Below the pieces are notes generated by a model. It was not told the DNA's origin. It made no database searches and worked only from the letters and a program-made list of their open reading frames with translations. A program made the translations under genes and the position numbers. Below are positions 1 to 64,000 of a DNA stretch of 64,000 nucleotides, one piece after another. The stretch comes from Polytrichum commune (Eukaryota; Streptophyta; Polytrichopsida; Polytrichales; Polytrichaceae). The stretch's first letter is position 1; each line of letters opens with the position of its first letter. Where the stretch lies: assembly GCA_950295325.1 (NCBI GenBank), contig OX485809.1, positions 10,976,001 to 11,040,000 on the forward strand, given 5' to 3'.

Positions 1-181
1 TTTGTTAGTTAAGCTATTTCACATGTATCGAAGTTCAAGTTTGTATAGATGAACTATATATATATATATAAGGTACTGGTGTTATTTGGTTACTTTCCTT
101 AATCAGGCACCCATATTTGAATGGTGCATGGTTAGATCTATCATGGTTAGATAAAATGAACATGATTTTGCATATGTTTAA

Positions 182-845
182 AAGGAGGAATAGCAAGATT
201 TTTTTTCTTGCAAAGAGAAACAATTTCTAAGGAGAATGCAATTATTGTTGATTTTTAAAAATATAAATATGGAAATTATTACAAATTTCAAAGTGTAAAT
301 CTCAAGGTTATCCACAGTTGATTTATAGGTTAACCCATAATGCCTCATCTCAATGTGTCTTATGACAATTGTCAAAATTATTTGGGGGTAGAGTAGAGGC
401 GCTCATAACTGATCACTTAAGAGAATCTCCGCTAGATATGGACAAGTATAAGGTAGTGCAAATTTTTCTTTTGTAGGAAGATAGTAATCAAGAGGACCGC
501 AAAGTTTTCGGTAATTTTATTTCTTAAACTAAAAATATTGTGAATCTTTGAAGCCAAAAGTTGGCCTGAACATATTACCAGTGTCAAGAGTCTACCATAA
601 CCACTCATTTAACCAACCGTTCCTCCTCACTTTAGCACTCAAAACCAAGACATGTGTCATGACATTGTTGGTTCCGGCCTAATCAAAATCAAGTTCTAGC
701 CTAATCAAAATTTAATCCCAACCTAATTGATATTCTTGTACCTTATAGATTGCCAATGGGGTCTTGATTGGGAATAGGCGCCTCCATTATAATCAATCAC
801 AAGCCATCACCACATCAACCTTAACTTTGTTTGCCTAAGTAAAAC
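182..845 (+). repeat. Dispersed repeat copy split by a miniature element
   Basis: The two flanks (182-380 and about 787-845) match, at clearly diverged but continuous similarity, the uninterrupted stretch at 6701-6942. Shared landmarks are a start near AGGAGG, then ACAAATTTCAAAG, a GATYTATAGGTTAACC stretch, and AATCAATCACA followed by a CACCACAT block. The copy is interrupted by the element at 393-786. No coding potential was recognised. Confidence 0.6.
393..786 (+). mobile_element. MITE with GTAGAGGCGC terminal inverted repeats, copy 1
   Basis: The left end reads GTAGAGGCGCTCA and the right end is the degenerate inverse GGCGCCTC. The body aligns with 4012-4368 through shared blocks such as ATGTGTCATGACA and GGGGTC near the right end. 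It is a non-coding, two-ended DNA element. It sits inside a repeat whose empty counterpart is at 6701-6942. Superfamily and target duplication were not resolved. Confidence 0.6.
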
Positions 846-934
846 TATATATATATCATCTATGTCGGCATTACATGACCCTAGTGAATAATAAATGAAC
901 CTAGTCGACTGTGGATGCCTCAACCTTAGACACA

Positions 935-1012
935 TGATGTTAAAGAGATTGGACCACGTCTTCAATTTTATTGATACACTATACTCAATAGTAAACACAC
1001 TTGGGGTGACCT
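935..1012 (+). repeat. Dispersed repeat, AGAGATTGGACYAC family
   Basis: This short copy of a family reads AAAGAGATTGGACCAC, then a spacer, then ACTCAATAGT and AACACA. Related copies lie at 27950-28065 and 62640-62790 on the same strand and at 2515-2750, 3362-3586 and 18950-19020 on the opposite strand. It is non-coding. Confidence 0.5.
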
Positions 1013-1740
1013 ATATATATTCATTTAAGGAATCAACATGCATGCACATCGAATGATCATATTTAATTAAGGGGAAACCTGGTTTAAAATTCGGTTTTGG
1101 TTAAATGTTTCATCATTACTCTACGTCTTGCATTACATTTGTAAGATGTAGAGTTGATCATTTGACAATAAGGAAGATAAGGCTACTGTGGACACCTCCA
1201 ACTCTATGGAATCATCCAGCCAATGGATTTGAGCATTGGAAGCTTGAACATGTTAGCAATTGTGAAGCATGACCAAATAATTTGAGATCGTTGATATCAG
1301 AGTTGAGGAAGGTGTTGATCTAGGCTCCGGAATCAAAGATTCTCTACTTCCCAATCTAGTGTTATAGGGGGGGGGATTCTTTCATCGTTGAATGTTGTGT
1401 AAGTGGACAACATCAATAGTAGATTTTACATGGGTCATTTGCCAATGAAAACCAAGTTGAATGCCAATATTGGTTGTGTCATGTCTCTAAAGTGGTCATT
1501 GTCGGATTGGCTTTTCATTATAGAATATCCACAATACAAGTTGGTCATCACCTCACATTTACATGCCACCTCCTAATTTGCCCACCTTGGGCACAAAATC
1601 AAACATTTCATAACTCAACGGATATCACTCCTCGCTATGGAGAATGTTGGGTGTAGTTTGACTTAAGAGACAAAGAATGTCAATAAAAACTGACCAAACA
1701 ACACTTGTATACCTTATGTTGGCCACATATTATCAAATAC
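1013..1740. other. AT-rich spacer, no gene seen
   Basis: Only short frames occur (the longest is about 60 codons at 1474-1656, without recognisable motifs). There is a G9 tract near 1367. Nothing else could be supported. Confidence 0.4.
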
Positions 1741-2087
1741 CACTACACTAAAAAGGATACGTAGTGTTTGATTATATTTAATGTTGTTACCACCCTACCC
1801 TACTCAACATGAACTTTCAATTCCTTGACAATCAGTGTTAGATATAAATGTGTCGATACCTTCCCAACTGCCACCTATCTTCTTGTGAAGCATGGATTTC
1901 ACTTGACTTGCAATTTTTTCATATCCTACTAACACTAAATTCAAACATGTAGCTTCCACATACTACTATAGTTGATATTTAGTGTTTGAGTTCACATTTA
2001 ACATTATTTACTTTCATAAGGTTATTGACATTTAGTGTATGCCTTCATATTTAGTGTATCAAACACTAAATATGCTTTTTAGTGTAG
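1741..2087 (+). mobile_element. CACTA-ended MITE, copy 1
   Basis: It begins CACTACACTAAAAAGG and ends TTTTTAGTGTAG. Internal blocks (ACCACCCTACYYTRCTCAACA, TAGTGTTTGAGT, TTAGTGTATCAAACACTAAA) are shared with 5223-5569 and, inverted, with 8442-8783. The ends resemble the CACTA superfamily, and the body has many palindromic TTTAGTGT/ACACTAAA words. It is non-coding. The target duplication is not clear. Confidence 0.65.
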
Positions 2088-2357
2088 CAAGGACATACAA
2101 TATAATGTATTTGCACAAATCCAACAGCTGCAACACAATGAACCTTTGAAACGCCCATCAGTTAAACTAACCCGTGTCACGACTTTAATTAAAAAAAAAA
2201 AAGGTTCACAAATTTTTTTACTAAGTTAACTACAAGACTAAGTTCCATGTGTAGCAACAATTTGTGGTTGTGAAAATGATGCATCAAAGTCAAGCAAATG
2301 CAGGGCCAATGTTTCAGCAAGTTTAAGTTATGTGGGTGATATTCGGTTCATGGTTCA

Positions 2358-2750
2358 TGTTCTTCGGCTTCTACCGATTAGGTCTACACAAGAGAACTTG
2401 TGTTGCATTAGCGAATCTACAATGAAGCATCAACAAGAACGTGACTAAAAATTGGACTTCTCTTTATTTATTTATGATCATCAAAAGTACATGTTTGTTG
2501 GTTCCTCAATTGAATACATGGGTCCTCTCGGTTGTGTTCACTATTGAGTTTGAAGTAGTTAATAAAATTCAAAGATGTGTAGTCCAATCTCTCTTAAATA
2601 TATGGCTTCATGGTGTTTGTTCTTTGATCCTCACCGAACAATACACAAATGAAATATGAGTGTTCGATTTGTGATAGTAACCAACAACACCCACATGCCT
2701 TTGCAATTGATTATACTATTCCAAATTTTAAGACAAGGATCATGTTGGAG
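2358..2750 (-). repeat. Dispersed repeat, long copy
   Basis: The first half (2358-2515) matches 22093-22250 (GCATTAGCRAAT, then GAAGCATCAACAA, then a run ending in AATAC). The second half (2515-2750) matches 3362-3586 (ACAACACCCACAT and flanks) and is the inverse of the family at 935-1012. The 72-codon frame inside it is part of the repeat, not a recognisable gene. Confidence 0.55.
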
Positions 2751-3361
2751 GGGCTCGTAAAGGATACATGTTCTTAATGCTCAAAATATAGTATTAAATA
2801 CTCAATGAAATGGAATTGATTTAAAAGTTCAGGATGGGATTGAAATTACATCAAGATGGTTTCAAACTAACTACTTTTCTAGAGTGGCAGAGTGCGGTAG
2901 CCACCGTGGGATAGAGGCTAATGTCCACTTGGGGGTGCAATTGAAAGGACGACTCGAGGCTTCCTATAACTACATTCTCAAGTAGTGATGGACACTTATC
3001 TCTCATGGGGTTATATAGGGGACATTCCAACACTAATTGTGCCACTTACAATTGCATTATAGGAGCAAAAGTGGCATGGTTTAATATCTCTAGAGATAGG
3101 GATAGTCGGCTATTGTCTAGTTTCAATGGCAAGTCTATGGTTCAAGGTGCGGTAGGCAACAATGATCTTGCGTTGTGGTGGTGTCAAAAGTTGCTTCAAG
3201 TACAATTCACATTTGTATTTGAGAAAATCAATATGTCAAGTCGGCACGTGCAATGTGGCAGTCATGTCTGCCCGAACATTAAAATCAGGTATTGCAAGAC
3301 TGAGGGAGTACCTTTATATACTTAGCTTGTGACTCGGATGTCGATTCTTTAACTCTATATA

Positions 3362-3586
3362 TGGGACCTCCCAATTGTGTTCACCATTGAGTGTGAAGTG
3401 GATAATAAATTTAAAGATGTAGTCCAATCCCTCTTAAATATGTGACTTTATGATGTTTGTTATTTGATCCTCACTTAGTCACACATAGATCAAATACAAG
3501 TGTACGATCAAGAACAGTAACCTACAACACCCACATACCTTAGTAATCAGATGTGCTAATCCAAATTCTAAGTTTAGGGTCATATT
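3362..3586 (-). repeat. Dispersed repeat, second copy
   Basis: Direct repeat of 2515-2750 with about 80 percent identity by eye, including TTGATCCTCAC and AACACCCACAT. The stretch between the two copies (2751-3361) contains only short unrecognised frames. Confidence 0.55.
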
Positions 3587-4011
3587 TATATTTATATGTA
3601 TATGTATATTAAATTATATATTTAGCATATGACATGGGCCTCCAAACTTACCTTCATGACAAGAAACTTAGAAAACGTGAAGAAATTGACGCCGGTACGA
3701 ATAATGAATAGTGCCAATATGAATATTAAGAAGATTGTCAATATTATCAATATTCTCAATGATAGTGCTACTATGACTAGTATTTTCAATAAATAATATT
3801 GTGACAAACATTGTTTGATGAGGATAGTACCGGAAGCATAACTCCACCCAAGTTCCCAAGTGTAAGCTTGAATGTATGAATAATAAATAGATATACTTAC
3901 TTTGTTCAGAGGCCCCACAATATATAATTGACATATTCCAAGGTCATGGAACTGGCCCACATGGCCAAATAACAAGATGGTCATGTTGCAAGAGCTCATA
4001 ATGGACATAGA

Positions 4012-4368
4012 GTAGAGGTGCTTATAATCAATCACTTAAAAGATTTTGTGCCAGATGTGGAAAAATACAAGGCAATGCAATTTTTCCTTGTGTAAGAAGA
4101 TAGAAACAAGGAGGATTGCATAATCAATTTTTTTTTTTTGATAAGTTTATTCCTCAAATCAAAATTATCATACACATTTGAAGCCGAAAATTGACCCGAA
4201 CATAGTGCCGATGTGTAGACATAACCGCGCATTTTGACCACTCATTCCTCACTTTAGCGCTCAAACCAAGAACATGTGTCATGACACCATCAATTCCAAC
4301 TTGATCGAAATCAGGGCACCCTAAAAATTCCCGATGGGGTCCGAATCACCGGGAGTAAGCGCCTCTAC
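4012..4368 (+). mobile_element. MITE with GTAGAGGYGCTTA terminal inverted repeats, copy 2
   Basis: The 13-bp ends GTAGAGGTGCTTA and TAAGCGCCTCTAC are inverse of each other except for one position. The 357-bp body aligns with 393-786. The inner end near the right terminus reads GATGGGGTCCGAATCACCGG. It is a non-autonomous element with no coding sequence. Confidence 0.65.
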
Positions 4369-4455
4369 CTCTATCCTTGTAGTGCTCAAAACCCTTGGTA
4401 TTAAATACTCAATGTGTTGAAGTTGGCACGTGCAATGTGGGAGTCATGTCATGTC

Positions 4456-4895
4456 TTCCCATTAGCGTTGAAAGGCGGGTATTAGAGGACCAAGCGATCG
4501 AGGCCCGTTTATAAAAATACTTAGTCGCTCGTGACCGGGATGGATATCCCAAGGATCCGGTGAGGGATCCACTCCGGGAAAGGTGTTTGTGGTAGCTAAG
4601 CTAGTGGATCTAAAAACCCTTTCAACAATAACCAACGACTTCAAAGCCGGGGAGCGAAGCTCGAGGCCCGCTTGCTTGTCGCCGTACTTCTTCCCGAGTT
4701 CCGACTAAGAATCGACAAGCGAAGCTAAGCCAAATTAAAGGCAGGCAATTGATTGCGAGGATGATTCAGATTCAAAAGGCTCAGATTCTTCGGCTGCCCA
4801 TGAGCGGATGTGCCAATTGTCAAAGTCGCAACGATACTCAAGAGTTTTGAAGATTTGCATGGCCTCGTGTTGTCGACTCACCGCCTAAGTTAGTT
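4456..4895 (+). other. GC-richer segment, possible gene fragment
   Basis: Base composition changes sharply here compared with the AT-rich flanks. A plus-strand frame from about 4770 to 4891 reads as a plausible exon (EDDSDSKGSDSS, then a Ser/Arg/Cys-rich tail ending at a TAA). A segment at 4575-4640 reads like a protein too (VDLKTLSTITNDFKAG). I do not recognise the family. It could be a fragment of a cellular gene captured by a transposon, or an unrelated repeat. Confidence 0.2.
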
Positions 4896-5222
4896 TATGT
4901 GCTACCTACATATATCACATACGACATGGGCATCGGACAAATCGTAACATGACTCGTGTCATTGTGTTACTTCTCTACCTCCGTGTTTATGGGCTAGAAT
5001 ATGATTTACGTGATCCTAGCAAACTTGTAACGTAAGTGGGCTTAAATTGTCGTCACACTACCAATATATGAGTCCTAGGCAATCATTGTCCTACGTTAGT
5101 GAAAGAACAATGCAAATCTATCATTTTGAAAGATTTGTGAATTTTATAGTGACCAGTTGGAAAATTTAATCGTTAAACCCCTAAACACTCAAGCCTTCAC
5201 ATTCTATTTTCGGGTTTTCCAG

Positions 5223-5569
5223 CACTACACCAAATATGATATTTTGTGTTTGATTAAATTTCGTGTTTTACCACCCTACTTTGCTCAACACTAATTTTCA
5301 ATTCTTTGATAATTAGTGTTAGACATAAATGCACCGCTGCCGCCTTCCTTGTTGCTACCTCTTTCTTGGAAACAGTCAATTGCCTTCCTTGTTGCCACCT
5401 CTTTCCTACTAAACACTAAATTCGTGCATGTAACTTTCACATAGTACCATAGCAGATATTTAGTGTTTGAGTTTACATTTAATGTTACTTACTTTCATAG
5501 GGTTAGTGATATTTAGTGTAGTGTTCGTATTTAGTGTATCTAACACTAAATATCATATTTTGTGTAGTG
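5223..5569 (+). mobile_element. CACTA-ended MITE, copy 2
   Basis: It begins CACTACACCAAATATG and ends ATATTTTGTGTAGTG, so the outermost CACTACAC/GTGTAGTG are a perfect inverted repeat. The body is collinear with 1741-2087. A short internal duplication (CTTCCTTGTTGCYACCTC twice near 5343 and 5383) is present in this copy only. Confidence 0.7.
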
Positions 5570-6700
5570 CTAAAATACTCTTTTTGTGAAAATTTGAAGA
5601 CAATCGAACCACACATTTGCTAGTTTAGATTGAGAGATGAAGAGGGCCTTCATTTGGTTTTTTTTTTGGGGGGGGGGGGCATGCAGAGAAAACTATGATT
5701 TGTATTTATATGTTTTTGTTTCATGACCGTTTCGGTCATGGCACAAATTTTAGAAAGTTGGCAAATTTGACATAACACTCCTTTCGTAAGATGAATTCAT
5801 AAAAGTGCAAACTTAATTTCATGATTTTACAAACCAATTTCATTAAAGTCATGTACCAAGTTCACTATATAAACAACTAATTTAACTCGTGCTTTCAACC
5901 AATTTCACTACATGTTGTGAAAAATTTCATGATTTGGTACCCATATTCACAACTTCACAAAATCAACTTCATGAACTTTATAATTTTATTTCATGAAGAA
6001 TGGTACATCACGTAGAAGATCCTCCTAATCTCCCACGAGTAGCTCTACCGAAATTGCAATTGATTTCTCTTATCCAACCTTTGAACACGTTTGCAGTGAT
6101 TGCTTGTACATCATTATTAATGTGGCCTAATACTCCTTTGGTAAGATGACTTCACAAAAATGCGAACTCAATTCCATGAAAGTTCCAAGCTAGTTCATGA
6201 ACTTTCCGACTAATGTTACGAGAGTGCTCTACCAAAATCATGAACCTTCTATATTGGTTCATGATTCTTCTCATTGCACTACGTGGTCTTTGTATTCTCA
6301 ACTTATGAATTTTTGCCTCCTCCTTTTGCATTCTTGGCCTTGTTGTTGTTCATTAGCTCCTCTTTAGTTTGTGTTTACCTTTAAGCCTCTACCTTTGACG
6401 TCAATTTTTCTTCGGTCTTTCATTATAGTACCTCAAAGTTGGAAGCAAGCAATGTCGGTTCTTCTTTGGTCTTGATTACTATACATTGAAGCAAGGAACA
6501 CAAACCCAATGTAGTTGGAGTGTGCAATCTCGTGGATTTGAAAGTGTAGTGTAACCGTATATTTGATTATGGGAAGAGTGTTGGCTATTTGAGCAAAGCA
6601 CATAACGTGTTTGGAGTGCTTTGTCCAGTTGTGTCACATTAATGTTGATGTGAGGTTGAGGCATCTATAACTGTTTGAAATAAAATAGTTTCCATATATT
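5570..6700. other. AT-rich spacer with a partial direct repeat
   Basis: A block at about 5771-5824 (ACTCCTTTCGTAAGATGAAT) recurs at 6124-6179 (ACTCCTTTGGTAAGATGACT), both followed by similar sequence ending CATGA. TTTCATGA/TTCATGAA words are frequent. A T9-G10 homopolymer junction lies near 5660-5680. No gene was recognised. Confidence 0.4.
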
Positions 6701-6942
6701 AAGGAGGTGTAATAGCGGGGAATTATTTTTAGGATGCAATTATTTTTACTAAAAATTTGTGAATATGGATATCTCTACAAATTTCAAAGCGTAAATTTTA
6801 GGGTCACACCTAGCTGATCTATAGGTTAACCGCTCATTTCAATGCTACTCCTTAGCTATAACAATTGCCAAAACTCTCAAGAAGGCAATCAATCACACAT
6901 TGCCACCACATAAACTTTAACTCTTTCACCTAAACATTATAG
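6701..6942 (+). repeat. Uninterrupted (empty-site) copy of the 182-845 repeat
   Basis: Collinear with both flanks of the MITE at 393-786, but without the MITE. TTGCCAAAACTC runs on almost directly to GGCAATCAATCACA here, whereas at the other locus about 400 bp separate the equivalent words. Confidence 0.6.
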
Positions 6943-6955
6943 AGTTAAAGTTTAA

Positions 6956-7393
6956 GTGCATGACCTCGGCTCTCCCTCCTTTCTTGCCTCCCCTTTCCTT
7001 CTCTCTCTCTCTTTCATCCCTGATCCCTCTACCTGCCCATTATGTTGCACTCCACCTTGCAACTTCGCATCAACTGAGATTAGCTCCCCAAGTTGCTACC
7101 CGACTCGCATTCTACTAGCATCACCAGCTTGTGCACGCTCATTCGTGATTTTTGCAACGCTTCCGCCTCCCACCTCTAGTTTCTCTCTCTCCCTACTTTT
7201 CTTTTCCTCTCCTTCACACAAAATGAGCCTCTCCTCCCTTGCCTCCCGAGACCCCTCCAACTTCCTCCTTTTTTCTCGTGTTGCCCGGCATCTTCGGGCC
7301 GCCCGAAGAAAAAAACGGGTTTGGCCCTCCCCTCTTGGCCTCTCCCCCTTCTACAACTCCACATTCCCCCACACATTAATTGCACTTACCTAG
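6956..7393 (+). CDS. Doubtful open frame in a pyrimidine-rich stretch
   Basis: The frame has 145 codons, but its Ser/Pro/Leu/Phe composition simply reflects a CT-rich plus strand (TCTCTCTCTCT, CCTCCC runs). No signal, domain or homologous motif is visible, and no splice-supported extension was found. I regard it as most likely non-coding and list it only because it is one of the longest frames outside the mobile elements. Confidence 0.12.
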   Translation: MHDLGSPSFLASPFLLSLSFIPDPSTCPLCCTPPCNFASTEISSPSCYPTRILLASPACARSFVIFATLPPPTSSFSLSLLFFSSPSHKMSLSSLASRDPSNFLLFSRVARHLRAARRKKRVWPSPLGLSPFYNSTFPHTLIALT

Positions 7394-7861
7394 TTTCATT
7401 TTAGTTTATCTCCTTTTAAGATGGAGGTTGGCCTTATCACTCCATTTTTCCACCTTCCGATATTTATTTTATGGTTAATTAACATGTGAGACCATCCTTA
7501 GGGCTCACATTCCACTACATGACAAGCTCATAGGTTCTAAATAAACACTTTTTTTTAAGGAAGAACCGAACCCACGGTTTCATCCCTCTTTGAGAGACTG
7601 TACGGATAATTTTGATCCCCTTTACAATCTTTGAAGTTGAGAGAACACCCCCGTATGCACAACCAAGTTTGTTTGAGCAAGCCCACTATCCTTGCATTTG
7701 CATCCACATTCGTACTTCAACATCTAAAATGCAGGAAAACCGCCCACTAACTGACGTTTTCATCAAACATGGATGAAATCTTATCCCGGAAGCCTCGAAC
7801 TCCCTACATGTGTGAGAGTTATGCAGGGTGGATTATATATAATAAGACAAGATTTTTTTGA

Positions 7862-8389
7862 ACCTTCGACCTACTACTTTTTCCTCTAGTACCAGATGAT
7901 CCAGATGTATACGAGAAACAACCAGTTGAAGTTCATGACTTCAAAAAATTACTGATCATTTTAGAGGAAATTCAAAAGTTCATATTGAAAACAATGCAAG
8001 ATGAATGGCAATTTTGTCTAGGTTTGCATCTACATCCTGGATGGAGGCCACTTTTCATTTCCAGATGCAAATCCAAGAACGACTGGGCTTGCTCTTATAA
8101 GTTGAGGCCGGAAAAGCACATGGAAATGTGTGGGATATATAAGTTAAGCTTAGGCTGCAATTTGGTGTGTAGTGTGGTGGGTGCCATTGGTGGCCATTTT
8201 CATGCAAGTGCTTTTCCCAATGCCGTGGAGGCTCAACTTCTTTATTATTTGGAGACGTTGACTGTCCCCAAATTGGGACCCAAGGCCTTTGGTCCTTGCC
8301 ACGTCATCTCTTATGAAGTGGTGACACTTGCTAGCACAGGAGCACGCGTTACCTCTCCTTCATGCAACTTAAAAGCCCTCCAATAGTAT
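7862..8389 (+). CDS. Unrecognised open frame, possible exon
   Basis: The frame is open for about 175 codons, from just after a TGA at 7859 to a TAG near 8386. The first in-frame ATG is at about 7994, so the upstream 40 codons would need an upstream exon or be non-coding. The upstream part looks protein-like (VPDDPDVYEKQPVEVHDFKK). The part after the ATG is richer in Cys, His and Trp. There is no transmembrane or signal segment and no family that I recognise. It is bordered downstream by a CACTA-ended MITE at 8442. It may be a decayed exon or a captured fragment. Confidence 0.25.
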
Positions 8390-8441
8390 GCAGTACGGAG
8401 GCTACTTTGTGTTTACATAATTAATTCAACACTAGAATCAA

Positions 8442-8783
8442 CTACATTAAATATGATATTGATATTTAATGTTTGATACACTGAATACGAATGCATACAC
8501 TAAATATCACTAACTCTATGAATGTATGTAACGTTTAATGTAAACTCAAACACTAAATATCCAACTATGGTAATATGTGAAAGTTACATGCACGAATATA
8601 GTGTTAGTAAGGATATGGAAAAAGATTAACTATGATAAAAGGAGAAGGGAGATGGTGGAAGGGAAGGTGGCAACGCATTTATGTCTAACACTAATTATCA
8701 AAAAATTAAAAATTAGTGTTGAGCAAGATAGGGTGGTGAGAACACTAAATATAATCAAACACTAAATATCATATTTAGTGTAG
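8442..8783 (-). mobile_element. CACTA-ended MITE, copy 3 (inverted)
   Basis: Reverse-complement copy of 1741-2087 and 5223-5569. It starts CTACATTAAATATGATATT and ends ATCATATTTAGTGTAG. The 62-codon frame at 8577-8765 lies wholly inside the element and is not a gene. Confidence 0.65.
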
Positions 8784-9085
8784 CTTCAAATACCCCAATT
8801 TGTTCAGTCAAAGCCATTTGAGGTGAATCAACCACAAACATGTAGTGAGAGGGGAATGATCTCACACAAATGTTACCACTCATTTACAACTTTGACATAG
8901 CATGTTGCCCGGAAGTTGCTTCATTTGGCACTGGGAACGAGAAGAGCTCCGGTCTGCAAAGGAGGTCGGGAGTGAATAGAGTGTTTGTTTGTAAAACATC
9001 CATGGCCACGTCCTTAAGGACGATGATGTTAGATGTAAACTATTTCACCTTTTGCAAGGAGCAAACACTACATTAGTATCCAATA

Positions 9086-9734
9086 CTCCCTCTACCCCAA
9101 AATGATTGACCATGTTTCTAACTTTGGTGAGTTTAAGGCCCGATGATCATTGACTGAGTAGTTGTAAGTATGACTCTTAAAATAAATAAAAAGCCAACAA
9201 CTACCGTAGCTCTCTAGCAGCTTGGGCACCTTTCTACCTAAAAGTTAATTTAAAGTGAGAAATTAAGTTAGGCGGCCCAGAAAATAATATTCTAAAATTG
9301 GATAGATTAGAAAAATTTTAAATAAGTTAGACATTCATCCAAGTCATTTCTATAATTCATGGATGGTTTTCCTTATTTCTTCTATGGCGGCTACGATTAA
9401 CCTAAACACTTCCCTTAACTAACACCCCTATGCTAAAGTTTGTCTTTTACTTGTATGTCAGGGTTTTGCATGGCAACAAATTTTGCTTTGTGTGAGAGTT
9501 ATACAGATGCTAGCGAATGTCACTTGCATTATTGTGATTTTAGGCACTATTTGAATGTTGTTTCTTTCTTTTTAGACACGCAATAAAATTAATTTCCAAG
9601 AAATTAGGCACCTTTAAAATTTATTATTTTCTGCCCGAGCTGCTAGAGAGCTACGGTACTCTGAAATGCCCCCCGAAGTTGCGGTGTTGAAAGACTTCTT
9701 GATGATGAAAGTTATCATTTTGGGACGGAGTGAG
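9086..9734. mobile_element. Stowaway/mariner-like MITE (outer), TA duplication
   Basis: The left end CTCCCTCTACCCCAAAATGA and the right end, read inverted as CTCACTCCGTCCCAAAATGA, are the classic plant Stowaway type. It is flanked by TA on both sides (9084-9085 and 9735-9736). Removing the nested element 9204-9656 leaves about 195 bp, a normal Stowaway size. Confidence 0.8.
9204..9656. mobile_element. Second TA-flanked MITE nested in the first
   Basis: The ends CCGTAGCTCTCTAGCAGCTT and, inverted, CCGTAGCTCTCTAGCAGCTC match over about 25 bp with one mismatch. TA is duplicated at 9202-9203 and 9657-9658. Length is 453 bp and non-coding. The TIR sequence differs from that of the host element, so it is a different mariner-type family that inserted into an existing Stowaway. 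Confidence 0.8.
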
Positions 9735-10430
9735 TAACTGTTAACCATAACCAATAGCATATATAATTTCATCTATTGGATGTTTGCCTTGCCATAATCA
9801 AGTTTAAATACCCTTGTTAGTTCAACCAAAGTCAATTGAGATGAATATGCCACAAATGTGTGGCAAGAGGGAATGCTCGCACACAAACATACCCCTTATT
9901 CATCCAACAACAAATATCTTGAATTATCTACATATAAGTTGATTTGACATCATAAGTAGCTTCAAAGACCCCCCCCCCCCCCTACACACACACACATTAT
10001 TGTAACAAACATCACTTGAGATGATACAACCAACAAACCTAAAAGAGATGAAGTTTTTATGTTGGATGTATGAGACTTAGCACACTCATATCCGACAATT
10101 CCCTTCTATCCAAACTAACATGGGTTTTTTTAATTTTTTGGTTGGATGAATGAGAGGTACAAGAGAATAATTACATACGAATGTACCTCTCTTCATTCAA
10201 CGTAAAGCCCTAAAGCAATACGCACATCCCAAACATTACTATTTTTAGTTTTTTTGACACCGACATCACCTTTACAAACCTTGAATTGGTCTAGTCCAAG
10301 TCATTCGAGATAAACCAACCACAACCCTATAGGAAGTCAAGTTTTTTTTGTGTTGAGTGAATGAGAAGTACACTCATATGCGACAATTCCCTCTCTCTCT
10401 CCGTGAGCTCACACGTTAATTGTGACACTT

Positions 10431-12139
10431 AGGTTGTCTTTTAGGTTTTGTTTCTACCATAACATTAGTCAACACGTACCTTCAACTGGGTGGGCTACGG
10501 AATCCTAAGAGTATAATCAGCGCATATTCCAAATTTTTGTACTCCACGCAACAGTGTCAACCTAATGATGGGGGGAACACCGTTACTCTCATGAGTAACA
10601 TTACGTACTTGTTCAAAGGGTTTTATGATGACAATCATTCAAGGCCATACATAAAAAACATGCATTCCTATAGCATGCAAAAATTGTCGAATTCCCAAAA
10701 AATATCCCATTTTTGACGTGTAGTAATTTAGGAGATCTCTTAAGCATTACAATGCTTTCTCAAGACTCTCACATAAGTAGTCCAAAAAATGTAGTTAGGG
10801 ACACTTTCCACACAAGTCGTGAGGGTCCAATACATACAATGGCCAACCACTAAATTTATATAGATTTACAAAGTAAGTATTCATAAACAAATATACATCG
10901 AGGAGCGTAAAATTACATAATGCAATGGTGTCCCGAGGCTCTTATTAACCTACATAAATTGTAGTTTGAAGCAGTGTCCGGGAAGATTTTTCGACACAAT
11001 CGGTTACATGTTGACATCTTTTTGTTTTTCTTTTCAAATTGTGGTATATTTCATAGATTTGTCTCAAACTCAACAAGTTCATGTGTAACTAAGCAGCCGG
11101 TTCTCCATATTCATTGAAGGATTGTGAGAAATATAATCATATGTAGAAATGGTGACTACATATATATTATATATTGCATAAAATTTCATGTTGTACTATA
11201 TATAGAAGTTTGTTGTATGTCTACCCTACTTTCAATATGGAAGAAGCTCACTAGAAGGATAGAGCCATTTTTTAGTTTGTGTTATTTTTATAAGAAAAAT
11301 CTAATAACAAAGTTAACAACAAGAAGAATGATTATTTAAAAAAAAATCTACTTGTCTCCACAACTCCGTCGAGACATTGGTGACCAATGACCTTTAAAGG
11401 TCAAAGAATGTAAAAATGAGGTTGTCTAAGCGATTTGTGCCTTGAGGTAAGGAGTTTTCCATAAGGTTACTAAATGGATTTAGGATTAAAGTGTTTGGGT
11501 GGAGTCCATCAATAAAAATACTCATAAGAAAATTATATGGTATTAAATGGGTTCCCATACGTTGTAGGACATCATGTGACATGAGATGATTGCCAAGGAC
11601 TCATATGTTGGTAGTGTTACCCATGTTTGTTGTTAATCATTCCAATTAGTTTACACCATATTATATTTTGGGTTTCTAAATTTGATGTAGGAGTCAGTAT
11701 GTATTTGTGAAAACTTATTGAGCCCTACAAAGCTTCATTGTGTTTCCACCCTCCCATTTGGTATTTATCATGAAACTTTACCCAACCTTGTTTGAGGACC
11801 GCTTCATCTCAACCAAGCCCCACCATATTAGTCTATGGATTTTGATACCATTTTTCATAGTCAACAACAACAACAACACGTTTTCACCTACCTAATGAAC
11901 GAGGTGGCTTAAAAACATGAAGCCGTGCATGAAGCTCAAAAAGAGGTAATTGTTGCATATAAGTGTACCACTTTATTCATCCTTGTTAAAAACATGTCCA
12001 CTTTAGGTGTACGATTAATCCATCTCAATTGTGTGCCAAGACTAATTCACACAATGTCAAAGCAATTTTGAACAATGATTTTATGGTTTACATACTATTC
12101 TAGAACAATTATGTTGGGTGAAAGAGAGGTATCATTGTA
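10431..12139. other. AT-rich spacer, no gene seen
   Basis: Only frames shorter than about 72 codons occur, without motifs. There is a (CAA)5 tract near 11870. A short block at 11120-11200 (GGATTGTGAGAAATATAATCA, GTAGAAATG) resembles 14876-14960, indicating an old dispersed repeat. Confidence 0.35.
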
Positions 12140-13040
12140 TGCAACACATTGGATGCTAAAGCACTCCCAACAAGATTTTTAAGGAAGGGGTTCCTTCATA
12201 GGATAAGGGCCAAATCCCGTGGTCCGTAACTTTTGGCCAGTCCCGAAAAATGTTTTTGGACACAACTGAAAACATTGTCCGCCCCACCCGACTTAAAAAA
12301 ATCAGTTGCCCCTGCATTCTTGAAGTTGCCTAGTTCACAAAACCCATATTAAGTGCACCTCGACTTCAAGACCTGAAATAAATAAATAAATATAAATATA
12401 AATAAATATATATATATACAGTGAACTGTCAATAAAGTATGTAGATAACTTGGAAGTTAAAGATATGAAAAAAACCTCGTTAACATTGAGGTGAAAATCT
12501 TGTGACTTGCCGTTTGAAAAAAATCTAAATGTCATTTTAAATGTGAGATTAAAATATATGTTTTATTATTTTAGCTATTTTGATCTAAATTTTAAATTTA
12601 ATATCTTCTTATTTCACAAGTAAATTTCTACAAATATTCACACACATTCAAGCTCAATACTAATGAGGAATTTTTTTCATATTTTGAACTTCCAAGTTAC
12701 ATACTTTATTGATAGTTTTACTTCAAGAATGAAGTCTCAATCAATCGCTCGTTTATCAAGTGGAAGTGAACATACAAATTGGATTTCGGGTCTTGAAGTC
12801 GAGGTGCACTCAATACATGGTTCGTGAACTAGGTGGCATTTGAAAATGCAGAACAAGTTTCTTTAATAGGACGCGCAATGTTTTTTGGTCATGATTGGAA
12901 AATATTTTCTAGGATTACCCAAAGATTACGGGTCATGGGGTCATGGGACCCGTCACTTCTCCTATAAAAAGTGACGGGTCCCATGACCCCCTTCCTTAAA
13001 AAGCTCGTTGGGGATGCTTTAACTTAGCATCCGGTGTGCA
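12140..13040. mobile_element. Long foldback element, about 0.9 kb
   Basis: The arms are inverse over several hundred bases. The outer words are GGATGCTAAAGCACTCCCAA on the left and, inverted, GGATGCTAAGTTAAAGCATC on the right. The inner words are AGTGCACCTCGACTTCAAGA on the left and its inverse at about 12790-12812, plus CAATAAAGTATGTAGATAAC and its diverged inverse near 12695. The right arm also carries its own palindrome at about 12930-12990 (GGGTCATGGGACCCGTCACT and its inverse). No coding frame. The superfamily is not assigned. Confidence 0.6.
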
Positions 13041-13369
13041 ACATTGGCCTCTCTCTCTCGCTCTATCCCCACAAAGTTCAATTCTCTTGGGTATTGTGTC
13101 CCCAATCATTATTGTTAATTCCTCATCACTCATTAAACTTGTGAGTCTTCCTATGCATCAACTTGCTGCAAAAGTGTGCCTTGGATCCACGCTTTAAGGG
13201 ACAAAATTATCCCGTTTAGATCCACCAAAAAATAATTGGTCACCATTGAAAATTACTTACTACATGTTCGTGGTGGCGGCAAAATGCTGGTCAAGTATTA
13301 TGGAAGTTCAAATACTACTCACAATATTAATAGAAAACATTGCTTTTTCCTAAAGAGTCACCGCTCTAA

Positions 13370-13870
13370 AGGCCACTTCATACACGAGACTGAGAGCCCG
13401 TGACCATTACACTACAAAGCACTCTCATTGGTCAAAAAGGCGGAGCCGGTCCAAGTTCGCTGCACATTGTGCTTGAGGGATGAACGGAGTGAGTGAATGC
13501 AAGATGGATGTAAAGTTTACATGGATTCCTACATGGCATCGAATGGATCATGTTTCAGGGTCACTTGGACTATTTTCAAAAACCACCTTTTGGAGGTAGG
13601 CCTAACACAAAACCGGGAGACCATGGCATTCCGAATGCTCACAACTGTTGATTTATTCTATTTGATCATGTGTGAGGACCGGCATGAATAGAAATTCATT
13701 GAAATAGCATTTGGTTGAGGGTCCGGTCACATATGGCTTCACACTGCACTTGAGGATCCGTGACCACACTACATGATTTTGGAGGTGTGTTGAGACGGCC
13801 TTTGGACACTTTCTTTGGGGCTCTCAAGATTTTGTGGTCACGGCTCTTGGCTCGTGTGTGGAGTGGCCCT
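13370..13870 (+). mobile_element. GGGCCACTTCACAC-ended MITE, full copy 1
   Basis: Ends: GGCCACTTCATACACGAGAC on the left and, inverted, AGGGCCACTCCACACACGAG on the right, with an internal GAGAGCCCGTGACC / GGTCACGGCTCTTGG pair. The 501-bp body is collinear with 24384-24888 and 25302-25775. The 64-codon frame at 13497 belongs to the element. Confidence 0.75.
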
Positions 13871-15434
13871 AAGTTTTATTTCAATTAAGACAATTATAGT
13901 TTGTGTCTATATTTAGATCACAAAAGGTCAGACATACATAAGATATGTGAGCTTGCTATGTGGGTCTCTTTTGTTGGTTGGTGTAACTATTTGGGTGGTA
14001 TATGACAAGGTTTGTGATAAAAAAACGAACATCAAGAAGACATGTGTTACAATGAGAATGGACTATGTGCATAATAGACCCACAAAGTCAACGTTCAGGG
14101 GGTTAATTGGTTATCATCCAAATTATGACTTCCATAGCATAGACCAAGTACAGTTATTTTAGTCCTTGTTGGATATTTGTACACGTCGTCATGTATCATG
14201 TATAAACACATGATACATCGTGGTCCTTAAAAAGGGCGAGAAGAGTGACCACATAAAGCCCACAAACCTTAGTCATGATGTGAGGGTAAGCACTTTGACC
14301 AACGCTCGCTCTTATTGCGTAGTTATAGTTTGTGGCTTACATGGAGAGAGCGGAATGATATTGTCTTTAACAAACTTTAGTGGTCGGCTCAAAAGGTGCA
14401 CCATACCGTTTGGATTGTCTCGGTTGATAATGATAGGCTTGAGTGGCCAAAAACCTTGACAAAACGTGCCAAATGTTCACAAATCACTTGACATTACATG
14501 TTTCCTATTGGTAATGAGGTTCGGTGTAAGAGTTGTATGATTGCTCATATGAGCAATCTTATTGTCTAGTGGATGGACAAAGGTCCAAATTTGAGTGGCG
14601 TTAATTATCTTGTAAAGGTCACCGAGTGTTTCTTGAAAGCAAGATGACTGAAGATGAGCAACTTGCAATGCTTGAATATACAATGCTTGCAAAATAAAAC
14701 GTTGTGTTACAGCACACAAGGATTACTTGCATACAACTAAATTTTTTTATCTTAACATGGCATATGTCTAGGTAGAAGAGTTTGATTGTGATTTTCTTTG
14801 ATTTAAAAAGAGGGTATTATGTATATGAATCGTGCCGCAAGGCTAAAAAATAACCTATGCACAACATTATTCGAAGGATTGAGAGAAATACAATCATGTG
14901 TAGAAATGATGACCAATAATATAATATATTGCAATATACATTATATTCTTCACGTATTCAAACCCTATATTCAACTAAACCTTAATCAAAGATTCTTTAG
15001 AATGATGAAGCTATTTCGAGAAGGGATACTAGTTTGACCAATAAAAGTCAACAACAACAACAACAACAACAACAAAGCCCTCTCGGGACCCACAAGATAT
15101 GCGTGGGGTAATGACAAGGGACTTATGGGTTTTAAGGGACATTGGGAATTATTGCGTATGGGTGTACCTCTCATCCATTGAGCATAAAGACTAGACCTCC
15201 TATGGGCTGCTAACCAATTCATCTCAAATGACTTGAACTAGATTGATTTGAGGTCCTTAAACGTAATTATGATGTCGAATCAAGTAAAATAGGTAACTTA
15301 AGAGTTGCATACTATTTTTGAATTTTTTTTATCTTGGATGAATGAGAGGTACACTCAATGCAATACATACTCCTTCTCTCCGTTTTACGCTTCTCCCGCC
15401 CTCGGGTGTTTTTTATTAGAAAGAAGATAACCAA
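13871..15434. other. Spacer with short unrecognised frames
   Basis: Frames of 71 to 80 codons (13947-14162, 14220-14459, 14477-14719, 14819-15037) show no motif or codon regularity that I can support. There is a (CAA)8-type tract near 15051-15075 and an ACATGATACAT palindrome at about 14190-14218. Confidence 0.35.
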
Positions 15435-15718
15435 GGACCACTTCATACATGAGACTGAAGGCCCGTGACCATTGCATTCTAAGATCTCTCATTAGTTAAA
15501 AAGGTTGAGACCAACCAAGTACACTCCACACACTTCAAACTCATCTTTTGGTGGTGAGCTTGACACAAAACTCGGCAAGCTATGAAACATGATATATAGT
15601 TTTATCATCTAGGAATCCATGTAGACTTTCCATCCATGACAAATTCTTTGGATGAGAGTCAAGAACCCTCTCGACAATTACACGGTCACGGCCCTTGGCT
15701 CATGTGTGAAGTGCCCCT
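15435..15718 (+). mobile_element. GGGCCACTTCACAC-family MITE, short internal-deletion copy
   Basis: It starts GGACCACTTCATACATGAGA and ends GGCTCATGTGTGAAGTGCCC, the same ends as the 500-bp copies. It has only about 284 bp and a rearranged middle, where a segment similar to ATTCCTATGTAGACTTTCC is found. Confidence 0.6.
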
Positions 15719-16694
15719 CAATAACCGGCACTTCAAATGCACGCGACACTAGAAGCAAGTGACACGGCATCAATTCAACCACCTTCTCAAATGACGGTGA
15801 ATCTTGAAGGCATGACTCCAAGAAAGGAAGAAACAAGAAAACGGTAGAACCGTGAGGCTCTGTCCTTTACTATGAAAGACTATAATTGTAGCTGTCCACT
15901 TTGCTCATGCCAATCCATAGCTATTTACTATACCAAACCTTTCTTGGATTTTGTGCACCTTCTTCTCAAATGTGAGTCAAAGATTGAAGCTACTCATTTA
16001 TCACCCGAAATTTCTAAAATAAATAATCAAGAACTACCGAAATAACTCTAGTTAACTAGATTTCTTTCAATACACTTTGGGGAGCAATCATATATATGTA
16101 TATAAAAAAACTATAGTTAACATCCACATTAAAGAAAGTGGACCAAAAATAACAAGAACAGGTAACGTCCAAGTGTGAACGCGAAATGGTTAGGAAATTT
16201 GCTCTTGAAACGAAGAAGTTGATGCATCGTCTCTGTCGTACAGACAAAGGCAATAAAAGGCGAGGTGGCACAGCTTGGCATGGGAGTGGGGATATCCCAA
16301 AGGCATATTTGAATATGCGGCGCATGTGAATAGGAAGCCAGGAGCAACTCATGGCTGCCAGGATTCAACCCCACAATCTCGAAACGCATGCCCTGCCCTC
16401 CCCTGCCTTCCCCTCAATAAACGAGCCGACAAACAAACGAACCACACTCACTCACTCCCTCCCTCCCTCACTCCCTCACAGCTCGCACACTCTGTTGGAT
16501 CTCGGACCCTTGACGCATGCGGATGGAAAAGCGTATGTTGGAGAACACACAGATCCATTTCCGATCCCCCCCCCCCCCAAATAAAAATAAATAATAGATG
16601 AAAAAGAAAGAAAGAGAAAAAAGCCCAAAAGAAACCAACAAAAAATCTTGCTATGTAGAGTCCCCTAAAATCGCGAAGAAGTCCCACACATGTA

Positions 16695-17303
16695 CAGTCT
16701 ACCCTCTATAAATGTTAACCCTCGGGAGTGGATCAAAGTTAACATTTATAGAGGTGTCAACAGTTAACAATTATAAAATTATTTTTTTGAGCAATATACA
16801 AATCTTAACATTTATAAATATAAGCACTTGTGAAGAGTCCTTGTGAGAGAATACCATTCATAAAATTGCAAACCCAATCAAAACTTTATTCAACATCAAG
16901 TTTACAAATCACAGGTGAAGTATGAATCAATGGTTCTTTGGTGAGATTCATCTGCATGCACAACTTGCAAATATTTCTCAATCTGCACCAACAAACCCAC
17001 ATACTTGGACACATCACATGAATGTGATTCCATGTACCTTCTAATGGTACCAAACTAGATTGCAAGTCACTATAAGATGGAATGGGTTCCACCTCACACT
17101 GGATGTGTAGTGTTTATCATCCATATTATGGTTGTATTTCATTTGTTAACATTTATAGAGTCAAATTTACAAAGAAGGGAGTGCCATTTTGTTAACAGTT
17201 AACACGTTTAACATTTATAGTGTGCAATATGTGGGGAGTAGAAGAAAGTTAACATTTAGAGAGGGTAACACTTATAGGTGTAACATTTATAGAGGGTGGA
17301 TTG
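16695..17303. mobile_element. Pogo/Emigrant-like MITE, TA duplication
   Basis: The ends CAGTCTACCCTCTATAAATG and, inverted, CAATCCACCCTCTATAAATG are flanked by TA (16693-16694, 17304-17305). Arabidopsis Emigrant-type elements have closely similar CAGT...CCTCTATAAAT ends. Inside there are at least five extra copies of the subterminal word TTAACATTTATAGAG or near variants (about 16738, 17149, 17208, 17247, 17279), suggesting iterated transposase-binding sites. Confidence 0.75.
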
Positions 17304-17309
17304 TACATG

Positions 17310-17715
17310 CCCCATGCTAGATCACATCTTCATTCGGCTGGGCCCCTCCTCTCCCATGTCATTTTCATTGCCCGGTCTTTTTGCTTGCACTTGCATGGTA
17401 ACATTTCCCCGTTGGGAACCAACGTGACAATATTTGGTGGCTACAACCACTAAGCACCCAATCATTTAAGTTGTTAAGCGTCTGGTTACTTATGCCATTG
17501 AGCTTCTTTGGCATGTGAAGGAAGGAAGTCCATCAATTAACTTGGGATTAATGAAAGTGACGTCAACTTGAATATTTGTAATTTTGACCAGGTATTGTCA
17601 CATTGGTTCCCAACGAGGAAGAGTTCCCACGCAAGTTCGGGTAGGAAGAGCAGGCAGTGAAGGAGGCGTGCGAGGGGCGGGGCCCAACCGAATGAAGATG
17701 TGATCTAGCTTGGGG
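17310..17715. mobile_element. 406-bp element with long, nearly perfect inverted ends
   Basis: The left arm (CCCCATGCTAGATCACATCT, continuing TTCATTCGGCTGGGCCCC) is matched by the inverse of the right arm with only a couple of changes over 37 bp. Deeper in, GTTGGGAACCAACGTGACAA pairs with TTGTCACATTGGTTCCCAAC. It lies 5 bp from the pogo-like element. Target duplication and superfamily are unclear. Confidence 0.65.
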
Positions 17716-17768
17716 TTGTGTACATTGGTTTGTTTAATTAGTGTCATTTTTTACCCAAATAACGTAAG

Positions 17769-17979
17769 TATACTAAATATGATATTTAGTGTCAATTTAT
17801 GCAAGGCTATAATTGATTATTGTACATCTCATTGTTTTACCAACAAAGGTCGTATTGGTTGTTTGGACATTATAGAATACTAACATCTTTACTTGGTGAA
17901 AAAATACATTAATAGTAAGAATATATAGGAATGTGTAATTCCAAATAGTAAGTGACACTAAATATCAAATTTAATGTAG
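17769..17979 (+). mobile_element. CACTA-ended MITE family, short copy 4
   Basis: The ends TACTAAATATGATATTTAGT and ACACTAAATATCAAATTTAA (followed by TGTAG) match the ends of the three longer copies. The 210-bp middle is different, so it is an internally deleted or chimeric member. Confidence 0.5.
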
Positions 17980-18506
17980 TTGGTGTGCACATTGAGGAAC
18001 ATGATAATGTTTGTAAAGTATTATAGCAACCCCTAACTGCAAATGGTAACCCGCATTGATTATACAAAACGTTGTAGCTGACGTTTTCTAACATGATGGA
18101 GTAAGTCGCGAAGAATCACATATGTAGCCTTCACATTTGGTGTGATGGTAGATTACGTTGAAAGTGCACAAATTTGGGTTCCTTGAAAAGGGCACAAGTT
18201 GTAAGAAAGTTTTCATCTCCTAATTAATAGAAATAGGTCAACCTTTGTTGCGAATATGGGTTGGGAGAGAATTTTGCCTTTGAAAATTAATAATAACAAA
18301 ACTTGGAAATAATTTGTGACTTTTTCTTTTGTTAAACTTTGTGATATTCATTTTCAGACTTCTATTTATCACCCCGATATCACATTTGTACTACACTTAT
18401 GCAAAATTGCTAAGTTATTGGAAATAGGTATGTCTACTTTAAGACTTGGGGTTTTTTTTCCACGTATCAGGTTCCTATGTAGCAAGGTATAACATACGGT
18501 ACTTAA

Positions 18507-18757
18507 GGCCACTTCACACATGATCCAAGGGTTGTGACCATGTAATTGTGGGGGCCTTGATTCTCATCCAAGGTTGTAACATTAACATGGCTGGTATAGG
18601 AATCCATGTAGACTTTTCACCCATGGTAATTTCCATGGGTGCTTAGGCCTTCACCCTCTAGTATGAAGCGAATTTGGACAATCTAGGCCTTTTCAACCAA
18701 CAAGAGATCTTAGAATGCAATGGTCATGGGCCTTCAATTTCATGTGTGAAGTGGCTT
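18507..18757 (+). mobile_element. GGGCCACTTCACAC-family MITE, short diverged copy
   Basis: It begins GGCCACTTCACACATGATCC and ends TTTCATGTGTGAAGTGGCTT, with GTGACCAT/ATGGTCAT just inside both ends. About 251 bp and non-coding. Confidence 0.55.
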
Positions 18758-19269
18758 TTAACGTGGCCCTATTTGGTGGGCGCTCCCAACTTCACACACT
18801 ATTTGGATCGTTGGATTGGCTTAGGAATTGTCTCATCTAGTCAATAGTTGTGGCACATCAGACATGCATATTGTCATTTCGATTTTCGGAATTGAAGTTC
18901 ACATACATAAGTTGAAGTAGGTTCAAATGGAGACTATTGATAGTTTTTGAATGATCATGGATGCCCTCCTATTTGTGTTCACTATTGAATGTATGAGGAA
19001 AATTTATGACCCTCCAAAACACCAAAACACTATAACGATGAAAAAGCATTAATTACCGTGTGTATTTACCCAAGGTGATTGTTGGGATCCTTTCCGAGTG
19101 GATCATATGGGCATGTGATTGTATGCCTTGCTATATTTGTGCATTAGAGATTATTAGGGAAAAGTAAATTGGGCAATTTGCAATTTAATATTTTTACAAA
19201 TTAATGAACTCTTAAATAGTGGTACTGTTAAAATACACAGGGAAGTTGTTGGGCATATGTAGTCGGTCA

Positions 19270-20309
19270 AGACCCTTGTGATTCTAAATCCAACCAGTTA
19301 CATGTGGACATCATCTTCCTGTTTTGCTTTCATTCATTTAAAGAATATTCCTTGTATAGATTCCTCTAAAATGATCGCTAATTCTCTTGAAGTCTCCAAC
19401 TTCAACCGGTTCGGGTGGTGTAGGGTTTGTTTTTTGAAGCCAATGTTTTGTGCTACGTTAAATGCTTTGATTGTGGCAGGTTTAGATTTAATTTGTTGGG
19501 GCACATGGAGATAGCACATTTGGCTAGTTGAGGTCGAGGTGGGCCCTTCGGAATTTTTTTGGAGTTTGTTGACATGGGGCTGTATTTGGGTAATTTTATT
19601 TGTGATGAAAGCTAAGTCATTGGCATGGGTTGTGTTGCTACATTTGGTGATGGATTTGTTGAAGTGATAGCCAATTTTGTTTCTTTTAGCCATCTTAGGA
19701 GTGGATCTAGGAACATGATGAATAGGTATGGGCTTAATGTGTCACCCTCGATGGTGTCGCTACTAATTTGGATTGGTGAGGTTGTGCCAAAGTGGTTGCC
19801 ATGGGAGGAGGTTGTAGAGTTTGTGTAGTTGTTGCCTATGTTTTCAACCGCATCTATAGGGTAACATAGGTCTTCCATTAAGGCTTGTAGCCTGACATGG
19901 TCAATTGAGCTAGTATCATTTCAAAAATCTATGTATGTGAGGTAAATGTCATTGTTAGTAAGGCATGCATCTTCTAGGGCCGCTCTTATCATTTGTATTT
20001 GCCTTGTGGTGTTTCTTTGTGGTCTAAGGTTTGTATATGGTTGTTGGCCAAGGTTATGGTCATGTACTTTGTGAGTATAAGGGATTCATCTTTTTTATGA
20101 AGGAGCATGATGTTACTGCGCTTCCAATAGTCTAGCATATTCCTTTGCGTGTAGCATTGTTGGAAGAAGAAGAGAAAAAGTAAGTCATGAAAGGTTGGTG
20201 GTAGGGCTTTGATAACTTTGTCACCAATAACCAAGAACTCGTCACTTGTCCCTTTTGACCTTGCCAAGTTTGAATAGCAACTTCGTATCACTTCTACAAC
20301 ACACCACAA
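19270..20309 (-). pseudogene. LINE reverse-transcriptase relic
   Basis: Minus-strand frames reading right to left carry reverse-transcriptase landmarks of a non-LTR retrotransposon in the correct order. At about 20070-20170 there is WKRSNIMLLHKKDES, an early palm/finger block. At about 19730-19760 there is EGDTLSPYLFIMFLDPLLRW, the LINE GDxxSPxLF block. At about 19610-19630 there is THANDLAF at the site where active enzymes have Y/F-A-D-D, so both Y and the first D are changed. Several frameshifts separate the frames. There is no endonuclease domain and no 5' end, so this is a 5'-truncated dead copy. A (GA)n tract lies just beyond its right end. Confidence 0.6.
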
Positions 20310-20334
20310 AACCTAGTACGTGAAAGGAGATAGA

Positions 20335-20340
<6 letters not shown>

Positions 20341-20405
<65 letters not shown>
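20341..20405. repeat. (GA)n microsatellite
   Basis: About 65 bp of uninterrupted GA dinucleotides, immediately followed by GACACTTTAATAG. The Ser-Leu frame on the opposite strand is an artefact of this repeat. Confidence 0.95.
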
Positions 20406-20408
<3 letters not shown>

Positions 20409-23268
20409 TTTAATAGCACGGTGGTGTTGGTGTGTGGGGTTTTGTAGAAAGCTTTGAATTTTATGTCCCAAAAAAAATACTATTTTGCAAAGGAATGATG
20501 AGAAATTATAAGAATATTCCAAGGTGTCAGAAAATTTGAGAATATATAATTATTTGACAATGATTTGTCTAAAGCACCCTAGGACTTTATTAATGTGAAA
20601 AACATAGTTTTTGCCTAATTAGGCTATTACCCCCCACCCATTGGGTGAATGTTCACATCACTTGCCGAGGGGGAAGACGAACCGAGGGAGGATAAACGTT
20701 AATTACTATTATGGATACTGGGGATGACTACATTTACCTAGAATAACTCCTAAATTGGGGCCATAGACCCCAAATTAGCCTAATGATGAATTATAACCAA
20801 CCTATAGGGGGTCAAATTTTATTACTAACCCCTTGGTAGGTGTTAGGAAACCAAACAACTACCCACCTGCCCCTCTCATTATTATTATTATTACTATTAC
20901 TATTACTATTACTATTGGCACAAATGGATAATTCCATTGCAAAATGTCATTGCCTCTTTTGAAGGTGGGCTCTTGTTGCATGTCTAGCACATAACGACTA
21001 CTAACGGGTGATGGACGTTGATACAATTTGAGGCCATGACCTTATTATACCCAAAACTAAGGTGATTTGGTACAAGGCCGAGTCCTTGCATGGCCCCCAC
21101 GAAGCCAACCACCCTCAAGCTAACTTAGTGTAGCAGCTCGTGTCGGAGTTGATTATTTCCAATCAATGCGTTGAGGGGGTATTTGGGGTTGGAAATGGCT
21201 TTGGTGGCGTGACTTTGTGCTATAAGAATCTTGGCATCTAGAAACGAATCTTCTATTCGCGTGATCTCAAACGGTCACATTTTCATTCGCCTTGGAGGCT
21301 CATTATAACCAAGGCCCTTGGCTTTTGTTATCCCCCCCCCCCCTCTCTAGCTATTGTTGCAAAGTCTCACTTAGCATGATACCCAAGCATCTCCCTAGAG
21401 TTCCGGCCAAGCTTCTTCTTTCCGAAAGTGGTTACTTCGGTGCCATTGGAATGGTTGGAATGGCTCAAAAAGCATGCACAATCTCCTTGAGAGGTTCAAA
21501 CTAGGTAGCTAGATAATCACCACGTGTCCAAATATGGAATGTGTAAAGACGGAGCACTTTCGGGTAAAACCCAAGTCATGGTACATGCTACTTGGAGGTA
21601 GAATGATACCTTGGGCATATTTCCGCTACGTTTGGTGAACCTCCAAGGACACAAATCCAAGTTAGTTATCGCTAGCAAAGTGGCTAGGCTAGTCAACTAG
21701 TGCTTACGTGGCTTCACCTATCTTACACGTTCCCAAGATATGCTTTCAAATACAAATGCATGACGACCACTAGGGTCGTAAGTTAGATGAGCATTGTGTG
21801 TTGGGTTAGGACATCCTACCTTGGTATCATTGTTTGTTATCGGTGTTGCATCTTGTCTTAATGACTTCCATATTCCCAACATCGTCAAATGAATATGTCT
21901 GCATTTTGATAAGCATTTTGACTTGTCTTCCTAGACTTTGGGAATAGGATAGCCTATAGGAGGCTCTTTTAGGTTAAACTATCATACATTCTTCTCTTGT
22001 TTGAAGGAATGGGGAGCACTACAACAAGCTCAAGATTAGTTTCGTATGGTAGTTGTAAGGTACGTGGGTGGTAGTTGGACAATGCTCTCACGTTCTTCAT
22101 CTTCTACTATCACAATGATGTATCAAATTTTGTGTCGCATTAGCAAATATGTGGCGAAGCATCAACAAATTTCAAAGATGAAAATCATATATTCTTATAT
22201 ATTTATATGATTTTCAAGAGCACATGTGTGATGGTTTTGAAATGAATACAGAGCTCCCCCCCCTCTCCCCTCCCATGGTGTTGACTGTATTCTTCCCTTT
22301 ATAGTTGTTATTACTATAAGTATTGGCATTTCTGTGAGGGCATAGTACATTCTTATTTACACACATGTCTTATTTTGTGTACTCATTCTTGGATCCAAAC
22401 CGAACCACAAACTCGGGAGGGTCACTGTCGAAAAATCATAGAACAACGTGCGATAAAAAATAGGGTCTCATATATTCATTGTAGATAAATTTTGGGAAAA
22501 ACTTATATATAATATAGGGGGTTTTAAAATAGTGAAAAAGGATTACATGTAAAATACCATCACACCTTTATTTTGAAAAATACCATATCTTATAATCTTT
22601 TCTGCAAGGTAAATAGCCCCCCAATAAATAGGTCCCGAACGCACGTGACATTATGCAAAATATAAGAGGGAGTGAACCCCCCGAGACCACAAATTGCTCA
22701 AACATAAGTGTATGATTAAGAAAAGTAACGGAATTAGCCTTGCGTATGTTATGTGTCGTCTATCAAGTGAGAGTGCCCCCAAGATGAAATCAAGGGCTAC
22801 ATGGCATCCTTTGAGTTCAGATGATACTTGGTAGTTATAACTACTGAAGGTCGGACTAAATCAATGATTTATTTTTTCTTTGTGATTATAAAGATAGAAG
22901 ATAGAAACTCCGGTCCCTTTTTAGCAAGGGGCCGGCGTGAATAAAGTGTCCGTTCGTAATGCCAATGACCCGATGCCCTGTGATTATAAACTTACATATT
23001 GGAGTTTTTTTCATTAATAATAATAATAATTTAAATTTTTAATAACAAAATTTCAAACATATAGGGTTTGGGGTATCGCACAAGCCTTGTGTGTTTCCGT
23101 TCATATCCTAGGAGAAGTTGCTAGTCAAGAAAGGAACCATTAGAGACCCATCTCTACCTTAGTGTTTATTTACTGGCACATCATATTTATAGACTTACTT
23201 TAGGTGTTTTTTTTTACATGATTTTTTTAACACTAGAAGGAATACTCCACTCTTTTGCATTCACCCTA
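20406..23268. other. Spacer, dispersed repeats only
   Basis: It contains an ATT/ACT trinucleotide tract near 20878-20915, a repeat copy at 22093-22250 shared with 2358-2515, and C-rich tracts at about 21333 and 22255. The longest frame (70 codons at 21292-21504) has no recognisable motif. Confidence 0.35.
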
Positions 23269-23590
23269 CATTTCACTCTCCAATCCCTATACCTACCCAA
23301 GTGGTGTTCCCACAATCATGATGCCTCATGCCCCCGATCACACTAATGTTTCCGTCCACACTACAAAACAATGGCTGGAAAACCAACCCCCTCATTACCA
23401 TTACCGCCGGAGTTAGAGGAGCCATCCACGAAAACTCCGTAGAACAACTAATCAATCTCAAAATCCCCAAAGCCCACACCAAAACCCTCATGAAAAACAT
23501 ACACCAAAATGCCATCCAATACCTTACCTATCTGGTTCTGAATAAACGAAAACTTGATAATAAACATAATCTTGTCCCCCTACCATAAGG
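23269..23590 (+). pseudogene. LINE 3'-end (C-terminal) relic
   Basis: An 86-codon frame (23328-23588) reads NGWKTNPLITITAGVRGAIH, then LKIPKAHTKTLMKN, then AIQYLTYLVLNKRKLDNK. This resembles the extreme C-terminus of plant and algal LINE ORF2 proteins, where a GVRGxIH block is followed by xxxYLTxxxxxKRKLxN. It lies on the opposite strand from the relic at 19270-20309 and may belong to the same kind of LINE. The reverse transcriptase itself is absent. Confidence 0.45.
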
Positions 23591-23910
23591 TAGTGATAAC
23601 CTTACATCACACCAGAGCCCACCTCCCAAATACCACCCTATTCTGTTATGTACACAGGGTTAACGGGCTCATATTCACGCCGGTATAAATTATACGGGCG
23701 TTTTCTTTTCTTTTCTTTTTCTTTCCGTCCGAGCTACAGAATCAGTGTGAGTAAATAATAAATTGAAACATGAGACCGAGACTTTTTGGAATCAGTGTGG
23801 AACAGAGTATATACATAGATCCTGCAAGTCGTGTCGCGCTTCAAAGTTGTGCACAAGCTCCCAGTGTCTTTGATTGATTGTAAGTTAATAAATTATACAG
23901 TGCTTAGAAC

Positions 23911-23934
23911 ACACACACACACACACACACACAC
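23911..23934. repeat. (CA)n microsatellite
   Basis: Twelve CA units in a row within AT-rich sequence. Confidence 0.9.
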
Positions 23935-24383
23935 GGCCTTCATTATTGTGAAACTATCATTGAATATGTAACTTATAACGAGGGCCGATTAGTAGTGACG
24001 GTTGAAGAAGCTACCTAAGTTGGCTTGCATAAAAAGGTGCACTCATGGCACAGTTGCAGTTGGAATATCCAGAATTATCCCTGCAAATATCGAAAATTAC
24101 CGATGACCACCGTGCGGCATGAAACTTTGAGGCCCGAATATCCATAGTTGTCCCTTGCCGAATCCCAAACTCACCATCGATGAAAGGTCACATGTGAATG
24201 TGTTGGATTGGCAAATTGTTGCAAAAAAATGGGAAACAATTTGGGGCTCAAAATGTTTCTTGACTCACTTCATGCCCACGAGGACTTTCACCGTTAGCGC
24301 ACTCGGCTCATCCAAATTCAAGAGCCGAGCTTCGAGTTCCCATTCAATCCCCGACGGAAACAGTAGTCTCGTTGAGTGAGTGA

Positions 24384-24888
24384 GGGCCACTTCACACACG
24401 AGACTGAGAGCCCGAGACCGTTACTCTTCAAGCACTCTCATTGGTGGAAATGGTGGAGCCGGTCCAAGTTCGCCGCTTCACACTACGCTTGAGGGACCAA
24501 CGGAGTGAGTATGTGAATGCAAGATGGATGTAAAGTCTACATGGATTCCTACATGGCATCAAATGGACCATGTTTCATGGTCACTTGGACTATTTTCAAA
24601 AATCGCCTCTTGGGCGTAGGTCTAACACAAAACTGGGAGACCATGGCACTCCAAATGCTCATAACTGTTGATTTTTTTTTTTAATCATGTGTGAGGATCT
24701 ACATGAATAGAAATTCATTGAAATAGCATTTGGTTGAGGGCGTAATCACATATGACTTCACACTACACTTGAGGATCCGTGACTACACTACATGGTTTTG
24801 GAGGTGTATTGGGACAGCCTTTGGACACTTTCTTTTGGGCTCTCAAGATTAAATGGTCATGGCTCTTGGCTCATGTGTGAAGTGGCCC
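24384..24888 (+). mobile_element. GGGCCACTTCACAC-ended MITE, full copy 2
   Basis: Ends GGGCCACTTCACACACGAGA and, inverted, GGGCCACTTCACACATGAGC. The roughly 505-bp body is collinear with 13370-13870 at about 90 percent by eye. Immediately downstream the unrelated segment 24889-24984 precedes a larger relative of the family. Confidence 0.8.
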
Positions 24889-24984
24889 TTAGAGAGTGGG
24901 CTCAAAACTCGAATTGATGGCTGCCAACTGACCAACTGACCCTGGTAACAAGCTAATTGACCTCACCCAAGCAACCTTCATCTT

Positions 24985-26232
24985 AGGGCCACTTTTACAC
25001 TTGAGCTTGAGGGCCCACGAGCCGTGAGATACTTGTTTTATGAATGAACCTTGACAGGGACACCGGTGTTTCATAACATACCGGTAAAACCAAATAGTCT
25101 ATGCCAATGTCAAAAATGGTTAGTTGAAGGTGATCCAAGCGGCGTTGAGATTCTCTTGACGTCACATACACGTTCCGATGTTCAAAGTTACAACCACAAA
25201 ACCAATCATTAAGGAGGCTTCCATTTATTTGGGACACCGGTGTCCCGCCACAAAGTTCAAATGGTCGAAAGCAAGAGACGGTCCAAGTTCACTTTACATT
25301 AGGGCCACTTCACACATGAGACTGAGAGCCTGGGACCATTACTCTTCAAGCACTCTCATTAGTGGAAAAGGCAGAGTCGGTCCAAGTTCGCTTCACACTA
25401 AGCTTGAGGGACCAATGGAGTATGTGAATGCAAGATGGATGTAAAGTCTACATGGCATCAAATGGATCATGTGTCATAGTCACTTGGATTATTTTCAAAA
25501 ACCACCCCTTGGAGGTAGGCCTAACACAAAATTGGGAAACCATGGCACTCTGAATGCTCATAACTGTTGATTTATTCTATTCGATCATGTGTGAGGACCT
25601 GCATGAATAGAAATTCATTGAATTAGCATTTGGTTGAGGTCCCGGTCACATATGGCTTGAGGGTCCGTGACCACACTACATGATTTTGGAGGTGTGTTGG
25701 GACAACCTTTGGACACTTTCTTTTGGGCTCTCACAATTTTATGGTCACGGCTCTTGGCTTGTGTGTGAAGTGGCCGTGAGGGCCTATGAGCTGTGAGATA
25801 TTTGTTCTATAAAGGGTCAAAAGCCAAAGACAGTCCAAGTTCACTTTACATTAGACCCTGAGTGAACAACGTGGAAAGATGAAAAATCTACATAGCATCC
25901 TACATGGCACCAAGTGGATAATAAAGTGTCATTGTCCAGTAGATATTGCATTAAGCTTCAAAAAGAGGCGGTTCTAGACAAAAACTAGAGTTGTGGTTAT
26001 ATTGCCATTATAATATTATTAGTGACTTTTAAAAATATTGTGTTACCATTATGGGATATTAGAATACCTACTATTTTGGATTGTCCATAAGATGTGTTGT
26101 GATCCCTCAGCGTGATCCACTTTCACTTTACACAAAGCTTGAGGAACTATCAATTGCAAAATTTGGTTTCTATTTACAATAGGTACTTCGATTTTCATGG
26201 TCACAACCCTTCACCCTTGTGTAAAACAACCC
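24985..26232 (+). mobile_element. Larger, older relative of the same family, interrupted by copy 3
   Basis: The left end AGGGCCACTTTTACACTTGA and the right end, inverted, AGGGTTGTTTTACACAAGGG, form diverged inverted repeats. Within it, the words GTGAGATACTTGTTTTAT and CAAGTTCACTTTACATTAG occur at about 25024-25300 and again at 25790-25855, on either side of the younger copy at 25302-25775. This shows either a segment duplication or a composite structure. Confidence 0.5.
25302..25775 (+). mobile_element. GGGCCACTTCACAC-ended MITE, full copy 3
   Basis: Starts GGGCCACTTCACACATGAGA, and the right end reads GGCTTGTGTGTGAAGTGGCC. It is slightly shorter than copies 1 and 2 because of small internal deletions. 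It is inserted in, or merged with, the larger element 24985-26232. Confidence 0.7.
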
Positions 26233-26254
26233 TTACCTTACATGCTGAAAAGGA

Positions 26255-26260
<6 letters not shown>

Positions 26261-26304
<44 letters not shown>
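26261..26304. repeat. (CT)n microsatellite
   Basis: About 22 CT units followed by TGTTTTTGC. The two Ser-Leu-rich frames that overlap it are artefacts. Confidence 0.95.
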
Positions 26305-26308
<4 letters not shown>

Positions 26309-29300
26309 TTTGCTTAAAGCCAAGTGTTCACTCTAAGCTCATGAACCTTCACTTTATACACCTTGCAAATGCTTCTTTTTTTGTTATAAATATAATAAAA
26401 AAAGACGAAGGTTGAATCATGAAATATATCTTATATACACATGGAAAGCAAATGTAATTACCATGTGAACTGATTTTTCATGAGTATGGATGAATGGAAC
26501 AAAGTAACCAGAGTTAAGGACGTGGAACACGTTTTTAACCCATGGTAAACTTAGGGTTTGATAGAACTTACCACGGGTAAGATCTTCAATATAAACTCTC
26601 AAACCCTAAAAGAGGCTCTTTTTTACCATTCACACAAGAGCTTGGTGCGGTAACTTAGTGCACACCTACTGGGATACTAGATACGTGTGTTAAGTAAAGG
26701 ATACTAGAGCTATTCACCAAGCGGAGTATTCTACTTGTGGTGATACACTCATGGCTAAGGAACATGTTTGAACACCCATTTGTGCAATGAGTGTTACTAT
26801 TTGAAGTACTATTATGCATTTGATGTAGTTTTATGTGTGCGACATGGATAACAACTGGGTTCTGTTGTTATTTACCTCGTATACGTAACTAATCCTCAAT
26901 TATTTGTTGGTTGGATGCATGGGCACAGGTGAGGCGGACCCTTCACACTCTCAATACAATGATGTATTGTGACTATGACGTATTATGCATTTCCTTTGGT
27001 TAAGACTACTAGGCATATATCCTGGTATGTATTCCATATATAGTAGATAGGTTACTTATATGTTGGAGCAATGCATGAAGATAGGTGATTAAATCTACCA
27101 AGGTATGGAATAGTCAGCCACAATTTGTTATTGGTACTTATGAGCAATATATGAATACTGAAACCCTAAGTATAATGCAAATACTTATGAGGCACAGTAT
27201 GACATACTGTAGCATGTTTATGTTGTTTACATACAATTAGGCATGGATACAAACATTATGCATTATGCATTGTTAGCATTAAGGTACTATATAGGAAAGT
27301 TTTGGTTTGAAAGACTGAGTGTTAAGAGGGTTCCCACCCACCCACCCACCCACCCTTGCAAAGCAATGAGGAAGATGTTGAAGGATTAGGCCTCTGAAAG
27401 GAGGAAGTTCAAGCTTTGCATAAAGCATTGAAAAGTCAGCTCTCTCTCTCAAAGTCACATGAGGCCTGATTTGAACCTGATTTGCCTCCCACACTGAGAC
27501 AGTTACAATGCTTTTTGTTTCAGTACTTAAATTTCCAATTGGGAGGTTTGCCGCATACTTGTGAAGGATGCTTAAGGCATATCCATGGCAAAACTAATGT
27601 AGCAGTAGGTTGTTTTTCCATTTCAACGCCTAGACTCGTGACTTTTGATTTTGATTTGCGCATGGAAATTCTAGTTTATTTCCTCACTTCCATGCTTACA
27701 TTCCGTCCACACGACTAGGGTTTAGGGTTGGGGCATGCAATTGTGCAAGATCTCGGACGGATATCCATTAAGTTAAGTTACAAAAATTGGGTGTGAAGTG
27801 AGGCTCGTAGGCTAGGAGTTCCTAGCATCCATGTACACTCATTCATTGTGGATGAAGGGGCTCCAGTTAAAACACATGTAGACGGGCCTTCATCAAACAA
27901 TGAACTTATTCATACGCCTATATCTAAGTGATGCATGGTTAGGTGTGGATCTAAGAGCGGGCACCAAAAAGACATGTGTTTGAAAGAGATTAGACTACAT
28001 GCTCAGAATATGCTAACCATTCTAAGCTCAATAGTTCACATAGACTAATGGGGATACCACATGCTCATCCCACCCATAAAGCTCATGCACACACACATGT
28101 CTATGTATACATAAACACATACACACATACACACATAACATTGTTATTTCATTGGCGGGAGATGCAATCCTCTTAATTAAGTTACAATTTTTTTAGCATG
28201 AAGTGACTTGGTGTTGCATGATTATCATGAAGTCTTGTGTCAATGCAACATCAAGTCACATACAACCTTGAGCTTGAATTTCAAAGAGAGCTGCAAGTTG
28301 GTACTTCAAGTAAAGTCCAAGTAGTAATCTCAACAATCACTTTTGCATTAATCTACGAGTAAATTGATTTCCAATTCTTTTTTTGGACGGTGCCATAATC
28401 CCAACCATAAAGTACAAGGAGCTGCAAGTTGATACTCTAAACCAATCACTCCTAAGGCACGTCCACCAATCACTTTAAAGTAATCATCTCATGAATATGC
28501 TTCCCATTTTTGTTCGGTCAACGCCACATCCTCACTCCACCCATAAAGCCCATACATATCATAAACTTTCATTGGTGTGAGAAAACGATCCTTTAAGATC
28601 GTCGGTATACTCGACTTTGAGGGTGTGAAGGGGTTGAATCTCTCTCTCTACTATGTATTTACCTTGCCGTAAAAGATTAGTACTACCCTCAAAACTAACC
28701 CCAGAGGACTAGTTACTTTAGGGTTCAAAAAAGGTTTAACTAGAAAATATCCACCGTAGATCTTGTAGTATGCATCTACAGACGAGGATGTTTACCTAAT
28801 CCTATATTAAGAGGAAGGAGACATGAGAACCTCATTTTCCAAGGTTAAGTAGTATTGGTAGTTTACCTTGAGTAACTTAGAGGATTAGTGTGAAGTGCTG
28901 AGCTTGTGGGAAGTGCACGTAAAGTACCTCAAGTTTCGGACATTCCAGTTTCCAATGGCTAAGGATTAGGTAAAATACTCAATGGTAGTATTGGGTATGG
29001 TTTGGTACAAAATATATGGTTATGCCGTAATTGTTTGTGTGACGGACGACACTTTTATGTGAGCAGTGAGCAGAGAGCGGAGAGTGGACACATAGTAAAA
29101 ATACCAACCTATTTTTAGCAATCTAACATTTTATGACACAAGATTTGAATATACCGAGAATATTTTAGATTTTTGCTTAAATTAATAATTTTAAAGACCT
29201 ATGACCATGGAGTGGTAAGGCCCAAAAAACCAAAGGGGCTCTAAATTTGAAAAGGTCTGATTGAGTTTGGGTACCAGTTTGTGTGATTGAAGATTGAATC

Positions 29301-29580
29301 AATCAAAATACATAGGGCGACCAACTTGCTTTATTTTGATTCCACGACTTTTGTCTTTATCCTATTTGTGGTTCAACTCTACATCTTGGACTCCAACAAT
29401 TATTATTTATGGTCTAGAAACTTATCTTCAACTGAATATATATGAGGACATAATTTAGAGTTATACATAATATGAATGTAGAGACGCATGCATAAGATGG
29501 GAGAGGAGAGAAACATGTTTGTTGACTTAGAATGAGAGAAATAAATTAGAAGTTTAGGAGATCCCCATGTTCCCTTTAAA
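26305..29580. other. Spacer with dispersed repeats
   Basis: 26833-26955 is repeated at 59209-59325 (GGATAACAACTGGGTTYTGTTG type). 27320-27355 contains a (CCCA)n stretch. 27950-28065 is a copy of the AGAGATTRGACTACAT family. CACCCATAAAGCYCATRCA occurs at about 28068 and 28537. No gene was recognised. Confidence 0.4.
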
Positions 29581-30690
29581 CTATCCCCGGAACATTACAT
29601 AGGTGCTGCAAAACAATATAGTGATGACTACGAGATGACTCCATTTACGCAGTCCACACAAGCATGGAGGTAGAGGGTGGAGGAGAAGCGACGACGATAT
29701 GCAGAAAAAGACAAGATGCCACTGTATGATGGAAAATGACGCAAGAAATTGTATGGTTGGTGAAGTAGACGATGCGATTGATTTGAGTGATGACAAGTTG
29801 ATCGACGTAGAGGAGGTCAAGGTGGTAGGCAAATCTTCGAGGTCTCTGTTGTTTCGCGTGATGATGAAAAAATTATCACCTCATCGTCATCCATTGAAGA
29901 ATTGGATGAAGGATAAAACAATTTGCTACGTTGATTTGCTTTGACCGGGTCCACGTCCATCAAGAAAAAACGATGAATTAAAGTCCCAAGGATCTAGGAG
30001 GTTGGCAAATTGGAAGTAGAGTTGGTAAAAAGAGAAGACATGTTAGATTGAACATGTAGTGTTCAACGGTGTGAAAAATATATGGCACAATTGAGTATTG
30101 TAATGCAATGTTTCAAATGGAATAAAGATGTTCATAAGATCATATTTATTATAAAAAACAATTGTGAGTACACATGAGGTTCACAAATGACCACATCCAT
30201 TAAGGCACAATGTAGTACTAGGCTGTGAGAAATTCTAGGAGGTAGAATGTGTCAAGAGGCCCCCTTCAAGGATGTGTTCGATCTCATTGAAGCTAAATGT
30301 CAGGGCATGAATGAACAAGTCAACGTCATGACTTATATTGGAAACCTTGACAAAAATGAAGTCGAGGTATTTACAATGTAGAAAACAGTTTCGTTTGCGG
30401 TCTAGCTTTGATATCATGTCTTTGAAGGCCGGGTAATTTACACTTGGGTATAGAACTCATTGTGAGTAGGTAAACTGATTATGTAGGTGCACGTTTGGAT
30501 TGCAACATGATCACGCAACCAGATCCAGGGCGTGAAATCATGGTTACCTTTAAGATGGACCCGTCGATAGCTTGTGCAAATGCGACCATTTGCATTTGTT
30601 TTGTTGATGGTGCCATGTTGGACCGTCACATAGGCTTGGATTGCCTAGAAGTAGGGTGAAAGTATGGGTTGGGTGGAATGTCCACACTGG
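29581..30690. other. Spacer with an acidic open frame of unknown nature
   Basis: The plus-strand frame 29699-29944 (81 codons, containing GEVDDAIDLSDDKLIDVEEV) looks protein-like in composition, but is short and has no recognised homologue or splice context. The rest of the region shows no supported gene. It may be part of the mobile-element sequence immediately to the right. Confidence 0.2.
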
Positions 30691-33309
30691 AGAGGTCTAG
30701 TGGAGGAGCAGAGGTGTTAAAGAGGCGAGTTGGAGTGATGCGTTCATTATGGGGAGTCGAAAGCCGGCATTTTCAAGTTTAATGATCTTTAGATGAGTGA
30801 GGTTAGTGCTAAGTTTGACAGGGCACACGGGCGAGATTGGAGGTCTTTTTTGGTGAGCAGAGAATTTGTCGACCCACTTACGATGAGAACACTTAACACA
30901 ACATTTGATGTTGTCTGGGTAAAAGAAGAACTTCTTAACTTTAGATGTTGTGAATTTGTAATAATTCCAAATTCCAAGGTATGCCGGGCCTGGGATGCTT
31001 TTGCCGTTGGTGATGATTTTGGCGGTGCATTTCTTCTTGGTGACCACATGTATGGCCCAACATGCCTTGGAGGAATTATAAGGAACGGGAGAAATATGTT
31101 ATAGTTTCTCGTCCATTTTGGATTCTTGTACAACAGTAACGTGGAGGAAATCAAGACCAGTAGGTGGGAGTGGTGGAACCTCTAGCAATGACGGAGAAGA
31201 CTCTTTGACGATGGTAGGTAGAGGTAAAGCATGAGATTGTGTAGTTATCCAATTGACATGAGGGCAAGAGAAATTGACGGTGTGTCGGGACGGTGGGTGT
31301 CTTCGTCAGTCTCAACGGGGGTGTCGGGCTTGCGCTTTTGCGATCCGAACACCTCGGCATCCTCGAGGTGGGGATTGCAAGTGCAAAAATCCTCCCCGCC
31401 GGGCATGTCGAGGATAAACTTTTGTAGTATAGCAGGGTCAGCAGTTCGTTGAGTACGACATTTAGCACATCGAAGCTTGAGTTTTTTTTGGCTAGGGCCA
31501 TTACTTCCAACGCCACACTTTAGAAATTGATGGCACGCCATGACTTGAAGGAACGCTCAAATGTAATCATCCATAGTGGCCATATACAAATCACCACCCT
31601 TGTTGCTAGACGCTTGAAGCCATTTGTTGTAAATGGATTCGGCAATTTTGCAATTAGGCATTTGTGCAAACTCCTCGGCGGTCATGATTTTTTCCTATGT
31701 AATGAAATGGCAGTGTAAGAAATTTGCAAAGAAAAAGAAAAAATAAGAAAAAACCATGAAGTAATAAAACCAGAGACGCACCAGTTCCATGAAACCACCC
31801 AATTGTCGATAGCGGAAGTGTTAGAAGGCTAGCTAGAGTTGAAGGTGTTTTAGACCATCCTCATAGTTGTAGTTGGAAAAACCCACCAAACTTTAATAGC
31901 AAGGAACCTCGTCTCTGCCTCTAGCATAAAGGAGGCGTCGCAGTACTACAGGCATAGTTGCTTGTGTTGGTCTTGCAAGTCATACTTGATGTAGAGTTTG
32001 GTATGCATTTCCAATATTGGGTCCAATGGAAGTAGCAAGTTCTCTCGCACCCTTGGATCAAAACCTTGGGATCTTCGGAGCCTTAGACGATCCTCACGAC
32101 GTTCCAATTGGCTTGCGCACTGTCTGCCATGAAGCCTTTGAAGTGTGGGTTCGGGAATCCATTCCAAGCCATGATGTGGTTGAGGTTATGCCAAAAAAAC
32201 ACTTGAGCATCTTGGTCCTTGGATTGGGAGTCGCAGCAAGCGATGGTCATGACTCGTTGGTATGTCCCGTTGTATACATGGCAAGTCATGGTGGTCCACT
32301 TGGCCACGCACTTGACATGATTGGACATGATCCAAGCATGCTTGAGATTCCCGCCAGGCTGCATGTGCCTAACCAAGTCCACCCCACTGCCGGGGCCAAC
32401 CTCAAAAATCTTGAAGATGAAGACTTTGTCCGTCTCGTCACACTGGCCCGGGAATTGATTCTGCTGGACATAGACACATGTGCTGACACCTCTAAGTTTA
32501 GCAATGCCATCCATAATTCCTAACCTACGTAAGTATTTGAACGTTCTAACCTTGTTTTGGAGGTGGGGGAATTCAATTTCTTGCAGTGATCAAGGACAGG
32601 CTCAAGTTCTTCCAATGAAAGCAAGTAATGAGGATCACAATCATTGTAGAGGAGGAACTCACCCACAAGGTCATTGCTGGTTTCCAGAACAATTTTGTTG
32701 TGAGTGGCTTGGGGCGTTCGCTCGACGTGCTCTTCAATGAGGGCGTCAATATGCTTGCGGCTATCCTTGTAGTTGCCGACCTTGACAGGGCAATGATGGT
32801 TGCCAAGATGAATGTACATCCTTAGAGTGGTATCATTGTCGTGGATGTAGAAGATTTTGGCAATGCATGGTGCAATGCACTTGGGAGGCTCCCTTGCAGA
32901 TCTTGCACAGTTGAGTGGAGAAGGTAGGCATGGGACCACCAATGGGAAAGGGCTCCTTGGTGAAGCCGTTGAATTCAGTATTATTGACCGAGGAGGTACG
33001 ATGAGAACGTTAGAGGTAGTCACAATGAGGATTTTGGCACTCGAGGTGGCCAACGCAAGTGGAGGAGTGAAAAACAAGGCCTAGGCCATTGATGATGTTG
33101 GTGGTCTGGGTTTTGGTCCAGACATGGCCGTCGTAGCGTTTGTCCATGTCATTCATGGATTTGGCCCTCGTATGAGAGGTAGAGACGCCAATGGGGGGTA
33201 GGACAAACATCTTATTACCATCAAAGTAAGGCGAAAGGGAATTCACTTCCTTAATATGCAACGTGTCATAATCTAGCTTCTTGAGGATGTTTTTCCTACC
33301 AAGCATAGA
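30690..33309 (-). pseudogene. Mutator-like (MULE) transposase pseudogene
   Basis: Minus-strand frames reading from 33309 down to about 30700 form one damaged protein. First comes a Cys/His-rich region (GHLECQNPHCDYL at about 33010-33050, then CKICK, then IHLGNHHCPVKVG at about 32790-32830) that looks like the zinc-binding module often found before MULE transposases. Next, at about 32083-32514, is a DDE-like core: VMTIACCDSQSKDQDAQVFF and then FKGFMADSAQANWNVVRIV. Downstream are an HFRYRQLGGFMEL block near 31800 and a C-terminal tail at 31245-31680 with KIAESIYNKWLQ and RCAKCRTQRTADPA. Stops and frameshifts occur throughout. The N-terminus continues across the retrotransposon at 40382 and beyond. 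The assignment to MULE rests on motif resemblance only. Confidence 0.55.
33305..33309. repeat. Target-site duplication ATAGA (left)
   Basis: The five bases next to the left LTR are identical to 40377-40381 next to the right LTR. This is the usual 5-bp duplication of LTR-element integrase. Confidence 0.95.
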
Positions 33310-34285
33310 TGTCGCAACCCTTGCTAGCCCCCCCTTGACCATCTTGCCAATTTTCAATTCTAGCAAAGGTTACGAGTGGCTAACCCTTCGCATACCGCCA
33401 TGCTAATGGTTAGCTCCTCTAACCCCAGACCAATAGTTCATAGGAGGGAACCAACCCTCCTACTTTGCTTTTGGGACTCACCCCTTAATCGGTAACCCAT
33501 TTCCCCAATGTGGACTTCCATCCATGGAAGTCCAATCCTATGTTGATCATCGCGTTGCCGGAGCAACACTACAACAACCCGAACCATACCAGGCAACTAT
33601 GGCCTCACAATAGGCCAAATCCCATGGAGGCCTTGCCGTTCGGCCTCGGGTGGGTGAGGCCACACCACCTCACCCATATAAGCCTCTAGGACTCTACACG
33701 GAGCCCCTACCCCACCGCCAACCAACCTCTTGTCTCTCTACCAAGAGTTGGGGCCAAGTGGACATTTTCCCTTAGCTGCTGGGCCTAGAACCCCCCCAGG
33801 AGCTTCAGACCATCATAACTTCCTTGTATGATGTGTGATTCCAACAACCAACCACTCCATCCTCATCTACGCTTCACGTAGATGCCGATGGACTCCTCGC
33901 TTGCCCCATTCGGGCAAGTCTTGAGGAAGTTATGCCTGTTTGAACCTTGGCAGTCCCGGGAATCACTCCCAGGCACTGCTGTACCAGGGCCCTGTCCCGG
34001 GACAGCACCCCACTCAAATGGCCATAACTCCTAGCTCACACCTCCGATTGAGGTGATCTTGAGCATTCTAGAATCACCACGCCATGAGCTACGCATAGCT
34101 CATGGCCTTACCCTTGTGCCTCCTAGTCTTCGTGGATGGGAGGCGCTCCCAACGCCCGGGGACCTCACCCACACTAGGATCACTTGGGCCCTCTCACCAA
34201 CGGCGCCACAAGTCCCGGGTGTCACTCCGGGGTCCCCCTTGTGCCCATGGTGTTTCGGCCACTCCTCATGGAGAGGTGCGCGACA
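33310..34285 (-). repeat. LTR (3' LTR of the gypsy element)
   Basis: 976 bp, essentially identical to 39401-40376. It contains several words of the type CATAACTTCC/CCATAACTCC and their inverse GAAGTTATG, and a palindrome TACGCTTCACGTAGATG near 33867. Confidence 0.95.
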
Positions 34286-34300
34286 CCCACCCCCACCAAA
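34286..34300 (-). promoter_or_regulatory. Polypurine tract
   Basis: Read on the minus strand the bases next to the 3' LTR are GGTGGGGGTGGG, directly before TGTCGC. This is where plus-strand priming is expected. Confidence 0.8.
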
Positions 34301-35099
34301 CGGAGTCGATGCCCTCATCGACTATACTCGTAGTCGGCACACCAATTCTCAAGTTGCCATCCTCTATGGTGCGGCATTGTGTTTACCTTAGGGCGCGACC
34401 CCCACAATGCATCTTCAAATTTGGCATAGTCCCAAAGGTGTCGTTCCTAGGTGGTCCGTTAGCGACCTTGGATCTCTCCTCCAAGGACCTAACCTACACT
34501 AGACCCACCTACTTTGGGACTCACTTGGGTTGCCCCTCCTTTGGGGCCTCCCCCGTTAGGCTCCACTAGCCTAACGTGACACATCTAGGCGAGACCTCAA
34601 CGCTTCCACTAAGTTGTCTCGGTTGCAACTCCGAGATGGCTTTCCATTGTTAAGCCACGCCTCGATCGCACGGGGGTGATGCCAAGTCCCGCCCGACTCG
34701 GTTCCCACTTTGCTCTTTCGAGACATGGGTTCATGACTCCCATGCGCCAACTCTTGTTAGCTCGCGGGTAGCACTTTTATGAGCACGCGCCATCACCTTG
34801 TCCCCGCCCGGACAAGCCCACAACTAAGAAGTTTCTTGGTTTTATCCAAGGCCCCTCCAAGCCATGGCCCCAATTACTCGGCTTACCCAACCTAGTTTGG
34901 CATGTCTATTCCCCCTCTTCCATTAACCAAGCACAAGTACAAGACTAGGACCTCATCTCATACTTTTCTCTTTGCACCACTAAAGTTTGGACTTTATTCC
35001 CTCAAGCCAAAGAACAAGTGCATGTTGTGGAGCAATTAACCTCGAAGCTATGTTTGCTACTAGAGTCTCTCCCCCACTAAAGGAGATTGATGTCCTCAT

Positions 35100-35270
35100 C
35101 AATGCCTACGCTTCATTTTATTGGAATGTCTAGCCTTAGTTTCTTCAAAGTGCTTCACCAATTCATTGGTGTTGACCATGTCTCTTGCCGCCACCCAAGC
35201 GGTTTCTTTCTCATGGTATCCTCACCATTTCACCAAGTATTCCTTTGTACTTTTTCTTTCCTTTTCACTT
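35100..35270 (-). pseudogene. Chromodomain of the gypsy element
   Basis: Reading minus from about 35250, the frame gives EYLVKW, a stop, then GYHEKETAWVAARDMVN, ending with a short basic tail before a stop near 35102. This matches the C-terminal chromodomain of plant chromoviruses, which directs integration to particular chromatin. One in-frame stop replaces a residue just after VKW. Confidence 0.65.
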
Positions 35271-35528
35271 GGGCTTCCCACACTTGAGGATGCCCTCTTA
35301 CCTCATGTTCCAAATGACGTCCACAAGGTCGGGAGGTGGACTAATCACTTGCTTGTGATCGGGCCACAAGGTGTCGTCCTAAAATGACTTTCGTAATGAG
35401 ACATGAAATGTCGGATGCACTTTGATCTCCGGCGGTAATTCCAACTTATATATGTCCTTGACCACTTGTTCCACAATGGGAAACGGAGCTCCAATTTTGG
35501 ACATGAACTTTGGAGTGAGGCCTTCCGG

Positions 35529-36516
35529 CTAAGTGAAGTTGTTCACATTCAACAACGCCTTTTGGCCCACCTCATACTCCACTTCGCGTCCTCCGGCATT
35601 GACTTGCACTCCGTAGCACCTTCGGGCTTTCTCCACCAACAACTTGGTCATCTCCAAGACTTGTTCACGCTTCTTGGCCAAGTCCTCACCATCTTGGTTG
35701 AACTCTAGTGTTGAATGTGCCCCCTTGAGAGCTAGGTTAATAGGTTGGAGCACATCCACTCCATAAGCCACCACCAAAGACCACCCCTTGGTAGCCAAGT
35801 GCGTGGCTACATTGCAATTACACTCCGCTCGACCCACATAGTCCGCCCAATCTCCTTGGTCCGCCCCCACCAAGTTCCTCAAGTATTGCTTCAAGACTCC
35901 ATTCACACGCTCCGATTTCCCATTCATTTGGGAATGCAAGGTCGTGCTAAACCTTAGTTTCATTCCGACCTCCTTAGAGAAATGCATTGAAAATGCACTT
36001 GTGAACTTTGGATCTTGATCCCACACAATCACTCTTGGCAACCCGTGGTGCCTCAACCATCCTTTGAGAAAAGGCTATGCGGTCTCCAACGCGGTGGCGG
36101 TTCCCACAATCGGCACCATGTGTGCCCACTTGGCAAACCGTTCTACCATCAACAAGATGGCATCATATCCATGTGACTCCGGCAAACTTGTGATCAAGTC
36201 CATGCACATACCATGCCATGGCGCCAACGGGATAGGCAACAGTTGCAAGAAGCCGCCTTGCTTTTGGTAAGAGGCTCGGTTCACTTGGCACTTTGATTCA
36301 AGCCTTCACAAAGTGGGCTATATCTTCCTTTATGCACCGCCAATGGTACCTCTTTGACACCATTCTATGGCGGTTTTTTCTTTCTCCTCTATGGCCGGCA
36401 ATAGGACTATCATATTCCTCCTTCAAAACCGATAGCCTCAACTTGCCTTGTGGCACATATACCCGACTTTGTTTGCACTTGAACAATCCGTCCACCAACT
36501 TAACCTCTTTGAGCAC
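35529..36516 (-). pseudogene. Integrase of the gypsy element (frameshifted)
   Basis: 36298-36516 carries a zinc-binding part (SPIAGHRGERKN, KEDIAHFVKA). 36075-36284 continues with YQKQGGFLQLLPIPLAPW and the first catalytic Asp in MDLITSLPESHGYDAILLM. 35529-36056 holds the second Asp in VIVWDQDPKFTSAF and the Glu in GKSERVNGVL. The three catalytic acidic residues are therefore all readable, but in three frames, so no full-length protein can be made. The 5' side joins RNase H remnants at 36779-37141. Confidence 0.8.
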
Positions 36517-36899
36517 CTTGCTCTTGCGAAGCTCACCTAAAAGCTTTTGTGCTTTGGGGTAGTTAATTTACCCCTCCCGTATCTTGCATCACAAGTTTCC
36601 TTTGCCGGCACACATTAGCCACAAGGTTTGGATGGTTCTCATTGCTTGGAACTCTTCCGGTCTACTTCGCGCATCCGGCACCACATTTCCACAGTCCGGT
36701 TTGTGGATCAAATCCACCTTCATAAGCGCCAAACTATCATGCCTCCGCAATGACTTGGCGTTCACTTACGCTTGTATGTCAAAATACTTTTAGGACACAT
36801 TGTCCATGTAGACCTTTGCTTTGTGCGACCCCATATAATGTCGCCACATCTTCAAGCAATGCACTACGGCAAAGAAGTTCTTTGTCATGAGTTGGTTGT

Positions 36900-37560
36900 C
36901 TTCTTTGACAACCATCGAGCTTTATGCTCCCATATGCAATGGCCATCCATCTTACACATAATCCACCATTGGCAAAGGCACTCACCCCCGTATGCACCTC
37001 GAAAGGTTTGTCAAGCTCCGCGAACTTGAGCACGGGCTGCGAAGAGAACTTGGTGTTAAGCTCCCCAAAGACTCGTGACAACATCATCCCACTCTTGGGA
37101 TAGCCATTTCTTCCACAAGTCGCACAAGGTGGGACAACCATCGAGCTTCATGCTCTCATATGCCATGGCCATCCATCTTGCCTCAACATCCGCCAATGGT
37201 AAAGTCACTCGCCCCCGTATGCACCTCAAAAGGTTTGTCAAACTCCGCGAACTTGAGCACGGCGGCGAAGAAAACTTGGTCTTAAGCTCCTTAAAGACTT
37301 GGTGGCAAAGCTCATCCCACTTTTGGGATAGCCATTTCTTGCATAAGTTGGACAAGGTCGGACAACCATCGAGCTTCATGCTCTTATATGCAATGGCCAT
37401 CCATTTTGCCTCAACATCCGCCAATGTTAAAGTCACTCGCCCCCGTATGCACCTCAAAAGGTTTGTCAAAGTCCGCGAACTTAAGCACGGGCGGCGAAGA
37501 GAACTTGTTTTTGAGCCCCCCAAAGGCTTGGTGACAAGGCTCATCCCACTCTTGGGATAG
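36900..37560 (-). repeat. Triplicated RT-thumb/RNase H segment, 228-229 bp unit
   Basis: The phrase encoding a KELKTKFSSPP-like block, an SRSLTNLLRCIRGRV block and a MAIAYESMKLDGC block is present three times head to tail. Anchor words TTGGGATAGCCATTT sit at about 37094, 37322 and 37550. The third, leftmost unit runs on into the normal RNase H region (HDKELLCRSALLEDVATLYG). Tandem growth inside a gene body would disrupt the polyprotein. Confidence 0.8.
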
Positions 37561-37689
37561 CCATTTTCCTCAATAAGTTGAATAAGGTCCTAGCAACCTT
37601 AGAAAACTCTCGAATGAAGTTGTGGTACTAATTGGCTAGGCCAACAAATGACCTAAGCCCTTTTGAATCAAGGGCCAATTCTCCTTTTG

Positions 37690-38279
37690 GATTGCCTTGA
37701 CATTCTTCATGTTCGTCCACCAACTTCATTTATCACCACACACCTCAAGAGCTCAATCTCTCGTTGAGCAAAGTTATTTTTCACTTCTTGGCGGTAATTT
37801 TTTTTGGGCAACACATTGGTGAATACATCCTTGTATTTCACCAACATCACACCAATGTTGTTTGGGGGAGGCCCATCTTTCCTAGCCTCCCCATACGTTC
37901 CTTGGAGTTGCTCCAATTGAACCACGACCATTATGTTTTTTTTTTTTTTTTTTTTAATTCGGTCCATTAAGACCAAATTCAACTTAGGTCCTCCTACCAT
38001 AGGAGTCATTGTTAATTTGAACTTCAATTCTTTGCCATTCTGACACATCATAATGCACCGCAAGCACACCGGCTTGCACCTCACATCTATCATGTGAGTT
38101 TCAAAGAAGGCGGCCTTCACAATGACATGCATTTTATCTATTTCACTTGGTGTGAAATTTTGACAAAAATCCAATGTCCCACGTTGAAAGGTTACATACA
38201 TCGCGGCCTCCTTTGTCTCATGCGGTTCGCCCTTTCCAAACCGCACATTGGTGGGCTTGCCCGCTCTATCAATCGGCAA
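37690..38279 (-). pseudogene. Protease/RT linker with RT core deletion
   Basis: The 190-codon minus frame contains the stretch typical of the protease-to-RT boundary (VKYKDVFTNVLPKK). It then jumps within a few codons (NYRQEVKNNFAQREIELL) to a block that normally lies after the RT palm, followed near 37640 by SFVGLANQ in another frame. About 200 residues that should contain the palm and its catalytic YxDD are absent. A poly-Lys run (T20 on the plus strand at about 37935) is another defect. Confidence 0.75.
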
Positions 38280-38429
38280 GCCCCAACTTCCTTGTGAATT
38301 TTGGGCTCAAGAAGGAGTGGTAGCCTCTTTGTCAACACATGAGACATTTCTCCCATTCATTGAGCCTCAAGGTACAAAAGATTTGGCCTTGGCTTAAGGC
38401 TTCTAGCCTTGCCCACAATGCCATCGTCT

Positions 38430-38740
38430 TACATTCGGTCCTCGGCAACTTGGTTTGGCTTGGTCCGCAAAGCCAACTTTAAACATTTTGTCCGCGGGAC
38501 AAATTGGTTTGGTGCCACAAAACCAATTTCTAATAGTTTGTCCGCAAAACAAACATGTTTTGCCTTGGTAGCACAAAGCCACCTTCCCACACTCCGTCCG
38601 CGGCACGAACATGAATTGCCTTGGTAGGACAAACCCACCTCCCAACATTCCGTCTGCGGCACAAGTATGATTTGCTTTGGAAGCATAAAATCACCTTTCA
38701 ACATTCCGTCCGCGGCACCAACATGTTTTGCCTAAGTAAA
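38430..38740 (-). repeat. Five degenerate tandem units in the gag-like region
   Basis: A unit of roughly 60-65 bp containing a TCCGYGGCACRAACATG-like word and a CTTGGTARSACAAA-like word repeats about five times. On the minus strand it encodes Cys-bearing repeats (VPRTECGKVALCYQG, then LFCGQTIRNWFCGTK). I cannot tell whether this is a modified zinc-knuckle gag region or a private minisatellite. Confidence 0.6.
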
Positions 38741-39135
38741 ATGGACCAAACAATTTGCACTCATTTCTTTGGGACCTACTTTGGCTAAAGCCACTTGTGG
38801 TGATGCGCCGCCAAACTTCTCTTTGGGACCATAGGCTTCAATGCTCTTGCAAACTTCATGGTCCCCACCATGTCCTCAAGAAGCCTTGGGGACTTAAACA
38901 AGGCATCCACCACCCGCTTTTAAAACCCCACCTAAAAGGATGCATTTCTTAGAAAGCTCGTCCGTTTTAGGTGTATCCTTCATTTGTGCGTTTGAATAGC
39001 GCACATAGGCCTTAAGAGGCCCCGGGTGCCTCATTAGCACCAAATCCATTCCAACATCAATACCTTCCAAGCATTTCGAATTGGAATTTCAATCCAACAT
39101 TAATGCCCTCCAAGGTTTTGGGTGCTTTCGGTATT

Positions 39136-39360
39136 CTAGGCCCCAAATGTTTTTTTTTGAGGTTTGCGGGAGCCCTTTTCAAAGCACTCCTCCATTTTCC
39201 TTACCAAATCCACCCTCATGCCCACCATTGTCATTAGAACTAATGGTATGGTCAAATTCCATTTACACATGATCTTTGTTCCAATTTGAGCCTCACAACC
39301 TTTTGAAAACCCCGGGCTCACCATGATAACCCGTATTTTTGATAGCCATGTTTCCCTCAA
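39136..39360 (-). pseudogene. Start of gag-like frame
   Basis: A 74-codon minus frame begins 40 bp inside the 5' LTR and the primer binding site, where gag should start (METWLSKIRVIMVSPG-like beginning, with Lys/Arg-rich end). It is open only as far as 39136. Assignment is by position, not by a recognised gag motif. Confidence 0.35.
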
Positions 39361-39385
39361 AGTGCGAGCTCAAAACTTGGAACCC

Positions 39386-39400
39386 TGCTCTGATACCAAG
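39386..39400 (-). promoter_or_regulatory. Primer binding site for initiator tRNA-Met
   Basis: Directly inside the 5' LTR, the minus strand reads TTGGTATCAGAGC, the standard plant retrotransposon site complementary to the 3' end of initiator tRNA-Met. Confidence 0.9.
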
Positions 39401-40376
39401 TGTCGCAACCCTTGCTAGCCCCCCCTTGACCATCTTGCCAATTTTCAATTCTAGCAAAGGTTACGAGTGGCTAACCCTTCGCATACCGCCATGCTAATGG
39501 TTAGCTCCTCTAACCCCAGACCAATAGTTCATAGGAGGGAACCAACCCTCCTACTTTGCTTTTGGGACTCACCCCTTAATCGGTAACCCATTTCCCCAAT
39601 GTGGACTTCCATCCATGGAAGTCCAATCCTATGTTGATCATCGCGTTGCCGGAGCAACACTACAACAACCCGAACCATACTAGGCAACTATGGCCTCACA
39701 ATAGGCCAAATCCCATGGAGGCCTTGCCGTTCGGCCTCGGGTGGGTGAGGCCACACCACCTCACCCATATAAGCCTCTAGGACTCTACACGGAGCCCCTA
39801 CCCCACCGCCAACCAACCTCTTGTCTCTCTACCAAGAGTTGGGGCCAAGTGGACATTTTCCCTTAGCTGCTGGGCCTAGAACCCCCCCAGGAGCTTCAGA
39901 CCATCATAACTTCCTTGTATGATGTGTGATTCCAACAACCAACCACTCCATCCTCATCTACGCTTCACGTAGATGCCGATGGACTCCTCGCTTGCCCCAT
40001 TCGGGCAAGTCTTGAGGAAGTTATGCCTGTTTGAACCTTGGCAGTCCCGGGAATCACTCCCAGGCACTGCTGTACCAGGGCCCTGTCCCGGGACAGCACC
40101 CCACTCAAATGGCCATAACTCCTAGCTCACACCTCCGATTGAGGTGATCTTGAGCATTCTAGAATCACCACGCCATGAGCTACGCATAGCTCATGGCCTT
40201 ACCCTTGTGCCTCCTAGTCTTCGTGGATGGGAGGCGCTCCCAACGCCCGGGGACCTCACCCACACTAGGATCACTTGGGCCCTCTCACCAACGGCGCCAC
40301 AAGTCCCGGGTGTCACTCCGGGGTCCCCCTTGTGCCCATGGTGTTTCGGCCACTCCTCATGGAGAGGTGCGCGACA
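39401..40376 (-). repeat. LTR (5' LTR of the gypsy element)
   Basis: 976 bp with the same TGTCGC and GCGACA ends as the other LTR. One substitution is seen on full side-by-side reading. Confidence 0.95.
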
Positions 40377-40381
40377 ATAGA
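40377..40381. repeat. Target-site duplication ATAGA (right)
   Basis: Identical to 33305-33309. Removing the element and one copy rejoins a minus-strand reading frame of the MULE pseudogene without a stop (LHCLRTLAS before the junction, MLGRKNILKKL after it). Confidence 0.95.
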
Positions 40382-42354
40382 AGCTAGAGTACGTAGACAA
40401 TGAAGAATGGAAATGGAGGGTTTGGAAGGGGATGGAGGAAGAGGACACAAAGGTTCAAGGCGTACAAGAGGGGGGGGGGGTTCACAAAGGGGGGATGGAG
40501 GGAGGACGGAGATGGCTTGAGAATGGGAGTGGATTCAGGGGGCTCATCACCATAAGAAAAAACCAGGTTTAATCTTAACTTTGACCACGGGAGGAGTGCT
40601 TAAAGTGGAAGCGGAGGAATGGGGAGGGGTACGGATTTCGGTGGATACATTTGTCCGAGATTCTGGGAGTCCATACACCCTGTATTTACCAGAGTTCCCA
40701 CACTGATGATCCGTTGTTGGCAAGCCTAGAATTCTCACGCATGGTGAAAGACAAAAAGATGTAGCACATCATAAATCTCATGTTCGATCCATATTGTACT
40801 ATCTTGCAACAAGAACCTGATACTAAGGTGAAGGGAAGAGACATGTAAATCCATCTGCATCTATGGGGAAAAGAATGGGGATTCCGAGGCCATTAGCACG
40901 GAGCTTGATCATTTTTGACACACATGGCATAGTAGATGAGGAAGCCATGGATATAAAGAGAAAGAAGAGAGAAATGAGTCCAAAAAGTGAAAAAGGGGTA
41001 CCATTGTCAGGCAACACTAAATTCTAAAGATCGATCACTGGCAGCTCAAAAGATAAGAGAATGTGAAGTAAAGGGTCATTTTATGAGTGGAGTAGAGTGA
41101 TGCCTAGAGAGTAAGATTAAGGGAATTGCAAGGGAACCAGGATGCACACATGAAGGAACCATGTCACAATACAATCCCCACAATTGATCCAGCAACAAAG
41201 TGGAAGAGGAGAAAGTGAGGCACGAGTTTCAACAATTTGAAACGGAGGAAACGAAGAGAACTTAAGAAGATAGGTCTAACGTGGATAGAGGGAAGAGGGA
41301 CCCTGTTAGATTTGAGCAAGATGTGTGATGTGGATGAGATAGGGTCACGGGGGGTGCACTTCATTGTCAAGTTGAACACCACGTGCGATAAAACAAAATC
41401 TACTTTTTACATAAAGCATCACCAAAATGGTTCAAAAGTTTATGATTTTTTTTTCATGAGTAGATATACATAGTATCTATTACATAGTAAAAATTGGTAA
41501 CCAAATTTGATGATTTGTTTTTTTTATAAAACATACCGTTTCTAACTAGAATGACGCAACATTGAACTAAAAAAATTACTACAAAAAATGAAGATGACTA
41601 AAAATTTCAAAAAAATACAAAATATATTATCAATGGTTATGTGTATGTAGATAAAATATCATAATTTTAAAATTTATCTATGGCATGTAATATAGGGTAG
41701 CAAAATTTTATTGCACGTGGTTATGAATGTAAGGGGGTGTGACCCCCCCGTGGATAGGGTCTTGGAATCGACATTTGAAGTTGTAGTCAATAGAGGAAGA
41801 ATGGGAGGACAGTGGTTCACTCGCGCCATCAATGGCAAAGAACGAGCATCGCGCCAATTCTAATCAGAGCGGTTCACACGAAGATAAAAGAGAGGACTCA
41901 ATTAGCATAGTAAGCTTCTCTTGGATGTTATATGCACTAGGGATCTTTCAAGTTTTAGGTTTTTATAAATGTGTCGTTTGAAATCAAATTCTCTAAATAT
42001 GGATGACACCACGCCACACAATAAGACGAGCAACATATGGATGGGGCTTTCAAAACCGAGAAAATATCTTGGGTTGGTTTGTTGAGATTTTAAAATGGGT
42101 GGACTTAATGATATTTTGGGTTGGTTTGTTGAATTTCAATATGGGTGGGTTGAATGGGGGGGGGGGTTCTCAGAATAGAAATGATAGAGATCGTGGGTTA
42201 CAGTTAGAATTTCATGAATATAGTGGAGCATTGTAATACACAAGGCATAATTGGTCGAGGGTGCTACAACCCCATTGCCTCCAATCATTCGTTTAGGTCA
42301 AGGTATAGGGTTCGGTCTGTTGCAAAGGCAACTCCTCGAGAGAGTAGTTGGAGG
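40382..42354. other. Mostly non-coding; right flank of the MULE relic
   Basis: Just right of the retrotransposon (40382-40450) the minus strand continues the MULE frame in proline/serine-rich sequence. G-rich tracts occur at about 40470 (G10) and 42157 (G10). The remaining frames (for example 41237-41473 and 40823-41017) carry no recognisable domain. The segment 41470-41700 is very AT-rich. Confidence 0.35.
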
Positions 42355-42633
42355 TGTTAAGATAATGCAGTCTAACTATATTGGATAGACAGGAGACCAA
42401 GAGTGAATGAGATGAATGCTCTGAATACCCCTTGAGAGGGGAGAAAGATGTATAGTTTTATATAGGGAAACACATAGATCAAAATCATATGGATATGTGC
42501 AAAGCCGTTAGGCGGCACAATCATCTGTCCATTCCAATATCAACCTGTATAATTTGTACTATCTAAATGATTATACCCTGGACCTTCTGCACGTGAGAGG
42601 TAGTACAGAGGTCGCAATCAGTTTATTCTAACA
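42355..42633 (-). repeat. LTR (3' LTR of the copia element)
   Basis: It begins TGTTAAGATAATGCAGTC on the plus strand and ends AGTTTATTCTAACA. It matches 47026-47303, sharing for example ATGAATGCTCTGAATACCCC and GGTCGCAATCAGT. Confidence 0.8.
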
Positions 42634-42725
42634 CTCCTCCTCGACCTATGAGGAGTAACTCGTTAAAAACTTCAGTATGTGAAAATCCAAAGGGAATATA
42701 CCAACAATGAAGAAAAGAGTGTAGC

Positions 42726-43540
42726 CTACGGAGAAGTCAACTCATGTAGAGTTTTAATTCCTACTTCTCTACGTACTAACTTTCTATGTCTATAAGCCGG
42801 TAGGGCTTTAGTGAGCATGTCTGCTATGTTATGCTCTGATTCATTCTTCCTAATCTCAATTTGATTAGCTTCCATCAAATCTTGAGTGTAACCAAAAATG
42901 TGAGGACTAATATGTTTGAATCTATCAGCTTCAATAAATCCAGTTGTCATTAGATTGACGCATACTGCGTTATCTTTGAAGATGACCGTTGGTTTGATTT
43001 GGATCTTCATCTTGCATTGTTTGACTAAGATATTTTGCATCATTCGTAACCATATTGCTTCTCTTGAAGCTTCATGGAAAGCTAGCAATTTGGTGTGGTT
43101 TGTTGAAGTCGCGGTCACGGTCTGTTTAAACGATTTCCATGAAATTGGTGCTCTATTCTTGAGGAATATGTAGTCCGTCTGCAATTAGCCTGATAACTTG
43201 TCTGTTTTAAATCCAGAATCTGCATAGCCTGTAATTTCGCTCATCGCGCTCCTCCTATAGAAGAGCTCGATGTTTCTGTGCCTCATAGGTAGCGCAACAA
43301 ATCCCTGACTCCATTCCAGTGTCGAGTTGTCGGTTTGTGGCTATGTCTTGCGAGGATATTAGTCGCAAATGCTAGATCAGGTCTTGTGTGAGTGGTTAAA
43401 TAAGTAAAGGTTCCAACCACGGTGAGGTATTTCTGTTTGTTTATGATCTTCTCCTCCTCCAAACAAGGTTGATAAGGGTCGGCGTTGGTGCGGTTGCATC
43501 CTATTAATGATGTAGCAAGGGCATGTGCTTGATCCATGTG
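42726..43540 (-). pseudogene. Copia RNase H region and RT C-terminus
   Basis: 43283-43537 reads QKYLTVVGTFTYLTTHTRPD and RHSHKPTTRHWNGVRDLLRY, the conserved connection before copia RNase H. 42726-43184 reads ISWKSFKQTVTATSTNH, then KLLAFHEASREAIWLRMM, FKDNAVCVNLM and HNIADMLTKALP, the standard RNase H blocks. The first catalytic acidic position lies at the frame break near 43200 (ITGYADSGFKTDKLSG). The frame is broken by a stop between the two pieces. Confidence 0.85.
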
Positions 43541-44440
43541 AAAATGCTACAGGAGCTTACGGGTGTAAGCTTGCTGATGAAAGAGAATGCAGTTTGAAAA
43601 ATGTTGAAATTGTAGACCAAGACAAAAAGATGTCTTCCCGAATATCTTCATATTGAATTGGGCTATCAATAGCTTTTCGGTGTGCTTACACAATGATGAT
43701 GTCCCAATCAAATTAAAGTCGTCAACATATACAACAACAATAACATATCCGTTAGTTTGGGATAGGGTAAAAAAACAAGGTAATCCAGGGTTGTGTAGAA
43801 ATCCATGTGAAAATTAAGAAATCTCCAAGATGATGATACCACATGCAGCCAACTTGCTTGAGGCCATATAGTGCCTTATTGATCTTTAGACCAGTATACT
43901 TCCAAGGTTAGGAAGTAGGAACATTAGGGAGAAAACTAGGAGGTGGGAAGATGTAGAGCGGAATATCCAGGGTCCCGTATATATAGGCAATGACTACATC
44001 TAGTAAGAAGATATCAAGAGAGAAGTGAAGTACTAAGGCTAGCAAATATCTGAAAGAAGTAGTATCCAAAATTGGGGAATAGGATTGGTTAAAATCTATA
44101 CCTGGATGTTGAAAATTTCCCTAGGCGATGAGGCGTACTTTAAACCCAATGAGGGTGCCATGCTCGTCAAATTTCCTGGAAAAGATTAGCTTGTAGCCAA
44201 TAGGAGGTTTTGTGAGCTAGGTAAAAAGTTCACCAAATACATGATGTTTTCGTAGTGAAGCATATTTGGTTTCAAGGGCAGTGCGCCATTGTAGCCAGTT
44301 AGGGGATAATTTGTCATCCTCGAAAGAGATTGGCTTGGAGATGATCTTAGTAGCAAATATGAAGGGAACCCTGGTGAATGCTTGGCGGATTTTGGAAGGT
44401 AAGGAAAGATTAGGTACAAGGTGTTTATGAGGAAGGTTAT
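43541..44440 (-). pseudogene. Copia reverse transcriptase (YVDD readable)
   Basis: The catalytic block VVYVDDFNLIG is encoded at about 43706-43738, with YVDD itself at 43718-43729. Upstream blocks include a KALYGLKQ motif near 43870, an FLLDVVIAYI motif near 44000 and an HPGIDF motif near 44110. Frames change repeatedly and stops are present, so although the active site survives, the enzyme cannot be made from this copy. Confidence 0.75.
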
Positions 44441-44453
44441 TTCTAGTACCAGG

Positions 44454-45622
44454 TTAGGGAATTTTAAGGATATGGGCTCCCGAGTAAAATTCGTTGGGAA
44501 GTTGGTCTACCGTTTCTCGGAGGTTGAGTAACTTGGTTACTTTGGTATTAGCAAGGGAGGTACGTGGATCAGGGTGAAAGGTTAAGGTCACGGGGGCTTC
44601 AAAGGTAAGGGTTGTAAGTAAAGGGCAACGGATAGATGGTAGTTTAGGAAAAGTAGTTTCAACAAACTTACGGTTTGCGAAACGGGCTTTTAGGATAGTG
44701 CTGGTAGTGGGAATCATATAGCGGATAATGCTATAGGAGTCATATCCTAAATAAATGGCTTCTTGGTGATGGGGTCCCATAGTTTTTCACTAAGGTTCAG
44801 GGATATGTACAAGGTTTCGAGTAGTTAATAAAATTACTTCTAGGTGGTTTCCAGATGCATCCACAAGTACAAGGAAATAACGGAATAAACCTGGAGGAGG
44901 GTTGATCAGTCCACAAATATCACCTTGAAGTCAGTGTAGGGACGATGGAAGTTCGGTGGGGAGCTGCCATTGCGAGGGTCTTTTGATCATTATTCTTTGG
45001 ATGCAGGCTTCACATGGTGTTGTCTTGTTGGCATCAACTATAATAAGGTTGTGACTAAGCCTTTTGTGTCATATATCTGAGAGGGCAGACGCCGTCAGGT
45101 ATAGGTTATATTTCTTTCTAGGCTAGGTTGCGGGCTCTCGCAATAGGACCTCTTTCTCGTGTAGCTAGACGAACCTCTTTCTCATCCCAAAGGAAGGGAC
45201 TAATTGCTTTGATAGCAATTTCATATAGGCCGTCGACTCCCACATATGCGGTGGCAAAGAAGCTCCGCCGTTGCCTGAGGTCCATCACCTCTTCATCTTT
45301 CTCTAGCGTAGTAGAAATATGGATTTGGTTAGTTCTTAGATTCTGGTAGCTGATCAAGATCCGGGGGGCATCAGGGACATCAGGGGCATACATAGCCTCC
45401 TTCCAAATTATAGAAAGGCCCCTGAGCAATAGAATTGTTGCCTCCCATTCTCTGAATGTTATAGGCCTTCGACCAGCTATAGTGGTGACATGATAGGTTT
45501 TCCACTTTTAAGTGCCAGTTGAAAAAGAGAAAAAAATCTAGAGTTCTCAAAACTGTGTGAGTTGAGGCGTTGTCTAGGAGAGCGACCTCTAAACTTTGGG
45601 TCATTGGAGTTGTTAGGATCAT
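44454..45622 (-). pseudogene. Copia protease and truncated integrase
   Basis: 45380-45622 contains LEVALLDNASTHTVLR, the place of the protease active site (usually D-S/T-G-A; here D-N-A-S). 45118-45429 contains MYAPDVPDAPRILISYQNLR, typical after the protease. 44900-45050 has a CEACI zinc-binding remnant. The integrase starts at about 44800-44930 with GDICGLINPPPGLFRYFLVL (first catalytic Asp) and then jumps directly to the post-core block MGPHHQEAIYLGYDS at 44780. The second Asp and the Glu are therefore deleted. Confidence 0.75.
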
Positions 45623-45739
45623 AAAATTCTCGATGTCAATATTGGACGGAGAAGGAATAGAGACGGCATGTGACTCTCTATTCTGACCTCTGAGTTTTTG
45701 TAATTCTTTGTATATTTCAACTATATAAGTTGAAGTTCA

Positions 45740-45781
45740 GCAGTCTCGAGCAAAGTGGCCATGTCGACTGCACTTATGACA
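45740..45781 (-). other. Gag zinc knuckle (CCHC) of the copia element
   Basis: The minus strand encodes CHKCSRHGHFARDC, an exact C-x2-C-x4-H-x4-C nucleic-acid-binding knuckle, followed directly by TGA. Confidence 0.9.
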
Positions 45782-46351
45782 GGTAGACAAAGACAAAGGT
45801 GATTGTCTTTGTGGTACATACCTGGGTTGTTGTCCCGTGGCACTATATATAGATTGTTTAAAAAGAGGTCGACGCTTAAGTCCTCGAGGTGAATGGCACG
45901 GAGCCTAAGAAAGGTAAACGGCACGCGGGGAGAAGAAATGGTGGTATGAATCTTTCGGGCATATCTAGATTTGGCATTTTTAGGTAAGATTTGTTGGTGT
46001 CTTTTTTTTTGTCAGGAACATATGTGATATTAGTTGACTATGTTTTTTGAACTTCATATTACAATACTGTTGTGAAAGAATAGTAGTGGCATGACGAAAA
46101 AATTGAGAGAGTCTTATCGATCAATTGAGATTTGGTGATTTGCTCGCCATAGAGTCGGAACTATGCAGTGATGCGGTGTAGCTCATAATTAAATGATAAA
46201 AAGTCAAGGAGTCAACTTCTATTTAATCCACTTACCCACAAGTTAATTTAGTCGTTCCTGGCTTGTGGAAGGAAATTATCTATTCGTGATGGAACCTTGT
46301 ATGTAATTGAACCTATAACCTAGCTGGGATTTCGATTTGGATGTATTGTTG

Positions 46352-46630
46352 TCAAAGGGAGGGGTCAAGATTCCGGCGAAGGATTAGCAGGACCTGCCAT
46401 TTCAAGACATCAGGGAGTTCTTCAACAGTGTTAGCAGAGAGAAAAACAACTAAGTCTTTGGCGGCTAAAACTGCTTTTGCGTTGTTGAGCCACACCAAGA
46501 AGTTGGCTTCGTCTGTAGTAAGTGGATTAAATAGAAGCGGTTGAAGACGCGTATCAAATGGACGTTTATGGGTAGTCATGGCAATAACTTTGTTTGGGCA
46601 AGAGGAAGACTCTGGTTTGCGGTTGGTCAT
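46352..46630 (-). pseudogene. Copia gag N-terminal part
   Basis: The 92-codon minus frame reads MTNRKPESSSC, then LLFNPLTTDEANFLVWLN and AKAVLAAKDLVVFL. The plant copia gag family usually starts with a similar F-x-P-L-x-x-x-x-x-N-F-x-x-W block. It is the first frame inside the 5' LTR, preceded by a 400-bp leader. It stops at 46352, before the zinc knuckle. Confidence 0.7.
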
Positions 46631-47025
46631 TGTAAGAGAGAGAAAAGAAGTCTAATTGTAGAAAGCATGAGTTTGAATAGCAAATCTAGAGCAGTCAATA
46701 CAAAGATGCAGCAGATAAGTAAATAACAATAAAAAAATATTATATAGAAATAAAGATATATAGTATGATGCAATGATGTATATGTAAGCATGTGATGCGA
46801 TTGCAAAGGCAGACAATCTCTTAAGAGCAGAAAAAAAATTAAGGAATACATCTATAGAGCATATATACTATAAGGAGATGGGGGGGGGGGGGAACACCTA
46901 GCTGAGGAAGGTGCCTCGAGATAAAGTTCGAGGGTAAAAAAAAACGCTCAGATTTTGAACCATCAGAGAATGCACAAAGTTGTATAGACATATGTATGTA
47001 ATAGAGCAATAATGCCTAATAACAT

Positions 47026-47303
47026 ATTAAGACAAAGCAGTCTAACTATTCAGGATAGACATGAGACCAACATTGGATGAGATGAATGCTCTGAATACCC
47101 CTTGAAAGGGGAGAGGGACGTATATTTTTATAGAGGGAAACACATCGATCAAAATCATATGAATATGTGCAAAGCCATTAGGCGGTGCATGCTTCTATTC
47201 ATTCCAATATCAGCATGTATAATCTGTACTATCTAATTGGTTATACCCTAGATCTTGTGCACGTGAGATGTAGTATAGAGGTCGCAATCAGTCTATTCTA
47301 ACA
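47026..47303 (-). repeat. LTR (5' LTR of the copia element)
   Basis: Diverged copy of 42355-42633. The outer end reads GTCTATTCTAACA. The inner end is decayed (AACATATTAAGACAAAGCAG), and no standard tRNA-Met primer site can be recognised inside it. A G12 tract lies at about 46880. Confidence 0.75.
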
Positions 47304-47509
47304 TATTTTTTAACAAATGCAATACCACTAGATTGTAAAGCTAGGCTCGCTCGCCGTTACTCGGGAAATTTTGGATAGATTTCTTCTCCTCCGCTTAGTT
47401 ATATGCTTAAACCTAGTGGATAGTCTTTCCTTATCTGAGGTGTGATCTATTCGACTCTTCTCCATAACCTCTTTTGGGTTTGAGCATTATGAGATAGTGG
47501 GGAGAGGGG

Positions 47510-48155
47510 TCTCGGAACGGAGAGAGTGTAGGGTGGTGTGGTAGTGGGCGGTGTTGAATGGTTACATGTGTATGTGTGGAATTTAGACTTATGTTGGATA
47601 TTAGATTTTTAAAGTTTTTGGGAAATCTGGTTTACCCTCTTGGTTCCGAGAGGGTGTAGGTAGTGTGCTAGTGGGTGGTCTTGAACGATTACATGTGTAT
47701 GTGTAGAATTCAAATTTATGGTGCAAATTAGATTTTTGAAGCTTTTGAGTAATGTGTGTGTGTGTGTGGGGGGGGGGGGGGTGGAACCGAGAGGATGTTG
47801 GGTGGTGCGGTAGTGGGCGGTGTTGAATAATTACATGTGTATGTGTTGAATTCAGATTTATGTTGGAAATTAGATATTTGAAGTTTTTGGGAAATCTGGT
47901 TCGAGAGGGTGTAGGGTAGTGTGCTAGTGGACGGTCTTGAATGGTTATATGTGTATGTGTGGAATTCAGATTTATGTTGCAAATTAGGATTTTGAATTTT
48001 TTAAGAAATGTGGTCCACCCTCTTGGAACCGAGAGGGTGTAGAGTAGTGTGTTAGTGGGCGGTGTCGAATGGTCACATGTGTATCTATGAAATTCAGATT
48101 TATCTTGGAAATAAGATTTTTGAAGTTTTTGAGAAATTTGGGGGTCCAAGATGTT
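47510..48155 (+). repeat. Five-unit tandem array, 114-141 bp units
   Basis: Units start with GAGAGGGTGTAGGGTAGTGT-like sequence at about 47520, 47648, 47789, 47903 and 48031. Each continues with GTGGGCGGTSTTGAATGGTTACATGTGTATGTGTGGAATTC-type sequence and a TTTTTGAAGTTTTTG tail. Unit length varies by insertion or deletion. One unit carries GT and G13 runs (about 47755-47782). The 196-codon minus-strand frame across the array is an artefact of the repeat. The array ends about 70 bp before the first candidate exon of the next gene. Confidence 0.85.
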
Positions 48156-48226
48156 GTGTCTTAAGTTGTGTTTCATGTATGCAGGCATCATAGTCTTTGG
48201 ATCTTACTCAATCTCAGGGGCTCTCA

Positions 48227-48319
48227 ATGGAGGTCCACGATGTGCAATTGGAGCCTCTCATGGTAGTTGTTGTGACTTTTGGTGACCTTTTACAAGGAGA
48301 GGTGTTTGATTCATAGAAC
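48227..48319 (+). pseudogene. Candidate first exon of the ParB-methyltransferase gene
   Basis: Short frame from an ATG at 48227 (MEVHDVQLEPLMVVVVTFGD) to a TAG near 48317. It is placed here because it is acidic, ends just before a T-rich stretch, and lies between the tandem array and the secure ParB exon. No splice donor is certain. Confidence 0.25.
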
Positions 48320-48415
48320 TTTTGTTTGGATTTTTGTGCTCAAATATTTTTTACAAATTCTAGTATATTCAATTTTCTTGATATCTACTTAATTTTTGCT
48401 TGACTTGTCTTGTAG

Positions 48416-48993
48416 AATGACGTACCGGTTGTACCAGACTCCCTTCAACCTCTAGCTGAGTCGAATTCAGATGATACTGATCTTTTGATACGGAGATCAC
48501 AGAAAGAACACTCCAACACCATGATTCACCGGGTTTGAATAAAACCTCTTGGGAAGTCACGTTTCTCAATTCCAATGTGTCGATTGTGATGTCTTCAATT
48601 TGTTTGGCCCATCAATGATGTTGATGTCACTCGTTTGGAAAATGAGTTCGTGATGGATTATCATGACGGTGACCGATATATGTACGTCTCTCCATACAAC
48701 AACCTCGATGAGGTCCTTCATGTCTCTAATGACCTCAAGGCCTCTTGGGGTTCATTATGGCAAGAAGCCAAAGACGAGTTTGATGCTATTTTCCAAAAAA
48801 TCTCCAACCTTACTCACTTTATGCATAAGATTTTCTACGTGTGGGAAGGGAACCATCGGTTGAGAGCTTGGTGGAGGCACATCAACAAGCATCACTCGTT
48901 GGACAAGAATTGGCACATCTCTATTGACTGTATTGTTGTGGATCCGAGAAATTACACCGTTGTCCTCCCTGATGCCATGAATGATATCAACTA
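48416..48993 (+). pseudogene. ParB-like exon
   Basis: After an acceptor TTGTCTTGTAG, one frame of about 192 codons runs to AACTA|GTGAGT with only two TGA codons. It starts NDVPVVPDSLQPLAES, continues through IKPLGKSRFSIPM, LENEFVMDYHDGDRYMYVSP, NLTHFMHKIFYVWEGNHRLR and ends WHISIDCIVVDP...MNDIN. The EGNHR block with a preceding hydrophobic strand is the signature of ParB/Srx-type folds (phosphoryl- or nucleotide-binding loop). Confidence 0.5.
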
Positions 48994-49054
48994 GTGAGTT
49001 TTGATATTTTTTTTTTATTAATTTTTAAAAATCTTTTGTATTGTCTTTGTTTAG

Positions 49055-50148
49055 GTTCACAGAGCATGACTACGTTAAGGACAACCTCCCCGCCAAGCTG
49101 CTTTGCATTTAGACATTTGAAAAGATGAAACTAGAGGAGTTTAAAGATCTCATTTTCATTGCCGACTTTAAGATGTGCGAGTCCAAGATGGAGAATAAGT
49201 ATCCCCTGATATTAGATGTCTTTGTCAAATTCTTGTACAAGGTAATTTTCCTTTTGATTTTCCTCGTCATTTTCTTTCCATTTCATTTTCTTTCCTTATA
49301 CTGTTCTCTATTTGTTTTAGAGGGAGTTATCCAATTCGGTGGATACCGCAATAAGGTTGTACCGGGAGGCCATTCCCAAGGCTCTCTGATTTGCTCTTGA
49401 GATTTGGGACGCCAGACGAAAGCCCAAGATAGATTGATCAATAGCATCTAATCTCAAAACTTCAAGAAGTTTATTTCTGTCGCCTACAAGAACAACATCA
49501 ATGACTTCTTCTACGTGGTGCTTCTCCTGCATTTATGTTTCTATTTTGTTTTGCATTTTTTTATAATTTTTTTCGTACTTGATGTTTATTTTCTTACATA
49601 ACAGTCTTCTATGTTGTAGATTGACTGTCGTTTCTCCACCTTCTTTGTCACAGATATGTCAATCGAGAAACTCCAAAAGGTGGCTACTACACATGAGGAT
49701 GCCTCCTACAAGGCCAAGTGGCTTTGATGATGACACTCCCCCGCCGATTTCAAAATTATTACAAGTTTCCCTCTGCTCTTCCTCTCAAAGAGAAAGTCCT
49801 CAAAAACTGGCTCAACAAAGCTTCTTTCTGGGCACAGGTGCATCTACAACTCTTATTTCTCTATTTGTTTCTTTCTCTATTTGACACTTCTAACTATTGT
49901 TTTTAAAAAAAAAAATTTAATCATAGTTGGAGAAGGGGGTTGAGGCTCAGATCGCATCATTGAAAATAAATGTTCCGTCGACATCAAGTTATCAACTGGA
50001 TTTCTATGGAGGATATTTTACAACCCGTGAATTATATTGAGCATTGGAGGTTCATTTTCTGGGACAAGGCTCTCTAGATGTATTTTGACGACAAAGAAGT
50101 TTTGAAGTTCATTAAAGGCCTCGATCTCATGGAGCTTGATGAAGGCCT
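49055..50148 (+). pseudogene. Middle exons of the ParB-methyltransferase gene
   Basis: Exons at 49055-49241, 49321-about 49510, about 49615-49837 and 49927-50148 are separated by short T-rich introns with GT...AG borders (for example GTAATT...GTTTTAG at 49242-49320 and GTGCAT...ATCATAG at 49838-49926). Readable pieces are FTEHDYVKDNLPAKLLCI, a TAG, TFEKMKLEEFKDLIFIADFK; LYREAIPKAL; NYYKFPSALPLKEKVLKNWL; and DILQPVNYIEHWRFIFWD. A TAG is created at the 48993/49055 junction. I do not recognise a domain here. It is probably the linker or helical region after ParB. Confidence 0.4.
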
Positions 50149-51790
50149 GTGAGCCCAAATTGATGCCCACATTGGTTGTTAATACTTGTAAAACATTACA
50201 AGTGGTGTTTTGGTGATTTATGATTATTCACAAAAATATGAAAAGAGTGAAGCTTGAAGAAAGCTTAGTTTGAAGCATTAGGCTTTTGTGGAGTGGATTT
50301 AAGTAGGAGAAGGACAAACCTTGGTAAAGTGTGGTAGGTAGAAAACCAAGGTTAGTTAAATGTTTGAATTAGGATCCTTGTTGATCATTTGAGGAAAGAA
50401 GGCTTAGGAGATAGGATTAGAGCCTACAAAGTAGGAGGAGATCTCGAGGGCTTATCGTGAGCCTTGAGGGTGCTTACCCCCTCAAACTCACTATATAATC
50501 CCTCATTCTTCCCTCACTCATCCTCTCTTCCCTTCGTGCTCCAAGGCACCCCACGTGTTATAAGTGTGGGTGTGTTGGAAGCAAGATTGGAGCACATGTG
50601 CGTGCTTAGTTTTTAGTTGGAGAGCCAAGGCTAGTTGGCCTTGAAGAGGGCTTGACCTCTTGTTAGAATTAGTTTTGGTGTGAATAATTTTAAGATATTT
50701 TATGGCTTTAAGTTGTAGTACTTGAGTTCATATTTCTTGGGTATTTCTTGAGTAGTCTAGGTTGTAAGGGGCATAACTTCCGAGCAGAAGAAGATACTTC
50801 GTTGAAATTTAGAGGGTTAGTAAACAACTTGTTTTTATGAACATGGTCAAAATCTGAGGATGTTTGGAGTATTGGATCAGCAGTTATGACATTCTGAACT
50901 TCGTCTACATTTTCTAGCTGAAATGGGCATGACTCCTGGACAGAGGCTTGGAAACACATGAAATTTTGAGGAATTATTTGTTCTTAGGTTTCCTAGTTGT
51001 GGTACAAATTTCAAGTCATTCCGAATAGATGAGAAGGAGATATATCATTCTGAAGTGTTTTCAAGAGTTGCAAACTAAAAAGGCCATAACGTTTTGGCAG
51101 AAAATGAAAATACTTTGAAATTTCAGGGAGTCATAAACAATTAGTTTTTGTGATTGCTCCCAAAATTTGAAGTTCTTTGGAGCCTGTGAGAGGAAGTTAT
51201 GACATTCTGAAATCTGGGTAGACTGACACACTAAAATGGTCATAACTGTCGGACAGAAAATGGGATAGGCTCACAAATTGGTGAGATGTTTTTTGCTTTG
51301 TCTCCCTAGTTACAGATAAAATTTCAGGACATTCCGAGAAGTAATGGGAAAGTTACACTATTAGCTAGTAAAGTCTAGGGGAACAAAGGAAGTTTGCTTG
51401 GTTCCATTAGGGATAACTATTAGTTCATTAAACCAATATAGTGGTTGAAGCGTGAGGAGAAAAATACAATAAGTGACAAGTATTTATCAATACTTAAACT
51501 TGTGTAATTCATGGAATCAATAAGCGAGAACTCATGTAGTAGTGTGGAGTTGACGGCAAGGACTCGCTTCACAAGAGGGATATCTTTGAAGGCATGCGTG
51601 GCCAAAGCAGCCGGGTGGACTTTAGAAAAGTACAAGGATGTGACATTACCCGAGATTAAGGAGTGTAAGAAGACATAGTATAGACTTGGCTAAGTTGTGT
51701 ATATTCCAACGATAGATTGGAATCATACATTGTGTTACAAAGAGAGAAATATCTACATGTCATTATAAACTTCTCCATTCGGGCTAGGAC
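50148..51790 (+). mobile_element. Repeat element A (GTGAGCCCAAAT start) with a conserved short frame
   Basis: It starts TGTGAGCCCAAATT, as does element C at 57534. The start of B (inverted, near 53975) reads TATGAGCCCAAAA. A CTATATAATCCCTC TATA-like box at 50491 is followed by a CT-rich leader. At 50760-51330 a roughly 150-300 bp degenerate internal repeat carries CATAACTKYYGGACAGAAAA and GTTATGACATTCTGAA words. At about 51575-51677 a frame reads GISLKACVAKAAGWTLEK and then YKDVTLPEIKECKKT before a TAG. The 5' junction coincides with a possible splice donor (CCT|GTGAGC), so A may lie within an intron. The exact 3' end is not certain. Confidence 0.5.
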
Positions 51791-52326
51791 GAAATTGAAG
51801 GGTGGAGGCTTTTTTGTGACAAGGCCCCAAAGCAATCAAGCGCGACGCTTACCGGTAATCTTTTGATTTGTCATTTAGTCTATATTATCTTCGTTTCCCT
51901 TCTTTTCTACCATCGTTTTTTTGTTTGATGTTCTTCATTTTGTAAGTACATTCCCCGTGAGCTCGTTGTGAAGAATGTTTTGTCTTCTTTATGCTTGCCT
52001 ACTTTTCTTCTAGATTGGGTCCATGCAACTTGTAAAGTTTCCACTCGTGCACTTGGTGGTTGCTGGTTGGCACTTGGATTGCTCTCGTGGATTCGTGCCC
52101 GAGGTGGAAGAAGCCCTTTGCAACAACCTTGTAAGCTCTGCCCCTGAGGTTATTGAATTAGAAGAGTCGAAAGAAGATAATGTAGCTCCTCCATCCAATG
52201 AGAAAGAGGTTGCTGTGAGGCCAAACCCACCACCCTTAAGCGTCCTAGTCCGGGTGATGGTTTTGAGAATCACATTCACTTCATAACATCATCGTGTGAA
52301 TTACTATGTGGCTCTCATGCCCAAGG
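51791..52326 (+). pseudogene. Two further exon candidates of the same gene
   Basis: The first (about 51791-51853) ends at a GTAATC donor. The second starts after TTCTTCTAG at 52014 and reads VHATCKVSTRALGGCWLALG in one frame and PEVIELEESKEDNVAPPSNE in another before a GTACTC donor at 52327. The intron between them is T-rich. The frame is not secure. Confidence 0.3.
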
Positions 52327-52339
52327 TACTCACTTTATC

Positions 52340-53975
52340 TTAACTTAACTTGTTACATTGTTTTGAATCTCTTGGCGTGTGGTGGAATGTGATTTCTCAA
52401 GGGTCCAACCCGCGGCCTTGGCCACGCACGCCCTTAAAGAGAGTCCCCTAGCACCCTTGATCTTTACTCCCTTTGTATTGACCTTGCCAATATCCTCCAC
52501 ATTCTCCATTCGTGGCACACGTGATCTTATTTTGACAAAGGGATTGCAAGTGTTTAAAAACACTCACCTCCATGATCCATCATTAATACATTCAAAGAGT
52601 CACATACAACCCTACCTAGTCTAATAAACCCCAACCCTTACTTAAGATCAAGGATGGCCTACCATAGCCTAGTGTGATTTAGATTAGTTTTCGGGCTAGA
52701 CAACTAAGTTGCTAGGCCTTGTTAATTGATTGCACTCCCACCGGATCAGTTGTCCCTTGTGCTGGCTTCGGCCTGGAACTCTGGCTTCGGCCTGAACTAT
52801 GGCTGCGGCCTGAACTATGGCTTCGGCCTTGAACTTGCTTCTGCCTGAACTATGGCTTCGGCCTTGAACACTTGCTTCGGCCTGAACTCTGGCTTCGGCC
52901 TGGAACTTGCTTTGGCCTGAAGTGTGGCTTCGGCCTTGAACTTGCTTCGGCCTGAACTGTGGCTTCGGCCTTGAACTGTGGCTTCGGCCTTAACTGTGGC
53001 TTTGGCCTTAACTGTGGCTGCAGCCTGAACTGTGGCTTCGGCCTTGAACTTGCTTCGGCCTGAACTCTGGCTTCGGCCTGGAACTTGCTTCGGCCTGAAC
53101 TCTGGCTTCGGCCTTGAACTTGCTTCGGCCTGAACTCTGGCTTCGGCCTTGAACTCTGGCTTCGGCCTGGACTATGGCTTCGGCCTTGAACTCTGGCTTC
53201 GGCCTGGATTGGTGGCTGCGGCTTGAAACTGTGGCTTCGGCCTTGGACCGGTTGGCTTCGAGCTACATTCACTAACCGACCCTAGGTGCTAGTCGAGCAT
53301 CACCCTCACTCCTTTCTCCTTGTCCTTTGGCTATGTGTACTAACTTACCCCGCTAATGAACTAATCTAACACACAACTACTCTAATAGCTACTTAATCCA
53401 CACACCTTGTCTCAAGCTCTAAGAGCTTCTCCCCCTTTGATAATGAGATAATGAGAGAGAGAGCTTAACTAATTAATCTCACTAAAACTAATAACCCACC
53501 CATGTGGCTCAAGCTCTTAAGAACTTGCTCCCTTGAGAGCGCTTGATGGAGAGAGAGGAAAATGAGAGAAAAAACACCTTAAGTAGCAAAGAGGGAGAGA
53601 GGGAGAGAGAGTGAGGATAGGGTGAGAGGATTAGCACCCCCAATCACAATCCGTTAACCTTCTCCTCCAAAGTAGGGACTAATCCCCATCCACCAAGCTT
53701 TCTTCTTCCTAAACTACCAAGGTGGATCCAAAAGTGGGCATTTAACCCGCGGAGCTCACCTTGCTTCACCTTACCCCCTACTCACATTATCAAGGCATAC
53801 TCTTATTGAATTCAACCTTGAAATAATCACACAACACATTCTAATGCCTAAACTTAAATCCACACCGCAATTCACTTTTTTTATGTTTTGTGAATAATCA
53901 TAACACATCAAAGTCAAACTAAAATTGGTTTCGAAGAGTTAATCACCACATGTGGGCACCATTTTGGGCTCATAG
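52340..53975 (-). mobile_element. Repeat element B, inverted relative to A
   Basis: Read on the minus strand it starts TATGAGCCCAAAATGG near 53975, with a GATTATTCACAAAA word shared with A at about 50192. It has a CT-rich leader, a minisatellite and finally, at 52345-52563, a frame reading ARGLSLRACVAKAAGWTLEK. Its codons match those of element A in protein but differ at most third positions. The two elements are separate insertions in opposite orientation within introns of one gene. Confidence 0.5.
52757..53250 (-). repeat. Minisatellite GGCTTCGGCCTKGAACT
   Basis: About 25 units of 17-25 bp (GGCTTCGGCCTGAACTYT and variants). On the minus strand they stay open for 140 codons, giving Arg/Pro/Gln/Lys-rich repeats of the QAEARVQGRSQSS type. 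It lies inside element B, and element A lacks it. Confidence 0.9.
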
Positions 53976-54747
53976 TTGCACCGGTGAAGGGCAAAGACAA
54001 GGGTGGGAGGTTGCAGCACATGCTTCTTTTTAAGTTTCTACTCATTCTTTCACGAAGGCCTCGGTGCAACGCATTGCTGCTCCAGTGACCATTGTTGTTG
54101 GAAGTCCAACCGCCACTCCTTTTGCCCATGCTCTAGATCTTGTTGGCGTTCCTTCTCATAGCTACGCAACCATTTCATTCGTGCCTCGCAAGAAGAAGGT
54201 TGTTACACCGGATACATTTGTGACTGCACATGGGAGAGCTCATTGAGGATCTCATGAAGACCAAGGTTCCCCCCTCTGGCCTACAACCACATACAAGATT
54301 TCCTAACTAAGGTTTGTGTGTCGTTTTTCTGTTTCCTCCATTCATTTTATGGAATTCAATATTTATTTTCTCGTTTATTTCTCTTTGGATTTTTTCTTTG
54401 CAGGTTGGAGCGGACCGTACTCGATCGATCGCCAAGGCAAAGGTTCACACGGGCATTGATCTACTCTTTGCAAATGCGCCCAAGAACCTGCGTGTGCCGA
54501 GGATCTTGGCCTCATCATCGGATGTTCTTGCATGGAACAAATGATCTTCCACATACTTTGAGGTTTTGTTTGTCTTTGCAAATGCCAACCTTCATGACGG
54601 CGACGGCATTGTCTTCGCGCACTCCGCTGATCTTGATGTCTCTAGTTTAATTCACGATTGGACACACATTGGAAATTTCTACGTTGCCGAAGACTGGTTT
54701 GGCATGAATGACCTTGATCTCCAGTTGCCTACGAATCCTTCGAATTG
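53976..54747 (+). pseudogene. Methyltransferase motif IV exon
   Basis: The secure exon is 54404-54747 (acceptor TTTCTTTGCAG, donor ATTG|GTAAAT). It reads VGADRTRSIAKAKVHTGIDL, LLFANAPKNLRVPRILASS, one TGA after DVLAWNK, then TYFEVLFVFANANLHDGDGI, VFAHSADLDVSSLIHDWTHI and FYVAEDWFGMNDLDLQLPT. The NAPK sits where motif IV of DNA amino-methyltransferases (D/N/S-P-P-Y/F/W) is expected. The change of the first Pro to Ala would inactivate it. The sequence at 53976-54310 preceding it is degenerate. Confidence 0.5.
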
Positions 54748-54839
54748 GTAAATTCTTTTAGTTCTCATCATTTTTTTTATTACCCTTGTATTTTGCATGC
54801 ATTTATTTTTTACTATCCCGTGCATATTTCATGTAGACC

Positions 54840-55094
54840 GGTAAGTTTTGTATTAAGGTCCCCATGCGTAATGGATCCGTTTTGAATGTTCGTACCTCAT
54901 ACTTCAAGGACATGACTTACAATCTCAAGAGAGATGGTTGGCTCAACAACTTCACCGATGAGAAGAATAAGGCGATGAGGGAAGACGGGGTGCCTTGGAG
55001 AGGTGCTTGTGAAAAACTCCATGAGTACTTTGCCTCATCTTCTCTGCCCTCACGGATACGGACGATATTATCATGGATTGGCAATGTGACATTG
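54840..55094 (+). pseudogene. Methyltransferase exon leading to motif X/I
   Basis: It reads TGKFCIKVPMRNGSVLNVRT, SYFKDMTYNLKRDGWLNNFT and EKNKAMREDGVPWRGACEKL. After a one-base frame change near 55040 it continues SALTDTDDIIMDWQCDIG up to the donor ATTG|GTTTAT. The D-x-I-x-D-x-Q-C-x-x-G pattern resembles methyltransferase motif I (D-x-V-x-D-x-F-x-G-x-G). Confidence 0.5.
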
Positions 55095-55195
55095 GTTTAT
55101 TCTTCATCTATTTGTTTTTCTATGTTTCATTTTTTCTTGTACTTATTGCATTTCACATTCATTTCTTTATTCTCACATTTTTTTTGATGTTCTAG

Positions 55196-55360
55196 GGGGT
55201 TCTGTCATTGCTTGCTGCTCCCTTTAACGCCATATTGTGGCGTGTGGTACTTTTGGGCCACCACCTTTCGAGAGAGCCTAAAAGTATCACACAAGCCCTT
55301 CGGTGAAGGTGGCCTGCACTTGCAGGTGCCCAAGCCGAACCCGGATGATAGGTGTATAAC
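55196..55360 (+). pseudogene. Methyltransferase motif I continuation exon
   Basis: After acceptor GTTCTAG at 55195, joining the previous exon keeps frame: DIG|GSVIACCSL, TAA, RHIVACGTFG. This is the GTTxxAAxxLxRxxIGxE helix-strand that follows motif I. A frameshift then gives KPFGEGGLHLQVPKPNPDD. The exon ends at ATAAC|GTGAGT (55361). Confidence 0.5.
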
Positions 55361-56814
55361 GTGAGTAGTTAGATTTTTAAGGGAGATTAAATATGCGTCG
55401 TAGTATCTCCAGAGGTTGGGCCTTAGTTTTTTATTAGTGTGGCTCTAAATTCTACTAACTAATTTCATATCTAGTTCTAACCTTAACCTACAACCTATTC
55501 TACGCGCAGACGCACCAACCTTGAAATCAAGGCAATCCTAATTTGTAAATTAGAATGGTTTTGATACACACCAACCGGGTGTGACTCATATCACCCTAGC
55601 TCAATGAACGGAATAACAACAATTTGATGGACCATTTAATTCTTCATATTTCTTTACTTAATTCTATTTAGTTTTCTAAGCGGGGGAACTTGGCCTAAGT
55701 CCCACCCTTTACACAAATTCTTTCTTAATTACTTGATTTCGGTTGCACCTCCTACTTCACTACATTCACATATTAGGCATCACCCCTTACCTGGTTGGTG
55801 CACCTCTTACCTCAGAACCTTCTAAGGCCTCGTGCAGGTCCTTTGAAGGTCGAGTAACATCTTAAACCCTTCGGACTTCAATGGTCCGACGGGTGGTATT
55901 ACCCTACCGAGTTAAGTTTCCGATTCGTATATCTTGTCAACAAGGGTTTACGATTTATTTTGTATGTTTTAATTGTTAAGTGTGTTTACACCGGATAGAT
56001 CACGAAATTACAACTTAATGGGACTAGGGTGACGGACAACCTGTAGGTTCAACCTGTTGCACGATCTTCATAAATTGGGGCCATTACTCCCAATCTATGG
56101 GGCCAATAATATAATAATGAATTCGCGGGTCATTAACCCCACCTTTCCACCAACAACATTAAGAGTGGTCGTGTCGGTGATTAATCCGACTTACCACATA
56201 CGAAACCTGCTAATAAATGAAGCTACTACCACAAAACATACCAAGGACCCCGAAAACAATGGAGTTGGATATTCCCTTGGCGGTCAAGTGGTCAAGCCAA
56301 TTGACCTTATGAGATAGGTGAGTGGGTTTAGAGATGCGTACCTTAGCCGCGCTTCCTCCAACCCTAAATGGAAGGCTAGCGTTAGTAAATTTACCTCAAT
56401 TCTTCTTAGTTGGTTTGGACTCAATGTAGGCCAAACCGCTACCTCCTTCCTTGCTCCACTTCCCAAACGTCGACCTTGCCTCCTTCTTTGTAACTAGTTT
56501 GGTAGTAAGCGTACCTTAGTTAACAATTAAAATATAAAGTATTTACCGAATACCGAATCTTCTTACGCCGAATACCTCCAATAGGCTTGTGTGCCTCACA
56601 CTAACTAATGAACTAACACTTGCTTAGCTAGCATCTACTAATATTTGCTTAGCTAGTTGTTTTTACTAGCTAGCATATTTTTTCTACTTTGCTATCTTCT
56701 AGCACTACTTAGTTTCATTTTGACCTTCCTTCTTCTAGGCTAAACGCTAAATGAACTAATTTCCCTAAATTCCCTATCAATTCTAACTTTTAATGCTAAC
56801 ATTCTAACTAAAAG
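55361..56814 (+). other. 1.45-kb intron (possibly with an inserted element)
   Basis: A strong donor GTGAGT at 55361 and acceptor CTAACTAAAAG at 56814 join the reading frames DDRCIT and DPAEWWTTQRVHTAFES. Alternatively TGAT at 55346-55349 and 56815-56818 could be a duplication around an insertion. Interior sequence is non-coding, with CTAGCTAG-rich words near 56610-56670. The 86-codon frame at 56057 has no recognised motif. Confidence 0.45.
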
Positions 56815-57500
56815 TGATCCCGCGGAGTGGTGGACCACTCAAAGGGTTCACACGGCGTTCGAGTCGGACATCGACATCTTCAAGTCTCTCCTCCTCCCCA
56901 TGCGTGAGCCTAAGCAAGAACATACTTCCCGGCAATTTGCCTTACAACGGGGGTCCGTTTTTGCTCATCTTCCCGAGAAGATGGTGAAGCGGAATTTTAA
57001 TTTGTTGTGTGTGTAAGTTCAATGTTGGCTTCTAACTTGTCTGTTTGCATTTCTATCTTCTCGGATCGCAATTTTTTGCATGTGCTCATGTTTATGTTTC
57101 TCGTCCGATATGTTTAGAGTTCCAAAGAAGAGCCCGATCAATGCCCTCACTGCGGACATGTTTGCAACCCCTTCAACGACGTTTGAGCTCCCTTGGTATG
57201 TTGTTGAGCTTGCCCATCATTTCATGGAGGCACTGTCCCCACCTCCTACTCATACCCGCCCTTTTATCAACCTAGTCTTGGATTTCCTAGATGTAGAAGG
57301 TGAGCAAGGCGAGGATAGGGATAGACATGATAGTCCAAGCTGTGTGATTAGGCCTTGTGGGTTTGGAGACTCAAGCTCGTATGCTATATTTTTATTTGAA
57401 TTTTTTGAGTTCATTTGTTTTATTTCCATCTACCTTTTGCATATCCCCATTCAACTCGTTCTTTATCTTATATTGATGTTTGATTCCGCTTGCTAACGTC
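56815..57500 (+). pseudogene. C-terminal exons of the methyltransferase gene
   Basis: The first exon (56815-57012) reads DPAEWWTTQRVHTAFESDID, IFKSLLLPMREPKQEHTSRQ and FAHLPEKMVKRNFNLLCV, ending at donor GTAAGT. The second, after GTTTAG at 57117, reads VPKKSPINALTADMFATPST, TFELPWYVVELAHHFMEALS and FINLVLDFLDVEGEQGEDRD. No known C-terminal domain was recognised. A short hydrophobic stretch at 57380-57490 is probably intron. Confidence 0.4.
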
Positions 57501-57533
57501 ATCCTTAATTTAATCCCAAACCATTTAGAAACC

Positions 57534-57830
57534 TGTGAGCCCAAATTATGTGCACACATGTGCTCCTATTCTCACAATTCAATAAAACTTAGGTTTTGGC
57601 AATTGTTCAATTATCTAAAAAATATAAAAAGAGTGAAGCTTTTATGTTAAAGTCAAAGTTGAGTTAGGGATTTGCTTGAGTGATTAGGTAGTTAACAATT
57701 GTAGATTAGGTAGTATTGATTAATCCTCGGATAAAATCCTAGGACTTAGTGTTGCTACCTAGTTAGTCATGTTTTCATGTTCAAATGCCGGTCAAGGGTA
57801 ATTGGATGTTTTAGGATAGTGACCATTCGG
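57534..57830 (+). mobile_element. Repeat element C, 5' part only
   Basis: It starts TGTGAGCCCAAATTATGTGC and shares AATATRAAAAGAGTGAAGCTT with element A. The rest is lost. It lies just past the last exon candidate of the methyltransferase gene. Confidence 0.45.
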
Positions 57831-57839
57831 ATTTGAGAA

Positions 57840-59640
57840 GGGAGGGGGTTTCCTCCGAGAGGATCATGTCTCAGAATTCTCGGACTCGAAATACCAGCCC
57901 CTGGAGGCTGAGATATGCGGAAATTTTTTTGCTCTCTCTCTCTCGGTGCCCTCAGGAGGTTGGGCGATGGTTGTTGCCGCGCTGCCGAATGAAGCAGTTG
58001 GGTGACCCTGAAAAGGTGTGAATGGCTGGGGAGGTATGGACATTTGGTCCATCATTGGCCAGGGGAAGGGAGGTGTGAGTGCAGCTGGCATTACAGTCGG
58101 TTGCAACCAAAGGTGAGCGGTGCTAGATAAACCACCCAAGGGCAGTGACATTCTCGCTCTGCATTTTCGACATGGGAAGGATCTGGGAGGGGCGAGCTGG
58201 TAGCGCCCAAACAACCGGTTTGTGATGTAGATTTCACCGGGATGTGAGGACTGAGAGAGACATCTTAGATTTCACAAGAAGGGATGCCGAGCTGAGGCAA
58301 CAACTGCCGCATTCATCAGGATAATTCTCAAAGTCCGAGAGAAAGGGGGGGTTGGAAGTGGAGTGTTCGGAACGACTACAGAATAAGGAATTGAGCATTG
58401 CCGAACCAACAGGAGTGGGACGGGTGTTATCAGTGAGGATGACAGGGATTACTAGAGCTCTAGCAGCTACTTAATCAATGGCAGCCAGTGGAGCAACCAG
58501 GTTGTCTGAGGGGTGGCAGGCTCAAGAACTCTGGAGTGCTGAGGGACGGCTTCCGCACACCGGTCCAGGGGGGTAGGCTAGGTTTAATTTGGGATTAGCC
58601 TGGGTTTAGGCTAGGGGGAGTTCCAGATGAGTTTCTGCCGGTTGGAGGCTAGGGGGGGTCTCAACAGAACCTGGTCAAGCGGGGGACAACAGATGGCTCC
58701 TTATGGGTCATGGACACCAGAAGAGGGTGGAAGGATGGCACTCTTCCCACCAACAACAAAAAGACCAGAAAACTAATAAATGAATAGATTAGTAGAAGGC
58801 TGGAGGGGAGATCATTAGATTGATAGTTATTAAGGTAAGGTGTTTAGTGAGCTAGCCAAGTATTTGTGTGGAGTGGGGACCCTTGTGTTTGTAAACACTG
58901 GGAGTCATTATAATAAAGATTGAATGTTAAGTGTGCAAACCATAAACTGGACTAGGCCTGAGGCCGATTAGCCATCAAGATTAATAGAGTACATTAGAGC
59001 CAGAGGCACCCACCCGGATTACGACGCACAAGGGTGGGAGTTTATGGCTGACAAAACCACACTACAAGACCTTTCATAAGTAATGCATTCTTCCACGCCT
59101 TCACGTTCTACTTGCTGGTGGAATTAGATTAAGTTATAATCTCCACGGGATTGGGATACCTTTTCAGCAAATTGAACTCAAAACATCTCCAAATTGAACC
59201 CTTTGTGTGACATAGATAACAATTGAATTTTGTTGTTATTCACTTTGTGTACGTTACTAACCTTCTCTTTGGATTTGGTTGGTGGCATGGGCACATGTAA
59301 GGCAGATCCTTCACAACTTTGACGGCTCTCTTAGGAATTATATGCCATCTTCTTTCAAAAATAGTATGTTCATAATGTATAGATATTCCTCAAAGTAATG
59401 TGGTATGTGTGATTACTTTGAGTAGAGTTTGAACCTTGAAGTATGTTTGGTGGGTGTCTCAGGATGCCATTTTGAGTTTGACAATGCATATATTAGATAT
59501 GGAATGCAACATATTATGTAGGGGTACAAACATCTTCACCTTAATAATTTGATACTCAAAGGTTTTGTTCGTTTAGTTAAAGTATATACCAAGAAAGGTT
59601 GTTTATTAAAATATGATGATTACTCCACAATGATAGGGTC
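57840..59640 (-). other. GC-richer segment with a proline-rich minus-strand frame; otherwise spacer
   Basis: 57864-58214 (minus) is open for 116 codons, rich in Pro, Ser and Thr (LTPPFPWPMMDQMSIPPQPF), with stops on both sides. It lies in a block of altered base composition (57840-58760). It might be part of a gag-like or regulatory protein, but I do not recognise it. From 58800 on the sequence is AT-rich and non-coding. 59209-59325 repeats 26833-26955. Confidence 0.25.
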
Positions 59641-59733
59641 ATGAGGGATGGTCCCACCCACCCTTCCAGGTTTTGAAAGGTACATAGATGTGTGGAAGAA
59701 TGGGTTGGCCTCTGGACAAGAAAATGTGTTAAG

Positions 59734-59849
<116 letters not shown>

Positions 59850-59987
59850 GTTTGGGCATGCAAGTGAGGATTTCCCCCTCCCTCGCACTCTAGTTGGGGA
59901 AGGTGGAGGGAAAATACCCCGAATCCTTTCCCTTTCTCCAATTTCACACCTTTTGATGTGGGAGGGCCAACATTAATTACGGAAGCT

Positions 59988-60213
59988 TTTGACTAGCTTG
60001 ATTTGCAGTCATTAAATGACTATTTTTTATTATCATTTTTTTGGTTTTGTTTTGCGACTTCAATTTTAAGTTTTGGGGGCGTGTAATATACCATTGGAAA
60101 GGTGTTTTCAAGACCTTTGCAACGGTATACTACACGCCCCCCGAATTCAATTGCTAAACCAAAAAAAAACTAATTTGCAATCATTTAGCGACTACAAATC
60201 AGGTTGGTCAAAA
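59988..60213. mobile_element. 226-bp foldback (hairpin) MITE
   Basis: The left arm from TTTGACTAGCTTGATTTGCA to GGGGGCGTGTAATATACCAT pairs with the right arm from CGGTATACTACACGCCCCCC to CAGGTTGGTCAAA. The short unpaired loop is GTGTTTTCAAGACC. The stem is roughly 100 bp with few bulges. No coding sequence. Confidence 0.75.
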
Positions 60214-60459
60214 TAATCATAGCCAATTTCGGTTGCATTTCTTTTTGGCATAGTTTTCTATTAGTACTAGGTTGTCACGCTCATGGCCTCTGGATGATTG
60301 TAAAGAGCCCCACGCTAATCTACCAACATCCCACACTATTTTGCTAAGACATTTTTATAATGATAAATTACAAAGATTATGTTTCACTATGGTTGATATA
60401 TGGATGAATAAAATAAGTTTATGAGGTTTTTGTGATATGATTTTTATCCAAGGTAATTT

Positions 60460-60468
60460 GCATGGGTT
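60460..60468. repeat. 9-bp target-site duplication GCATGGGTT (left)
   Basis: Identical to 61923-61931. Confidence 0.85.
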
Positions 60469-61922
60469 CAGGGTTGTCTATTGTGTCGTGACGGAGGGTA
60501 ATCCCGGCATAATGTCGTGCCGTCACGACACGTATCCGTCACGACATTATGCCGGATGCTGTCTTTATCCTGACGGACTTGAATTTTACCGATTTTTTTG
60601 TGTAATTACATTAACCCAATTCAGACACGTAGGATTTACAATGTCCACGTGTGATGACATGTCAGCAAAGTAAAGATAAAGTGGGGAAAAATTTACTAGA
60701 GCCCGTCCGCCCCCCCGTCCGCCCCTGTTCCCGACCCCGTCCGCTCCGTTCCCAACCCCGTACGCCCCGTTCCCCCTCCGTCCGCTCCCGTTCCCCCCCC
60801 CGTCCGCCCCAGTTTTTTTTTTTTTTTTTTTTTCCCCCCCCCCCTTCCCCGTCCGCCCCATTTAAAAAAAAATTTCCCCCCCCCTCCGTCCGCCCCTCCG
60901 TCCGCTCCCCCGTCCGCCCCAGTTTTTTTTGTTTTTTTTTTCCCCCCCCCCCCTTCCCCGTCCGCCCCATTTAAAAAAAAAATTCCCCCCCCCTCCGTCC
61001 GCCCCGTTCCCCCCCGTCCGCGGCCCGTTCCCCCCGTCCGCGCCCCGTTCCCCCCCCGTCCGCGCCCCGTTCCCCCCGTCCGCGGCCCGTTCCCCCCCCC
61101 CGTCCGCGCCCCGTTCCCCCCCCGTCCGCCCCTCCGTCCGCTCCCCCGTCCGCCCCTCCGTCCGCTCCCCCGTCCGCTCCCCCGTCCGCCCCAGTGTTTT
61201 TTTTGTTTTTTTCCCCCCCCCCCCCCTCTTCCCCGTCCGCCCCATTTTTTTTTTTTAAAATTTCCCCCCCCTCCGTCCGCTCCCGTTCCCCCCCGTCCGC
61301 CCCGTTCCCAACCCCGTCCGCCCCGTTCCCCCCCATCCGCGCCCCGTTCCCCCCCGTCCGCGCCCCGTTCCCCCCCCTGTCCGCGCCCCGTTCCCCCCCG
61401 TCCGCCCCTCCGTCCGCTCCCCCGTCCGCCCCAGTTTTTTCCCCCCCCCCCCCCCCCCTTCCCCGTCCACCCCATTTTTTTTTTAAAAAATTTCCCCCCC
61501 CTCCGTCCGCTCCCGTTCCCCCCCGTCCGCCCCGTTCCCAACCCCGTCCGCCCCGTTCCCCCCCGTCCGCGCCCCGTTCCCCCCCCGTCCGCTCCGTTCC
61601 CGCCCCCGTCCGCTCCGTTCCCCCCCCCCCACCCCCGTCCGCCCCACCCTCGTCCCCCGTCCGCCCCACACCCTCCTTAGTCGTTTTTTACTACTTTGAT
61701 TTTAACAAAATGGTAAACAAAATGGCAAAATGATTTACCTGGCGCTAGGCATATCCACGACCACGTCGGCATTTTCTGCCACATAGGACGCCACCTTGGC
61801 AAGAAGGTAAGTATTTTACCCACCCTAGTCCGTTCCCCCTATGTTGACCCTACGTGGACCCTATTGTGTCGTGACGGAGGGGTCCGTCACGACACCGTCA
61901 TGACGTCGCGATAGACAACCCT
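60469..61922. mobile_element. Mutator-like non-autonomous element, 1454 bp
   Basis: The ends AGGGTTGTCTATTGTGTCGT and, inverted, AGGGTTGTCTATCGCGACGT are flanked by the perfect 9-bp duplication GCATGGGTT, diagnostic of Mutator-type transposition. Near the left end a CCGGCATAATGTCGTG / CACGACATTATGCCGG pair makes a hairpin. Near the right end GTGTCGTGACGG is repeated in both orientations. Most of the interior is the C-rich minisatellite. No transposase is encoded. Confidence 0.8.
60704..61675. repeat. C-rich minisatellite, CCCCGTCCGC units with poly-T/poly-C blocks
   Basis: About 70-90 units of CCCCGTCCGCC/CCCGTTCC(C)n type, in a higher-order pattern. Blocks of units end in AGTTTTTTTT...CCCCCCCC, then TTCCCCGTCC[A/G]CCCCATTT, then TTTAAAAATTTCCCCCCC, four times (about 60810-60880, 60920-60990, 61193-61270, 61434-61500). 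The plus strand is almost free of G except in the unit word. Long frames on both strands (up to 281 codons) are artefacts. Confidence 0.9.
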
Positions 61923-61997
61923 GCATGGGTTAAGAGGCAACTTATTTAAAAAGGCAACGTAATTGCATATAGTGATGTAGATTGGCCACTCGACAAA

Positions 61998-62486
61998 GGG
62001 CCATTGTACACATAGGTCAAGAACCGTGACCATGAATTTTCAAGGGTTCTTTAAAATCATCCAAAGGTCATACCGTGGGTAATAAAAGTCCAATTTTGCA
62101 ATTGATGGGCCCTTGTGCTTAGTCTAAAGTGTAAGTGGACCGTTTTTGTAGAACCGCAAGATTTGCTCATGTTCGGGTACTCAACATGGCAATATACTAT
62201 TTATAAGAGCTAATGGCACTGTGATTGGTTGCCACGGCCCCTAATTTTGTGTTAGACTTGCCTCTTGTTGATGAGCCTAATGCAATATCTGGTAGACTAA
62301 TGAAACACTGCCCATTTGATGCCATGTGGGATGCCAGGTAGATTTTTCATCCACGATAATTTTTTTGGTTCCTTGGGCCTTTAAGGTCTAGTATAAAGTG
62401 AACTTGGACCGTCTCTAGCTTCTTGATTGATCACATAATTTGCATCCCGAGGCAAGAGCCCTCAAGGTCTCATACAAAGTGGCCCT
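61998..62486 (+). mobile_element. GGGCCACTTCACAC-family MITE, diverged copy
   Basis: It begins GGGCCATTGTACACATAGGT and ends CTCATACAAAGTGGCCCT, with GTGACCATGA just inside the left end. About 489 bp and older than the copies at 13 and 24-25 kb. Confidence 0.55.
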
Positions 62487-64000
62487 AAAACCATCCCATT
62501 TTGCACATTTTGACACAAAAAATGAATTGTTCTTATGATCAAAAAATTCATGAATTGGTTGATTTTCTTGATTTTTGCATATTCAAATATCATGGAAGCT
62601 TGGTGTGCGCCTCAATCACATCACATGTCCATGCAATTTCAATTGGTATATTGAGTGGTGTGTGGTGTGGATTTAGGATCGAACAACAATTGGATACGTG
62701 TTTAAAGGAGATTGGACTATGTGACTAAAAAATGTTCTCAATTTCAGGTTCAATAATCCACATAATTGGGGACAACATATGTAATCATAAAAGAAGAAAG
62801 AAAATCCTCACTTCAATGTTGAATACACCATTCATATGAATAACAACATTGATCGTAGTCATTGTACAATGCAAATATTATGTGTGGAACTAATATTTTC
62901 AATGCGCCAATTGATGTTGCAAACTACTCCGCATGATAATGCTATGGTAATGGAGCCACCATTCACCTATGTTACCAACCTCCCCCTCCTTTTGCAATGT
63001 AGTCATTTACAAACTTAGTCAAAGATTGGGGTCATACATGTTGCTAAAGGTCAAGCTACACCAAACATAACACATTACTATTCCATTATATTCTCGAGCA
63101 CCCAAATGAACATGGACATATTAAACCTAAACACAATACCATAAATGGGAGATACAAATACCATAAATGGGTTTGCAAGGAGATGGGAATATCAATGTAA
63201 GTTGAGATAGGCTGTGCAAATTTGAAATTCTTCATCCACACAAAGGGTCAACCTCAACAACAAAAAGAAAGATGTAATAAGTAGACACAAAATCTGAATA
63301 GAAATGACAATGATGAGATAAATACTATTGTATTATTATTGCAAGACTAAGTGACTAATTTTTTATAATCTATTTGAGTATATGTTTCATAGACTACATA
63401 TATATCATATTTAAAGTGATTTTTGGTTTAATGTTAATGCATGAGAATCATAAACAATGTTCTCCACATGTATATATTTAAACCAATGTTTTATTATACA
63501 TTGTGACAGTTGCAGTTTTATGCTTTGATAATATTTTTCCTCAAAAGTTTGCAGTTTTAGCAAGAATTCATGAATATACTTAATTTGACTTGGAAATAGT
63601 TATATTCCAAAAACATGTCAATGTTTTATTTATTATATGTTAATATGGTAATAAAATATGCAAGTGCTATTTAACTAGTTTTCTTATGCAAACCATTCTA
63701 GACTCTTCCTTCCCCCTTTTTTGATTTCTTCCCCCCCCCCTCGTTTTCCTTCCCCATCCTCAAGTGGACCCCCCTCCTAGACCCAAGATCTAGGATTTCA
63801 AATTTTCTATAGTTGTAATTAGTTTTTTTTAGATGATTTACAACCATAGTTTGATTGTAATACCCATTTTACTTGTTTGTAAGATTGCATGTTGCAAGCA
63901 TGATAAATTTTACCACTTGTGTACCATACAAAGTTTCAACTATAGAGGATTCAAAACTATATAGAGGATTTAAAATTCAATTATATATATTCAATTATAG
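62487..64000. other. AT-rich spacer to the window end
   Basis: 62640-62790 is a copy of the AGATTGGACTAYRT repeat family. Short C/T homopolymer tracts occur at 63714-63780. The last 600 bases are very AT-rich. No gene was recognised. Confidence 0.4.

Follow-up and report, generated by a model that had tools for sequence, protein, structure and literature searches.

DNA methylation usually targets transposons, and accessory proteins of some DNA transposons are known to counter host silencing or to help transposition. A bacterial-type amino-methyltransferase fold is also known from eukaryotes, in the active host enzymes bdelloid N4CMT and liverwort DN4MT. VANDAL elements have VANC anti-silencing proteins (PMC10398659), Mutator-like elements can carry extra, often antisense, genes (PMC6446971), retrotransposons of Symbiodinium and Klebsormidium carry C5 cytosine methyltransferases (PMC5890265), and phages are enriched in fusions of ParB with a methyltransferase (PMC12704722).

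The locus described here lies in a stretch of 64,000 nucleotides from Polytrichum commune (the window) and shows a methyltransferase-like gene that is the cargo of a large, high-copy transposon, a point missed by the preliminary description of this DNA. The element's anatomy, its copy number, and the linkage of its two genes are established, as is the fact that the last domain of the cargo gene's product is homologous to DNA amino-methyltransferases. Taken as a whole, the window probably holds a dead copy of a high-copy two-gene transposon with terminal inverted repeats (TIRs) and a methyltransferase-like cargo, which is the best explanation we can offer. The element would be a DNA transposon with TIRs and a target duplication of about 10 nt, and its two genes would diverge: one strand would carry a long transposase-like gene showing a SWIM-like pattern, and beyond tandem repeats would follow a second gene of at least 12 exons, coding for a putative ParB-like domain, then a middle part, and finally a domain resembling beta-class amino-methyltransferases. 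With bdelloid N4CMT and liverwort DN4MT, which are active host enzymes, this last domain would share the bacterial-type fold in a eukaryote. The phage ParB-N6_N4 methyltransferase fusions (PMC12704722; L041, L045, and L047) have the same order of an N-terminal ParB and a C-terminal beta-class methyltransferase domain, with motif IV before motif I, the ParB homology of the window family being motif based; however, they lack introns and carry DPPY or something close to it (DFPY in L045), whereas the window family is intron rich, has D(V/I)PE, and is carried by a eukaryotic DNA transposon. The TIRs, a target duplication that may fall in the range of 8 to 11 nt, the candidate SWIM-like pattern, and the second gene on the opposite strand recall Mutator-like elements (PMC6446971), but the window element has no Pfam MULE match, has long tandem arrays, and has a methyltransferase-like second gene, and the main text of that paper does not contain the word "methyltransferase". 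The Symbiodinium and Klebsormidium elements (PMC5890265) are likewise mobile and multicopy and include a DNA methyltransferase domain, but theirs are C5 enzymes in retrotransposons, whereas the TIR DNA element here has an amino-methyltransferase-like domain. Among titles and abstract beginnings of the open PMC literature, none was found to describe an element of this kind.

The preliminary description had reported three peptides in order and a motif I that continues in frame across an intron. Both were confirmed: EGNHRLRAW (48845-48871, +) is followed by DLLFANAPKNL (54458-54490, +) and by DTDDIIMDWQCDI (55055-55093, +) with a G at 55094, a GT...AG intron (55095-55195), and in-frame GSVIACCSL (55198-55224, +), and relatives with the identical intron read MDWQCGVG, intron, GGSVIACRSIQRHIVALESD or close variants. 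A search with the whole protein as the query gave nothing, whereas exon-sized queries gave homologues, the matches being exon-sized frames: 72 of 77 candidates for the EGNHRLRAW exon at an E value of ≤1 (best, 1.5e-52) and 106 of 136 for the exons with the other motifs (best, 5e-73). These homologues rule out chance peptides and bear out the earlier claim of a continuity beyond chance. The features of the window are as follows.

29045..29088, no strand: left TIR of the copy in the window (44 nt; 86% identity with the opening 44 nt of complete copy B; matches the right end of copy A in inverted orientation)
30238..33321, minus strand: decayed transposase-like gene, middle and C-terminal part (tblastn versus copies A and B, 42 to 77% identity, several stops)
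33310..40376, no strand: LTR retrotransposon within the transposase gene, foreign to the element (976-nt LTRs 99.9% identical, 5-nt target duplication ATAGA)
40562..40948, minus strand: decayed N-terminal part of the transposase-like gene (residues 1-132 by tblastn, 37% identity, 4 stops)
47497..48141, no strand: tandem array with a unit of about 128 nt, 5' of the second gene (longer arrays at the same place in copies A, B, and C)
48194..48301, plus strand: exon 1 remnant (matched weakly by copy C in tblastn, at 39% identity)
48416..48994, plus strand: exon 2, ParB-like domain with EGNHR (48845-48871; 72 homologues, 150 scored genome copies)
49056..49241, plus strand: exon 3, middle region (tblastn versus copies A, B, and C; GT..AG borders)
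49321..49518, plus strand: exon 4, broken frame
49620..49838, plus strand: exon 5, broken frame
49927..50149, plus strand: exon 6, broken frame, insertion at its end
50147..53975, no strand: one exon surrounded largely by inserted DNA, the whole stretch having inverted ends (106 nt, 74.5%)
52022..52166, plus strand: exon between exons 6 and 7 (GWHLDCSRGFVPE), collinear with copy C (72% nucleotide identity)
53974..54311, plus strand: exon 7, linker (tblastn versus copies A, B, and C)
54404..54747, plus strand: exon 8 with the motif IV position (DLLFANAPKNL, 54458-54490; commonest family letters ADVPEN)
54837..55094, plus strand: exon 9, PWRGA block and first half of motif I
55196..55236, plus strand: exon 10, second half of motif I, interrupted by an insertion (relatives P0148, P0171, and P0173)
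56810..57014, plus strand: continuation beyond the inserted stretch (FESDIDIFKSLLLPM), 73.9% nucleotide identity to copy C from 56855
57119..57378, plus strand: exon 12 (tblastn versus copies A, B, and C)
59061..59192, no strand: right subterminal part of the element, with 69 to 70% identity to sequence that lies about 100 nt from the right ends of copies A and C

The gene that had been placed at 48190..57500 does lie there, spanning 48194-57378 as a whole, but it is one gene only of a larger element, whose window copy extends from 29045 to about 59192 (about 30 kb including later insertions). The terminal bases at the right end of this copy were not found. A candidate left end at 47363 (GGGAAATT) was dropped once the inverted right end matched 29056-29088, and 50147-53975 was dropped as a single inserted element, a real exon lying inside it. 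The transposase relic (30238-40948) has 68.7% nucleotide identity over 3.2 kb, and the LTR retrotransposon that splits it is young. Pfam searches with two transposase pieces returned no transposase family and no MULE transposase domain (the best row was FERM_M, E value of 0.0089, below the cutoff), and a PDB search with the transposase returned no row. A SWIM-like CNC...CKH pattern was recognized by eye in the transposase, with no Pfam SWIM hit. Rfam and tRNA searches gave no matches.

Complete copy B measures about 17.48 kb, has 33 identical inner TIR bases, and is flanked by a 10-nt target duplication (TTCCACAATC), within the Mutator-like range of 8 to 11 nt but of uncertain length, because it was found in one copy and inside a 24-nt tandem array. 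Between the two genes, the tandem arrays are kilobases long in copies A, B, and C. Among the 1,298 candidate places for the gene family in the 408-Mb genome, 150 copies were scored, and 87 of these 150 gene hits had a transposase hit within 30 kb, in 85 cases upstream on the opposite strand (median distance, 9.1 kb). In 200 random placements, the corresponding numbers were at most 11 and 4; the placement preserved contigs, not regional clustering of repeats, and the orientation count of 85/87 is independent of that. The other 63 scored hits had no transposase hit within 30 kb among the 150 that were scored; some copies may therefore be separate, or their partner may be unscored. The N4-cytosine methyltransferase genes of liverwort sperm would be the model for a multicopy host gene family merely located among transposons, and the many introns and the purifying selection (below) would suit such a family. 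We give this explanation very little credence, since a divergent transposase accompanies 85 of 150 hits, copies A and B, which sit on different chromosomes, share 98.7% identity over 6.9 kb, and the TIRs and target duplication of the complete copy enclose both genes, boundaries that largely refute it.

The window gene copy is dead, as had been proposed for an intron-containing gene. Its translated exon pieces contain 11 stops (a count that leaves out exon 7 and the end of exon 5), one of which belongs to inserted DNA where the exon 6 piece ends; there are also frame changes within exons 4, 5, 6, and 9 and large insertions. It is one of the 150 scored copies (C7:11024443; E value of 9.2e-84; 2 TGA). 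The gene is under purifying selection, with the strongest evidence coming from exon 2, for which 20 stop-free copies of 30 fetched gave a median dN/dS of 0.104 (181/190 pairs). The ratio was 0.27 in the closest pairs (n = 13) and 0.09 in distant pairs (n = 101), and many recent copies are thus relaxed. Exon 8 was compared between copies B and C (pS, 0.69; pN, 0.20), copy A having a stop in this exon, and exon 9 between copies A and C (dN, 0.26; dS, 3.0); constraint was weaker in exon 10 (dN, 0.36; dS, 1.13).

At the level of sequence profiles, the C-terminal domain is shown to be homologous to beta-class DNA amino-methyltransferases via a sister gene as the intermediate. This gene lies in the same genome and is colinear with the family (ParB-like exon, 99.6; middle part, 98.1; C-terminal domain, 96.3). 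For the last domain, the hhalign probability of 96.3 came with a score of 67.5 (30 column shuffles, ≤18.4), and the sister gene matched Pfam N6_N4_Mtase (PF01555) above the cutoff (E value of 1.1e-7; 32.4 bits) and reached 97.0 in a profile comparison with 12 known methyltransferases. Compared directly with 12 known methyltransferases, the window family matched weakly, with a probability of 4.0 and a score of 24.5 over 63 columns (shuffles, ≤13.9). A PDB phmmer search with the spliced domain of one genome copy retrieved DpnA, DNA cytosine-N4 methyltransferases, and CcrM (best E value, 0.004), and PDB entries named DNA cytosine-N4 methyltransferase were weak hits (E values of 0.24 to 0.28). The window family had no PF01555 hit above the cutoff; one of two spliced genome copies gave an E value of 0.1 (12.9 bits versus 26.7) and the other gave nothing. 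Significant hits to both PF02195 and PF01555, which the preliminary description had named as the support to look for, thus failed to appear for the window family. Its beta-class assignment holds with respect to the homology via the sister gene and to motif IV preceding a motif I that has its glycines (after motif IV, relatives read MDWQCGVGGS...R.IVALESD), but the catalytic motif is altered. The canonical motif IV, (D/N/S)PP(Y/F/W), is absent: the window reads NAPK, and the family has mostly D-(V/I)-P-E, which makes catalysis doubtful. Since motif IV in relatives is mostly D(V/I)PEN, the intact form was not DPPY. In place of the intact DPPY paralogue that was to be looked for in this genome, the sister gene was found, with a near-canonical DIPY in copy L044 and DIPD in copy L043.

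If the protein were an active DNA methyltransferase (N4-cytosine or N6-adenine) that accepts D-(V/I)-P-E and marks the element's DNA, this would fit the retained motif I and R.IVALE, the constraint on exons 8 and 9, and the DIPY of sister copy L044 and of an annotated phage adenine methyltransferase (L053). However, amino-methyltransferases generally require the aromatic residue of motif IV, and among the relatives this position is occupied by E 50 times and by K 9 times (61 for the four commonest letters together), with D in sister copy L043, so that we regard an active enzyme as unlikely. Because motif IV is altered while motif I (DWQCGVGGS...R.IVALESD) is kept, we tentatively suggest, with some reserve, that the protein of the two-gene transposon binds S-adenosylmethionine and DNA but has little or no methylation activity, its target being the DNA of the element itself. 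Such a DNA-binding pseudo-methyltransferase might, for example, counter host silencing or aid transposition. If true, mobile DNA would have a new means of handling host chromatin in an amino-methyltransferase-like protein whose active site is altered family-wide, yet which is under purifying selection, and the element would make pseudo-methyltransferases testable as epigenetic readers. It hints that mobile DNA may have recruited a relative of a DNA-methylating enzyme for a new job.

The N-terminal part carries the (D/E)G.HR motif of the ParB N-terminal domain, with VWEGNHR in 52 proteins and variants in 13 more, and we use "ParB-like" as a label for this motif alone. The ParB-like domain of the preliminary description was not borne out by profiles: the window family had no ParBc (PF02195) hit, a profile comparison with eight ParB domains scored 14.7 while shuffles reached 16.2, PHROGs gave no support for ParB with the N-terminal part, and a PDB profile search with this part gave unrelated hits. 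That it might still be a true ParB-CTPase fold, acting as a nucleotide-dependent clamp on DNA to load the C-terminal domain, is a serious contender that we lean only somewhat against in view of these profile results, since GNH of the motif is invariant in 42 and in 13 aligned sequences, the domain order is that of the phage fusions, and DUF6551 gives a hint in 3 of 38 members (best E value of 0.012, below the cutoff). Horizontal acquisition, also proposed earlier, was not supported, and no close bacterial or viral relative was found; pattern scans for such relatives gave 12 and 35 pattern matches, none confirmed, and a phage tblastn search gave weak partial matches in 7 records. A remnant of an integrated large DNA virus as the supplier of the ParB-like and methyltransferase genes could draw on the enrichment of such fusions in phages, but no relative was confirmed in viral contigs, none matched well in phages, and the unit has two spliced genes and TIRs (the remaining open frames were inspected by eye), which makes this origin extremely improbable. 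It is conceivable, though we would not yet favor it, that a whole class of DNA transposons in eukaryotes took up a phage-like fusion of ParB and methyltransferase, altered its catalytic motif, and kept it by purifying selection as a nonmethylating DNA reader or antisilencing factor in many hundreds of copies (1,298 candidate places). The element is also a hint that eukaryotes may have retained, as cargo of transposons, a protein architecture of bacteria and phages. At the (D/E)G.HR motif, the sister gene has DGNHP. As a separate observation, the sister gene adjoins protein kinase-like exons in the same genome.

The preliminary description had named three peptides of one gene, and all are present on the + strand of the window (positions counted by hand): EGNHRLRAW at 48845-48871, DLLFANAPKNL at 54458-54490, and a third block at 55055-55224 that is continuous across a GT...AG intron at 55095-55195. 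With the window gene read through (X at stops), no homologues of the 978-aa protein were found when it was used as a whole query, and neither half matched a Pfam family at E values up to 10. With exon-sized queries, 72 homologues among 77 candidates were found for the exon 2 piece (47-78% identity among the tabulated matches) and 106 among 136 for the exon 8-9 pieces. The relatives share the same splice-interrupted motif I, followed by sequences like GGSVIACRSIQRHIVALESDIDIFKS. Because exon-sized queries find homologues and the relatives keep the interrupted motif, the window blocks are, by sequence comparison, exons of a real gene family. In the window copy itself, four exons have frame changes, and the translated exon pieces contain 11 stops, one of which falls within inserted DNA.

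Three other genomic copies of the same element (copies A, B, and C) share long tandem arrays 5' of the cargo gene and a common right end, ...TTTCCC. Copies A and B have a transposase-like gene on the other strand, which in copy B comprises two open frames (766 and 555 residues). Copy B is complete; its ends, GGACGACACTTGTATGTGAGCG and CGCTCACATACTTGAATTTCCC, have inner bases identical over 33 positions, and it is flanked on either side by TTCCACAATC. The corresponding features of the window, the relics being recognized by comparison with the element copies, are as follows.

29045-29088, left terminal repeat of the window copy, 86% identity to copy B
30238-33321, - strand, relic of the transposase-like gene
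33310-40376, LTR retrotransposon between the transposase relics; 976-nt LTRs at 33310-34285 and 39401-40376, 99.9% identical; 5-nt duplication ATAGA
40562-40948, - strand, relic of the transposase-like gene

The LTR retrotransposon is young and was inserted into the transposase relic.

The element is a two-gene transposon with a conserved cargo. Exon 2 of one relative was used as a query against the genome (an assembly of 408 Mb in 64 contigs, seven of them large), and the best 150 scored places of 1298 candidates were retained. A transposase match lay within 30 kb of 87 of these 150 cargo gene matches, in 85 cases upstream and on the opposite strand, while 200 rounds of random placement, which preserved contigs and not regional clustering, gave at most 11 linked matches and at most 4 in that arrangement; the orientation count is independent of clustering. 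The remaining 63 had no partner within 30 kb among the scored transposase matches, and since each list was restricted to the 150 top-scoring places of a larger set (1298 candidates for the cargo gene, 1493 for the transposase), the linked count is a lower bound. Among 30 fetched exon 2 copies, 20 were stop-free over 552 nt, 9 contained a stop or differed in length, and the script did not read the remaining 1; the median pairwise dN/dS was 0.104 (181 of the 190 pairs of stop-free copies). For the methyltransferase exons, constraint comes from a single comparison of two lineages, with pN of 0.20 versus pS of 0.69 in exon 8, dN of 0.26 and dS of 3.0 in exon 9, and dN of 0.36 and dS of 1.13 in exon 10. 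Exon 8 contains a stop in copy A and none in copy B.

Excerpts of PMC6446971 describe Mutator-like elements as having target site duplications of 8 to 11 bp, a SWIM domain, and extra genes. Our element has terminal repeats, a roughly 10-nt duplication (seen in one copy, inside a 24-nt tandem array), an opposite-strand second gene, and a transposase with a SWIM-like CxC...CxH pattern by eye, and in these sequence features it recalls that group; membership is unclaimed because the transposase-like gene matches no transposase profile in Pfam or PDB.

Searching the genome with the Pfam N6_N4_Mtase model gave five matches. By eye, three of them (on C10 and C12) look as if they derive from bacteria or phages; the contigs with loci L041 (C12) and L040 and L042 (C10), which are probably assembly contaminants, encode other methyltransferases alongside a ParB-N6_N4 methyltransferase fusion of bacterial or phage-like type. 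A sister gene, whose frame spans 577 residues, accounts for the other two matches, in near-identical copies on contigs C1 and C4. In one copy, L044, motif IV reads DIPY and motif I reads DLSVGTG, and its frame scores 32.4 bits against the Pfam model (cut-off, 26.7); the other, L043, has DIPD and DLFVGTG. A search for an intact DPPY paralogue had been suggested, and L044 has a near form of that motif. Protein kinase-like frames (L058, G000:C1:9657599-9658760; Pkinase E value of 2.6e-5, 24.2 bits, under the cut-off of 31.7) lie directly 5' of the sister gene with its ParB-like and methyltransferase parts, and the two are perhaps one fused gene.

In hhalign comparisons, the window family matched the sister with a probability of 96.3 (score of 67.5; column shuffles of the window family at or below 18.4), and the sister matched 12 known enzymes with 97.0. 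Compared directly with these enzymes, the window family reached a probability of only 4.0 (score of 24.5 over 63 columns, against a maximum of 13.9 in 30 shuffles). In the PDB, five of seven rows matched by the spliced copy B domain were DpnA, DNA cytosine-N4 methyltransferases, and CcrM (E values of 0.004 to 0.6), and the sister gene also matched methyltransferases (best E value of 0.019). Profile comparison shows the sister and the window family to be colinear over the N-terminal exon (99.6) and over the middle part (98.1) as well. The sister link and the PDB matches support a descent of the window family from methyltransferases.

Motif IV of the family alignment is mostly A-D-(V/I)-P-E-N (column counts: D 46, N 6; V 48, I 5; P 50; E 50, K 9; N 62). 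The proposed beta-class DNA methyltransferase is thus upheld in its ancestry, through the sister, but not in its catalytic motif, and the family, which lacks this defining feature, is not filed as an active DNA methyltransferase. Because motif I and most of the domain are kept and the aromatic residue of motif IV is lost, the cargo protein may bind SAM or DNA without efficient methylation. The main rival, an active enzyme, would accord with the retained motif I and domain and would have to work despite the altered motif IV. For a protein that binds without efficient methylation, the simplest reading, which we offer tentatively and with more doubt than confidence, would be that it acts on the DNA of the element itself. 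Excerpts of PMC10398659 describe silencing undone by transposon-carried proteins such as VANC, and those of PMC5890265 describe C5 methyltransferases carried by some transposons.

The N terminus is a candidate ParB-like domain. Its EGNHR block is similar to the (D/E)G.HR motif of ParB, and the domain order is that of phage ParB-methyltransferase fusions as excerpted from PMC12704722, but ParBc matched none of 38 window family members, and DUF6551 matched 3 of 38, under the cut-off (best E value of 0.012). In a comparison with eight ParB domains, of which seven came from phage records and one from contig C12, the N-terminal domain scored 14.7, within the shuffles (at most 16.2), and PDB profile searches with the N-terminal part returned unrelated rows.

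Other repeats were observed in and near the element. Ends resembling CTGTGAGCCCAAA or the reverse of it occur at three places in the window, 50147, 53975, and 57532. The first two are in facing orientation (74.5% over 106 nt) on either side of the true exon 52022-52166, so this stretch probably represents two insertions, or one with a captured exon. Inserted DNA at 52762-53243 holds about 27 copies of an 18-nt tandem repeat, CTGGCTTCGGCCTGAACT. Positions 26836-26947 and 59204-59315 form a pair of 77% identity, which is another repeat family, because its second member occupies the place of the element's missing right end. Very C-rich tandem arrays with a period of about 21 extend for about 1 kb at 60700-61690. 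In copy B, element positions 8873-10046 form a roughly 485-nt tandem repeat, a 204-nt piece of which is about 80% identical to the window retrotransposon LTR (33791-33993).
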